Shown in pieces: positions 1 through 64,000 of a stretch of DNA of 64,000 nt (its first letter is position 1; each line of letters starts with the position of its first letter). Both the position numbers and the translations under genes were made by a program. The notes under the pieces were generated by a model. It did no database searches and was not told where the DNA came from. It was given only the letters and a program-made list of their open reading frames with translations. The DNA lies in NCBI GenBank assembly GCA_021292105.1, contig CM037874.1:16536615-16600614 (forward strand). Direction: 5' to 3'. This stretch comes from Anadara kagoshimensis (Eukaryota > Mollusca > Bivalvia > Arcoida > Arcidae).

Positions 1-306
1 ATGTTAATGAAAATGAATAAATACAACATTTATTGAACCATTGATTTTGTACTTATATCTGTTAGAGTGAATGGTTGCAACTACTGTTATATTGTGAAAT
101 GGTGATCCATTTCCGTTGTGTTATTGCTTATCTCGACACACGATTTAACATATCAGTGAAATAGTATGTATGTACATTACAAACTTCACTTAAACGTTCA
201 TCATAGTCCAAGAATTTCATCCCAAGCAAGAAATGGTATATTTTCGCAGAGCCATGCAAATAAATGATTTCACATTATTACAGTACATGTACTTGGTGAT
301 GGTGAG
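1..306. other. Unassigned AT-rich sequence
   Basis: No coding exon, inverted repeat or recognisable element was found before the SINE that starts near 307. Confidence 0.4.
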
Positions 307-630
307 AGTTGAGTTGAGTAATGGTGTTTAACGTCCCAATCAAAAATTTTTCGCTTATATCGAGACGTCGCTAGCTAAAAACGGAGGTGCAGCCTGTGCG
401 TTGCGCTTATGGCATTATACAGCAGGGTTCTTTATCCCACCAAGCCTACCGTGACACGGGACCTGTTTATTCTAAGTTCCCATCCGAAAGAACCCTGACT
501 TTTATTTCGTAATGCATTGTGCTGGGCGAAAGAATAGTCACTACCCACTTTTAAGTCTTGGGTCAGACCCAGTCGGGGTTCGAACCCACGACCTCTTACT
601 TAGGGAGCGAGCACTCTGAGCTATTCACAA
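307..630 (-). repeat. tRNA-derived SINE, family A
   Basis: Read on the minus strand, this has a tRNA-like head near 560-630. The B-box-like GGGTTCGAACCC and an A-box-like region are visible. A body of about 250 bp follows, with the tail GTTAAACACCATTACTCAACTCAACTC at 307-335 in complement. At least four other copies occur: 3729-4015 (-), 17793-18110 (+), 21040-21390 (+) and 58160-58410 (+), plus a decayed one near 16330-16560. The head is too degraded to be a functional tRNA. Confidence 0.75.
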
Positions 631-655
631 TCCATTTAACAGAATATAAAAATTG

Positions 656-904
656 GTCGTGGTTTCACAATCATTTCTTAACCAAGATCACCTCAACTTA
701 TATGTAAATCTGGCAAATTTGATCCTGTAATAATTTGTTAATTTTTAAGATATTCATGAATTTAAGGTGTCATTTTAAGATCAGATAAATTCAAATTTGT
801 TGAAACGTATTATTTGTGGTACAATAAAATATTGCCAAAATTTACTAGATCTAAGTTAAGGAAAATGTAAGTTAAGTTTTGATAGTGAAACTGAGGCCAG
901 GGAC
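656..904. mobile_element. Short inverted-repeat element (MITE-like), GTTTCACAATCATT family
   Basis: It opens with GTTTCACAATCATTTCTTAAC and closes with AAGTTAAG...GTGAAACTGAGGCC, giving imperfect terminal inverted repeats about 240 bp apart. Other copies are at 1528-1789, 16868-17110, 17168-17400, 23458-23706 and 23702-23917. There is no coding capacity. I cannot fix the target-site duplication, so the superfamily is open. Confidence 0.6.
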
Positions 905-997
905 ACCATAGGTTATCAAGTACAAATACACACATTATCTTGTCCAGCTATAAGCTCCAAACAGGGACAAAGTAGAGGAGGATTCTGGTAAAATCAT

Positions 998-1152
998 GGA
1001 GTGGAGTAATGATGTATTAAGTGCCAGTCAAGTTTCTTTCACTTTTATAGAGACAGTCAGTTCTGGGATGGTGGAGGAAACCACAATACCTGGAGTAAGC
1101 TACTGACCTTCAGCAAGTGAAATGACAAACGTTCTAATCTAGAATATGACCC
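998..1152 (-). repeat. SINE family B fragment (body only)
   Basis: It contains the family B body signature, read as complement: GGTTTCCTCCACCATCCCAG followed by an AACTGAC segment. The tRNA-like head is missing. The same body is joined to a tRNA-Ser-like head in the fuller copy at 27655-27882. Confidence 0.5.
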
Positions 1153-1221
1153 ATATTAATTCTGGTTTAGGTTGTACAGACTGGCTCAACTTTATATTAG
1201 AAGTTTCGCTTCGGGTGGGGG

Positions 1222-1389
1222 GGGTAGGGTAATAAAAATAAATAGTCTGCCATTAGATCATGAGCAACTTATACTATAATCAATTTAATTATAGTAGAAG
1301 GAGAAAATTGGGTAGGGTAATAAAAATAAATAGTCTGCCATTAGATCATGAGCAACTTATACTATAATCAATTTAATTATAGTAGAAGG
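1222..1389 (+). repeat. Perfect direct duplication, 88-bp period
   Basis: A segment of about 80 bp starting GGGTAGGGTAATAAAAAT at 1222 is repeated without a mismatch from 1310. An 8-bp spacer (AGAAAATT) separates the two. Perfect identity in otherwise decayed DNA suggests a recent duplication or an assembly artefact. Confidence 0.85.
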
Positions 1390-1527
1390 CTAAGAAGTAT
1401 ACTGAAATAGTGGAACCTGTTTAAACTGATCACCTTCAGGGCAAAGTTTATTCCAATTCAAGTGGTTTTCAGTTAACTCTGTTTACTTAAAGATACAATA
1501 ATAATGCATGTTCTAAAACATGAGTTA

Positions 1528-1789
1528 GGACCTGGTTTCACAATCATTTCTTATCTAAGATTTTCCTTTCACTTAAATTTGGAAAATTTCAAATCTTAGT
1601 ATAATTTTGTATATACAAAATATACCGGAATTTAAGGTGTGATTTTGAAGATCACTTTCAGCTTATAACTTTTTATTTTGTTTTTGTAAAAAAAAAGTTA
1701 TTTGTAGTTCAGAAAAAGATTGTCGAAGTTCATAAAATTTATGTTAAAAAACCTTTACTTAGTAAAGAAATTATTGTGAAACTGGAACA
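1528..1789. mobile_element. MITE-like element, GTTTCACAATCATT family
   Basis: The left end reads CTGGTTTCACAATCATTTCT and the right end reads ATTATTGTGAAACTGG, so the ends are inverted repeats of each other. The interior is AT-rich and non-coding. Confidence 0.6.
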
Positions 1790-1876
1790 GGTTTTCAGTT
1801 TAATCTGGGTTTCTTTTCCACATATCAATGTAAAGACTAACTCTTCTATACATTTATAAATTGAACAAAAAATACC

Positions 1877-2040
1877 ATATAAGTGCAGTGGAGTAATATG
1901 TTGTTTTACACCAGTCAACACTCTTTCACTTGTATTGAAGTGGTCAGTTCTGAAATGGTGTAGAAAACCAGAGTACCTGCAAAAAACTACTAAATTTTGG
2001 CCAGTAAACTGATCAACATTCCTCAATTAGCATGTGGTTC
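1877..2040 (-). repeat. SINE family B fragment
   Basis: It carries the family B body (CCAGTCAACACTCTTTCACT ... GTGGTCAGTTCTGAAATGGT). It is degraded, has no head, and lies beyond the predicted 3' end of MED21. Confidence 0.45.
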
Positions 2041-2121
2041 ATAGAATTTCAATCTTGGATGATGAAGGGATTGTGTTTTCACAGTAACAGAAAACAAAAC
2101 AGCATTCAATATAAACAACAT

Positions 2122-2127
2122 TTTAAT
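2122..2127 (-). terminator. Possible MED21 polyadenylation signal
   Basis: The minus strand reads ATTAAA here, about 475 bases downstream of the MED21 stop codon. It is a common variant poly(A) hexamer. Placement is by position only; there is no transcript evidence. Confidence 0.3.
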
Positions 2128-2600
2128 AATTGTTAAAAGAACCTGATGGTCACCAGGTCTTTGTCACAAACATCACAACAAAAAAACCTGCTGTATATGT
2201 TACACAATGCTATGTCAATTTTCATCATTACAAAATTGGATGATAAAAATTTTGATAACCCTGAAAGTTATCCTATCCAGTTTGGTACCATTTTGGAGAC
2301 ATAGACTTATTCACAAAACTTAAGCAGTGTCCATTCTTGAAAGGGTCATGGAGCTTTTTCTCCATTACCTTGTCAAATGTCCCCATTTTAAGGCCTTAGT
2401 GGACCATATTTAACATTACATATATGCAAAAACATCAATGTAATGTTGTTAAAGAGGAAAATGTTTGAAAACGCCCCCCCCCCTTCCACTTGAAAAATCC
2501 TATACTGGACACTGCTTTAGAATGTTTAAAGTTATTTCATAACTTGATCAAATTAGATCATTAGACAGTTAAGTGAGTCCTTGATTTGTCTTTTCACAAC

Positions 2601-5600
2601 TCAGGTATTGGCTTCCATTGCCTGACACCTCAGCTGACACTCAGCCACTTCATGTAATGCACTCTGTATTTGTTCTAGTAACATTTCACCTTTATTTACA
2701 ACATCTTCTAGTTTCCTGGCTTCCTCTTGGTTTTCATTCTCCAGTTTCTTCAAACTTGCCAGCTGAAAGTAGGTTTTTAAAAAGATTTTTTTTTAATTTA
2801 CTGTATGCTATTTTACAACTTGCTATTATCTTGCCAATTTCATCAAGAGTGTGACACTGTTCAAAGGGGGATAACTTTAGCTTTTGTTGATATCTTACTC
2901 TTAACAAGTATTGAAAAATTACATTCTGCCTTTATTAAGATTAGGAAAACTGAAGCTCTAAAATATAGCAAACTGCATCATAATGGGCTTGCAAATAGAT
3001 GGGATCTTCAATACAAAGTTGTTATATTTTGATAATGTATGAATTCTTGTGGTTATAAAGGACAACTACATTGCATTTGCTAGGGTATCATTGTTTTATG
3101 GGAATATTAGAGGTCATATTCAGAAAATCTGATTATTTTTCAAAGGGGAAACTAACTGTATTTGGTAGTAATATTTGCCAAACAAAATCATGTAGTATTG
3201 TACATGTATCAGTTTCGAAAACTTAAACCTCAAGTTCAGCTTTAATCACTTCCGTAGAAGAGTGAACTAGTGTTGTTGTAAGCCAGTCAAGATTCTTTAA
3301 CTTATATTGAGGTGGTCAGTTCTAAAAATTAGAGGAAACTGAAGTACCCAGAGAAAACCAATTATCTTTAGCAAGCAAACTGACAAAGTAGGATCTGTAT
3401 TGTGACTGTAAGTGGGTACTATTGACCACTCGACGACTGATGCCTACTGTCACAACAATATACTAGGGTAATACCACGTTTTCAGAAAAGAATGATTCAA
3501 CTTCAAAACTCAACTGAAACTAAAAAGATGAGTCAGTGTTGGCCAAAAGGTCTGGTAGTACTTTTGTGGGTAAATATTATTTTGGGGGGCTAATGGCAAA
3601 AAATTCTAATTCTAATTTGAGTACTGAATACCAGGTCTATCAAAAAACTGAAATATTAGGCACCATTGCTGCTGAAAACCCATATACCTAGGATATAACA
3701 TAAAATAGAGGCCCTTACTCCATACAGATGAGTTGAGTTGAGTAATGGTGTTTAATGTCCCGGTCAAGAGTATTTCATTTTTATCGAGATATCGCCAGCT
3801 ATAGGTGAAGGTGCATAAATTTTGCCTGTTCTTTGCGCTGATGGCATTATACAGCAGGGTTCCTTAGAGTGCCAAGCTCACTGTGACACAGGACCTCGTT
3901 TATTTTAAATTCCCATCCAAAAGAAGTGTGACTTTCATTTCATAATGCCAAGTGCGAAGGGAAAGATGTCACTACCCACTTTCAAGTCTTGGGTCAGACC
4001 CAGCTGGGGACCATACAGGTGAGGTAAACATCACCTGTAACAAACATTTTAGATCTAACTTACAGTACAGACCTGTCAAACGTTTAACACTGAGTTAGCG
4101 AAAACGAGTTAGAAGATTGGCTGCCAGGTTGCTGAGATATGAATAGTTCATGGCCGAAAAGCTACCGCCAAGAGATAGATAGCAGCTGTCGGGGTTATAG
4201 CTAACGAGGGGCTGATATGAGCTTGCACTTTGGCACTTATTCTTTATCTCAGTGGTAAACTTTCGACAGGTCTATACTTTAGTCTTAAGCTGTTGAAGAT
4301 GGTGGAACAAGAAACCACACAGATGTCCAAGCATTCTTAGATAATAAAATTATTTAGTTGTTTTGTTTTACCTGAAGTTCTAATGAGGAGTCTTCACTTG
4401 GTAAGGAATCTATTAACACATCAATGTCTTTAGCTGTTCTGGCTATTAATTTGGAGAAAACAGCAGCATAATCTAAAACACAATTCATTCAATATAAAAT
4501 AGTGCAGTAAGGAAGATAATGAAGACAGATTGATAAATTATTAGTTGAAAATTTATACAACCCCATGTTTATTGATTGCAAAGTAAAGATCCCACAGTCT
4601 CTTCAATTGATAACTTTTCAGCAGTTCCATAACAGGGGTTCAATATTCTCCAGGTCGGAGGTCACGAACCTATTTTTTTTTTTTTTTACATAGGGACCCT
4701 TGATATTTAAACTGTAAAAGTCTGATGGACATTTCATTTTTTACCAGGAAAAGATTTTTTCTATATGATACCATAATTGCATATGGATCTTCTGGCAGTT
4801 CTGATGTTGATATTACGACTTTCATAACTTTACGTAGGACCTGCCAAAAAGAAAGACTAAACGTCCTGGGCCTTCCATTTCAAAACTTAATTTTGAACCC
4901 CTGACCATACAAAGAGAATAAAGAAAATTTGCATGTCAGACCATAAAATTTCATGAGTTAAAAGACAATACTAGATTTGCTTGGATTAAATCATTTTGCT
5001 TCTTGGTTCACAGATATGAAGGGCACTCAAAGCTGATATATCTGTATATGCTGATGGTTTATATTGTAACAGGAATATATATTATAAAAAAGGCAGATTA
5101 TAAAATCTTGACCTAGACCAGCAATATTGTACCGGTTTTAACAAATAAAGGATTCTAGATATTAATAAAGAGATTTTTTTTACATTTTAAACAATTTTTT
5201 TTCTCAAAAAAAATTTCACATTGAATTTAATTGGCAAAAGGAAGTTGAACATATATCAGCCTATTTATGGTCTAGCATAGATGCAAAATCTTTAAAATAA
5301 ATAGTGCGCTAAAGCTAGGTTTCCATAAATTCAAAATAATTAGTAGCCAAATTTCCAAAATTTGTGAAATTATAGTCCTTTTTAAAGTATTTTTCCACAA
5401 ATTTGCTAAAATAGGTTACTTTTTGAAAGAATTCCTCAGAAATTAGTAGCCAATGGCGATTTTGCCTACCAGGAAGGGAAACATAGCTAAAGTGCAGGTT
5501 TACAAATCAGCGGCGTTCACAGCCTATATCTAGGTTCAAATCACACTTTGAAGAAATCCTAGTGTGAAGTTTGTTAGTTCCCTTGCTGAAGGTCGATGGT

Positions 5601-6824
5601 TTTCTTTGGATACTCTGGTTACTTCCATGATTCCAAAGCATATAAGTAAAAGAATCTTGACTGGGGGAGGGGGGGGGGGGCAATAAAAACTATGACCACT
5701 CCACTTTACTCTTATTTCAAACTAGAACTGTCTCTGAAGAGCCAAATACCCCTCTGTCCCCAACATTTATAGTTTTCCCCAACCTTGATGGTTCCGATAT
5801 GACCTTGGTTTAAGGTCACGACACAACGTTGAACCATGAAGAATATTCATGTGAAGTTTAGACAGCCATCCAAAGCAAATATACGATATTACACGGACAG
5901 ACAGACATGGTGATTCCTATATACCCCCCCCCCCTCCTCAAACTAGTTTGTGGGGGATATAATAACTAAAGACTTATATAATAACTAAAGACTTATGCCA
6001 TTATGGGTATGTTGAAATAAACAAACCTTCTGGTACATCACTTGGAGACTTTCCACTCTGTTTTTCAAAACCAGGAAATGAACTTTGTGGTGCAAATTGT
6101 TGTAATATACCAATACTATTACAAAAGTGGTCTGCCAGCTGGAAAATAAAATAAAAATATTGACTAAATTCTCAAAATATATAAATAAAAGCAAGAGTTA
6201 CTTTTGTACCCCCCTTAAGTTATTATATTCTATGTAAATTTTTTGAAAAATCATTTTTCACAGAAATATTCAAAATTGCTTCATTCCGTCTTTTTTAGTC
6301 AAAATTAAAATTTTAGTGGATGGTACAAATGGAAGCTCTTTCCTAGATAAATTAATAACTTAAACAACTAATTTTTTCACCTTTTAGTTAAATTAAATAA
6401 GCTTTGTTCTAATAATGTTAAAAAACCTCTACAAATTGTCTTTTTAAATCTACAAGCAGGGCATAAACCAATGGCTTCTATACAATCAAATTAGGGTACA
6501 GAGATATACATGTAATCATATTCTTTTGTCTTGAAGGTTCATTACAATTGTTTTACAGTAGAACATTAGAACATAAATTATTAATGTTTAGAATAATTTG
6601 CAATATATGTGCCCTTTTAAATGGTACATCATCCAATTTTACAGTTCCATGCTTCTTGGGCCAGTTGGGGGTTCTATATAAAATTACTTATTACAGGCTC
6701 TTGTGATTGGGGCCTTTCAGAAAGAGATGTAGTGGTTAAATACACATTTAGGATCCTTATGAGTTATCAATGTTTTAAGTACTTGGTTTACGGCATCTTG
6801 TAGCTGTGTCAACCTATCAGCCAT
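2601..6824 (-). CDS. MED21: Mediator complex subunit 21, four coding exons
   Basis: MED21 is a small coiled-coil subunit of the Mediator middle module, pairing with MED7 and linking transcription factors to RNA polymerase II in the nucleus. Exons on the minus strand are 6824-6783, 6138-6027, 4472-4372 and 2762-2601, joining to 138 codons plus a stop; human MED21 has 144 residues. Exon 1 gives [14 protein letters not shown]. Exon 2 continues [14 protein letters not shown]. Exon 3 carries the hallmark [18 protein letters not shown]. Exon 4 is a coiled coil ([17 protein letters not shown], then [17 protein letters not shown]). All splice sites are GT/AG. Intron phases are 0, 1 and 0, and the frame is open throughout. 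An in-frame ATG lies upstream at 6938, but homology fixes the start at MADRL. Intron 3 holds SINE B and SINE A copies. Intron 2 holds a family B SINE fragment and a GACAGACAGACATGG repeat. I am very confident of identity and slightly less sure of the last few C-terminal residues. Confidence 0.95.
3265..3410 (-). repeat. SINE family B fragment in MED21 intron 3
   Basis: The body segment matches 1877-2040: AGTCAAGATTCTTTAACTTA, then GAGGTGGTCAGTTCTA, then AGAAAACCA. It is decayed and headless. Confidence 0.45.
3729..4015 (-). repeat. SINE family A in MED21 intron 3, head truncated
   Basis: The tail GAGTTGAGTAATGGTGTTTA is at 3729 and the body matches the copy at 307-630. It breaks off at GGGTCAGACCCAGCTGGGGA before the tRNA-like A box. 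Confidence 0.7.
4473..6026. other. MED21 intron 2 contents
   Basis: This holds a plus-strand family B SINE piece at about 5555-5690. It is followed by a mollusc-type dispersed repeat at 5720-5960 containing GGACAGACAGACATGG and CAAACTAGTTTG. The repeat matches a second copy at 59605-59870. The rest is AT-rich and unassigned. Confidence 0.5.
5720..5960 (+). repeat. Dispersed repeat with GACAGACAGACATGG and CTCAAACTAGTTTG ending
   Basis: It shares order and wording with 59605-59870: the GCCAAATACCCC opening, GAACCATGAAGA, CATCCAAAGCAA, then ACAGACAGACATGG, then CTCAAACTAGTTTG. It is non-coding, and its element class is not established. Confidence 0.6.
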
Positions 6825-7020
6825 AATATCTGTAAACAGCAGTACTACATGGTTCACGCACTTGCCAATTTCCTTTGTTTTGCCAGGTTCCCGGCTATGA
6901 TACCAAACGATGCACAGTTGGTTTTGTCGTACCATCATTTAGGCGTTCCATATATTTTGTATCTGAACTGTAACTCGTTGATCTTAAGCGTATAGCAACC
7001 TCTTTATCTGTATATAGGTG
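6825..7020 (-). promoter_or_regulatory. Presumed MED21 5' UTR and promoter-proximal region
   Basis: This is the gap between the MED21 start codon and the reverse-transcriptase tail that begins near 7050. No TATA box or clear initiator stands out. The only basis is position, so the transcription start is undetermined. Confidence 0.25.
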
Positions 7021-7049
7021 ACGGGTTTAAGATAGCAGCTATAGTTGGA

Positions 7050-7228
7050 TATGGAGTCCCGGGGTGCTCCGGAAGGGTAAGCACCTCCTGTTTAGCTAGC
7101 TACACCCGCCACGTGTGTAATCAAAATTGTGTGAAAGGAACATGGAACTATGGGACGTCAAATAAACCCAGGGCAATCCTGGACACAGAGACATCAAACT
7201 TATCAACATGATACTGTGGTGGCGGCCA
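7050..7228 (-). mobile_element. Retroelement 3' tail, copy 1 (minus)
   Basis: Read on the minus strand, it begins at the end of a reverse-transcriptase frame (GGCCGCCACCACAGTAT..., coding GRHHSI with a frameshift soon after). It continues into the 3' non-coding block with GTGGCGGGTGTAGCTAGCTA, AACAGGAGGTGCTTACCCTT and CCGGAGCACC. The same tail faces the opposite way at 8431-8610. Confidence 0.75.
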
Positions 7229-7368
7229 TAAAATAGATATTTTCAATTATTTCATAGTTTAACACATTTATAATTTTAAAATTCAAAAAGATAAAAATAA
7301 ATTCGAAATTTGAAAAAAAAAAAACAACATAATGAATTTTAGTGCTTAAAGCGGCTTAAAAAAGGGCC

Positions 7369-7830
7369 CAGCTGCTATTGAGAGAGTCCAGAGACGGGCA
7401 ACTAAATTGATAAAAGTATTAAAAATGAAACGTACACGACCAGAGGCTTCGAGCTGCCAACTCTACAATATCGGAGACAGCGTGCTGATGTGATCCAGGT
7501 TTATAAAATATTGAATAATATTGATAAAGTAGACAAAAATCGACTACCTTTATCAAGTTTATCGCCGCGTACCCGTAGACATAGTATCATGGAAACTTGC
7601 AAAGAAATATCAGAAAGTCTAGTTTCAATCAACGTGTTGTTAACTCCTGGAATTCCCTTCCTATTGAAATTATAAACAGCAATTCCCTGAACAGCTTTAA
7701 AAGCAAATTAAACAAGGATTGGATTGAACCATCCAAGTTCGAGCCAGATTGTTTTCTAAACCCAAAACCGAAAGTCCAGAATTCAAAGTATGATGTGGGA
7801 AGCAAATTCATTAAGATGGGTCAGTGAGGC
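7369..7830 (+). pseudogene. LINE reverse-transcriptase C-terminal remnant (CR1/L2/Jockey type)
   Basis: Translated pieces match the region after the polymerase domain of many non-LTR retrotransposons. They are IERVQRRATKLIK (about 7378), VIQVYKILNNIDKVDKNRL (about 7490) and, after a frame change, NQRVVNSWNSLPIEI then LNSFKSKLNKDW (about 7630-7730). At least two frameshifts and a stop break the frame. No polymerase catalytic motif remains. The N-terminal part is absent, as expected for a 5'-truncated insertion. Confidence 0.8.
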
Positions 7831-8430
7831 AGACAGACTATATCTGAATACAGCTTGAAGACCTCGGGATACAGGTACAAATGTAACAGGTAAAAGGTAA
7901 AATTTAAGTGTCATCAAGCAACCTTACGCTTAGCTTAAGAATAGCATAGGATTATCTTTGAGTCGTTTAATCCAGTTTAAAAAGCAGGTTAAACTAGTAT
8001 AAAAATGACATTTTGTCTTGTGATAGATTAGAAATAAAATACTGAGTCAAGCCACTCTACCCTGTGGGGCACCACTTGTTTTAGAAAGTACTCACTACCG
8101 TTTATTTCTACAGTATTAATTTTTTTAAATAAAATGATACATTATTTTTACGCATATGCATCATTTCTATAATTCTAATCAGTAATATTTTATTTTAGCT
8201 AACTCTGTTCACGGCGGCCTAAAACGGCTTCAAATATCTTGTATGACACAGCATGCTCAAGAAAATAAACTGATATCATTTTGAAAAAGAACAGTGGATA
8301 GTATTGGAACAATTTACCAGGGTTTTACACAACTTTTCAAAAAAGAGGGTTTTTGGGACTCCACTAAAAAAATAAATGGGGTCCAAACATACAAATGTGG
8401 GTCCCATAACTGAATTCAATTAAAAGTATT

Positions 8431-8610
8431 AATTACACACTCGGCGGGTGTAGCTAGCTAAACAGGAGGTGCTTACCCTTTTGGAGCACCTGGCCTCGCT
8501 TCCCTGGTGGAAGTTCACGTGTCTAGCCTAACTTGTCAGTTCCAACGTTTTTACTTTGCTTCTGGATTGTGATTCGGACATGGATTAGTATGTTTGTTTT
8601 TGATTATATA
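8431..8610 (+). mobile_element. Retroelement 3' tail, copy 2 (plus)
   Basis: It starts inside the tail at TTACACACTCGGCGGGTG and includes AGCTAGCTAAACAGGAGGTG, CTGGTGGAAGTTCACGTGTC and GTTTTTACTTTGCTTCTGG. The hexamer GTTTTT recurs exactly 49 bp after GTTTTTAC, at GTTTTTGATT. The end of this tail is the closest relative of the 49-bp satellite monomer. Confidence 0.8.
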
Positions 8611-9460
8611 ATTATGATTATATATGGTCCTGGTGTCGCGATAATGTTGAATTTTGACAATTGTTACAACCGACTGCATTGTTTTTCGATGCACGGATGC
8701 ATGAATCACACGCCATCACCTTTTTTGTGCAATTGTATTCCACCGATGGATACCGCGTTAACCATGTTGTTAAAAACCCTTGTTCTCTCTTAAATGTCAA
8801 GTCAGACGAGCCCGACTGCACAGGTTCTGAATCGCGTGTGTTTTTCTTTTGGCGTGAACTTAAGAAAATCGCCAATATTACTTTACCATTTAGTCATTAT
8901 GACAGTTCATGCAAGCTACTGATGTCATGGACATCGGCATCACGTGTCTAACCGATTCAAAGCGAATTCCATTACGGGCCAATCAAAATTTTGCCGGAAA
9001 TTTACGAGTACTATTTTTTTCCACACCAATGTATTTTTAGTAGGCGGGAAATTCCAACATTTAGAAGGTTTTCGAAAAATCCTTGTCTATATTAATAGAA
9101 TATCAAACATGTTTTCCCATTGAATTCAGATTGGTTTACAGATTTTTTTGCGCCCTTAATTTCTGTTCGCATATGATAATTTTTTTGCGTCCAACATAAT
9201 TTAATTTGCGTGAAAAACGCAGAATTGCGCGTCCCGTAAAACCCTGAATTTACAATCAGATATCGTGAATTCAAACACTGTTAACAGTGTCAAATTAAAC
9301 TTATTGAAACGTGTGAATGTGTATAAACATCAACCAGTTTGAGTTTTGTAAATTGGCTCTACATTTTAAAAAAACATGGACGGGATAAATGTATTGTTGT
9401 TTCTGGTGCTTTGTAATGTCCATATATAATGTATATTTTTTGACACTGTTACGCTTATTG
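8611..9460. other. Unassigned intergenic sequence
   Basis: Short open frames on both strands (8618-8951) overlap each other and resemble nothing I recognise. No splice-consistent exon or repeat ends were found. Confidence 0.3.
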
Positions 9461-9463
9461 TGT

Positions 9464-9466
<3 letters not shown>

Positions 9467-9508
<42 letters not shown>

Positions 9509-9525
9509 GTAATAATAATAATAAG
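9467..9525 (+). repeat. (TAA)n microsatellite
   Basis: About 19 TAA/AAT units, with one GTA interruption near 9509. Confidence 0.95.
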
Positions 9526-9850
9526 GCAGGATAAGATATTTTATTTACTAATTTGGGCCTTCTTGAGCATATAGAACACATTTATATTTAAAAACAAAAA
9601 TTAAACCCACAAACATGGTTTTAATAACAAATTTCTTATTCGAATCAGTTTTTACATTAAACAAATTGGTACACGTTCTTACAGCGGGAAAACTAGTTCA
9701 ACTAAATCCATGTTTGAATCTTTGTTAGAAGAGCAGTGCACAGTTGACTAAAGATGGGTATACTAGAAAGGGTATTGTTTGTTAGGATACGTTTTAAAGA
9801 GACGGAGCCCTGTCTAGACGTGGACCATTAATTCCCCAGCATGCCTTGTA

Positions 9851-9882
9851 CTTCCTTTCTGCCATTACATTTTATTGTGAAG
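9851..9882 (+). promoter_or_regulatory. Candidate TOP-type transcription start and 5' UTR exon of RPLP2a
   Basis: CTTCCTTTCT at 9851-9860 is a cytosine followed by nine pyrimidines. That is the form of a 5' terminal oligopyrimidine start used by ribosomal-protein genes. AG|GTGTGA at 9883 could be the donor of a short non-coding exon; GTGAGC at 9920 is an alternative. The first coding exon begins one base before its ATG at an acceptor, so an upstream 5' UTR exon is required. No such tract was found for RPLP2b. Confidence 0.45.
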
Positions 9883-10588
9883 GTGTGACTACGTTTCGTG
9901 TCGAGAAAAAGACTTAAAAGTGAGCAATAAATTGTCACATTAATATTTGACTTGTACCTATAGTACACTTAATAAAACTCTAATCAAAACTAGTCCACTG
10001 TCGTGAAACATTGAAATGCAAAATGGGATATATTAATTCGAAAGTTACAGACTGTCGTAACCACGTGGTAGATATATGTGTATGGGACCACGTGGTATGA
10101 CATTATGGTTGTGAAACTTGGCGGTAGTTCATAGACATCATTGTCATAAGTTTTCTTTTTTTTTTTGTCATATCTGAAATCTGTCGGTTTTATTTGGATT
10201 TATTATATTATTATTTTATTATTTATTTATGATGGAATTAGGAAGTGCAGTTTTCAACAAGACGATATTCTGTAAAATTGAGAGTAGTTGCTAAGCGACA
10301 AACACTAAGATATCGAATTATCAAACAACTGAACTCAATTATTTTTCATAATTATCTGTGGGTGGGGTCAACATAAAATCAAGAGGAGGGGGGGGGGGGT
10401 CCTCTCTACAGTAAAACCAATGTTCCTGGATTGATTTTGAAGTTACAAATATTATCCCTGGTATTTTTCCTTGAATTATTGTTAACAATTTTATTTATGC
10501 CAAAATTTGATGAACAAGTACTGACAGTTTATTTGGGTCCGATGTTTCAAATATTGATCATGACATTCTTTTTATGAATTATCACAGA

Positions 10589-13500
10589 ATGCGTTACGTA
10601 GCAGCCTACTTGCTTGCATCTCTAGGAGGCAATGACAGCCCATCCGGTAAAGATTTAGAAAAGATCATTGGATCTGTTGGAATTGAATGTGAAGCTGACA
10701 AGTTGAAAACCGTCATCGACCAATTGAAGGGAAAAAATTTGGGAGAACTCATTCAAGAAGGTAAATTGGTATCACCAGTCCTTGATGTTGTAGTCTTTAG
10801 CTTGCAAGTTCAAATCCTAGATGGAATCTGATGTCAAAATTGTACATAATTAAACCATTGTACTGTTTAGAGGTTTAAAATAGTTCCATTGCAATGCAAG
10901 GCAAACTAAGTAACTCACAAACGTAATGACTAGTTTGCTTTGTATGGCAGTGCAAGTTACAGCACTACAAGCCCCCCCTGGCTACTTCTAGACAATTTAA
11001 TGGTTATACTGAGATCTACAATTTGTATAATCTTGAAACATTTAATCATTGGAATAGCCAATAAACTAAATCATATAGACAAGTATTAATCTAAATGTTA
11101 CAAGTTGCATGGTCAGTGGTAATTGTAGCTCAAATAATTATATTTGGACTCCAACCTTACCTTAACCTTAATTCTCTCAGTGCCAGGAGGCACAAAAGGC
11201 TTGGACATCATTCCTTCATGTGGGTCGGTCTAAGGCTACACAACATGCCACATTCCAGGTGTTCCAGCCTGCACCATTCCAATATGCCTCTACCATCTGC
11301 CACCAAGTTGTTTTAGGACAAACTCTTTTCCTTCTACCCACAGGAGTCCACCCAAGAGCAATAGCGCAGTCGTCTGTCAGTCCTTTCATCAGTACTTGGC
11401 CAATCCAGTTCCATCTTTTCCTCCTTACTTCATCCTCCATCTCTTTGGCAATCTGTGCTGCTGCCTCCTCTGTACATGCTTCTCACATTCCAAAATCTGA
11501 TGTTCAAAGATTGTTTGGGTGTTACAAGGGATCTGGTAGGACACTGAGCTTCCCTAAGGTTTTGACCCAGCGGCGTCATACTGTCACTGGTGACGGTCCC
11601 TGCTCCGCCCAGTTCAGGTTTTAAATTGACGTCTGTTGTGTCTGTAACTAAATGTTTTTACAGTAGTTGGTAGTTAGCCTTCTGCCCAACCCCCAGCCTG
11701 GAGGGCCAGGGTGCACACTTTTGTCTGACCTCTACCCGACTAACCCGTAGGGCATGGTTGAACCTGCCAGGGGTTAAACTCCTGCCGCTTTAGTCCTGGG
11801 GGTCACTGAGACACGCAAGCCATTGCACCACAGCAAGGATTTGTGCACTATTGCGTAAAATTAAACAAAAACATTGCAAAACGTAAATATTTGATGTTAA
11901 TGCAGGGCTCCAAGTTGCGAGTAATTTACTCGAAAATGCGACCAAAAATGCTGAAATGGCGATCAAAATTTAGGCCTCAGTCGCCGCGTGGCGACTGTAT
12001 AAATTACCGGTTCCGACTTTGTCAAAATCGTTTTCTGTTCCGGACATTACTTTTATGATCTAGGTTATCAGAGTGTTTGTAGATGTACCGTTTTTTAGCT
12101 CACCTGAGCCAAAGGCTCAGATGAGCTATTGCAATCTATCACCGTCCGTCATCCGTCGTGTGTAAACTTAACATTTTAATCTTCTCCTCCAAAACTACTG
12201 GGCCATATTTGATGAAACTTGGTGAATATCATGCCTGGGTAACAGCCTTTCAAAATTGTGTTCGGGGTTTGGCCACGCCCAACAAGATGGCCGCTGTTAC
12301 TAAAAATAGCAAAAAAACAAAAAAATCTTCTTCTCTGAAACCAAAAGGTGCAGGCAAATTTTGATTGGATATTTGGATTCAGCATACCTGGGAACATTAA
12401 AATTGTGTTTTTCATGAAAATTAGACGAAAAATAGGTTACACGTTTTTTGCGTAAAATTATGTAATTTTTAAAATGAGACATTTATTATTATAACTTCAT
12501 AACAGCTGAAGATAATTGTATGTAGTTTTCACTGTTGATCTTGTCTTGCAATTTTCTTCCAATTGATGTCAAGGTCGAAGGTCAAGGTCATGTCCCAGTT
12601 TTTGACCTTTGATAAAAATTGCTATTTGTTTAACATTTCTTGTGATAATGGCGTAGGATTTTTAGTTATTTGTAGGTATTGACATGCCGATCATTTTGAT
12701 ACATAGATCAGGGTCATGGGTTCAAAGGTCAAGGTCACAGATGTCCAAGAATACCAAAATAGTTAATTATCTGCAAAACTATGAATTTTTTGTATAGGCA
12801 TGTATATCGGAATATTGTAGGTAATGGCACAATGGTCATTTTGATATATGAATAAAGGTCATGGGTTCAAAGGTCAAGGTCACATGTAAACAAGTACTGA
12901 AATGGTTAATTATCTCTAAAACTATAAACATTTTGTATAGGCATGTATATTGGAATATTGTAGGTATTGGCCTAACGATCATTTTGATATATCAATTAGG
13001 GATGGGTATTATCAAAATTTTTGTATCACGATATATTATGATACGCAGATGCTGTAGCGCGATACGTATCATAATATATTATTTTAAAACTGAGGAAGGT
13101 AAAGAGCATTTTACAATGTTGAATTCGTCGCTGTCTGCCATGTTGTTAATAACACGTTGTTATGGAACAAGTTTTGTTTCGGCTGTTTCGTATCTGGTTG
13201 ATACCTTTACCTATAGTATGATGTAATATTTATATAAATTCCAGTCAGTTGAGTTATAAACAAATTGGACGGCTCTACGGCAGTTTGTGCGTTCATTTAA
13301 GCTATAAAAAGATAGGTTACTTGACTTTTCAAAAATACCGGTATTACCGGATCGGATCTGTCATATGGCGATACGTATGTATTATGAGACTGTATTGTGA
13401 TATACCGGTATACCGATAAAACCGCACACCACTAATATCAATGAAGGTCATAGGTTCAAAGGTCAAGGTCATAGACGCGAACAAATACTTAAATGGATAA

Positions 13501-16500
13501 TTATCTCAAAAACTATAAACTTTTTGTATAGGCATGTATATTGAAATATTGTAGGTATTGGCCTAACGATCATTTTGATATATGAATCAAGGTCATAGGT
13601 TCAAAGGTCAAGGTCATAGCTGCAAACGAATATTTAAATGGTTAATTATCTCAAAAACTATAAACTTTTTGTATAGGCATGTATAATAGAATATTGTAGG
13701 CATTTGCACAACGATCATTTTGATATATAAATGAAGTTCATATGTTCAGAGGTCAAGGTCATAGATGCAAACTAATACTTAAATGGTTAATTATCTCAGA
13801 AACTCTAAACTTTTTGTATAGGCATGTATATTAGAATATTGTAGGTATTGGCCTATCGATCATTTTGATATATGAATGAAGGTCATAGGTTCAAAGGTCA
13901 AGGTCATAGATGCAAATGAATACTTAAATGGTTAATTATCTCAAAACTATAAACTTTTTGTATAGGCATGTATATTGGAATAAGGTACGTATTGGCCTAA
14001 CGATCATTTTGATATATGAATGAAGGTCATAGGTTCAAAGGTCAAGGTCATAGACGCGAACGAATACTTAAATGGTTAATTATCTCAAAAACTATAAACT
14101 TTTTGTATAGGCATGTATATTGGAATATTGTAGGCATTTGCACAACAATCATTTTGATATATGAATGAAGGTCATAGGTTCAAAGGTCAAGGTCATAGAT
14201 GCAAACGAATACTTAAATGGTTAATTATCTCAAAAACTATAAACTTTTTGTATAGGCATGTATATGGGAATATTGTAGGTATTGGCCTAATGCACATTTT
14301 AATATACAGATGTTTTAGCTATTTATAAATAATATATTGTAGCTAGACTTTAAATATGTTATATATAGCATACTTATATAATAATTATTATAATTAATTT
14401 GCAAAAATACTTGCATATTATTGGCCCTTACTGCTGAAAATTTTGATATTCTCTTGTATCAATGTCATTGACCATTGAACCTCTGCATAAGATATGTACT
14501 CTTCCTCAGGTGAGCGTTAAGGCCCATGGGCCTCTTGTTTTAATGACTGTGACAATCGCTTTCTTGACTCGGATGTATATATCGGCATGGCCTCCGCCAA
14601 AAGGCAATCGTCTTTAAATACATTTGGATTCGGCAAACCAAGTGATGCTTCCACTTCCAAAGTACGAAAAACAGACGATATATCCTCGTTGTGACGAGTA
14701 GTGTTCTGTAAATGGCGACCAAAATTTTGACCTTGGTCGCCATATGGCTACCAAATTGTGAAACCTACTTGGAGCTCTGTAATGGTATAATAATTTCAAT
14801 GTGTGTAATGTGTTAACAGTGTAGCCCCTATTACCATACATTAATTGATGTTTAATACCCCCTCGTAGGGAACAAGGGTATTAGATTTGGCCCGTATGTT
14901 ACGCTTTCTTGTTCAGCTCTCAAAACTTTATTTCTTAACAGAATCTGATAAAACTTGATCCAAGTGTTTATCATGGTAATTTCTTGGACAAGTTCATGTT
15001 TTTTTGGCAAATCAGATTTGATAGAGTTATTGCCCTTTGTTTATTTGAAGGAAATACCTGCAATACTGACGGTGCTCTATTGCCAGAGGATTAGTATTGC
15101 TTATGAATTCATATATAGGTATCATGGAAAAGTGATAAAATCAACAACAAAAATCAAGAACTCGTGCATTTTTAATAGCTTTTTGTATTTGGATCTGCCT
15201 GAGTTAGATTCAAACGAGTTGTATTAGAGGCCAGACAGTGAGACTCGGAGGCCCTCTATATGTAAGAGAGGAAAGCCCAGATAGTGACCGAGACTGAGGA
15301 GACCCTCTAAATGCAATAGAGGAATTACTCAGTGATATGGTTTTGTTAATTAGCTTGGACATTTAGTTGAAATTTACCAGTTTTTGGCATTTTTGACATG
15401 ATCAAGATGTTTTAAAACTTTTGTATGAATTAAGTGATTAGTATCTTTAAAACATTACTTTGACTTGCAACAGTAGGGGTGAAATAAACTTGTTTACATT
15501 TGCTCAGCATTCTAGGATTTTTTCAGATGAGGCCATTTTCTAAAACTTGTTTAAAACACCACAACATCAATATTTTTGCATTTATGTATTGTGTTAAATT
15601 TGGCCCCTTTAGGCCTTGACAATGGGTTCATGTAACAAAATAAGGGATTAATGGTCTCATGGCCCCCTTCTAGAATGAACCCTGAAGATATTAATATTGA
15701 AACAATTGTACTATTTTATATATTTACTTGCAGGTCAATCAAAACTTGCTTCTGTGCCAGCAGGTGGTGCTGTAGCAGCAAGCGGTGGTGGTGGTGCAGG
15801 TGGTGCTGCCCCAGCTGAAGACAAAAAGGCTGAAGGTGAGAAATTGGCTCAATAAGGGCCTGAAATGAGTTTTGCCTCTGTGTCTTTTCAGGGCTCCTGA
15901 TTGGTCTTTTTTTGGCTGATATTCAGCCCCATTCACAATTTAAAATCTTAAAAATTTTTTGCATAATTACTTTGCCAGTTTTTACACAATTTTCGAAATT
16001 TCAGCTTGAAAACCAGTATGTTTGGAGTTAACGTTGGTCCTTATGATGTTTATTTTTACAATTACAAGGGCTGCAGCCCCATTCACATAAGGCTGAGAGC
16101 CCTGTTTATTTTTTTGCTCAAATTTATGATAGAGAGTTTGGATATTATTGAGAATATTGCTTGTGTCGAAAGCAGTGCAAAAAAAAATTAGGCAGGGACA
16201 TTTATCCATGTACAATTTGATAATCATATACATAGTATCACATTGTAAATCTTGCAAAGCTAGAGCAAGACATCTTGCTGCTTGACTATAGGAGTGGAGT
16301 AACATTGTTTTTACACCCTTATCAAGACTTTCCTGACCACAACTTGAAATAAAGGTAGTGACTGCTTCACCAAGCACTGGCATTTAGAAATGGAAGTCAC
16401 AGAGTCCTTAAAACTGATGCCGTGTCAAGGCTAGCTTGGCATGTTAAAGAATTCTTTCTCCCTGCACATTACCCTTAGCAAACTGTAAGGGAAGTTTCTG

Positions 16501-16717
16501 CCATATTATCTATAGCTGGTGACCTCTCAATATAAGTGAAATATACTTTACTGCAATGCGATTAATTGATCTTGTCAAGACTTTCTATTTGAATGCCATT
16601 CTTCGTAAATTAATATTTACTAAAAAAAATTAATTTCATATTTCAGCCAAAAAAGAAGAAAAGAAGGAAGAATCTGAAGAATCAGATGATGATATGGGCT
16701 TTGGTCTCTTTGATTAA
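10589..16717 (+). CDS. RPLP2: 60S acidic ribosomal protein P2, copy a (three coding exons)
   Basis: P2 pairs with P1 on P0 to form the ribosomal stalk that recruits translational GTPases. Exons are 10589-10760, 15734-15835 and 16647-16717, giving 114 residues, which is normal for the family. The N-terminal dimerisation domain (residues 1-58) starts MRYVAAYLLASLGGND and includes IIGSVGIECE and LKGKNLGELI. A Gly/Ala hinge follows (GGAVAASGGGGAGGAAPAE), then a Lys/Glu stretch and the universal stalk tail SDDDMGFGLFD. Donors GTAAAT and GTGAGA and acceptors TTGCAG and TTTCAG are good; both introns split a codon after its first base. The acceptor CAG lies directly before A-ATG, so the in-frame ATG at 10574 is intronic. 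ATTAAA occurs at 16762 and 16788. Intron 1 (4973 bp) is swollen by nested transposons; intron 2 holds a decayed SINE. A diverged paralogue follows at 23276. Confidence 0.96.
11165..11480 (-). pseudogene. LINE C-terminal fragment in RPLP2a intron 1
   Basis: The minus-strand frame reads EVRRKRWNWIGQVLMKG, then ALGWTPVGRRKR, then WWQMVEAYWNGAGWNTW and VALDRPT. A stop follows, and then the typical RNDVQAFCASWH ending. The order WIGHxLR..., ALxWxPxGxRKRGRPxxTW, DRxxWR is the C-terminal signature of a large group of non-LTR retrotransposons. A stop replaces a conserved tryptophan or lysine. Only the last ~100 codons survive. Confidence 0.75.
12550..14320 (+). repeat. ~145-bp tandem repeat, about nine diverged units
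   Basis: The marker GGTTCAAAGGTCAAGGTCA recurs near 12718, 12862, 13453, 13598, 13744, 13888, 14032 and 14178, a spacing of 144-146 bp once the insertion at 12997-13434 is removed. Other shared words are CTTTTTGTATAGGCATGTAT and ATCATTTTGATATATGAAT. Confidence 0.9.
12997..13434 (+). mobile_element. hAT-type MITE, 438 bp, with 8-bp target duplication
   Basis: The element starts TAGGGATGGGTAT and ends CCGCACACCACTA, whose complement is TAGTGGTGTGCGG; these are imperfect inverted repeats of hAT form. ATATCAAT flanks it on both sides (12989-12996 and 13435-13442). It splits one unit of the ~145-bp array, and the neighbouring units give the uninterrupted sequence. An inner inverted repeat around GATACGTATCATAATATATT can fold. 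There is no coding capacity. Confidence 0.85.
14588..14695 (+). pseudogene. Possible transposase N-terminal fragment
   Basis: A 35-codon frame begins MASAKRQSSLNTFGFGKPSD and ends at a stop. Lys/Arg-Gln-Ser/Thr-Ser/Thr-Leu-x-x-Phe-Gly-Phe openings occur at the start of some hAT or zinc-finger transposase proteins. It lies inside the 11903-14778 element, which supports that origin. No zinc finger or DDE residue is present in what survives. Confidence 0.35.
14784..15733. other. Rest of RPLP2a intron 1
   Basis: It is AT-rich. At 15228-15340 a segment is loosely duplicated (CCTCTATATGTAAGAGAGG and CCTCTAAATGCAATAGAGG, each able to form a short stem). I see no box C/D or H/ACA layout that would make it a snoRNA. 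Confidence 0.3.
16330..16560 (+). repeat. Decayed SINE family A in RPLP2a intron 2
   Basis: Recognisable body words include GTAGTGACTG, CACCAAGCACT and AGCTGGTGACCTCTCAATAT followed by AAGTGAAATAT. Head and tail are lost. Confidence 0.5.
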
Positions 16718-16761
16718 AGAACATTTTATAATAATCTGTTGATATGTTAACCTAATAACAG

Positions 16762-16793
16762 ATTAAAAGAAAGATTTTACACAGTATATTAAA
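16762..16793 (+). terminator. RPLP2a polyadenylation signals
   Basis: ATTAAA occurs at 16762-16767 and 16788-16793, 45 and 71 bases after the stop codon. That spacing is typical of short ribosomal-protein 3' UTRs. Confidence 0.6.
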
Positions 16794-16867
16794 GTTTATT
16801 TGTTAAACACAGAATGGGAATAATGGGGAGATGCAAGTCTTGCTTATAGTGATCTGAAATTCCTGTG

Positions 16868-17110
16868 ATGGCCAGGTTTCACAATCATTCCTTAACATAA
16901 ATTGAGTAAATTTTGGAGAGAGAAAAAAATTGAGACAACAAATTCAGAGTTTTGACAAAACTATAAATACAAATGTTATAAGCTTGAAGTGATCGTCAAA
17001 ATGACATTAAATCCCTTGGTAAATTCAGAATTAACAAAATAATTAAAATTTCAAATTTGCTACATTTAAGTTTTAGTTAAAATATGATTTCGAAACCTGT
17101 TCCTGTGCCC
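16868..17110. mobile_element. MITE-like element, GTTTCACAATCATT family
   Basis: The left end CAGGTTTCACAATCATTCCT and right end ATTTCGAAACCTG are diverged inverted repeats. It lies just beyond RPLP2a. Confidence 0.55.
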
Positions 17111-17167
17111 TAGTCACAAAATTCTGACCATGATATCAGGATTTTAGTCTTGGTAAGAATCTTTGAA

Positions 17168-17400
17168 CAATGTGGCCCTAATTTCACAAGTATTATTCCT
17201 TTACTAACATTTTCTTGAATGAAAATTCGGCAAATTTGTAATCTGAATAATTCTGTTGATTTAAAGTATCATGTTGAAGACCACTTCGAACCTATAATAT
17301 TTGTATTTAGTTTTGTTGAAATTGTAATTTCTAGTTTTCAAAGTATTCGTTTATGTCAAGGTAAATCTTCGTTAAGAAAATATGAAACCAGGACACAGTA
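17168..17400. mobile_element. MITE-like element, same family, second copy after RPLP2a
   Basis: It opens GGCCCTAATTTCACAAG and closes GTTAAGAAAATATGAAACCAGG. It is strongly diverged. Confidence 0.5.
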
Positions 17401-17792
17401 TACAAGTGAGTTACTGTAATTAAAATGTTGGCACTGTAGGTGCTTTTATTTTTGTCCAATCTCCAAACTTGCTCAGTGATCCTCTTGACACTAGCTTGTA
17501 TATGTATAAGAATCATGTTGGGTCACCAAAAAGGTCATATAAAAGAAAATCTTGTTTACACAACAAAAACATTTTTCTCTAATCTTCAAATGGCTTTTTC
17601 ACACTATTAATGGTTTACATGCATTGAAAAAGAAATGTGTCCGTTTGAACCCAAACTTGTGTTTGCCATGTTGTTGATCTATGTTATGCACTCTTAGTGC
17701 ACAGCTGATTGGTCTAAAGTGCACAATTTATAGATCACAATACAATGTCCCTCTTACTACACATCTTTGGCTTGTTAAGCCAAATTCAAGTA

Positions 17793-18110
17793 ACCACTGC
17801 AGTAGCACAGTTGGTAGAGTGGGAGGTCGATGGTTTAAATCATAACTGGGTCTGATCAAAGACTTGAAAGTGGGTAGTGACTGTTTTTTTCACCAAGCAC
17901 TCGGCATTACAAAATGAAAGTTGCAATTCTTTCGGATGGGAACTTAAAATAAAGGTTGTGGGCTTGGCACAATAAAGAACCCTGCTGTATAATGCCATCA
18001 GTGCAACAAGCAGACAAAATTTCAGCACCTTCGCCTATATCTGACAACATCTCGATATAAGTGAAATATTCTTGACTGGGACGTTAAACACCATTACTCA
18101 ACTCAACCAG
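17793..18110 (+). repeat. SINE family A
   Basis: The head CCACTGCAGTAGCACAGTTG has the A-box form and GAGGTCGATGGTTTAAATC the B-box form of a tRNA. The family A body follows, ending GACGTTAAACACCATTACTC then AACTCAACC. It is among the more complete copies. Confidence 0.8.
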
Positions 18111-18119
18111 ATCCAAGTA

Positions 18120-18275
18120 AGAAAGGTCAGCTTGCTTGTTGAAAGTCGGGGTTTTTCTCCAGCCACCATTCTTGAACTGTCTGCCTCGGTAGAAACCCTA
18201 TTGAAGTCGGCGAGTAGTGCAGCTGGAGTTATCTCCCTCGGCGAGTAGTGCAGCAGAAGGGAGATAACTCCAGCT
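18120..18275 (+). repeat. SINE family B scrap followed by an 18-bp-arm inverted repeat
   Basis: At 18120-18200 a worn family B body is visible. Next, AGCTGGAGTTATCTCCCT (18221-18238) pairs perfectly with 18258-18275 across a 19-base loop. The loop itself duplicates the preceding CGGCGAGTAGTGCAGC. Confidence 0.55.
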
Positions 18276-18639
18276 AGACTAAAGACATCAATGGTAAATA
18301 GTTAGAAAATTACTGTTCATTAATTGATACATACTCATGACATATAAATTTACTACTGAATAAAATGGACTTTGCAACATGAAGAACGGATTAGGTCCAA
18401 TAATAACGCGAATTTGTAATGTAAATATGTACATCATGCGATTTCTAAAGATAGAACTGCAAGTTCAACACGATCTGATTGGTCAGTACAGACTGTAATA
18501 ATGTCTTCATTTTACGAAAGTGTTGAGAGATGAAGAGATATCATGAAACCATGTATTTCTACCGATATCGATGGACTTTATAAAGTAAAAGTCGAGCATG
18601 GATCGTTAGAACAATATTTAGGAAGGCTAGTCATAGATT

Positions 18640-20290
18640 AACATTACAAGTCACCTGTATAATCGCAGGTTGTGACAGCACAACAGATTAACATTGCAAG
18701 TTACTTGGTAAGATACACATTACCATTACAAAAAACTTGGTCCGACACAAGTTAACATCTAAGTTCACTTGGTAAGCCACAAATCAAAATCACTTGAGTA
18801 GTAGCAGGTAAACATGCATTTGGCAAATCATTTGGTTAGACACAGATAAACTTTGCAAATCATTTGGTTAGTCACAGATAAACTTTGCAAATCATTTTGT
18901 AAGCCTCAGGTTAACATTGCAAATTATTTGGTTAGCCTCGGATTAACATTGCAAATCATTTGGTTAGACACAGATAAACTTTGCAAATCATTTGGTTAGT
19001 CACAGATAAACTTTGCAAATCATTTGGTTAGTCACAGATAAACTTTGCAAATCATTTGGTTAGCCTCGGATTAACATTGCAAATCATTTGGTTAGACACA
19101 GATAAACTTTGCAAATCATTTGGTTAGTCACAGATAAACTTTGCAAATCATTTTGTAAGCCTCAGGTTAACATTGCAAATTATTTGGTTAGTCACAGATA
19201 AACTTTGCAAATCATTTGGTTAGTCACAGATAAACTTTGCAAATCATTTGGTTAGTCACGGATAAACTTTGCAAATCATTTGGTTAGCCTGGGGTTAACA
19301 TTGCAAATCTTTTGGTTAGTCACAGATAAACTTTACAAATCACTTGGTTAGTCACAGATAAACTTTGCAAATCATTTGGTTAGCCTCGGATTAACATTGC
19401 AAATCATTTGGTTAGACACAGATAAACTTTGCAAATCATTTGGTTAGTCACAGATAAACTTTGCAAATCATTTTGTAAGCCTCAGGTTAACATTGCAAAT
19501 TATTTGGTTAGTCACAGATAAACTTTGCAAATCATTTGGTTAGTCACAGATAAACTTTGCAAATCATTTGGTTAGTCACGGATAAACTTTGCAAATCATT
19601 TGGTTAGCCTGGGGTTAACATTGCAAATCTTTTGGTTAGTCACAGATAAACTTTACAAATCACTTGGTTAGTCACAGATAAACTTTGCAAATCATTTGGT
19701 TAGCTTCAGGTTAACATTGCAAATCACTTGGTTAGTCACAGATAAACTTTGCAAATCATTTGATTAGCCTCAGGTTAACTTTGCAAATCATTTGGTTAGT
19801 CACAGATAAACTTTGCAAATCACTTGGTTAGTCGCAGATAAACTTTGCAAATCATTTGGTTAGCCCAGGTTAACATTGCAAATTACTTAGTTAGTCACAG
19901 ATAAACTTTGCAAATCATTTGATTAGCCTCAGTTTAACATTGCAAATCATTTGGTTAGTCACAGATAAACTTTCCAAATCATTTGGTTAGTCGCAAATCA
20001 TTTGGTTAGTCACAGATAAACTTTGCAAATCATTTGGTTAGCCTCAGGTTAACATTGCAAATCACTTGAGTAACCACAGATAAACATTGCAAATTACTTA
20101 GTTAGTCACAGATAAACTTTGCAAATCACTTGGTTAGCCACAGGTTAAAATTGCTAATAATTTGAGTAGCCTCAGCGGATTAACACCTGATTAGCCTTGG
20201 GTTAACATTGTAAATCACTTGATTCTCCACCGGTTAACAACGAAAATCACTTATTTAGCCTCGGAGTAACACCACAGATAACGTTGCAAA
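18640..20290 (+). repeat. 32-bp minisatellite
   Basis: About 50 units of the form TTGCAAATCATTTGGTTAG + TCACAGATAAAC. Edge units are diverged (AACATTGCAAG, TTACTTGGTAAG) and central ones nearly identical. A block starting TAGCCTCGGATTAACATTGC at 19061 is repeated at 19381, exactly ten units (320 bp) later. There is no coding role. Confidence 0.95.
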
Positions 20291-20315
20291 CCTAGCGATT
20301 ATACATGTACCGGGT

Positions 20316-20318
20316 ATT

Positions 20319-20353
<35 letters not shown>

Positions 20354-20355
20354 TT
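20316..20355 (+). repeat. (TTTA)n microsatellite
   Basis: About ten TTTA units. Confidence 0.95.
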
Positions 20356-21035
20356 GGATGAACAGCTGATTTAACAGTTCATTACATAGACCAAGGAAGA
20401 TAATTGAATTGTTCTTCGCACTGCCATGTTTAAATACACGGAGTATACACGCATACATGTGCCTTTATGTAATTTCCATTTGAATGCATAATTATAAAAA
20501 CATTTTATGTCATATAATAAAGCAGGATATTTGTATCAAGATCTATAAATACCCGAATACGGATATTGAATAACCCGCCGCGACACACTCATGCGTAGTC
20601 AATGTAAACAACAGGCCGGCACCATTACGTGATATTGCACAGTTCTAATCACTAACGGGATCTTTCATACACAGTCGGGTAACTATAACATTTGTCATAT
20701 TAAGTCTTAACTTTACGTGGATTTAAGTCATTAGGACATAGATAATTGTAAACTACAGCTGCATCTAGATGCATTCTGTGTATCATAAATTATATATGCG
20801 CATTTGCAATTTGTCCTTGGTATTGCATTCTTCATTAAGATCAATACAAATCTGCATGTATATTGTGTTTAATTGTCAGATACATACATAACCGTAGGTA
20901 AGAGATATTTCATGCAGGTTTATGCAGTAAATGCATATAGAGATACACAAACAATTTAACACCAGTAAGAAAATGATTAAAAAATTTACAGTATATTTTA
21001 CTTATCTTTCACTTTATGGCACAACTTCTAGTAAA
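20356..21035. other. Unassigned intergenic sequence before RPLP2b
   Basis: It contains a slightly more GC-rich patch at 20570-20680. I found no exon, element ends or clear promoter motif. It could contain the RPLP2b promoter, but nothing proves it. Confidence 0.3.
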
Positions 21036-21039
21036 TGAA

Positions 21040-21390
21040 CCACTGCGGTAGCTAAGTTGGAAAAGTGTTCGCTCCGTAAGTTGGAGGTCGTAGGTGAGAA
21101 TCCCGACCGGGTCTGACCAAAGTCTTGAAAGTGGATAGTGACTGTTCTTTGCTCAATCACTCGGCATTACTGAAATGAAAGTCGCGAATCTTTCGGAAGA
21201 GAACTTAAATAAACGAGGTCCCGTGTTACGATAGGCGTGGCACGATAAAGAACCCTTCTGTATAATGTCATCAGCGCAACACACAGGTAAAATCTCTGGA
21301 CTTTCGCCTATAGCTGGCGAAGTCTCGACATAAGTGAAATATTCTAGACTGCAATGTAAAACTCCATTTCTCAACTCAACTCTAATAAAT
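21040..21390 (+). repeat. SINE family A
   Basis: The head CCACTGCGGTAGCTAAGTTG and AGGTCGTAGGTGAGAATCCC keep tRNA-like boxes. The body continues CTTTCGGAAGAGAACTTAAA and the tail ends CATTTCTCAACTCAACTC. It is full length with point decay. Confidence 0.8.
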
Positions 21391-21560
21391 AACATAGATT
21401 TTGTGCAATTTGGATAACTGGCACAGTTCTTATTTGTAAATGTTTTATTTGATACTAAAAAGCAAGCAGAACACGACATATTTATGGTGTAATATTAAAC
21501 GTTTCTATTCTTTATAACGATTTATAACCGTTCACGTATGGATAATTCCTTTTATACATG

Positions 21561-21561
<1 letters not shown>

Positions 21562-21643
<82 letters not shown>
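21562..21643 (+). repeat. (TA)n(GT)n compound microsatellite
   Basis: About 24 TA units pass directly into about 16 GT units. Confidence 0.95.
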
Positions 21644-21644
<1 letters not shown>

Positions 21645-22253
21645 TTTATTCTTATAATTATATTCTTATATTTTAAAACGCAGTTATCGACTGCCTTTTA
21701 CAACTTAAAATAGTTCTTCTACTTTCAATTCATGGTGCAATTCTAATAAATGACATAGATATGATGCAACATTAAATGTATTTATTCTGAAAAACACTAT
21801 GTAAATCTTTCATTTTTAGTCAATTCCTACAAAATTACAGCTTGCTAAGTTCCAGTATAAATGTATGTATTTATCATATATTTCATTTTTAAAAACATTT
21901 TTTATCAAGCACGGATGTAGAAAATTTTGTATGTGCTTCCTGTTTGGGAAACCGGTACCCGGAAGTTTATTTGTTGCTGATAAAAATTTACTTGATAAAA
22001 ACTATTGCAACTAAGAACATTGAATAACAAACGGATAATAGAAATCATATTGAGATTCCGATTATAAAGGTGTAAGCTCCGTCATAACTAGGTACATCAG
22101 TCACGTATGAAAATCAAAATTGAGAATGAAAGGAATATGTGACTGTGCATTATTGAATTATTGAAAATATTAACATATAGAATATTTAACGGATGTAAAT
22201 CATTTTATGAACGAAATACCGGTATTCGGAGGCTTATTTGTAGCTACAGATCA

Positions 22254-22896
22254 CACTAGAAGGGGGTTTTACCGGAATAATTGCGAAATTCCGGAATAGT
22301 AAGACACTTTCCGTAATCTTTGCGAAAATCCGGAATGTTTAGATCAATTCCGGAATTTTTAGACCAAATCCGAAATAATCGGACAAAATCCGGAATAATT
22401 GGTCAAAATCCGGAATAATAAGAATATTTTTACGGTAAATTTTACGGATTCTAAAAATTCCGGCAAATGTCTGATTATTACGGTAACTTGTCTGATTATA
22501 CTGGTAAAAGACTGATTATTACGGTAAAAATCTAATTATTCCGGCAAATGTCCAATTATTACGGTAAAAAAAATTAAAAAATTATTATTTTTTAGAAAAT
22601 TTCCCGTAATAATTGGACATTTGCCGGAATAATTAGACTTTTTCCGTAATAATCGGTCATTTTCCGGAATAATCAGTCACTTACCGTAATTTTTAGATTA
22701 CGGAAAACTTACCGTAACAAAATAGTCCAATTATTCCGGATTTTGCCTGATTTTTCCGGATTTTGCCTGATTATTCCGGATTTTACCGGTTTATTCCGGA
22801 CTTTACCTGATTATTCCGGATCAATTTGGTTTATTCCGGATTTGGTCTGATTATTCCGGATTTTCGCAATTATTCCGGTAAAACCCCCTTCTAGTG
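22254..22896. mobile_element. CACTA-like foldback element, non-autonomous, 643 bp
   Basis: The ends are CACTAGAAGGGGGTTTTACC and its complement ending CTTCTAGTG. TCA sits on both sides (22251-22253 and 22897-22899), so the ends and the 3-bp duplication fit the CACTA (EnSpm/CMC) pattern. The whole element is one long palindrome centred near 22575. Each arm is built from tandem ~20-bp words such as TTATTCCGGATTTTGCCTGA. No transposase is encoded. The superfamily is inferred from ends alone. Confidence 0.7.
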
Positions 22897-23275
22897 TCAT
22901 AAACTTAGCAATAACAAATGCAACCTATGTAAAGAATTAAATTGAGATCTGCGATTTCCAGTGGGCACTGTTCTTGTATTATCATGACCGAAACCAGAGA
23001 ATAATTACGGCTAGAGACTTGATGTGTACAATATATTTAGAATACTAAGGATTCCCGAAAACGTTTATCAATTTTTTTAAAAAGAAATAATAGATTTTGT
23101 ATATCAATAATTGGTTATACGGTAGTCTCTAGATGATAATTGCCCCAGATAGCATGTGCAATCTCCGACAAGCTTTATATGGTATATCACCAACGGTAAT
23201 ACATATTGTCGCCATTCTAACAACAATATTTTATATTGAGTCCTACTGGTTTTTATTATTGTTTATTTTCAAAGA

Positions 23276-24879
23276 ATGCGTTACGTAGCAGCATATATGT
23301 TGGCGGTGATGGGTGGAAACGACAATCCGACAGCTAAAGACATAGAGAGGATTGTGGGATCTGTCGGGATAGAGTGTGAACCTGACAAATTAGCCATAGT
23401 ATTGAAAGAATTAAAAGGCAAAAACCTGGAAGAGCTCATACAAAAAGGTAAATGCTCTAGTTTCACAGTCGTTTCTTAACCAAGGTTTCCCTGACTTAAA
23501 TCTAGCAAAATTAAAAAATTTGAATGATTTTGTTAGTTTTCAAGATATTTATGAATTTACGATGCCCTTTTGAGAACCATTCTATTTTTATTATATTTGT
23601 AATTTAATTTTGTTGACATTTTTTATTTGTAGTACCAAAACAATTGTTAAAATTTGCCAGAGTAAAGTTAAGGAAAATAGTTAAGGGATGATTGTGAATC
23701 TGGGGCCAGTTTCACAATCATTCCTTAACTAAGGTTTACTTAAACTTAAATATGGCAAGTTTTAGCACTATTTTACCAATACAAATAAAACTTTTCAATA
23801 AAATTGTAATACAGATGTTATAAGCTTAATGTGATCTTCAAACTTACGACTTAACAATTCAAAAATAATAAAGACATAATGGTTATCAGATTTAAGTTAA
23901 GGAAAACCAGGGACCTAAAATACATATTGTGTATGAAGATATCAAAATCATTTTGTTGGCACATCCTTTGGTTGTCTCCCATTTGTCCAATCCTTATATC
24001 GTTTTCCTTTCTTTATCATCATATGCAAGACTTTATCATGACTGGCTGGATGCCCATCTTTAATCAAATCGGAGATTATTTAGGTTTTGATTCCTGCTTA
24101 GTTCATTTTCATAAACTTTCCTTTCTCTTTTGTTTAAATTATCCGATCAAAGTAAAATGAAATAGCATAAGAAACAGAACTGAGAAAGTCAGAAAGTCAG
24201 CCTATATGGCTTAGAAAAGCGCGTTGAAGATGCAACTATCGGTAGATATTAGTATAATGAAAAGGAACAGTAATACCAAGAAAGGGGTTTTTTCTATTGT
24301 AAAAGACACAAGCGGGTCTCCTAAATAATTAACATATAAGGATTTACTCTGCCAAACTTTATTTGATATTGTAGATTTAACGATCAGAATCACGTACACA
24401 ACATACTCAAATTACAAGTCCAAGTTAAAATCGCATAGTAAAATCTTTGAAAATAAAGTAAAACACGTGGACTACCACCAGGGAAGTGGATCGGGTGTCT
24501 CTTGCGTCTTATCATTAATGTCACTGTTTTTATGTAGCATGTTCATGGTTCTGACCTTTTGCCAAATAATGTTTTCTGCAATGTTCTGTAATATTCATTA
24601 GTTAAAGAAATAAAGCATGTTATTTTAGGTCAGGAAAAACTAGCAAATGCACCAGGAGCAGGAGCTGTAATTACAACGACCACAGAGGCAGTAGCAGCTG
24701 TAGAGGATAAACCTGAAGGTACGGTTAGCCCAACCCTTTACATAACACAATACAAGCATTTAAAGTCAAGTAGAACTTATGTACAGTGTCCTACAATATT
24801 CTTTTTTGCATACTTGTTAATATCTACAATGCACATATAAAATGCAAGAGATTATGCCGGGAGCCCCCTTTTATGCCAA

Positions 24880-24930
<51 letters not shown>

Positions 24931-25982
24931 TCAAACAAATCGTGGAGTTTTAACATGGATAGAATTTGCAAATGTTTTAAGCTCTGGAAAGGTTTTAAAA
25001 TAGCAATGTTGTCTACAAGATTTTGAAAAACTCAAATGTTATAATAAAGGGTTGTAACTTTTCGAAAAATATAAAAGAAATCCATATGCCTATTGCTTGA
25101 TTTTCGACATAAATCTACTATGATATGATCAAAATGGCAGTATAAACGTCACAGCTTTTGACGATATTAAGGTTTACTTACTTTGAAAAGTTTAAACACC
25201 ATTTTGTGCAAAACTAAGAGGGTTACATAGCACAACTGCAACCAGCCAATGCAAGTTAATACACAAAACAGATAAAATAGTTTTATTTAATAGATTGCAG
25301 CGACAACCCGTAGTCCAAATGTTGTTTAAAGGCAAACCTTTCTGTATAAAGATCTCCATATTTCATTATCATAACTATAAAGTCAAACTTGAATCGATAA
25401 CCGTAAGACATCAAAGTTGGTTGGTTGAATGTTGCTTAACGTCGCATAAACAATTTTTCAGCTATTCACGACGAGCTACTTTATTATCTCAATGGATAAA
25501 TATATGAACAAGTTCGTGTATTCATGTGAAATGCGAGTGTGTTTTATGGTCTGCCTTGTACCAGCGCGTACTCAGGGCAACTTTGAGGTGCTAGCTCACC
25601 AAGCCAGTACGCCACAGACAAGCGTACCACGCCCCTAGTCACATTATACTGACAGCGGGTGAACCAGTAAAGGCCAACGGCAAGGAAAATGGTTTTTCCC
25701 ACATGTGCTGTGAGCGGGACTCGAACTCAGAGCGGTGATAGACCCTGGGTTTGTAGACTGACGTCTTATCCATTAGACCACCACGGCCTCTGAAAGACAT
25801 CGAAGGATTCACCTCAACAACACTGCATATACAGTTCACGTTTATTTTCTTGATACTAAGATCCTATGAGATAACTTAATCTCTATATCTAATGTATTAT
25901 TTCAGAAACAAAAGAAGTAAAGAATGTAGAACCAGAATCAAGTTCAGATGATGACATGGGATTTGGATTGTTTGATGATTAA
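23276..25982 (+). CDS. RPLP2: 60S acidic ribosomal protein P2, copy b (diverged paralogue)
   Basis: This is a second stalk protein P2 gene, 6.6 kb downstream of copy a on the same strand. Exons are 23276-23447, 24629-24718 and 25906-25982, giving 112 residues. First coding exon length (172 bases) and both intron phases equal those of copy a. The N-terminal domain starts MRYVAAYMLAVMGGND and differs from copy a at 17 of 58 positions, mostly conservatively. The hinge differs sharply: instead of a Gly/Ala run it reads GAGAVITTTTEAVAAVEDK. The Lys/Glu segment is shorter and less charged (TKEVKNVEPESSS). The stalk tail DDDMGFGLFD is kept but carries one extra terminal Asp. Splice sites are GTAAAT/TTTTAG and GTACGG/TTTCAG, the second donor being weak. 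The frame is intact, so it looks functional. AATAAA is at 26446. Whether it is expressed, or tissue-specific, cannot be told from sequence. Confidence 0.92.
23458..23917. mobile_element. Two head-to-tail MITE-like elements in RPLP2b intron 1
   Basis: Copy one (23458-23706) runs from AGTTTCACAGTCGTTTCTTA to GGATGATTGTGAATCTGGGG. Copy two (23702-23917) runs from CCAGTTTCACAATCATTCCT to TTAAGTTAAGGAAAACCAGG. They belong to the family found after RPLP2a. Confidence 0.6.
24464..24505 (-). mobile_element. Retroelement 3' tail scrap in RPLP2b intron 1
   Basis: CACGTGGACTACCACCAGGG followed by AAGTGGATCGGGTG is the complement of the tail segment around CTGGTGGAAGTTCACGTG. Confidence 0.5.
24883..24928 (+). 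repeat. (CT)n microsatellite in RPLP2b intron 2
   Basis: About 22 CT units following a run of C. Confidence 0.95.
25415..25797 (-). repeat. tRNA-derived SINE, family C, in RPLP2b intron 2
   Basis: On the minus strand the head reads GGCCGTGGTGGTCTAATGGA, then TAAGACGTC, then GAGTTCGAGTCCCGCTC, matching tRNA A and B boxes. A long body follows and ends near GACGTTAAGCAACATTCAAC then CAACC. Absence of a folded 3' half and the long body mark a SINE, not a tRNA gene. Confidence 0.75.
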
Positions 25983-25989
25983 AAGGAAA

Positions 25990-26195
25990 ACACCAGACTT
26001 GTTTAACTTTTAATTTATGCGATATTTTACGGCATATCTTAATGACGTTTTTATATTAACTATATCAGTAATCACCGTTACCTATGAACAGATTGTTGAG
26101 AAAACCAGATTTGTTTATCTTTTAATTTTTGTGACATTTCATGGCATATTGCGATGATGTTTTTATGTTAATCAAATTGATTATACTTGTACCTA
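25990..26195 (+). repeat. Diverged tandem duplication in the RPLP2b 3' UTR
   Basis: CCAGACTTGTTTAACTTTTA (25992) and CCAGATTTGTTTATCTTTTA (26105) start two related segments of about 90-110 bp. Each continues with a GGCATAT...GATG/GACGTTTTTAT block. Confidence 0.7.
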
Positions 26196-26445
26196 CGCAT
26201 GCACACCCGTATATTGTAAATGTTACTATTTGTGACACCAAAGCTACAGCAACGGCATTGTATACGCCAATTGTTCTTACAAATAACTCTCTTATAGGGC
26301 CATCTCTTTTATTTCTGCCAACGAGCAATCTTGTTTTTATACCATGCCGGTTTTATATTATCTGTGATACTAGTAGTAAAATACTCATGAAATTTCAAAA
26401 TTATTGTCTTTTTTTAAATTTATAACTTTGTCTCTGCATTGTTAG

Positions 26446-26451
26446 AATAAA
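26446..26451 (+). terminator. Candidate RPLP2b polyadenylation signal
   Basis: AATAAA 464 bases after the stop, downstream of the duplicated 3' UTR segment. Confidence 0.4.
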
Positions 26452-26459
26452 TATATGAA

Positions 26460-27640
26460 TGAATTAACAGTAGTTGTTCTTTATAAAGATGATTGGTAGG
26501 AATCGAAGTAATAATGGTCGAACAATGTGGATTGTTTTCCTTAACAAGCACGCACGTGTTCGATGGAACTCCAGGTTGCATTCAAGCTAAGCACCACATC
26601 AGTAATACATATCACAAGAATTTCTTCCTATACAACTAGTTTGTCTTGAAGCATTTCTGTCTTTTCTATTATACAGGGCCTATTTGTTCGAAACTTGATT
26701 ATCTTAACCAATGATTAAAACAAATCCAAAACATTAATAAAAACATATCAGTACGAAATCCAAATAGTTATAGCTAACTTTTTTCAGTCATTTTAAATCA
26801 AATTGGATTGGATTGCTAAATTAGCTAAGGTTCTGAATCAAACATATTTAAGAAAAACTTCTTTTTAATCATTAGAATTTCAAAAAGCTCGTTCTCAGTG
26901 CGTATTTCATTGTAAACACAAACATACTGACCAATAGCCAAATCGCAATTCCAAAATTCAAAACTTTGAAAAATGCCAAATGAAGTTGAACACATTAACT
27001 TCCACCAGGAAAGTAAGACCAGGTGCTCTGGGAGGTATCCTGAAAATATAAAATGTGTTTAGACGATAAAGCCTGCAACAATGATATATTATTGCATTTA
27101 AATTTAAAAAAATTCTAACATATTGATCTTACAAATGACCTTATAAATCGCATAAAGTCAAGAGGATTTATCTCCCTTCTATTGCTGATAAAGACAGAGT
27201 AACGAAGATCGGTAACAAATCAAGTTACATAAAATGAAAAAAATACGCAATTAACAGTTAATCAAAATAAATGCAACAAAAAGTAATCCTCATCTCCTTT
27301 AAAATCACTGATTATAAAATCATAATATCACAAAAGTTATTAAAAAGCTTGAATATTCTTCTCTGTAAAGACCAAACTACTAGTAACCTTGAAATCGCAT
27401 TTCTCAAATTTTGATTTTGGATATATCAATTGTCGGATACATATTACAAACCAAAAATATGCATGTCGATCAGGCATATTAGTTACACACGCATAGCTAA
27501 GCTTCAACCCATTGCACAAATTTTTCCCAGTTTGAAGACGATTTTGGTTTCATAATTTTGGTCCAAGCACTACTGATGAGGAATTGTATTCTGATAAGGC
27601 CGTCTAGTGCTGTTATTTTAAAACTGGTATAATATTAAAT
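26460..27640. other. AT-rich intergenic sequence
   Basis: The only recognisable item is a retroelement tail scrap on the minus strand at about 26998-27045 (AACTTCCACCAGGAAAG, then CCAGGTGCTCTGGGAGG). No exon was seen. Confidence 0.35.
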
Positions 27641-27654
27641 TTGACATTAGTTAT

Positions 27655-27882
27655 GAGTAGAGTGAATTTAAAGATGTGTTACGCCTCTCACAAGAGTATT
27701 TCATTTGTTTCAATGTTATCAGTTCTAGGATCGCGGAAGAATTCGAAGTACCTGGAGAAAAAGCGAACTCGAAAACTTTCTGACTGTAGGATCTATCACT
27801 ATGGAATTTGAACCGAGGCGATGTGAGGCGTCGTGATTCGCAACGAGGCGCTTTGGACCACTCGGCCACCGAGGCCCCACTT
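27655..27882 (-). repeat. SINE family B, with tRNA-Ser-like head
   Basis: The minus strand begins GGGGCCTCGGTGGCCGAGTG, an A-box-like tRNA-Ser/Leu start. It continues to CCTCGGTTCAAATTCC (B box) and then the family B body CTCCAGGTACTTCGAATTCT and GATCCTAGAACTGA. This is the only family B copy in the window that keeps its head. Confidence 0.7.
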
Positions 27883-28065
27883 TACAAACTAATTTGGCGA
27901 GAGAGATGCTTATAAAGAATCACAAAGAGGAAATAAATTTCGACTCTTAAATACTGTAATGATAAAATATAACGAGAATTAAATGTAAGTTTAAACAACC
28001 AAATTATCGTTAGTGCTGACACATTGAGAAAATAATAAAAAATAAGCTTAAACATTTGCCAAAAT

Positions 28066-28260
28066 GGGATTCGCCGCTGTACCACGTGGTCAATACCGCT
28101 AAACGTTTGCGCGGAGCATTTTGGAAAACGTCAACGTCACAAATTCCCGGAATAACGTCGTTTTTACGGGAAAACGTCATATTGTGCGATTCCATGTCAA
28201 TTGGAAACAAGCGTTTCGCAGACACGTTAGAAGGTATCACGTGGTACAGCGGTGAACCCC
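28066..28260. mobile_element. MITE with ~24-bp terminal inverted repeats
   Basis: The left end GGGATTCGCCGCTGTACCAC and the complement of the right end GGGGTTCACCGCTGTACCAC differ at two positions over this span. The 195-bp element is richer in CpG than its surroundings and gives mirror-image short frames on both strands. No convincing target-site duplication was found. Confidence 0.65.
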
Positions 28261-28599
28261 ATTAATAAGGAGGTAACAATATGTCATTTTACAACGTAGA
28301 ATAAATGAGGGTTTTCCAAAACCTGTTTTGTATTATGGTATCGCCAAATGTCGGTTTGTACGTTTAGAAAAAACAGTTTTTGTACCCATCGCATATTTTG
28401 AGTAAAGCAAAACGTGAAAGTCCAACGTTTAAATCTGCGAAAACTGTTGAAATGAGACCCACTCCTAATATAACCCAGCCATTTTGCGATAATTAAAATA
28501 CTGACTGGTTCTTGCTAGGCAGAAATGACGGCTCTCCCAGAGCGTATAGACCTTAAATTAACTGGTAGACATTTTAACTGCAAACCCACAGGCTTTTTT

Positions 28600-29150
28600 C
28601 TTCTAAAACAACACAATGATGCAACAAGTCAATATTCAACCATTAAGGCTTACAATATCCCCGAGTTAATAATTTATTTGTAAGCATCTTGCTTCAATAT
28701 ACAGCTACCGAAGTGTAACAAGCTCTGCCATTGCATATTAAGTGTGTAACAAACAGGCCATAAGCAGGAGAAAAAGGTACATTAATACAAAGAAAAGGGA
28801 ATTTGACAATAGAAAATTTGAAGTCATCATGTGTAGTTTTTGATTGGTGCCATGATTGAGATATAAGTCGAAATATGAAGCCGAATTTGAAGAATCAGTT
28901 ACATCTGTTTAGTTCAATCTCACTGGGATAGATGTCATTCACATAGTCTACAAGTATAGTATGATTAAAAGAAAGAACGAATGTATTCTATATACCTATA
29001 TATTGAGTTTTGGCGACAGTCTTCACTCCAGATTAAACAAGATTGTGCATACTTCTGTTCATACGAATACTGAAAGCAAGCATTGGTGCACAGTTTGTGC
29101 CCGTTGGTGAACCGAGTTTGGTTGAATTCTATTGCCAAAATATTTTTTTG
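28600..29150 (-). pseudogene. Decayed reverse transcriptase of the tail-bearing retroelement family
   Basis: Minus-strand pieces in order, across several frames, are: GSPTGTNCAPML (polymerase motif B) near 29100; YSYEQKYAQS; YRYIE, where YRYIDD is expected; DYVNDIYPSE near 28940; DDFKFSIVKFPFLC near 28810; PAYGLFVTHLI; and KMLTNKLLTRGYCKP near 28680. The order matches a reverse-transcriptase family abundant in bivalve genomes, possibly Penelope-like. Multiple frameshifts and stops and loss of the catalytic Asp pair make it dead. The fragments at 32025-32095, 33115-33230 and 57620-57920 belong to the same family. Confidence 0.8.
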
Positions 29151-29668
29151 ATGGTATCCTCAGTATAATGAGTTTGGAGTCTGTATGGTGCGTGACAAAA
29201 TAACCAGTTTCCTCGTTCAGAACTAGGTACTTGTATCTTGGCTTACAGTTTTTTTTACTACAAGTGAATAATTTGTTTTAGAAATGCTGTCAATTTACAA
29301 TGAAAGATAGTTGTGCAAAGTGTACAGAAATCAAAGGGTGTTAATACTTTTTACACAAGATGAAGTATTAAGATTTTATTTTCAGGCAGATCTTTAGAAT
29401 GTTTTAGAATTCACATTTGATTGAATGAATAGACTTTATCTGAATAAGTCTGATAATCATTTTGATGATTGTCAAAATTTGTGTTTGAATTACTGATAAG
29501 ATTTAGTAGAAAAAGCTGCTTACATACCTTTTATGGAGTTTTGTAAAATTTAGGAATCCAATACAAGTATGGAAGGTCAGGTCTTCCTCTTTAAGATAGA
29601 TACCGACTGTGACTCACAAACTCCAACGTGGTTGGGTAGAATATTATGTTTGGTAACATTAGTTTATA

Positions 29669-29846
29669 CAGTTAAACCTGTCTATAAAGGTGACCCAAGG
29701 GAACCAATAAAAGTGGCCTTTATGGACAGGTGGCCTTTATATATAAGTTCAATTAATTTGAATAAAGAACAATTGGGAAACAATTTACTGGCCTTTATAA
29801 GCAGGTGGCCCTTATATAGAGGTGGCCTTTAAGGCAGGTTGGACTG
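29669..29846. mobile_element. Tc1/mariner-type MITE with CAGT ends and TA duplication
   Basis: TA|CAGTTAAACCTGTC opens it and GCAGGTTGGACTG|TA closes it. The 178-bp interior contains GTGGCCTTTATGGACAGGTG and related direct and inverted words. CAGT ends with TA target sites suggest a pogo/Tigger relation. Confidence 0.7.
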
Positions 29847-29930
29847 TATAGATATAGGATTATCCTATACTATCCAAACAGAAGTCTATTGAGAAATTCG
29901 AGATATAATCTTAAACAAAAAAGGTTTTAT

Positions 29931-30165
29931 TGTCGCCATCATGGTATTGTTGATAAGTTTGATGTCTCTGTGTCTAGGATTGCCCTAGATATTTTGGTGT
30001 CCTATAGTTCCATGTTTCTTTTACTCAATTTTGATTAAATACCCGGCGGGTACAGCTAGCTAAACAGGAGATGCTAACCCAGTCCCTAACTTGTCAGTTT
30101 CAAACTTTTTACTTTGCTTCTGGACTCTGATTTGGACATTAGTATGTTTTTGATTATATGTATTG
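29931..30165 (+). mobile_element. Retroelement 3' end: last 35 reverse-transcriptase codons plus tail
   Basis: An open frame, CRHHGIVDKFDVSVSRIALD then ILVSYSSM..., runs without interruption from 29931 to a TAA at 30036-30038. The non-coding tail follows (CCGGCGGGTACAGCTAGCTA, ACAGGAGATGCTAACCC, then TTTTTACTTTGCTTCTGGA). This copy shows most clearly that the dispersed tail is the 3' end of the reverse-transcriptase family. It is 5'-truncated. Confidence 0.8.
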
Positions 30166-31750
30166 TGTTGATCTTTGGTTCGTTTTGAACTTTTTTCAGT
30201 TACGATAATTTTGTTCTATAATCAAACATATATTACACACAAGTAGAAATTTAAATTTCTTTCATCTCGTATATCTAAAATATTTTATTACTACAACGAA
30301 ACAAAACAAATTGAAGCCACAAATACATTAAATCAAATAAAACATGATCAATACTTCAGGCTATCTAGTAAGATTAAAAGAAATATTTATTTCCTTTTGA
30401 TATTCGTAGGCGAAATTTAATTCCCAGAGGTCACCATTTAGACATCAATGTAATTCTAAGACTTCTGAAGATGTATCATACCATGTTTTGGTTATTTTCT
30501 GTGTAATAACTAAATATAGGCAAACATCATTAACTTGTCCGATTGACCTTTAATATAAATATTTATGATGGAAGAATACATTTATCTATAGGTAAAATAT
30601 ATGTCTATTTGTCTATATACTGAGGACACTTTTCATAAGCATTGCTGATTTGTTATGATTGCAAAACCTGATACTACCTATGAGTTGCATGGATCCTCCT
30701 ACATGAATGTTTCTTATGTTAAGGCTAAATGGACAGGTCAATGCTGTTTTCATATACCGCCAATGGTTTGTTTTTTGTTTTTGTTTTTATCATACGTTGT
30801 GTTAGTTTAAATGATTTCTAAATGTCATTCCATATACATGAGAATAATAAAATACGTATAAAGGCTATCAACAAGAACAGGAAATGAATTTCCTTACAAT
30901 TATGACAGCATGATATGAGATTGAAAATAGTGCATTGATTTAAAAAAGTAAACAGTTGTTATTTTCCTTAACTAAGCTCATTAAATTAAAAAAGAGTTTG
31001 GAATATATTGCAATATTCAAGATTTAAACCATATTAAATATTTTTATTGCGTTGCATTGATCGATATAATACCATGTGATTATATCCTCTTATTGTGGTC
31101 ACATCAAAGATCACATACTTGCTATTCCCGATTTCAAGAACAATACATGTTGTTTTAATAGTAACTATGATGTCTCATAAAGTATGATTAATTAATCCTA
31201 AATATTTGTCTAATTTAAAACAGTGAGAGTTTAGGTTCAAATTGTAATCAAAAGAATATGCAATTATTATCAACTTTAATTAAAGTTAAAATTAAAACTT
31301 GAATAATATATATTAAAAAATAAAATGAAATTATGGATTGAATATATAAATTTTGAAAGTATATATACGCCGTTCATAAGTTTGTATCAAATCTCTTCAT
31401 ATCTTGAAGGTAAAGCAGTTCTTCTATTGATGGTTCATGAACTCATGTGTCAACACGAGTTGAAAACTAAAATGTCTTTTGTTGAAAACACGTCTAAAGT
31501 AAGACTTGCACAAGTAGGGATACTCTGAACACGTGACCGCATGTGTATTAATACATATCGTAACTTATACAAAACAACATAAAACGCAATGTTTTAGAAC
31601 ATACTAGTAACTGTATCTACAATTTGACCAAGGATACTTGATTCCTATTCGCATATTATTTTGTTTCGAGGAATATAACATTCCAATAGGCATATGATAT
31701 ACTAGTATACCATATATGTTTACTAAAGAGAATTGTTGGGTTCTGAGCAA
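30166..31750. other. AT-rich intergenic sequence
   Basis: No exon, inverted-repeat ends or repeat family could be identified. Confidence 0.35.
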
Positions 31751-31751
31751 A

Positions 31752-31752
<1 letters not shown>

Positions 31753-31798
<46 letters not shown>
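31753..31798 (+). repeat. (CA)n microsatellite
   Basis: About 23 CA units. Confidence 0.95.
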
Positions 31799-31799
<1 letters not shown>

Positions 31800-32024
31800 T
31801 AAATCCACATGTGCGTATGTATTATAATTATGTAAAATTGCAAGCTCTTGTTTTGACAGAAAAAGCGACTATGTCACTTGCTTGATAGTTAAACTCCTAA
31901 AAAAGCTTACAATTTATATGTAAGATAAACAACTTTCGCGTGATCAAAGTGTAGATGTAAATTACTCCTCTAGCGAGTTTTGCTATTGATTTCGTTAATA
32001 CATGACCTTGATAAGCATGGACTT

Positions 32025-32095
32025 GCAATATCCCTGTATCAACAATTTGTTTGTAAGCAATGTATAATTGTGTGGTGGTTTATCTGTTCTGGTAA
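32025..32095 (-). pseudogene. Reverse-transcriptase scrap
   Basis: The minus strand encodes LLTNKLLIQGYCKSMLI, matching LLTNKMLTDCYCRSRLI at 33115-33230. It is only about 20 codons long. Confidence 0.6.
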
Positions 32096-32879
32096 AATTC
32101 ATGTGAACCCTAATGAATTGTTATCATTTTGACTATGCAATTATGGTATACACAACTCTAATGAGACTATTTTCCGACGATTTAGTACTCCTTTGTCCTA
32201 GAATGTTTTTTAGATATTAAATTACCAAAATCAGGAATAACATTTGAAATGAATCCTCACAGTCTCCAGGTCTCTTGCATATGAAATTTGATATTGTATT
32301 AATTATTTTGGTAAGATAAGTATTTATATAATTACGAACAATTGTTTTCTCACTGATGTTTTGTTTTCACTTTCGTATGCACTGGATACTAAAACGTGTA
32401 TTTTTTCTGGGGACAATACCACAACAGTTAATCAAATAAATATCAGATTTCTATTTGCAAGAGGCTGTAAGGATTCATCTTGGTAAGGTTTTTTGGTTAA
32501 AGGATAATGGATTTCCCGGAATATGGTAATGTTCGAGTTTTTATACCATAACTTGGTGGTCAAAACACGTTCAAATCGTAATTTTGGTTCATATGACTTT
32601 TAAAAGCTTCACGATGTCGAATATTGTAACTGAAATATAATCCATGTATTAATATACTTTGTAACTGAAGTGTGTATTCAGAAAGAAGAGATACATTATG
32701 ATTGTGTAAAATGAGAACTATTAGATTTAATTCGTTTTTTATGAGAGGAATAAGTTATGTTAAATGTACTCATAACCTCTACTTAGATACTACGCATTTC
32801 AATAAAACATAAAACATTAAACATACTACGTATCTCGTTTTCATACTCTATGGGGGGTAGTGATTGTTTCATATGAAAA

Positions 32880-33230
32880 ACAGACATACTAATCCATGTC
32901 CGAATCACAGACCCAGAAGGAAAGTAAAAACTTACAAGCTACGTTAAGCACGTGAACTTCCACCAGGAAGGGTAAGCTCCTCCTGTCCATTAGCTGGGCC
33001 ACACCCGTCACGTGTATAACCAAAATTGAGTTAAATGAACATGGAAATGTTGAAAGTCAAATATATCCAGGGCCAGACACTGAGACATCAAACTTATCAA
33101 CAATACTGTCTTGGCGGCCATAAAGCTTTTTAGGGGGTGGCTGATAAGCCTAGACCTGCAATAGCAGTCTGTCAACATTTTATTTGTAAGCAGGTTTCTT
33201 CGTTGTATAAATTAGCCTTGAAATTTTAAT
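32880..33230 (-). mobile_element. Retroelement 3' end: reverse-transcriptase C-terminus plus tail (minus)
   Basis: On the minus strand, LLTNKMLTDCYCRSRLISHP and LKSFMAAKT are encoded near 33115-33215. The GTTGATAAGTTTGATGTCTC segment follows, then the non-coding tail down to 32880 with GTGACGGGTGTGGCCCAGCT and CCTGGTGGAAGTTCACGTGC. It lies 310 bp from, and is inverted relative to, the tail that seeds the 49-bp array. Confidence 0.75.
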
Positions 33231-33401
33231 ATCAACGAAATAATTCAAATCAAACTTGTGAAGATCAAACTTGTGAAGACCAATCTTGTTCATTTTGAAC
33301 ACTTCATTGAAGAAAGGCGATGCACTAAGTTACGTTCATATAGAATGTACATTTGCAATTTAGATATCTTTCACGTGCAAGGGTCATATAAACACCATTT
33401 A

Positions 33402-33424
33402 GTGTGTGTGTGTGTGTGTGTGTG
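33402..33424 (+). repeat. (GT)n microsatellite
   Basis: Eleven GT units. Confidence 0.9.
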
Positions 33425-33562
33425 GCACTAAAGTTCAATAAACAAAAAATATGGTCGTGTTATATCTGCATGCTAAATAATTAAACAATTAACATAAAAT
33501 AGTTAGTCTTTCAACTTGATCACAATATGATGTCTATTTTCGTTTCCACAATCACCCTGATA

Positions 33563-33709
33563 AATTTGACGCCCAATAGTTTCATGTTTCTTTCATTTTG
33601 AATTTGGATTGCACAAGTGGCGGGTGTAGCTTGCTAGCACTTCCGGAGCACCGCCCATTTCCCCGCGGAACTTCACGTATTTTTTAGTTACTTAGTTTAC
33701 AAGTTCAAT
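33563..33709 (+). mobile_element. Retroelement 3' tail directly abutting the 49-bp array
   Basis: TTGACGCCCAATAGTTTCAT, then AAGTGGCGGGTGTAGCTTGC, CTTCCGGAGCACCGCCC and GCGGAACTTCACGT follow the order of the other tails. Where they have GTTTTTACTTTGCTTCTGG, this copy has GTTTTTCCTTTGCTTTGGG at 33710 and runs straight into the tandem array. The tail is therefore the left boundary of the satellite. Confidence 0.85.
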
Positions 33710-36700
33710 GTTTTTCCTTTGCTTTGGGATTGTGATCTGGACATTGATTGGTATATCTGTTTTTACTTTGCTTTTGGATTGTAATTTGAACATTGATTGG
33801 TATATCTGTTTTCCCTTTGCTTTTGGATTGTGATCTAGACATTGATTGGTATATCTGTTTTCCCTTTGCTTTTGGATTGTGATTTGAACATTGATTGGTA
33901 TCTGTTTTTACTTTGCTTTGGGATTGTGATTTGAACATTGATTGGTATATCTGTTTTCCCTTTGCTTTTGGATTGTGATTTGAACATTGATTGGTATATC
34001 TGTTTTTCCTTTCCTTTTGGATTGTGATCTGGACATTGATTGGTATATCTGTTTTTCCTTTGCTTTGGGATTGTGATCTGGACATTGATTGGTATATCTG
34101 CTTTTTTCTTTGCTTTTGGATTGTGATTTGAACATTGATTGGTATATCTGTGTTTCCTTTGCTTTTGGATTGTGATCTAGACATTGATTGGTATATCTGT
34201 TTTTACTTTGCTTTTGGATTGTGATCTGGACATTCATTGGTATATCTGTTTTTACTTTGCTTTTGGATTGTGATTTGAACATTGATTGGTATATCTGCTT
34301 TTCCTTTGCTTTGGGATTGTGATCTAGACATTGATTGGTATATCTGTTTTTACTTTGCTTTTGGATTGTGATTTAAACATTGATTGGTATATCTGTGTTT
34401 CCTTTGCTTTTGGATTGTGATCTGGACATTGATTGGTATATCTGTTTTTACTTTGCTTTTGGATTGTGATCTAGACATTGATTGGTATATCTGTTTTCCC
34501 TTTGCTTTTGGATTGTGATTTGAACATTGATTGGTATATCTGTTTTTCCTTTGCTTTTGGATTGTGATCTGGACATTGATTTGTATATCTGCTTTTTTCT
34601 TTGCTTTGGGATTGTGATTTGAACATTGATTGGTATATATGTTTTTCCTTTGCTTTTGGATTGTGATCTGGACATTGATTGGTATATCTGCTTTTTTCTT
34701 TGCTTTTGGATTGTGATCTGGACATTAATTGGTATATCTGCTTTTCCTTTGCTTTTGGATTGTGATTTGAACATTGATTGGTATATCTGCTTTTTTCTTT
34801 GCTTTTGGATTGTGATCTGACATTGATTGGTATATCTGCTTTTTTCTTTGCTTTGGATTGTGATTTGAACATTGATTGGTATATCTGTTTTTCCTTTGCT
34901 TTTGGATTGTGATTTGAACATTGATTGGTATATCTGCTTTTTTCTTTGCTTTGGATTGTGATCTGGACATTGATTGGTATATCTGCTTTTTTCTTTGCTT
35001 TTGGATTGTGATTTGAACATTGATTGGTATATCTGTTTTTCCTTTGCTTTTGTATTGTGATCTAGACATTGATTGGTATATGTTTTCCCTTTGTTTTTGG
35101 ATTGTGATTTGAACATTGATTGGTATATCTGTTTTTCCTTTGCTTTTGGATTGTGATTTGAACAATGATTGATATATCTCCTTTTCCTTTGCTTTGGGAT
35201 TGTGATTTGAACATTGATTAGTATATCTGTTTTTCCTTTGCTTTTGGATTGTGATCTAGACATTGATTGGTATATCTGTTTTTCCTTTGCTTTTGGATTG
35301 TGATCTGGACATTGATTGGTATATCTGCTTTTTTTTTTTGCTTTGGGATTGTGATTTGAACATTGATTGGTATATCTGTTTTTCCTTTCCTTTTGGATTG
35401 TGATCTGGACATTGATTGGTATATCTGTTTTTCCTTTACTTTTGGATTGTGATCTAGACATTGATTGGTATATCTGTTTTTTCTTTGCTTTTGGATTGTG
35501 ATCTGGACATTGATTGGTATATCTGCTTTTTTTTTGCTTTGGGATTGTGATTTGAACATTGATTGGTATATCTGTTTTTCCTTTCCTTTTGGATTGTGAT
35601 CTAGACATTGATTGGTATATCTGTTTTTCCTTTACTTTGGGATTGTGATCTAGACATTGATTGGTATATCTGTTTTTCCTTTGCTTTTGGATTGTGATCT
35701 GGACATTGATTGGTATATCTGCTTTTTTTTTTGCTTTGGGATTGTGATTTGAACATTGATTGGTATATCTGTTTTTCCTTTCCTTTTGGATTGTGATTTG
35801 AACATTGATTGGTATATCTGTTTTTCCTTTCCTTTTGGATTGTGATTTGAACATTGATTGGTATATCTGTTTTTCCTTTCCTTTTGGATTGTGATCTGGA
35901 CATTGATTGGTATATCTATTTTTCCTTTCCTTTTGGATTGTGATTTGAACATTGATTGGTATATCTGTTTTTTCTTTGCTTTTGGATTGTGATTTGAACA
36001 TTGATTGGTATCTGCTTTTCCTTTGCTTTGGGATTGTGATCTAGACATTGATTGGTATATCTGTTTTTCCTTTGCTTTGGGATTGTGATTTGAACATTGA
36101 TTCGTATATCTGTTTTTCCTTTTTTTTAGGATTGTGATCTGGACATTGATTGGTATATCTGCTTTTCCTTTGCTTTGGGATTGTAATTTGAACATTGATT
36201 GGTATATCTGTTATTCCTTTGCTTTTGGATTGTGATTTGAACATTGATTGGTATATCTGTTATTCCTTTGCTTTTGGATTGTGATTTGAACATTGATTGG
36301 TATATCTGTTTTTCCTTTACTTTTGGATTGTGATTTGAACATTGATTGGTATATCTGCTTTTCCTTTGCTTTTGGATTGTGATCTAGACATTGATTAGTA
36401 TATCTGCTTTTTTCTTTGCTTTTGGATTGTGATCTGGACATTAATTGGTATATCTGTTTTTACTTTGCTTTTGGATTGTGATTTGAACATTGATTGGTAT
36501 ATCTGTTTTCCCTTTGCTTTTGGATGGTGATTTGAACATTTATTGGTATATCTGTTTTTTTCTTTGCTTTTGGATTGTGATTTGAACATTGATTGGTATA
36601 TCTGCTGTTCCTTTGCTTTTGGATTGTGATTTGAACATTGATTGGTATATCTCCTTTTCCTTTGCTTTTGGATTGTGATTTGAACATTGATTGGTATATC

Positions 36701-37289
36701 TGCTTTTTTCTTTGCTTTTGGATTGTGATTTGAACATTGATTGGTATATCTGCTGTTCCTTTGCTTTTGGATTGTGATCTGGACATTAATTGGTATATCT
36801 GCTTTTCCTTTGCTTTTGGATTGTGATTTGAACATTGATTGGTATATCTGCTTTTGTCTTTGCTTTTGGATTGTGATTTGAACATTGATTGGTATATCTG
36901 TTTTTTTCGTTGCTTTTGGATTGTGATTTGAACATTGATTGGTATATCTGCTTTTCCTTTGCTTTTGGATTGTGATTTGAACATTGATTGGTATATCTGC
37001 TTTTGTCTTTGCTTTTGGATTGTGATTTGAACATTGATTGGTATGTCTGCTTTTTTTCTTTGCTTTTGGATTGTGATTTGAACATTGATTGGTATCTGTT
37101 TTTCCTTTGCTTTTGGATTGTGATCTAGACATTGATTGGTATATCTGCTTTTTCCTTTGCTTTTGGATTGTGATTTGAACATTGATTGGTATCTGTTTTT
37201 ACTTTGCTTTTGGATTGTGATCTGGACATTGATTGGTATCTGTTTTTCCTTTGCTTTTGGATTGTGATTTCAACATTGATTGGTATCTG

Positions 37290-40200
37290 TTTTTACTTTG
37301 CTTTTGGATTGTGATCTGGACATTGATTGGTATCTGTTTTTACTTTGCTTTTGGATTGTGATTTGAACATTGATTGGTATCTGTTTTTACTTTGCTTTTG
37401 GATTGTGATCTAGACATTGATTGGTATATCTGTTTTTACGTACTTTGCTTTTGGATTGTGATTTGAACATTGATTGGTATATCTGTTTTTCCTTTGCTTT
37501 TGGATTGTGATTTGAACACTGATTGGTATATCTGCTTTTTTCTTTGCTTTTGGATTGTGATTTGAACATTGATTGGTATATCTGTTTTTACTTTGCTTTT
37601 TGATTGTGATCTGGACATTGATTAGTATCTGTTTTTACTTTGCTTTTGGATTGTGATCTGGACATTGATTGGTATATCTGTTTTATTTTGCATTTAGATT
37701 ATGATTTGGACATTAATTGGTATATCTGTTTTTCCTTTGCTTTTGGATTGTGATCTGGACATTGATTGGTATATCTGCTTTTTTCTTTGCTTTTGGATTG
37801 TTATCTGGACATTGATTGGTATATCTGCTTTTTTCTTTGCTTTTGGATTGTGATCTGGACATTGATTGGTATATCTGTTTTTCCTTTGCTTTTGGATTTT
37901 GATTTGAACATTGATTGGTATCTGTTTTTACTTTGCTTTTGGATTGTGATCTGGACATTGATTGGTATCTGTTTTTACTTTGCTTTTGGATTGTGATTTG
38001 AACATTGTTTGGTATATCTGTTTTTACTTTGCTTTTGGATTGTGATCTGGACATTGATTGGTATATCTGTTTTTACTTTGCTTTTGGATTGTGATTTGAA
38101 CATTGATTGTTATATCTGTTTTTACTTTGCTTTTGGATTGTGATCTAGACATTGATTGGTATATCTGTTTTTACTTTGCTTTTTTGGATTGTGATTTGAA
38201 CATTGATTAGTATCTGTTTTTACTTTGCTTTTGGATCGTGATTTGAACATTGATTGGTATATCTGTTTTTACTTTGCTTTTGGATTGTGATTTGAACATT
38301 GATTGGTATATCTGTTTTTACTTTGCTTTTGGATTGTGATTTGAACATTGATTGGTATATCTGTTTTTCCTTTGCTTTTGGATTGTGATCTGGACATTGA
38401 TTGGTATATCTGTGTTTCCTTTGCTTTTGGATTGTGATTTGAACATTGATTGGTATATCTGTTTTTTCTTTGCTTTTGGATTGTGATTTGAACATTGATT
38501 GGTATCTGTTTTTACTTTGCTTTTGGATTGTGATCTGGACATTGATTGGTATATCTGTGTTTCCTTTGCTTTTGGATTGATTTGAACATTGATTGGTATA
38601 TCTGTTTTTACTTTGCTTTTGGATTGTGATCTGGACATTGATTAGTATCTGTTTTTACTTTGCTTTTGGATTGTGATCTGGGCATTGATTGGTATATCTG
38701 TGTTTCCTTTGCTTTTGGATTGTGATCTAGACATTGATTGGTATATCTGTTTTTACTTTGCTTTTGGATTGTGATTTGAACATTGATTGGTATATCTGTG
38801 TTTCCTTTGCTTTTGGATTGTGATCTGGACATTGATTGGTATATCTGTGTTTCCTTTGCTTTTGGATTGTGATCTAGACATTGATTGGTATATCTGTGTT
38901 TCCTTTACTTTTGGATTGTGATTTGAACATTGATTGGTATATCTGTGTTTCCTTTGCTTTTGGATTGTGATCTGGACATTGATTGGTATATCTGTGTTTC
39001 CTTTGCTTTTGGATTGTGATCTAGACATTGATTGGTATATCTGTGTTTCCTTTGCTTTTGGATTGTGATTTGAACATTGATTGGTATATCTGTGTTTCCT
39101 TTGCTTTTGGATTGTGATCTGGACATTGATTGGTATATCTGTGTTTCCTTTGCTTTTGGATTGTGATCTAGACATTGATTGGTATATCTGTGTTTCCTTT
39201 GCTTTTGGATTGTGATCTAGACATTGATTGGTATATCTGTGTTTCCTTTGCTTTTGGATTGTGATCTAGACATTGATTGGTATATCTGTGTTTCCTTTAC
39301 TTTTGGATTGTGATTTGAACATTGATTGGTATATCTGTGTTTCCTTTGCTTTTGGATTGTGATCTGGACATTGATTGGTATATCTGTGTTTCCTTTGCTT
39401 TTGGATTGTGATCTAGACATTGATTGGTATATCTGTTTTTACTTTGCTTTTGGATTGTGATCTGGACATTGATTGGTATATCTGTGTTTCCTTTGCTTTT
39501 GGATTGTGATCTAGACATTGATTGGTATATCTGTGTTTCCTTTACTTTTGGATTGTGATTTGAACATTGATTGGTATATCTGTGTTTCCTTTGCTTTTGG
39601 ATTGTGATCTGGACATTGATTGGTATATCTGTGTTTCCTTTGCTTTTGGATTGTGATCTAGACATTGATTGGTATATCTGTTTTTACTTTGCTTTTGGAT
39701 TGTGATCTGGACATTGATTGGTATATCTGTTTTTACTTTGCTTTTGGATTGTGATTTGAACATTGATTGGTATATCTGTGTTTCCTTTGCTTTTGGATTG
39801 TGATCTGGACATTGATTGGTATATCTGTTTTTACTTTGCTTTTGGATTGTGATTTAAACATTGATTGGTATATCTGTTTTTACTTTGCTTTTGGATTGTG
39901 ATCTGGACATTGATTAGTATCTGTTTTTACTTTGCTTTTGGATTGTGATCTGGACATTGATTGGTATATCTGTTTTATTTTGCATTTAGATTATGATTTG
40001 GACATTAATTGGTATATCTGTTTTTCCTTTGCTTTTGGATTGTGATTTGAACATTGATTGGTATATCTTCTTTTTTCTTTGCTTTTGGATTGTGATTTTA
40101 ACATTGATTGGTATATCTGGTTTTACTTTGCTTTTGGATTGTGATCTGGACATTGATTGGTATATCTGTTTTTACTTTGCTTTTGGATTGTGATCTAGAC

Positions 40201-43200
40201 ATTGATTAGTATCTGTTTTTACTTTGCTTTTGGATTGTGATCTGGACATTGATTGGTATATCTGTTTTTACTTTGCTTTTGGATTGTGATCTGGACATTG
40301 ATTGGTATATCTGTTTTTACTTTGCTTTTGGATTGTGATCTAGACATTGATTAGTATCTGTTTTTACTTTGCTTTTGGATTGTGATCTAGACATTGATTG
40401 GTATATCTGTTTTTACTTTGCTTTTGGATTGTGATCTAGACATTGATTGGTATATCTGTTTTTACTTTGCTTTTGGATTGTGATCTGGACATTGATTAGT
40501 ATATCTGTTTTTACTTTGCTTTTGGATTGTGATCTAGACATTGATTGGTATATCTGTTTTTTCTTTGCTTTTGGATTGTGATCTGGACATTGATTGGTAT
40601 ATCTGTTTTTTCTTTGCTTTTGGATTGTGATCTAGACATTGATTAGTATCTGTTTTTACTTTGCTTTTGGATTGTGATCTAGACATTGATTGGTATATCT
40701 GTTTTTACTTTGCTTTTGGATTGTGATTTGAACATTGATTAGTATATCTGTGTTTCCTTTGCTTTTGGATTGTGATCTAGACATTGATTGGTATATCTAT
40801 TTTTCCTTTGCTTTTGGATTGTGATCTAGACATTGATTGGTATATCTATTTTTACTTTGCTTTTGGATTGTGATCTGGACATTGATTGGTATATCTGTTT
40901 TTACTTTGCTTTTGGATTGTGATTTGAACATTGATTAGTATATCTGTTTTTACTTTGCTTTGGGATTGTGATCTGGACATTGATTGGTATCTGTTTTTAC
41001 TTTGCTTTTGGATTGTGATCTGGACATTAATTGGTATATCTGTTTTCCCTTTGTTTTTGGATTGTGATTTGAACATTGATTGGTATATCTGCTTTTCCTT
41101 TGCTTTTGGATTGTGATCTGGACATTGATTGGTATCTGTTTTTACTTTGCTTTTGGATTGTGATCTGGACATTGATTGGTATCTGTTTTTACTTTGCTTT
41201 TGGATTGTGATTTGAACATTGATTGGTATCTGTTTTTACTTTGCTTTTGGATTGTGATCTAGACATTGATTGGTATATCTGTTTTTACGTACTTTGCTTT
41301 TGGATTGTGATTTGAACATTGATTGGTATATCTGTTTTTCCTTTGCTTTTGGATTGTGATTTGAACACTGATTGGTATATCTGCTTTTTTCTTTGCTTTT
41401 GGATTGTGATTTGAACATTGATTGGTATATCTGTTTTTACTTTGCTTTTGGATTGTGATCTGGACATTGATTAGTATCTGTTTTTACTTTGCTTTTGGAT
41501 TGTGATCTGGACATTGATTGGTATATCTGTTTTATTTTGCATTTAGATTATGATTTGGACATTAATTGGTATATCTGTTTTTCCTTTGCTTTTGGATTGT
41601 GATCTGGACATTGATTGGTATATCTGCTTTTTTCTTTGCTTTTGGATTGTTATCTGGACATTGATTGGTATATCTGCTTTTTTCTTTGCTTTTGGATTGT
41701 GATCTAGACATTGATTGGTATATCTGTTTTTCCTTTGCTTTTGGATTTTGATTTGAACATTGATTGGTATCTGTTTTTACTTTGCTTTTGGATTGTGATC
41801 TGGACATTGATTGGTATCTGTTTTTACTTTGCTTTTGGATTGTGATTTGAACATTGTTTGGTATATCTGTTTTTACTTTGCTTTTGGATTGTGATCTGGA
41901 CATTGATTGGTATATCTGTTTTTACTTTGCTTTTGGATTGTGATTTGAACATTGATTGTTATATCTGTTTTTACTTTGCTTTTGGATTGTGATCTAGACA
42001 TTGATTGGTATATCTGTTTTTACTTTGCTTTTGGATTGTGATTTGAACATTGATTAGTATCTGTTTTTACTTTGCTTTTGGATCGTGATTTGAACATTGA
42101 TTGGTATATCTATTTTTACTTTGCTTTTGGATTGTGATTTTAACATTGATTGGTATATCTGTTTTTACTTTGCTTTTGGATTGTGATTTGAACATTGATT
42201 GGTATATCTGTGTTTCCTTTGCTTTTGGATTGTGATCTGGACATTGATTGGTATATCTGTGTTTCCTTTGCTTTTGGATTGTGATCTGAACATTGATTGG
42301 TATATCTGTTTTTTTCGTTGCTTTGGGATTGTGATTTGAACATTGATTGGTATCTGTTTTTACTTTGCTTTTGGATTGTGATTTGAACATTGATTGGTAT
42401 ATCTGTCTTTACTTTGCTTTTGGATTGTGATTTGAACATTGATCGGTATATCTGTTTTTACTTTGCTTTTGGATTGTGATCTGGACATTGATTAGTATCT
42501 GTTTTTACTTTGCTTTTGGATTGTGATCTGGGCATTGATTGGTATATCTGTGTTTCCTTTGCTTTTGGATTGTGATCTAGACATTGATTGGTATATCTGT
42601 TTTTACTTTGCTTTTGGATTGTGATTTGAACATTGATTGGTATATCTGTGTTTCCTTTGCTTTTGGATTGTGATCTGGACATTGATTGGTATATCTGTGT
42701 TTCCTTTGCTTTTGGATTGTGATCTAGACATTGATTGGTATATCTGTGTTTCCTTTACTTTTGGATTGTGATTTGAACATTGATTGGTATATCTGTGTTT
42801 CCTTTGCTTTTGGATTGTGATCTGGACATTGATTGGTATATCTGTGTTTCCTTTGCTTTTGGATTGTGATCTAGACATTGATTGGTATATCTGTGTTTCC
42901 TTTGCTTTTGGATTGTGATTTGAACATTGATTGGTATATCTGTGTTTCCTTTGCTTTTGGATTGTGATCTGGACATTGATTGGTATATCTGTGTTTCCTT
43001 TGCTTTTGGATTGTGATCTAGACATTGATTGGTATATCTGTGTTTCCTTTGCTTTTGGATTGTGATCTAGACATTGATTGGTATATCTGTGTTTCCTTTG
43101 CTTTTGGATTGTGATCTAGACATTGATTGGTATATCTGTGTTTCCTTTACTTTTGGATTGTGATTTGAACATTGATTGGTATATCTGTGTTTCCTTTGCT

Positions 43201-44890
43201 TTTGGATTGTGATCTGGACATTGATTGGTATATCTGTGTTTCCTTTGCTTTTGGATTGTGATCTAGACATTGATTGGTATATCTGTTTTTACTTTGCTTT
43301 TGGATTGTGATCTGGACATTGATTGGTATATCTGTGTTTCCTTTGCTTTTGGATTGTGATCTAGACATTGATTGGTATATCTGTGTTTCCTTTACTTTTG
43401 GATTGTGATTTGAACATTGATTGGTATATCTGTGTTTCCTTTGCTTTTGGATTGTGATCTGGACATTGATTGGTATATCTGTGTTTCCTTTGCTTTTGGA
43501 TTGTGATCTAGACATTGATTGGTATATCTGTTTTTACTTTGCTTTTGGATTGTGATCTGGACATTGATTGGTATATCTGTTTTTACTTTGCTTTGGATTG
43601 TGATTTGAACATTGATTGGTATATCTGTGTTTCCTTTGCTTTTGGATTGTGATCTGGACATTGATTGGTATATCTGTTTTTACTTTGCTTTTGGATTGTG
43701 ATTTAAACATTGATTGGTATATCTGTTTTTACTTTGCTTTTGGATTGTGATCTGGACATTGATTAGTATCTGTTTTTACTTTGCTTTTGGATTGTGATCT
43801 GGACATTGATTGGTATATCTGTTTTATTTTGCATTTAGATTATGATTTGGACATTAATTGGTATATCTGTTTTTCCTTTGCTTTTGGATTGTGATTTGAA
43901 CATTGATTGGTATATCTTCTTTTTTCTTTGCTTTTGGATTGTGATTTTAACATTGATTGGTATATCTGTTTTTACTTTGCTTTTGGATTGTGATCTGGAC
44001 ATTGATTGGTATATCTGTTTTTACTTTGCTTTTGGATTGTGATCTAGACATTGATTAGTATCTGTTTTTACTTTGCTTTTGGATTGTGATCTGGACATTG
44101 ATTGGTATATCTGTTTTTACTTTGCTTTTGGATTGTGATCTGGACATTGATTGGTATATCTGTTTTTACTTTGCTTTTGGATTGTGATCTAGACATTGAT
44201 TAGTATCTGTTTTTACTTTGCTTTTGGATTGTGATCTAGACATTGATTGGTATATCTGTTTTTACTTTGCTTTTGGATTGTGATCTAGACATTGATTGGT
44301 ATATCTGTTTTTATTTTGCTTTTGGATTGTGATCTGGACATTGATTAGTATATCTGTTTTTACTTTGCTTTTGGATTGTGATCTAGACATTGATTGGTAT
44401 ATCTGTTTTTTCTTTGCTTTTGGATTGTGATCTGGACATTGATTGGTATATCTGTTTTTTCTTTGCTTTTGGATTGTGATCTAGACATTGATTAGTATCT
44501 GTTTTTACTTTGCTTTTGGATTGTGATCTAGACATTGATTGGTATATCTATTTTTCCTTTGCTTTTGGATTGTGATCTAGACATTGATTGGTATATCTAT
44601 TTTTACTTTGCTTTTGGATTGTGATCTAGACATTGATTGGTATATCTGTTTTTACTTTGCTTTTGGATTGTGATTTGAACATTGATTAGTATATCTGTTT
44701 TTACTTTGCTTTGGGATTGTGATCTGGACATTGATTGGTATCTGTTTTTACTTTGCTTTTGGATTGTGATCTGGACATTAATTGGTATATCTGTTTTCCC
44801 TTTGTTTTTGGATTGTGATTTGAACATTGATTGGTATATCTGCTTTTCCTTTGCTTTTGGATTGTGATCTAGACATTGATTGGTATATCT
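37290..44890 (+). repeat. Tandem ~3.85-kb duplication within the 49-bp array
   Basis: Rare variants recur with a constant offset of 3849-3850: TTTTTACGTACTTTGC at 37434 and 41283; TTTTATTTTGCATTTAGATT near 37681 and 41530, and again near 39973 and 43822. Towards the right the offset falls to 3751, which is a loss of two 49-bp units in the second copy. The first copy is about 37290-41140 and the second 41140-44890. Confidence 0.85.
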
Positions 44891-45810
44891 GCTTTTTTCT
44901 TTGCTTTTGGATTGTGATCTGGACATTGATTGGTATATCTGTTTTTACTTTGCTTTTGGATTGTGATTTGAACATTGATTGGTATATCTGTTTTCCCTTT
45001 GCTTTTGGATGGTGATTTGAACATTTATTGGTATATCTGTTTTTTTCTTTGCTTTTGGATTGTGATTTGAACATTGATTGGTATATCTGCTGTTCCTTTG
45101 CTTTTGGATTGTGATTTGAACATTGATTGGTATATCTGCTTTTCCTTTGCTTTTGGATTGTGATTTGAACATTGATTGGTATATCTGCTTTTTTCTTTGC
45201 TTTTGGATTGTGATTTGAACATTGATTGGTATATCTGCTGTTCCTTTGCTTTTGGATTGTGATCTGGACATTAATTGGTATATCTGCTTTTCCTTTTCTT
45301 TTGGATTGTGATTTGAACATTGATTGGTATATCTGCTTTTTTCTTTGCTTTTGGATTGTGATTTGAACATTGATTGGTATATCTGTTTTTTTCGTTGCTT
45401 TTGGATTGTGATTTGAACATTGATTGGTATATCTGCTTTTCCTTTGCTTTTGGATTGTGATTTGAACATTGATTGGTATATCTGCTTTTTCTTTGCATTT
45501 GGATTGTGATTTGAACATTGATTGGTATCTGTTTTTCCTTTGCTTTTGGATTGTGATCTAGACATTGATTGGTATATCTGCTTTTTCCTTTGCTTTTGAA
45601 TTGTGATTTGAACATTGATTGGTATCTGTTTTTACTTTGCTTTTGGATTGTGATCTGGACATTGATTGGTATCTGTTTTTCCTTTGCTTTTGGATTGTGA
45701 TTTCAACATTGATTGGTATCTGTTTTTACTTTGCTTTTGGATTGTGATCTGGACATTGATTGGTATCTGTTTTTACTTTGCTTTTGGATTGTGATTTGAA
45801 CATTGATTGG
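44890..45810 (+). repeat. Second copy of the 36420-37380 block inside the array
   Basis: The private variants GGATGGTGATTTGAACATTT (36522 and 45008) and GATTTCAACATTGATTGG (37269 and 45701) recur in the same order. The flanking blocks therefore read B-A-A-B: 36.4-37.4, 37.3-41.1, 41.1-44.9 and 44.9-45.8 kb. Confidence 0.75.
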
Positions 45811-48755
45811 TATATCTGCTTTTACTTTGCTTTTGGATTGTGATCTGGACATTGATTGGTGTATCTGTTTTCCCTTTCCTTTTGGATTGTGATCTGGACA
45901 TTAATTGGTATATCTGCTTTTACTTTGCTTTTGGATTGTGATCTGGACATTGATTGGTATATCTGCTTTTACTTTGCTTTTGGATTGTGATTTGAACATT
46001 GATTGGTATATCTGTTTTTACTTTGCTTTTGGATTGTGATTTGAACATTGATTGGTATATCTGCTTTTACTTTGCTTTTGGATTGTGATCTGGACATTGA
46101 TTGGTATATCTGTTTTTACTTTGCTTTTGGATCCTGATTTGAACATTGATTGGTATATCTGTTTTTACTTTGCTTTTGGATTGTGATCTGGACATTGATT
46201 GGTATCTGTTTTTACTTTGCTTTTGGATTGTGATTTGAACATTGATTGGTATCTGTGTTTACTTTGCTTTTGGATTGTGATCTAGACATTGATTAGTATC
46301 TGCTTTTTCCTTTGCTTTTGGATTGTGATTTGAACATTGATTGGTATCTGTTTTTACTTTGCTTTTGGATTGTGATCTGGACATTGATTGGTATCTGTTT
46401 TTACTTTGCTTTTGGATTGTGATTTGAACATTGATTAGTATCTGTTTTTACTTTGCTTTTGGATTGTGATCTGGACATTGATTGGTATATCTGTTTTTAC
46501 TTTGCTTTTGGATTGTGATTTGAACATTGATTGGTATATCTGTTTTTACTTTGCTTTGGGATCGTGATTTGAACATTGATTGGTATATCTATTTTTACTT
46601 TGCTTTTGGATTGTGATCTCGACATTGATTGGTATATCTGTTTTTACTTTGCTTTTGGATTGTGATTTGAACATTGATTGGTATATCTGTTTTTACTTTG
46701 CTTTTGGATTGTGATCTGGACATTGATTAGTATCTGTTTTTACTTTGCTTTTGGATTGTGATCTGGACATTGATTGGTATATCTGTGTTTCCTTTGCTTT
46801 TGGATTGTGACCTGGACATTGATTGGTATATCTGTGTTTCCTTTGCCTTTGGATTGTGATCTAGACATTGATTGGTATATCTGTTTTTACTTTGCTTTTG
46901 GATTGTGATTTGAACATTGATTGGTATATCTGTGTTTCCTTTGCTTTTGGATTGTGATCTGGACATTGATTGGTATATCTGTTTTTACTTTGCTTTTGGA
47001 TTGTGATTTAAACATTGATTGGTATATCTGTTTTTACTTTGCTTTTGGATTGTGATCTGGACATTGATTAGTATCTGTTTTTACTTTGCTTTTGGATTGT
47101 GATCTGGACATTGATTGGTATATCTGTTTTATTTTGCATTTAGATTATGATTTGGACATTAATTGGTATATCTGTTTTTCCTTTGCTTTTGGATTGTGAT
47201 TTGAACATTGATTGGTATATCTTCTTTTTTCTTTGCTTTTGGATTGTGATTTTAACATTGATTGGTATATCTGTTTTTACTTTGCTTTTGGATTGTGATC
47301 TAGACATTGATTAGTATCTGTTTTTACTTTGCTTTTGGATTGTGATCTAGACATTGATTGGTATATGTGTTTTTACTTTGCTTTTGGATTGTGATTTGAA
47401 CATTGATTAGTATATCTGTGTTTCCTTTGCTTTTGGATTGTGATCTAGACATTGATTGGTATATATTTTTCCTTTGCTTTTGGATTGTGATCTAGACATT
47501 GATTGGTATATCTGTTTTTACTTTGCTTTTGGATTGTGATTTGAACATTGATTAGTATATCTGTTTTACTTTGCTTTTGGATTGTGATCTAGACATTGAT
47601 TGGTATATCTGTTTTTACTTTGCTTTTGGATTGTGATTTGAACATTGATTAGTATATCTGTTTTTACTTTGCTTTTGGATTGTGATCTAGACATTGATTG
47701 GTATATCTGTTTTTACTTTGCTTTTGGATTGTGATTTGAACATTGATTAGTATATCTGTTTTTACTTTGCTTTGGGATTGTGATCTGGACATTGATTAGT
47801 ATCTGTTTTTACTTTGCTTTTGGATTGTGATTTGAACATTGATTAGTATATCTGTTTTTACTTTGCTTTTGGATTGTGATCTGGACATTGATTGGTATCT
47901 GTTTTTACTTTGCTTTTGGATTGTGATCTGGACATTAATTGGTATATCTGTTTTTCCTTTGCTTTTGGATTGTGATCTGGACATTAATTGGTATATCTGT
48001 TTTTCCTTTGCTTTTGGATTGTGATCTGGACATTGATTGGTATATCTGTTTTTACTTTGCTTTTGGATTGTGATTTGAACATTGATTAGTATATCTGTTT
48101 TTACTTTGCTTTGGGATTGTGATCTGGACATTGATTGGTATCTGTTTTTACTTTGCTTTTGGATTGTGATCTGGACATTAATTGGTATATCTGTTTTTCC
48201 TTTGCTTTTGGATTGTGATCTGGACATTAATTGGTATATCTGTTTTTCCTTTGCTTTTGGATTGTGATCTGGACATTGATTGGTATATCTGTTTTTACTT
48301 TGCTTTTGGATTGTGATTTGAACATTGATTAGTATATCTGTGTTTCCTTTGCTTTTGGATTGTGATCTAGACATTGATTGGTATATCTATTTTTCCTTTG
48401 CTTTTGGATTGTGATCTAGACATTGATTGGTATATCTGTTTTTACTTTGCTTTTGGATTGTGATTTGAACATTGATTAGTATATCTGTTTTTACTTTGCT
48501 TTTGGATTGTGATCTGGACATTGATTGGTATATCTATTTTTCCTTTGCTTTTGGATTGTGATCTGGACATTGATTGGTATATCTGTTTTTACTTTGCTTT
48601 TGGATTGTGATCTGGACATTGATTGGTATATCTGTTTTTACTTTGCTTTTGGATTGTGATCTGGACATTGATTGGTATCTGTTTTTACTTTGCTTTTAGA
48701 TTGTGATCTGGACATTGATTGGTATATCTGTTTTATTTTGCATATCTGTTTTTAT

Positions 48756-49440
48756 TTACATAAATAGTGTTTTAACTTTGATTTAATATATAACAGTATA
48801 ATCAATAAATGTAAAGTTTTTAACAATTACATGGATAAGAGCACAGAAATTTTAGCTTCTTACTTTTTGATCGATCTGTTGTTATATTTACCTTACATAA
48901 ATATGGACATACTAACAATATAATGTTGAAAGAAAAAGGAAAACTGATATAGCGTGATATGAGTGAGAAAAATCGATAACTTTTTCATCCAAATAAAAAT
49001 AAATTAAACATAGTGATACATTTGTTCTACTGTTAAGAGGTATAAATCAAAAGCAAACCAATGTAAAATGTCATTCATAAATTATTATACATAAGACGTT
49101 TCATACAATTACAATTTGAAAATAGGCACACAATTACTTTGTTGCAAACATCATTCAGCTTAAAAATGAGTACTTTTCAGCTAATGTGATTTTTTATCTT
49201 GAAAAATATTTTTCATATTTTATATTTTTCTATAAAATAAATCGAAACCAAAATTTTTTAACATAAACAAATTGGTTGCATACATTTAGATCATTAAGAT
49301 GGTATATCACATTTAAATGCTGCAAAAGCTTATTTTAACTTTATGAATAAAAATTGAAATGATATTTGTAATATAAATCTATGAAAAATATAAGTTTATA
49401 TAGGTCTTTACGGATGGCAGTTTATTAAACTGTATTTCTC
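48756..49440. other. AT-rich sequence right of the satellite
   Basis: Very AT-rich with no element ends or exon detected. The array breaks off in a unit reading TTTTATTTTGCATATCTG, with no matching right-hand tail. Confidence 0.35.
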
Positions 49441-49539
49441 AGTGGTTGTATATGGTGTGGTATTCACCGGAAAAATACATATTGACCGAGGCGACAGCTA
49501 TGTATTTTTCAGGTGAATATCACACCATATACAACCACT
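49441..49539. repeat. Hairpin: 41-bp inverted repeat with 17-base loop
   Basis: The left arm 49441-49481 begins AGTGGTTGTATATGGTGTGG. The right arm 49499-49539 is its complement except at two positions, one of which would still pair as G-U in RNA. The loop reads TTGACCGAGGCGACAGC. It may be a foldback MITE. Confidence 0.85.
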
Positions 49540-49619
49540 AAAAAGTCCATAATTGTATAATATGAGATAAAACGGTAATGTATTTTCATATCAAAAGAAA
49601 ATATATCAAGAATAGTATA

Positions 49620-49826
49620 TAGTTCCATGTTTCTTTCACACAATTTTGATTACACACGTGGCGGGTGTATCTAGCTAAACAGGAGGTGCTTACCCTTCCG
49701 GAGCACCCGGACTCACTTCCCTGGTGGATGTTCACGTGTCTAACCTAACTTGTCAGTTCCAAAGTTTTTACTTTGCTTCTGGATTGTGATTCGGACATGG
49801 ATTAGTATGTTTGTTTTTGATTAAAA
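49620..49826 (+). mobile_element. Retroelement 3' tail (plus), well preserved
   Basis: It starts at TAGTTCCATGTTTCTTTCAC and includes ACACGTGGCGGGTGTATC, GGAGGTGCTTACCCTTCCGG and GTTTTTACTTTGCTTCTGG at 49764. GTTTTTGATT lies exactly 49 bases later at 49813. It retains the single-copy state of the segment amplified in the satellite. Confidence 0.85.
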
Positions 49827-50635
49827 TTGTTTTCCTTTTTAGAGATATCAAATTAGAAATCAAAGGACAAAACAATATATTATACTTAACTGTATATGTC
49901 GATCATTATTAAAATCATTTTACAATGTTGAGTATGTTTGTTATTAATGTAAAACAGTAAACCGAGAAAATTCCGCGTTAACTTGGTAATTTTCGCCAGA
50001 ATCATTTCAGGATATAAGCGGTTTTTATCGCCATCTGATGATGGTCAGTCTAGTTCACGTACCGCCAACCATGCCTATTATGTTCCGACACTGGCCGCCA
50101 TCACAGTACCAACGCAGCGTCACGGCAGCTAATGCAGTTCTAATGTCAGTGACGTCATTAAACGGCACAATGCAGGCCGTGTTTTCATTCTTTTTTCGTG
50201 TAGTTTAATTTTCGCTTAAGTTTATTTTGGCTTTTTGTTAGTCTTGGGAATTTACGTGACAATTTATTGACTTAAAGTAATATATTAATAAAATCTGTCA
50301 CCTGTTTGGCAAAGCCTCGATTGATATATGTTACATCACATCATTTGCGACTGAGATCAACCATTAAACGTTTATAACTGATAAATATAAAACAAAACAC
50401 CTGCCCTCATGGGACCTCTTGTGTTCCTTTGGGCAAATCATGCATTGTACAAATCCGCCCTTTGAAAATAATCCGATCGACAACGCTTCAAAAATTTTAG
50501 GATATCAACGATTTGTATTCAATATAAATATAAAACAACTCTGACAATAAAATATTTTGAATTAAAATAAAATACCATATTAAAAAACTGAACAAAGAAA
50601 TCCTTATTTATTGTAACTGTATACATCCTAAAATC

Positions 50636-50638
<3 letters not shown>
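49827..50638. other. Unassigned intergenic sequence
   Basis: A less AT-rich patch at 50020-50200 has no open frame or element ends that I can support. Confidence 0.3.

Positions 50639-50728
<90 letters not shown>
50639..50728 (+). repeat. (CT)n(AT)n compound microsatellite
   Basis: About 26 CT units pass into about 19 AT units. Confidence 0.95.
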
Positions 50729-50730
<2 letters not shown>

Positions 50731-50744
50731 CATTCATTTAGTAT

Positions 50745-51065
50745 ATAAAGGGAACATATGGTAAAAATGGTGTTTAGCGGGAAGTGTTAGTTTTTCGTAA
50801 TTATACCTAATTAGATAGGAACAGAGGTAATATATATACTGTTGTTTTCATGTCATAACACATATGTAATGAAAGTAATCATTTGTATTAAGTTAAATAG
50901 GATATTAACGAATATATGCAAATTGTTCCCGTTAAAGCATGAAAATAGTTCCCGTATTCGTTTTTGAAAATATATACAGTTCCCGCTAACGTTTGTTACT
51001 TTAAATTAGTATTTAACGGGACTTTCTAAATATATATATAAAATGCTTTAACGGGAACTGTAAAA
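50745..51065. repeat. Segment with both orientations of the TTAGCGGGAA core
   Basis: GTTTAGCGGGAAGTG is on the plus strand near 50772. TTCCCGTTAAAGC, TTCCCGTATTCG and AGTTCCCGCTAACG are on the opposite strand near 50930-50990, and TTTAACGGGACT and TTTAACGGGAACTG on the plus strand near 51013 and 51047. These are degenerate relatives of the 38-bp unit at 53.7-56.5 kb. Confidence 0.55.
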
Positions 51066-51149
51066 TCTATAAATAAACATGACTGGAATATCCAATTAGT
51101 CTATTTCTCGTAATTACTATTATAGTTAGAGGCTTTCTTATTAATAATT

Positions 51150-53700
51150 AAGTATAAATGATGGCTTTAGGGCTTCTAATGGGATAATCGTATGGGGGCT
51201 TAAATAAATATTTGAGAAATTAAAATAAAAAACAACTAATACTAAATAATTTAACCTAATGTATCATTTGTAGGATGAATGTTATTCAATTTATGCAAAT
51301 GTCGGATGTCGGGCCTCAAATGGGAAAATCATAGAGGGGCCCTATATATAATTTTATATATATCATAAAATTCGAGAGCAGCTAGTGTATACTAATTAAA
51401 TCATATATATTAAAGTTAAACTATCCGTAGGATTATTACTAATTAATTCATGAATATTTAGCGTGCGGGGCCTCAAATGGGGAAATTGTAGAGGGGCCTT
51501 ACAAATTATAAAAATTCGACACCGACTTATTTAAAATAGCTAGACCTTAGATATTTAAGTTGAACCATCAGTAGGATAATTAGTAATCAATTTATGAAAA
51601 TTTGGGATGTGGGGAATCAATTGGGGTATTTTTAGAGGAGCCCTTTTACTTATTAAAATTCGAAAATGACTTATTTAAAATACCTAAACCTAAGATATTT
51701 TAGTTAACCAACCGTAAGATAATTAATATTTAATTTATGCAAATGCGGCATGTGGGGCCTCATATGGGGAAATTATAAAGGGGCCCTCTAAATTATTTAA
51801 ATTCGAAAATGACTTATTTAAAATAGATAAACCTTAGATATTTTACTTAAAGCATCCGTAAGATAATTAATATGTATTTTATGCAAATGTCACATGCGAG
51901 GCCTCAAATGGGGAAATTGCAGAGGGGCCCTCTAAATTATTAAAATTCGAAAATGACTGATTTAAGATAGCTAAACCTTAGATATTTTAATTGATCCACC
52001 AACAGGATAATTATTTCTAAATTTATGTAAATTTTGGTATGCAGGGCCTCAAATGGGGGAATGTAGAGGGGCCCTCTAAATTATTTAAATTCGAAAATGA
52101 CTTATTTAGAATAGATAAACCTTAGATATTTTAGTTACAGCATCTGTAAGATAATTAATATTTAATTTATGCAAATATCACATGCGAGGCCTCAAATGGG
52201 GAAATTGCAGAGGGGCCCTCTAAATTATTAAAATTTGAAAATGACTGATTTAAAATAGCTAAACCTTAGATATTTTAATTGATCCACCAACAGGATAATT
52301 ATTACTAAATGTATGTAAATTTTGGTATGCAGGGCCTCAAATGGGGAAATGTAGAGGGGCCCTCTAAATTATTTAAATTCGAAAATGACTTATTTAAAAT
52401 AGATAAACCTTAGATATTTTAGTTAAAGCATCTGTAAGATAATTAATATTTAATTTATGCAAAAATCACATGCGAGGCATCAAATGGGGAAATGGCAGAG
52501 GGGCCCTCTAAATTATTAAAATTCGAAAATGACTGATTTAAAATAGCTAAACCTTATATATTTTAATTGATTCATCCATACGATAATTAGTATTTATTTT
52601 CTGCAAATGCGGCATGCGGGGCCTCAAATGGGGAATTTGTAGAGGGGCCATATAAATCATTAAAATTCGAAAATGACTAATTTAAAATAGCTAAACCTTA
52701 GCTATTTTAGTTGAACCATCCTCAGGATAATTAGTATTTAATTTATGTAAATGTGGCATGCGGGGCCTCAAATACGGACATTTTAAGGGGCCCTCTAAAT
52801 TCTTAAAATTCGAAAATGACTGATTTAAAATGGCTAAACCTTAGATATTTTAATTAATTCATCCACAGGATAGTTATTATTCACTTTATGCAGATTTGAT
52901 ATGTAAGGCCTCAAAAAGGTCAACAGTAGAGGGGCACTCTAAATTATTAAAATTCGAAAATGACTAATTTAAAATACCTAGACCTACGATATTTTGGTTA
53001 AAGTGTCCGTTAAATAATTATTTTTCAATTTATGCAAATGTCATATGCGAGACCTTAAATGGGGAAATTGTAGAGGGGTCATATAAATTGTTAAATTCGA
53101 AAATGACTTATTTAAAATAGCTAAACCTTAGAGATTTTAATTCACCATCCACGGGATAACACGTATTCAATTTATGCAAATATGACATGCGGGGCTTCAA
53201 ACGGTAAAATTGTAGAGGGGACCTCTAAATTATTAAAATTCGATAAATTAGTTTAAAATAGCTAAACCTTAGATATTTTAGTTGAACCGTCTGTAGGATA
53301 ATTAACCCGATTCTGGAGCGTGGGGTCTCAAATGGGGAAATTGTATACGTGTACTATACATGATCGAATATTCAAAATAGATTAAAATTAAATCATTTTA
53401 CCTTAGTTTTTTAAGATTTACCACCTTTAGGATAATTAATATTCAATTTATGCATACGTGGACTTTGGGGTGTCAAATTGGGTTATATAAAGATTTAACT
53501 TTTGAAAACGATTAAAATAAAATAATTGACCTTAAACTTAGATATTTAAGTTAACCATAGTAGTATACAAATTATGCTTATTATAGTTACAAACCGAAAA
53601 CGACTAATGTACAATAGCTAAACGCTAGATATTAATGGAGAAACACCCGTACGATGATTAATTTCAATTAAAGCAAATACTGTTATAGGGCTTTAAATGA
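51150..53700 (+). repeat. ~144-bp tandem array, about 17 units
   Basis: Each unit has GGGGCCTCAAATGGGGAAAT, AGAGGGGCCCTCTAAATTAT and TTCGAAAATGACTTATTTAA, then TAGCTAAACCTTAGATATTT. Between about 51.88 and 52.6 kb, alternate units match better at 288 bp than at 144 bp (CACATGCGAGGCCTC units alternate with TTTTGGTATGCAGGGCC units), a dimeric higher-order repeat. Outer units are more diverged. Confidence 0.92.
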
Positions 53701-53709
53701 GGAAAATCT

Positions 53710-56525
53710 TAGCTAAGGCATTGTCTTTAGCGGGAACTCATATATACAATCACGTATGTTGTGTTTAGCGGGAAGTCATATATACAATCAGGTACATTGT
53801 CATTAGCGGGAAGTCATATATACAATCAGGTATGTTGTTTTTAGCGGGACCTCATATATATAATCATGAATATTGTCTTTAGCGGAAAGTCATATATACA
53901 ATCAGGTACATTGTCTTCAGCGGGAAGTCATATGTACAATCAGTACATTGTCTTTAGCGGGACCTTATATATACAATCAGGTATATTGTCATTAGTGGTA
54001 GGTCATATATACAATCAGTTACATTATTTTCAGCGGGAAGTCATATATACAATCAGGTATGTTGTCTTTAGCGGTAAGTCATATATACAATCAGATATAT
54101 TGTCATTAGCGGGAAGTATTATATACAATCAGGTATATTATTTTTAGCGGGAACTTATATATACAATCAGGTGTATTGTCTTTAGCGGGAAGTCATATAT
54201 ACAATCAGGTATGTTGTCTTTAGCTGGAAGTCATATATACAATCAGGTATGTTGTCTTTAGCGGGAACTCGTATATACAATCAGGTACATTGTCTTGAGC
54301 GGAAAGCCATATATACAATCAGGCGTGTTGTCTTTAGCGGGAACTCGTGTGTTGTCTTTAGCGGGAAGTCATATATACAATCACGTATGTTGTATTTAGC
54401 GGGAAGTCATATATACAATCACGTATGTTGTCTTTAGCGGGAAGTCATATATATAATCAGGTACATGGTCTTTAGCGGGAAGTCATATATACAATCTGGT
54501 ATGTTGTGTTTAGCGGAAAGTCATATATACAATCAGGTATATTGTATTTAGCGGGAACTCATATACACAATCTGGTATGTTGTCTTTAGCGGAAACTCAT
54601 ATATACAATCAGGTATGTTGTCTTTAGAGGGAGTTCATATATACAATATGGTATGTTGTATTTAGCGGGAACTCATATATACAATATGGTATGTTTTCTT
54701 TAGCGGGATGTCATATATACCATCTGGTATGTTATCTTTAGCGGGAACTCAAATATACAATCTGTTATGTTGTCTTTAGCGGGAACTCGTATGTTGTCTT
54801 TAGAGGGAACTCATATATACAATCACGTATATGTCTTTAGCGGGAAGTCATATATACAATCACGTATATGTCTTTAGCGGGAAGTCATATATACAATCAC
54901 GTATGTTGTATTTAGCGGGAAGTCATATATACAATCACGTATGTTGTATTTAGCGGGAAGTCATATATACAATCACGTATCACGTCATATATACAATCAG
55001 TATTGTCTTAGCGGGACCTCATATATACAATCAGGTATATTGTCATTAGCGGGAAGTCATATATACAATCAGGTACATTATTTTTAGCGGGAACTCATAT
55101 ATACAATCAGGTATGTTGTCATTAGCGGGAAGTCATATATACAATCAGGTACATATTCTTTAGCAGGTAGTCATATATACAATCCGATACATTGTCTTTA
55201 GCGGGAACTCATATAAACAATCAGGTATATTGTCTTTAGCGGGAACTCGTATATACAATCAGGTACATTGTCTTTAGCGGGAAGTCATATATATACAAAA
55301 AGGTAAATTGTCATTAGAGGGAAGTCATATATACAATCAGGTACATTGTCTTCAGCGGAAAGTCATATATACAATCAGGTATATTTTCTTATTTGGAAGT
55401 CATATATACAATCAGGTACATTGTCATTAGCGGATCATATATACAATCAGGTATATTGTCATTAGCGGGATGTCATATATACAATCAGGTACATTGTCTT
55501 TAGCGGGACCTCATATATACAATGACGAATATTGTCATTAGCGGGAAGTCATATATACAATCAGGTATATTGTCATTAGCGGGATGTCATGTATACAATC
55601 AGGTATATTGTCTTCAGCGGGAACTCATATATACAATCAGGTATATATTGCCATTAGTGCGATGTCATATACAAACACGTCATTGTCATAAGCGGGACGT
55701 CATATATACAATCAGGTACATTGTCATTAGCGGGAAGTGATATATACAATCAGGTACATTGTCATTAGCGGGAACTCATATATACAATCAGGTACATTAA
55801 TATTGTCATTAGCGGGAACTCATATCTACAATCACGTATATTGTCATTAGCGGGAACTCATATATACAATCAGGTACATTGTCATTAGCGGGAACTCATA
55901 TCTACAATCAGGTATATTGTCATTAGCGGGAACTCATATATACAATCAGGTACATTGTCATTAGCGGGATGTCATATATACAATCAGGTACATTGTCATT
56001 AGCGGGAACTCATATATACAATCAGGTACATTGTCATTAGCGGGAAGTCATATTTACAATCACGTATGTTGTCATTAGCTGGATCTCATATCTACAATCA
56101 GGTATATTGTCATTAGCGGGATCTCATATCTACAATCAGGTACATTGTCATTAGCGGGAACTCATATATACAATCAGGTACATTGTCTTTAGCGGGATGT
56201 CATATATACAATCAGGTACATTGTCTTTAGCGGGATGTCATATATACAATCAGGTATGTTGTCATTAGCGGGATGTCATATATACAATCAGGTACATTGT
56301 CTTTAGCGGGATGTCATATATACAATCAGGTATGTTGTCTTTAGCGGGAACTCATATCTACAATCAGGTACATTGTCATTAGCGGGATGTCATATATACA
56401 ATCAGGTATGTTGTCTTAGCGGGAACTCATATCTACAATCAGGTATATTGTCATTAGCGGGACCTCATATATACAATCAGGTATATTGTCTTAGTGGGAA
56501 CTCATATATACAATCAGGTATATTG
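53710..56525 (+). repeat. 38-bp minisatellite, about 74 units
   Basis: The unit is TTTAGCGGGAAGTCATATAT + ACAATCAGGTACATTGTC. Variants are GGGAACTCAT, GGGATGTCAT or GGGACCTCAT, and CTTTAGC or CATTAGC. The CATTAGC form dominates the right half, so variants spread by local homogenisation. Frames translated through it are artefacts of the repeat. Confidence 0.95.
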
Positions 56526-57297
56526 TATTTTTGTGTTTTTTAGTATTTATGTTTTTTAAAGTGTATCATCTAGCTATCTAGTCGTTATTTTTTTTGATGA
56601 ACGCATCGATGGTTGTCTTTTCATATTATAACTCAATTAACTTATCATCAATTTTGTAAACACTTAGGATAAAACATAAAACCGTGTCTATTTTGTACTA
56701 AATGTAAAAGTCAAATTTAAATCATTCCGCGGAAGAACTGTCAGCAACTTATCATACATGCATCAAGCAATCAAAAAGAGAAAAGAGCAGTGGCACAAAC
56801 CACGGTTTTTAAGTACAATCGCTGATTGCACTGTTCTAAAAGTGTCAGTCGCACTAAAATACAAAAAGATAAGATAAAATAAAATAAAATAATAAGTTAA
56901 TATTTTCGTTACACAAATGTCATCTTTAGAAACTTAAAATCTACCAAAAACGAAATTTCACTCTAATAATGACCTTGAGTGCAGCAGTCTGTCGCACTAA
57001 CGTTTTCACCAATATTTAAAAAATCTAAATTTGATAAAAAATACAAGAGAACATATTAAAACTAATCATGTCCGATAAACGTGTAAAAAATAAAAATATT
57101 ACGCGAGAAAATAAATATTGTGTATAATGTGAAATTCAAACGCGATCGCGGCAGTGCTGATGACACGTTTTCAACGGTAAACAATCAATAGACAAATAGA
57201 ACATGTGCATGATTAACATAGCAGTGTTGAATCAAAAGTTGTAATCTGTCATCGAAGTTAAATTGGCAGTTTTGGTAATAAGTGTTAATCAGAAGAC
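56526..57297. other. Unassigned AT-rich sequence
   Basis: Nothing recognisable. Confidence 0.35.
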
Positions 57298-57299
57298 AT

Positions 57300-57345
57300 A
57301 AACTTATCAGTTTCAAAGTTTTTACTTTGCCTCAGGATTTAGTGT
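57300..57345 (+). mobile_element. Retroelement tail scrap
   Basis: AACTTATCAGTTTCAAAGTT followed by TTTACTTTGCCTCAGGATTT matches the last part of the tail. It lies just upstream of a reverse-transcriptase remnant in the same orientation. Confidence 0.55.
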
Positions 57346-57599
57346 TTAGTATCCGGCTTAGATGATGGTGCCTTGCACTATCACGTCAATCAAAATCAAA
57401 CTCATCTTGATAAAGGCATTGACAGTTCGGCTATGTTATATTCCTTGTCTCCACATCTCTCAAGTTAAAATCGCCGAAAGCGGTATGGTTAAATTGATGA
57501 AAAATACTACTATTGCTTTTTTTTTCGAGATCACCACACAAACAAAATATGGAAGTTTAATGCGTTTTAAGACCAATGGCCCAATAAAATCTTATATAT

Positions 57600-57920
57600 T
57601 ACTGGCTAGGCATATTCAACTTGCAACATACACAAAAAAGAAGACTTGCTAAATTATTGAACACCACATATAGATATATAGCTGGCATTCTATCTCTTAA
57701 TATTCCTATGTTTGAAAATTGTCTGAATTTCGTCTACACTTGCGAGCTTGAAATAAAAGATACAATTGATTCTTCAAGTTTGGCTTCATATTTTGACTTA
57801 TTTGTCGATTATAACAACAACTTTTCTTTTCTATGCAACAGTATACCTGCTTTCTTGCTTATGATGTATTTGTTTCACAATTAACAGGCTATCGTGAGGC
57901 TTCTTCAAAACAAGGACAAG
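57600..57920 (+). pseudogene. Decayed reverse transcriptase, same family
   Basis: One open frame reads QKRRLAKLLNTTYRYIAGIL, then SLNIPMFENCLNF, CELEIKDTIDSSSLASYFDL and FVDYN. A frame change then gives AYDVFVSQLTGYREAS. The catalytic YxDD position reads YIAG, so both active-site Asp residues are gone. The segment corresponds to the pieces at 28600-29150 and is independently decayed. Confidence 0.8.
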
Positions 57921-58008
57921 CTGCTTATACAGGTCCGTTCAAAAAGTAACGTTACCGCTAAATTTTCAAAAAGAAACGTCACCCCATTGTTTAACACTAA
58001 ATATACAC

Positions 58009-58110
58009 GTTGTAGAATGGCCTGGTTATTCTACGGACATAAATCGCATAGAACGTCTGTGGAATAATTTAAGGAAGGGAGTAGCTAGTAGAATTTGATC
58101 TAGGATTATC
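58009..58110 (+). pseudogene. Transposase C-terminal scrap (Tc1-like DDE)
   Basis: The frame reads VVEWPGYSTDINRIERLWNN then LRKGVASRI and a stop. WPxxSPDLNPIExLWxxLR is the block holding the third catalytic residue region of Tc1-like DDE transposases. Here SPDLNPIE has become STDINRIE. Only about 33 codons remain. Confidence 0.7.
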
Positions 58111-58145
58111 CTTAGCCTAAGGATAATCCTAGATCAAATTCTACT
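58087..58145. repeat. Perfect 59-bp palindrome
   Basis: Arms 58087-58115 and 58117-58145 are exact complements around a single C at 58116. The left arm starts AGTAGAATTTGATCTAGGAT. It begins within the end of the transposase scrap. Confidence 0.95.
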
Positions 58146-58159
58146 TTTTAGAAGTGCAT

Positions 58160-58410
58160 GCAAAGTCACTGGTATAAGGTGACAAGTAGTGGGTAGTGGT
58201 TGTTCTTTCGACAAACACTCGGCAATACGAATTAAGTCAGGGTTCTTTTGGATGGGTCTTAAAATAAACGAGGCCCCCTGTCACGGAAGGCGAGACATCA
58301 ATGAATTATGCCATCAGACACAATTTCTGCACCTTTGCCTCAAGATGGCGACTTCTCGATATTTGTGAAATGTTCTTGACTGGGATGTTAAATCTCATTA
58401 CTCAACTCTA
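58160..58410 (+). repeat. SINE family A, head truncated
   Basis: The body from GTGGGTAGTGGTTGTTCTTT to GGGATGTTAAATCTCATTAC, then TCAACTC, matches the other family A copies. The tRNA-like head is missing. Confidence 0.7.
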
Positions 58411-58439
58411 TTATCCAAAATAACCATCGATATATAATA

Positions 58440-58580
58440 CGTCCTATATCTGTGGGTGTAGCTAGGTAAACAGGAGGTGCTGAAAGTTTACATGATTGTT
58501 TACTTACCAGTTTTAAAATATTGCTTTTGTTTTAGATTTGTGACTTAAATATGGACTGGTATATTTGTTTTTGGTGTCAA
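58440..58580 (+). mobile_element. Older retroelement 3' tail
   Basis: TGTGGGTGTAGCTAGGTAAA, CAGGAGGTGCT, then TTGCTTTTGTTTTAGATTTG and GACTGGTATATTTGTTTTTG follow the tail order with heavy divergence and a deletion after GGTGCT. Confidence 0.6.
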
Positions 58581-58944
58581 TATTTTCAATGAGGTGAAAG
58601 GTAAAAATGGTTAATAATTTGTGGCCACTATGACCCTGAATTAAGGTGAACATTAACCAGTACAATACACTGATGCTTTGTATGAAGTTTCAAACATCTA
58701 AGCTTTTTAGTTCATAGAATATGGATGTCGAAAATTGTTACTATGTCAATTAACTGAAATGCATGAATGAATGACAGGCGATCAGCATTAAAATTGGAAT
58801 AAGAAGCGTTACTGTTTAAATTTGTAGATTGGGACAAGATGTTCACTAAATTGTAGATGGCAGATGTCTGTCCATTGACTACAAACTAAATGTTTTATGT
58901 TCTTTATCGCAAAATTGTTGTTAAGTATGGTGATTATCCCAATT
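58581..58944. other. Unassigned AT-rich sequence between two retroelement tails
   Basis: No exon or element ends found. Confidence 0.3.
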
Positions 58945-59160
58945 TGACGTCACATAGTTCCATGTTCCTTTATAATTACAATTCTTTCAACACATGGCCT
59001 ATACAGCTAGCTAAACAGGTGGCATTATCCTTTCAGAGCACCTAGTTTCAATTCTCTAACAGAAGTTGATGTGAAAGGTATCACTAAATTTGCCAGTTTT
59101 CGAAGAATTTACTTTGTTTTCTTGGTTTGTCATTTTAAAATGGACTGGTAAAATTGATAT
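58945..59160 (+). mobile_element. Older retroelement 3' tail
   Basis: TTTGACGTCACATAGTTCCA, ACAGCTAGCTAAACAGGTGG, TTTCAGAGCACC, then ATTTACTTTGTTTTCTTGG and GGACTGGTAAA. Same order as the others, but more diverged. Confidence 0.65.
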
Positions 59161-59604
59161 AATTACCTGTAAGAAAAATAAAATAAATAGAAAATAAATA
59201 AGACTATATAATATATTATCAAAGTTTATTTTATAAACAATGGCTGGCACATTTAAAATTATACTAAAAGTATGTGCTTTTGTTGTTTACATTAGCAATG
59301 GCCATTTTGGATATCTGATAAGGGTTTAAAACTTTGAATCAAGCCCAAATAGGAATCTTCCTTACCTTTTGATTTGCTCCAAAGTTTCAGAGAAGGTTTT
59401 CAAAGAATTGACTCAATAGATAGGAACAACTCGAGGGCTAGAGGAAACTTTATAATATTTGTAAAACAGTGCTGTTCTGACAGTCTCAGTATTTTGTTTT
59501 GTTAACTTTGACTATTTTTATCCACTTAAAAGAATGCTCTTTAAATAATATAATTGAAAAAGATTGCATTTCAGTTCAAGTGAACTGTGAGTGGTAAAAC
59601 TATT

Positions 59605-59870
59605 AAAAAGCCAAATACCCCCAGCATCTACAAAGATTTGATGTTTTCCCATGGCCTTGACCTTTTCAATATGACCTTAGTTGAAGGACCATGAACCTTT
59701 GAACCATGAAGATTATATATGTGAACTTTAATGTCAGTCATCCAAAGCAATAATGAGATGTGACTTGGAAAAAATGTTACAGGAACAGACAGACAGATGG
59801 ATGGACGGTCGGACAGAAAAAAGACATGGTTATTCCTTTTAACCCCCTCAAACTAGTTTGCAGGGTGTAT
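59605..59870 (+). repeat. Dispersed repeat with GACAGACAGATGG and CTCAAACTAGTTTG
   Basis: The counterpart of 5720-5960. Shared words are GCCAAATACCCC, GAACCATGAAGA, CATCCAAAGCAA, ACAGACAGACAGATGG, GACATGGTTATTCCTTTTAA and CCCTCAAACTAGTTTGCAGG. Confidence 0.65.
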
Positions 59871-60129
59871 CAAAAATAATAAAAATATTTGTTTTTACTA
59901 AATTTTCTAATCAGGTTTTGATTTTGCAGCATTCCTTTACCGATTTTAGAATAAATTTCCTCATCAGTAGTGCTTTAACCAAAATTGTGGAAATAAGAAA
60001 AATAGAAAGAGCAATTTTTTTCACGAAATTTACCATATTGCAATAAGTTAAAGGATAAAGCATAGCTTAGTTTTTGTAGGAATAAACGATATAAAAAAAT
60101 ACGGAAAAATGCTGTTAAATTGAATACTA

Positions 60130-61411
60130 CGAGGGGAAGTTAGAATGTTCATAGAACAGCCTATTCAGCCAAGCATAACACACATTTTCTTTACTTATTT
60201 AGACAACACAACTTTCCGCTATTTTCAACATATCAAGTTTATTTGTCACAACATATTTGTTAGTTCTTAAAAGCATTCAAAGTTGTGACCATTAAGCAAT
60301 GATGGAAAATCAAAATGTTGAGTTTAATGGTTTAGGGCAGTAATAAAGTTCCTCACAGTAGAGGGACCATATGCCAAAGAAATTCACCGGCGAATGGCCG
60401 AGGTGTACGGTGACAGTGGTCCTGCCTATTCCACAGTGGCAAAATGGTCAGCTGATTTAAACGTGGGCGCACCTCACTGAAGGTTGACCCACGGTCAGGT
60501 TCGCCAGCTGATGTCATCACAAAGGAAATTGTCACGTCTGTGGAGACCCTCATCATGAATGATCGTCCAATTAGGATTGGTGACTTAGCTAGGGAGTGTG
60601 ACATTTCACATTGAAGTGTATACACCGTTATTCATCTTGGGATGTCAAAAGTATCCGCAAGATGCGTCCCCAGAAACTTTAATGTGCAGGATCACTTCCA
60701 AAGACTCCTGTCAAGTTTGGAGCTTCTTGGCATTTATAATGACAACCCGGAGAGTTTCCATAATAACTGGTAATGAAACACGGATTCATTATTGGGACCC
60801 AGAAACCAAAAAAAGAGTCCATACAATGGAAGCACCCTTGTTTACTCCCACCAAAGAAACTCAAAACTCAAGTATCAGCTGGCAAAGTCATGGCCACTGT
60901 GTTTTGGGATTCTGAGGGTGTTCTGTTAATTATAAACCTGCTGGGATCTCTATCATTGGGGCTTACTATGCTGATCTAATTAAACAGCTGAAAGCTGCTA
61001 TTAAATTAAAAAGGAGAAAAAAGTTGAGCGGAGGGGTATTGCTTCTTCACGACAATGCTCCTGTGCACAAGTCAAGGATTGTACAAGCAGCGATTTGTGA
61101 ATGCAAGTCTGAACAACTTAATCACCCACCCTACAGTCCCGATTTGGCACCCAGTGATTATTTCCTATTTAGAAATTTGAAATCCCATTTACGGGGAATC
61201 AGATTTCCTGATGATGATGGACTTAAGGCTGTCACAGAGGCATAGTTTCAGGACCGAACCGAAGACTTCTATTTCAAAGGTATAGAGTCTGAAAGAAAAG
61301 TGGGCTAAATGCATTGGGGTAAATGGGGACTATATTGAAAAAAATTAATAAAATGTGTGGTTTGTTGCGGCAATATATACCCCGTTCTATGAACTTTTTG
61401 ACCTCCTCTCG
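60130..61411 (+). mobile_element. Full-length mariner element, 1282 bp, inactive
   Basis: Terminal inverted repeats of about 30 bp (left CGAGGGGAAGTTAGAATGTT, right end complement CGAGAGGAGGTCAAAAAGTT, both continuing CATAGAAC) match at 24 of 30 positions by eye. TA flanks both ends (60128-60129 and 61412-61413). Length and layout are canonical for the mariner family. Confidence 0.9.
60302..61348 (+). pseudogene. Mariner transposase (D,D34D), broken
   Basis: Cut-and-paste transposase. In order across frames are RAVIKFL and an N-terminal helix-turn-helix region (EGPYAKEIHRRMAEVYGD, YSTVAKWSADL), then SPADVITKEIV in a shifted frame, then HLGMSKVSARCVPRNF. The first catalytic block reads ITGNETRIHYWDPETK, where the expected Asp of GDET is Asn. 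The second Asp is in LLHDNAPVHKS and the third in SPDLAPSDYFLF, 34 residues apart. At least three frameshifts and several stops break the frame. The last intact stretch is 61024-61245. The C-terminal DFYFKGI...EKW region can still be read up to a stop at 61346. Confidence 0.9.
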
Positions 61412-61469
61412 TATATGATAAATAGTCAATTTCAAAAGTATTACAATCATACCATTTTATCAAATACAA

Positions 61470-61600
61470 CCCATTCTATAATGAAATATCAAAATATTGA
61501 GAAATCATAGGTTAATGATAATTCATGAGCATATTTGATAATATTAAGAAATCCTACATTAATGATAATTCATGAGCATATTTAAAAATTTATTTTTAGT
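61470..61600 (+). repeat. Short imperfect tandem duplication
   Basis: TTAATGATAATTCATGAGCA followed by TATTT occurs twice, at about 61512 and 61559, with related AAGAAATC...A flanks. Confidence 0.75.
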
Positions 61601-61689
61601 GTAATATATATATCTAACTTACTAAAGATATTTTATATTTGATGTAGTAGAAGAATGTTATATAGATTTAGAAATATTTTCTTTGTTCT

Positions 61690-62450
61690 CTATCTCCGAA
61701 AACATTTTTTGTAGAAGCACAATTTTTCGCTATAAATGTATGAAGGAAATAATTGTACACTGCACAATGTGAAAAATGAAAAAGGGGCCAAAAAGGGCCT
61801 GTAATGCTCAACTGGCAAAATTTGACATAATTTGCTAAAATTTGGTCCATGAACAATTTCTCAGAAAAAAAACCACTATATGTGCTAAAGATATTAACTT
61901 TGAATATTTCAAGTTTGAAGAAAATCGGTAAAAACTGAATGCACATTGGTCATTTTTGTGATTTTGCTATTTATAGACCTTCCTTATCAAAATTGGTTTT
62001 AATGGACCAAGTTGTTTCTAAGGAGAACATTTTCAAAGAATTGGCAAAAACTTTGATCTCATTTTCATAAAATTTGCTAAAATTGGGTCAATGAAACATT
62101 TTTCAAAAACATGTTATATATGTTAAATGGCCAGGTATCTACTCTTTAGATTTCAAATTTGATGAAAATCTGTGGAACATTAAATACACAATGGCCATTT
62201 TAACGATTTTGCTATTAATAGTAATCATGGTAATGGTGGCCATCTTGGATTTTATACATGGTTGCCTTGTACAAACTTTGATGTACTCTACCTAGGAACC
62301 TTCCACACCAAATTTGGTTTCAATTAGTCCAGTAGTTATAGAGGAGAACATTAAAGTTTACAGATGCACGGAGACACACACACACACACACACATACACA
62401 CACACACACACACTTTACTTTGCCATAAACTAGTATATATGTTTAATGCC
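61690..62450 (+). repeat. Mollusc-type dispersed repeat with (CA)n near its end
   Basis: It contains AAAAAGGGCCTGTAATGCTC near 61792, internally repeated AATTTGCTAAAATTTGG / AATTTGCTAAAATTGGG segments about 250 bp apart, and a closing block with CAGATGCACGGAGACACACA and (CA)n at 62356-62412. It is non-coding. It probably belongs to the AGCTCACCTG...GGCCTCTTG group. Confidence 0.45.
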
Positions 62451-63180
62451 CTACTGTATTCTTTCTATACAGGTTAAAAATTTATTCATAATGTCTATTT
62501 TTATTTTTTTTATGCTATTTTTAATTATAGCTGACATCTTGGACAACAGGTGAAAATCACAAACTCACCAATTTTAATTTACTTTCCACAATAAAATTTA
62601 GTTTTATTTGCTGGGGCAGTTTGAATAAAGAATGTTTTAAAATCGGCTGAATTAAGCATATGATTTATGCTTCTGCTTAAAACACACAATGAAAACAGTT
62701 ACAGAAAACTCCTTTATACATTTCTTAAACAGCTAGGCATCTTCATTTTGTATACTGAAACTGAATTAAATTCATGTAATGACACCAAGTCACAGGACAC
62801 TATTCTTTATGTGGTTCACCTTTGAACATTCTTCACCAAATTTGGTTGTAAATGGCCTAGTTGTTTATAAGGTGATTTTTAAAAAAAATCAGTTAAATTT
62901 AGTATAGTCTCTGCATATTCAATGTATAATGGACCAATGAGAAAAACCCATTCTATATGTTAAATAGCAAGACATCTACATTCTATTTACAAAATTTGAA
63001 TAAATACATGTATAAACATAACATGTTGATTGATGAATCTGTTTTTTAATGATAAACAATCAGAAAAAGAGACACTAGCTCTGTTTGTGTATTAATACAG
63101 TAAAGACACATGGACAAAATTAAAATCCAGCAGATTTTTCAAGAAAGCATACATTTGAGGTACTGCTGAATCATGTATGC
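62451..63180. other. AT-rich sequence with weak repeat similarity
   Basis: Phrases such as CACCAAATTTGGTTGTAAAT echo the preceding repeat. No coding exon was found. Confidence 0.3.
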
Positions 63181-63184
63181 TGGT

Positions 63185-63880
63185 AAATCATAATCAGGAG
63201 GCCAAAATAGGGCCTGTACTGCTCACCTGGGCAATAAACAGCACAAAAACACAAGAAATACTACATTTCAGGGGCAATAACTCTTGTCATGTCAATCTTT
63301 TTTGCAATTTTTTACTATTTATCTTTCTCTAGTAATTCTCGTGAAAAAAATTGAAACTATACAAAATACAAAAATTTGACCTTTAAATCATTGTCAGATA
63401 TATGTATTTTTTTAAATCTGATATGTACCTAGAATTTGTTAGCTGATTATTTTTGTATCAATACTTTTTATCTATCTCCAACTAGCCAAAAAACAAAAAT
63501 CACAGAAAGTATGACATTTCAGGGGCAATAACATTTAGGGGGATGATCATATTTTAATTAAACTTGCTAAAAAGTTAGATCTTTCATTTTGATCATTTTT
63601 GCAATTTATACTCTTAAAATATGCACAAAATTGAACTTTAATAACAGCTGATATACAGCCAAAACCTGAAAGGTTGAAAACCAGGTCATGACCTTGACCT
63701 GAGGTCATGTAAAAATAACAAAATTTGAAAATCCCATGTCATTATCTTTACAAATAGTCAAGATATAGCAAATTAAAGTTGTTTTGTAAAAATTAGCAAA
63801 ATTAAACACAAAAGTTTACTGATGGACACACGCCTGTTTCGTCATGCCATAACCTCACGTGACCTTTGGCCAGGTGAGCT
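63185..63880. repeat. Dispersed repeat ending in GGCCAGGTGAGCTCA
   Basis: It opens near GGCCAAAATAGGGCCTGTAC and TGCTCACCTGGGC. It closes with ATGGACACACGCCTGTTTCG and CTTTGGCCAGGTGAGCTCA near 63874. Inside, TTTCAGGGGCAATAAC occurs twice (63268 and 63518) and a GGTCATGACCTTGACCTGAG segment lies at about 63685. The GCTCACCTG ends relate it to the element at 12092-14540. Confidence 0.55.
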
Positions 63881-64000
63881 CAATACAAAACTTTGCAATA
63901 AATAGTACAGATCAGTTACAAAATTTTATTTAAGCTACAGTGGAGGGAAATGTGGCAACTGAGGGAAGTTGATAGGGGTATGGTCATTGCAAAGTTTAGC

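Follow-up and report, generated by a model that had tools for sequence, protein, structure and literature searches.

The window analyzed here, a stretch of 64,000 nucleotides from Anadara kagoshimensis contig CM037874.1 (positions 16,536,615 to 16,600,614), contains a tandem array with a 49-bp period, to which TRF assigned 308.3 copies with 91% matches and which cyclic alignment divided into 308 units, each about 49 bp long and arranged head to tail (Table 1). The array is composed of 117 distinct unit sequences, and within its 3.85-kb duplication the same 23 identical units occur in a row at 38603 and at 42453. On its left it directly adjoins the 3' tail of a retroelement, with the junction at 33708/33709; an earlier reading made from the sequence alone had described a tail copy running straight into the first monomer, and we found the tail body joined to unit 1 in exactly this way. 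We also tested five other arrays of the window (20, 32, 38, 144 and 145 bp); none matched any part of the window outside its own surroundings.

Using nhmmer we found 12 tail matches outside the array, a number that includes the tail at 33563-33708; four of the 12 had been used to seed the model, and several are fragments. This agrees with the earlier estimate of about ten further tails, as does the finding that at 29919-29996 codons matching reverse transcriptase (RT) proteins (E 1e-5) lie before a tail with the claim that the tail follows the last RT codons. In the copy at 32872-33211 two RT pieces were detected, at 33131-33075 (E 0.018) and, weakly, at 33211-33140 (E 2.3).

Table 1. Features of the window, with positions counted from its first nucleotide.
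Position	Strand	Feature	Evidence
7057..7226	-	Tail copy without 3' part including unit	nhmmer
8429..8610	+	Young single-unit tail (t8)	GTTTTT repeat 49 bp apart
22068..22147	-	Weak tail fragment, left out of further analysis	nhmmer E 4.2e-6
24388..24497	-	Old degraded tail copy	nhmmer E 1.4e-8
26910..27035	-	Old degraded tail copy	nhmmer E 9e-15
28655..29422	-	Decayed RT fragment	tblastn E 2e-26
29919..30169	+	RT C-terminal codons, then single-unit tail	Tail nhmmer E 1.6e-51, model includes this copy
32872..33211	-	RT C-terminal remnant and single-unit tail, orientation opposite to array	nhmmer E 4.2e-34
33563..33708	+	Degraded retroelement tail body leading into array (founding insertion)	nhmmer 33542-33740, E 4.9e-51, model includes this copy
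33709..48741	+	Tandem array, 308 units of ~49 bp	TRF and cyclic decomposition; mean pairwise unit identity 0.913
33709..33757	+	First unit, joined directly to tail body	47/49 identical to array consensus
~37250..44850	+	Tandem 3.85-kb (79-unit) internal duplication	Copies 99-100% identical over most of length, one-base offset shift allowed
48729..48760	+	Incomplete last unit and array end (TGTTTTATTTTGC / ATATCTGTTTTTATTTAC)	Flank beyond without unit homology
49620..49826	+	Young single-unit tail (t49)	GTTTTT at 49764 and 49813; 39 own-genome relatives at 96-98%
57301..57339	+	Tail fragment	nhmmer E 5e-7
57588..57907	+	Decayed RT fragment	tblastn E 1e-14; downstream piece E 4e-12
58452..58578	+	Old degraded tail copy; unit positions 17, 30, 42 and 47 as in array	nhmmer
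58940..59156	+	Old degraded tail copy	nhmmer E 2.4e-19

We take the RT of the tail-bearing element to be putatively of Penelope type. At 47 single-tail loci in the genome, same-strand RT coding sequence ended at most 600 bp upstream of the unit in 24, mostly at 130 bp, and one locus (L044) gave an RT match of 294 aa (67%, E 3e-143). Copies across the genome contain RT pieces of many lengths, with RT upstream of the tail and variable 5' truncation, an arrangement that several RT families would fit. The RT domain search returned only RVT_1, below the cut-off, no PDB relative was found, and an AlphaFold model of one family member was poor (pLDDT 46). No ribozyme was matched in the whole window at the Rfam gathering score, and a hammerhead search of the 24-34 kb region gave nothing with E up to 5; this says little about full elements, because the window, that region included, holds only tails and fragments. 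A defined short element, suggested by a 5' start (KFYGRHH) common to three tail copies, was considered and dropped because RT homology may extend upstream in one of them (weakly) and because RT pieces in the genome vary in length.

The array unit corresponds to the 3' terminal segment of the tail, matching young copies at 42 of 49 positions and the arrays of an older subfamily at 45 of 49. Ungapped comparison gave 48 of 55 identical positions in both the 49620-49826 and the 8431-8610 tails, and the alignment score of 75 compares with a maximum of 29-30 over 500 single-base shuffles. Where decayed tails of the window extend to the 3' end, they have the unit homology at the same place. The array consensus lies within the range of the tail units, and the other arrays in the genome mostly, though not always, have tail body next to them. 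The homology and the direct junction together bear out the claim that the 15-kb satellite grew from a retroelement tail; an unrelated satellite closer to the monomer had been raised as the counter-case, and the window yielded no unrelated repeat closer to it. The match had also been described as running 'base order for base order', which holds for the order of the bases and not for their identity, 7 of the 49 positions differing from young tails. These results support a derivation in which a defined part of a dispersed element would have given rise to the unit, and the unit to the array.

The tail that leads into the array is 68% identical to the tail at 49.6 kb (pairwise blastn), and its body is identical to young copies at 94 of 125 positions. 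The edges of the array are no more tail-like, as five fixed differences are present in nearly all units, the first and last included. The 49620-49826 and 8431-8610 tails are members of a younger subfamily, sisters of the founder and not its ancestors, so that of the earlier picture of ancestor, seed and product lying near one another the derivation stands and the role of these two copies as ancestors does not. No target-site duplication above chance was found, the match of 7 bp being equalled by 25% of random pairs. We found no copy of the founding insertion with fewer units, and the history of the locus is therefore read from other loci.

Two GTTTTT hexamers, 49 bp apart, bracket the segment in young copies that have not been amplified, and the second hexamer sits at the 3' end of the element. 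The spacing is exactly 49 bp in the 49620-49826 and 8431-8610 tails, as had been noted, and 50 bp in the minus-strand copy at 32872-33131, which has one inserted base. Both the period and the phase of the array equal the hexamer spacing. In t8 the GTTTTT pair is the sole direct repeat of at least 6 bp at spacings of 20-150 bp, and the position pairs that start a match of at least 6 bp number 1 of 12,707 in t8 and 4 of 15,982 in t49, each set containing the GTTTTT pair. The proposal that a short direct repeat frames the unit survives these tests, the repeat being rare in both tails and its spacing the same as the period. The hexamer is short and T-rich, which we counted against its reading as a seed. 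Among 43 perfect 3' ends, an upstream GTTTTT was present at exactly 49 bp in 24 and at another spacing in 7, and was absent at 36-60 bp in 12; comparison of tails with and without an intact hexamer allows the role of the flanking repeat to be tested. The hexamer is not the sole route to tail tandems, because one locus (L050) has a tandem at the tail with a 108-bp period, in which the 3' end is joined to a different internal site.

We searched for recurrence in the window's own genome (1.115 Gb). Unit-to-unit junctions numbered 21,330 genome-wide with up to three mismatches, against 0 for the control, and matches to the 3' end of the element numbered tens of thousands. Tail body joined to units 1 and 2 of the young subfamily was present at 68 places on 16 contigs (at most one mismatch; counted by eye). 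A genome-wide survey for tails with 2-5 units had been proposed; the part of it carried out here found tails with 2, 3, 5, 6 and 10 or more units, and the loci can be graded by unit number as 2, 3, 5, 6, 10, 18, 31, 36, 69, 75, 79 and 308. The 49-bp tandem was present in 0 of 39 scored tails from a sample of young copies with an exact 3' end on one contig. As a second counter-case it had been raised that the 49-bp unit might belong to the ancestral tail in all copies and have been lost elsewhere; the sampled tails are not multi-unit.

Unit identity within the locus exceeded that between loci in 22 of 23 arrays, the failure being L078 and the narrowest pass L081 (0.860 versus 0.850). The 23 arrays have 16 different consensus units, and each of two subfamilies has arrays. 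The number of independent cases is at most 19, because eight of the arrays form four probable same-insertion pairs. Seven young arrays have the plain young unit as their consensus and are uninformative on independence. Within individual arrays, a 6-bp insertion is common to units 2-5 of L077 and missing from unit 1, and most interior units of L026 have derived changes that are not in unit 2 or the last unit. A search of viral contigs gave 0 matches, and a single isolated pattern match in prokaryote genome contigs (L001) was taken as chance. The window array is one of many amplifications and not a single origin, and with 308 units it is the furthest-gone case among the loci looked at.

Four locus pairs have a common 3' flank beyond the end of the element, and the number of units differs in three of them: 3 versus 10 units (3' flanks 97.3% identical over 777 bp and 98.4% over 245 bp), 79 versus 31 (96.2% over 917 bp) and 75 versus 69 (93.2% over 1,319 bp), the fourth pair having 3 units in each copy (98.8% over 1,302 bp). 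The two members of the 79/31 pair agree closely at both ends of the array, showing three differences across eight listed units, four from the start and four from the end. On the upstream side three of the four pairs share little sequence (341, 58 and 206 bp for the piece nearest the array), and the members of pairs lie 0.2-0.8 Mb apart. As unit number differs between putative duplicates of the same insertion that have similar 3' flanks, arrays would therefore change length in place.

We also compared the divergence of the tail body with unit number. Median body identity was 0.941 for single tails (n=38) and 0.861 for multi-unit tails (n=13; P 0.01), for samples that were drawn by different exact patterns, with long arrays likelier to be drawn, and that left out 8 of 21 multi-unit loci with short bodies, L025, and the single tails L064 (no recognized unit) and L069 (body too short). 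Among the multi-unit loci alone, the trend with unit number did not reach significance (rho -0.45, P 0.12). Taken as it stands, the comparison suggests that arrays grow as copies age; given the uneven sampling, we do not rely on it.

The reading that we favor, with a probability of about 85%, is that the last 49 bp of the retroelement tail have become tandem at many loci, probably through mispairing of a direct repeat followed by unequal exchange. The retroelement has left very many copies having a common 3' tail, and in the young copies sampled the usual inserted state is one unit. At many loci the 49-bp segment is now tandem, its unit number ranging from 2 to 308, and most of the arrays that we examined have unit variants specific to their locus. 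The 6-7 bp direct repeat would serve as the mispairing site in the first doubling, and unequal exchange within the array would account for later growth. We found nothing suggestive of a function for the array, which is most likely a by-product of the tail sequence.

The first doubling could instead occur during insertion, if the RT slipped or jumped back to the 3' end of the RNA and produced 2-3 units that DNA exchange lengthened later. We consider this possible though rather unlikely. The frame set by the repeat and the element share exactly the same 3' end, the 108-bp tandem of L050 likewise joins that end to an internal site, tails with little-diverged bodies (0.92-0.96 identical to t49) carry 2-3 similar units at L019, L029, L079 and L080, and a Penelope-like RT is known to begin copying at an internal site close to its template's 3' end (PMC11167929). 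Two 49-bp units were nevertheless present in none of the 39 scored tails, where a share of a few percent would easily be missed, and the age comparison points towards growth after insertion, subject to its sampling; the length differences within pairs bear on later growth and not on the first doubling. A more specific and distinctly doubtful form of the idea is that the 49-bp terminal module is the RT start site and that the flanking repeat makes the element copy the module more than once at insertion. If so, every insertion would already contain a satellite seed, and a large proportion of the genome's young satellites would descend from the priming signal of one retroelement.

The remaining explanations fit the data less well. 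Array length or the internal duplications could be assembly artefacts, as the same-insertion pairs could be unmerged haplotypes and the 3.85-kb copies are nearly identical. This is improbable: the 117 distinct units would serve as landmarks for an assembler, haplotype pairs would still show length change of one insertion, and the existence of the arrays is independent of their exact length. Spread by retrotransposition of a master element with a multi-unit tail would explain the many dispersed multi-unit loci and the consensus common to seven young arrays, and is made very improbable by the diversity of consensus units, the greater identity within than between loci and the single unit of the sampled tails. 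It is most improbable of all that the element captured a pre-existing satellite and then carried it as its tail. Satellites linked to Helitrons have been described in an oyster (PMC8268682), but decayed 3'-complete tails in the window hold the unit homology at the same place, tail sequence lies on the left of the array with an array consensus in the range of tail units, and arrays occur in each of the two subfamilies.

The favored direct-repeat mechanism is of a known kind, combining direct-repeat minisatellite birth with the derivation of satellites from transposable elements (TEs), and we compared it with known systems. In minisatellite birth, a segment between direct repeats of 5-10 bp duplicates and then expands (Haber and Louis 1998; Taylor and Breden 2000, in PMC3389668), the Taylor-Breden form having an incomplete terminal unit (PMC3389668). 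Here too short repeats flank the unit, their spacing equals the period and the last unit is incomplete; unlike in those cases, the duplicated segment forms the 3' end of a retroelement that is present in very many copies, and the same birth therefore recurs at many loci. Among human TE-derived tandem repeats, short direct repeats in the TE frame some units, older TEs have more units, and flanking direct repeats were present in only 300 of 7,276 (PMC3389668); Alu-derived minisatellites have means near 2.3-2.4 units (PMC3389668; Jurka and Gentles cited there), whereas the arrays described here reach tens to 308 units, all from one fixed segment. The limpet satellite PcH-Sat, a pericentromeric repeat with ~118 bp of Nin-SINE in its unit (PMC11121367), is likewise a mollusc satellite formed largely from the 3' part of a retroposon, but the single- to multi-unit series seen here is not described for it in the part of that report available (PMC11121367). 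The hypervariable 3' UTR of plant LTR retrotransposons is also reported as a satellite source (Macas 2009, cited in PMC12628747), with a 3' untranslated region as the seed in a different class of element. In the Pacific oyster, repeats inside rolling-circle DNA transposons (Helitrons) are scattered genome-wide (PMC8268682); they resemble the present arrays in being TE-linked and dispersed over a bivalve genome, and differ in that here the arrays grow in place at the end of a retroelement. What is unusual is the recurrence and the visible series. Satellite origins are usually reconstructed from finished arrays, whereas this one genome holds loci from a single unit through to 308 units, and because this graded series starts from the same segment, the rates and triggers of satellite birth, and the patterns in which satellites grow, become countable.

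The array at 33709-48741 comprises 308 units, of which 221 are 49 bp long, the next commonest length being 47 bp (48 units). The sequence-only reading had proposed that a tail copy runs straight into the first monomer, and this was borne out: the tail body at 33563-33708 aligns with the window's other tails, and unit 1 follows it immediately. The unit plus the next hexamer matched the two best single-unit tails of the window (8429-8610 and 49620-49826) at 48 of 55 ungapped positions, with a score of 75 compared with a best of 29-30 from 500 single-base shuffles. Older window tails gave lower scores, and for four of the ten aligned tails (t27m, t24m, t573 and t589) the score of the unit alone was at or near the shuffle maximum. 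The same reading had also taken the unamplified window tails as the ancestor of the array, and this part has to be revised. The array consensus differs from the young tails at 7 of 49 positions; the array letter is present in at least one other window tail at six of these (17, 30, 37, 42, 47 and 49) and in none at position 29. Its nearest relatives in the genome are arrays of the older tail subfamily (L078 and L081, 45/49), as compared with 40-43/49 for young-subfamily arrays, and the young tails of the window are therefore sisters of the founder rather than its ancestor.

The unit is framed by the hexamer GTTTTT. When position pairs 20-150 bp apart were scanned for direct repeats of at least 6 bp, the 182-bp tail at 8429-8610 had a repeat start at 1 of 12,707 pairs, namely the GTTTTT pair at 49 bp spacing. 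This pair was one of four direct-repeat starts (three distinct repeats) in the tail at 49620-49826, and one of four in the minus-strand tail at 32872-33131, where the spacing is 50 bp; the background rate at which a hexamer recurs 49 bp downstream was 13 in 33,000 (window 1-33 kb). The 40 scored tail matches in the animal's own genome, which include the window itself, stop at query positions 200-207, a few bases past GTTTTT; the second hexamer is the element's end. Among 43 perfect 3' ends from 40 loci, an upstream GTTTTT lay at exactly 49 bp in 24 and at another spacing (41-60 bp) in 7, with none within 36-60 bp in the remaining 12. The ends of the unit coincide with a rare short repeat. Elsewhere in the tail, breaks or deletions recur at or close to the GGTGCT...AGCACC inverted repeat of the hairpin region (window 7057, 30080, 33000 and 58481).

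The usual state of the tail was assessed at 40 loci, the first places of 100 exact 3' ends listed, all on contig C1, which were drawn regardless of unit number and are biased toward young copies. A recognisable unit was present at 39 of the 40 loci and no 49-bp tandem was found in the 39 scored tails of this C1 sample, showing that the young tails sampled are in the single-unit state. One sampled locus, L050 (C1, ~4.765 Mb), has a 108-bp tandem (1361-1837) whose junction links GATTA, the 3' end of the element, with a TTACC site inside the tail; this is a second kind of tail tandem, with one side again at the 3' end.

Across the 1.115-Gb assembly (36 contigs; window at C18:16,536,615), the 3'-end pattern had 51,255 matches at up to 3 mismatches, some possibly unit junctions, and the unit-to-unit junction had 21,330, including the window array's own, while the reversed control patterns for both had none. 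Among the matches listed, which covered C1, C2 and part of C3, exact junctions formed by eye ∼22 clusters on C1 (51.8 Mb) and ∼10 on C2 (65.7 Mb). The young-subfamily tail body followed by units 1 and 2 was found at 18 exact and 50 one-mismatch places on 16 contigs, although one of the one-mismatch places terminates in AATTTG and could be single-unit, and a few places have private variants in common and may be duplicates of the same insertion. Matches at 2-3 mismatches (702 in all) were left out, as they include single-unit tails followed by GATTTG.

We analyzed 22 multi-unit loci (12 from the first 20 exact junctions listed and 10 hand-picked, mostly clusters), which carry 2 to 79 units and mostly adjoin their own tail body. 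With the window array included, unit identity was higher within than between loci in 22 of 23 arrays, the sole exception being L078, and there were 16 different consensus units, the plain young unit being common to seven young arrays. Eight loci form four pairs, each probably one insertion, so that at most 19 cases are independent. Most arrays examined are shown to be local products.

These four pairs are the strongest evidence for growth in place. L021 and L076 have 3 and 10 units, with 3' flanks 98.4% identical over 245 bp and, after a shift, 97.3% over another 777 bp, and 5' sides 94.1% identical over 341 bp. L073 and L074 have 79 and 31 units; their 3' flanks are 96.2% identical over 917 bp (only 58 bp were available on the 5' side), and across the eight units listed for each, four at either end, the two arrays show three differences in total. 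L071 and L072 have 75 and 69 units, with 95.1% identity over 1,186 bp of 5' flank and 93.2% over 1,319 bp of 3' flank. L029 and L079 have 3 units each (3' flank 98.8% over 1,302 bp; 5' side 96.6% over 206 bp). Because the similar 3' flank sits beyond the element's end, each pair most likely goes back to a single insertion, via segmental duplication or unmerged haplotypes. Comparison of these putative same-insertion copies shows that unit number changed after insertion in three of the four pairs. Such change is visible inside single arrays too: L077 has a 6-bp insertion in units 2-5 and not in unit 1, and in L026 most interior units carry derived changes that are missing from unit 2 and the last unit.

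The window array has a between-unit mean identity of 0.913 and 117 distinct unit sequences. It holds a ∼3.85-kb tandem duplication (79 units) whose copies agree at 99-100% across most 100-bp windows and share a run of 23 identical units, and additional shorter internal copies at offsets of 8.5, 7.2 and 3.3 kb; repeated unequal exchange produces duplications of this kind. In blocks of 28, the units identical to another unit number 17 and 16 in the first two blocks, up to 27 in the middle blocks and 23 in the last, i.e. homogenisation is lower in the first two blocks than in the middle and is not reduced in the last. Long open frames, reaching 530 aa, occur on the minus strand at 34448-36040; since the unit length is not divisible by three, they suggest no coding role.

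The reverse transcriptase (RT) used as query, which we take to be Penelope-like, matched 7,999 of 8,000 candidate proteins scored at E ≤0.001, and 120 listed proteins were aligned to the window. The Pfam RVT_1 match was below cut-off, a solved-structure search gave no meaningful match and the structure model failed, so the clade name is tentative. An RT match was present somewhere in the retrieved sequence at 26 of 48 single-tail loci (L002-L009, which include the window's own copy, and L030-L069). A unit was recognised at 47 of the 48, and at 24 of these same-strand RT ended no more than 600 bp upstream of it, most commonly at 130 bp. The RT pieces vary widely in length, for example 294 aa at 67% in L044 and 29 aa in L033, as expected of 5' truncation.

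Other features of the window
Feature	Position	Strand	Evidence
RT remnant	28655-29422	minus	protein alignment
RT remnant	57588-57907		protein alignment
RT remnant directly 5' of tail	29919-29996		protein alignment
Tandem array, 145-bp units	12670-14306		
Tandem array, 32-bp units	18823-20164		
Tandem array, 144-bp units	51407-53305		
Tandem array, 38-bp units	53720-56530		
DDE_3 transposase fragment	60916-61242		Pfam E 2.8e-8
Exon-like fragment, 60S acidic ribosomal protein	10514-10828		Pfam PF00428, E 2.8e-6

The four other tandem arrays had no match elsewhere in the window except near their own edges. From the 38-bp array, the word TAGCGGGAA is also present once per orientation at 50775 and 50980, ∼3 kb before the array, possibly as a remnant of its source. 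An inverted self-match at 49431-49549 (∼119 bp, 79%), just 5' of a young tail, looks like a miniature inverted-repeat transposon, and at 1222-1389 an 88-bp unit is present in 1.9 tandem copies that are 100% identical.

Growth would have started by slippage or unequal pairing at GTTTTT, and later growth would have been interior. Alternatively, the first doubling could have occurred at insertion, if the reverse transcriptase switched template or restarted while copying. The position of the framing repeat at the element 3' end, the 108-bp tandem of L050 and the internal initiation that an anole Penelope element is reported to show (PMC11167929) all favor such an event; we consider this origin of the first step the less likely of the two.

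Satellites derived from transposable elements are well known (reviewed in PMC12628747), including a limpet satellite derived from a SINE (PMC11121367). The birth of minisatellites framed by direct repeats, also within Alu, has likewise been described (PMC3389668, which credits Haber and Louis, Taylor and Breden, and Jurka and Gentles with birth from direct repeats). Among the titles and abstract openings listed, drawn largely from outside the subscription literature, none described a satellite arising from a Penelope-type tail. The tail-derived array therefore belongs to a known kind, and what is notable is how often such arrays have started within a single genome, together with the series of sizes.
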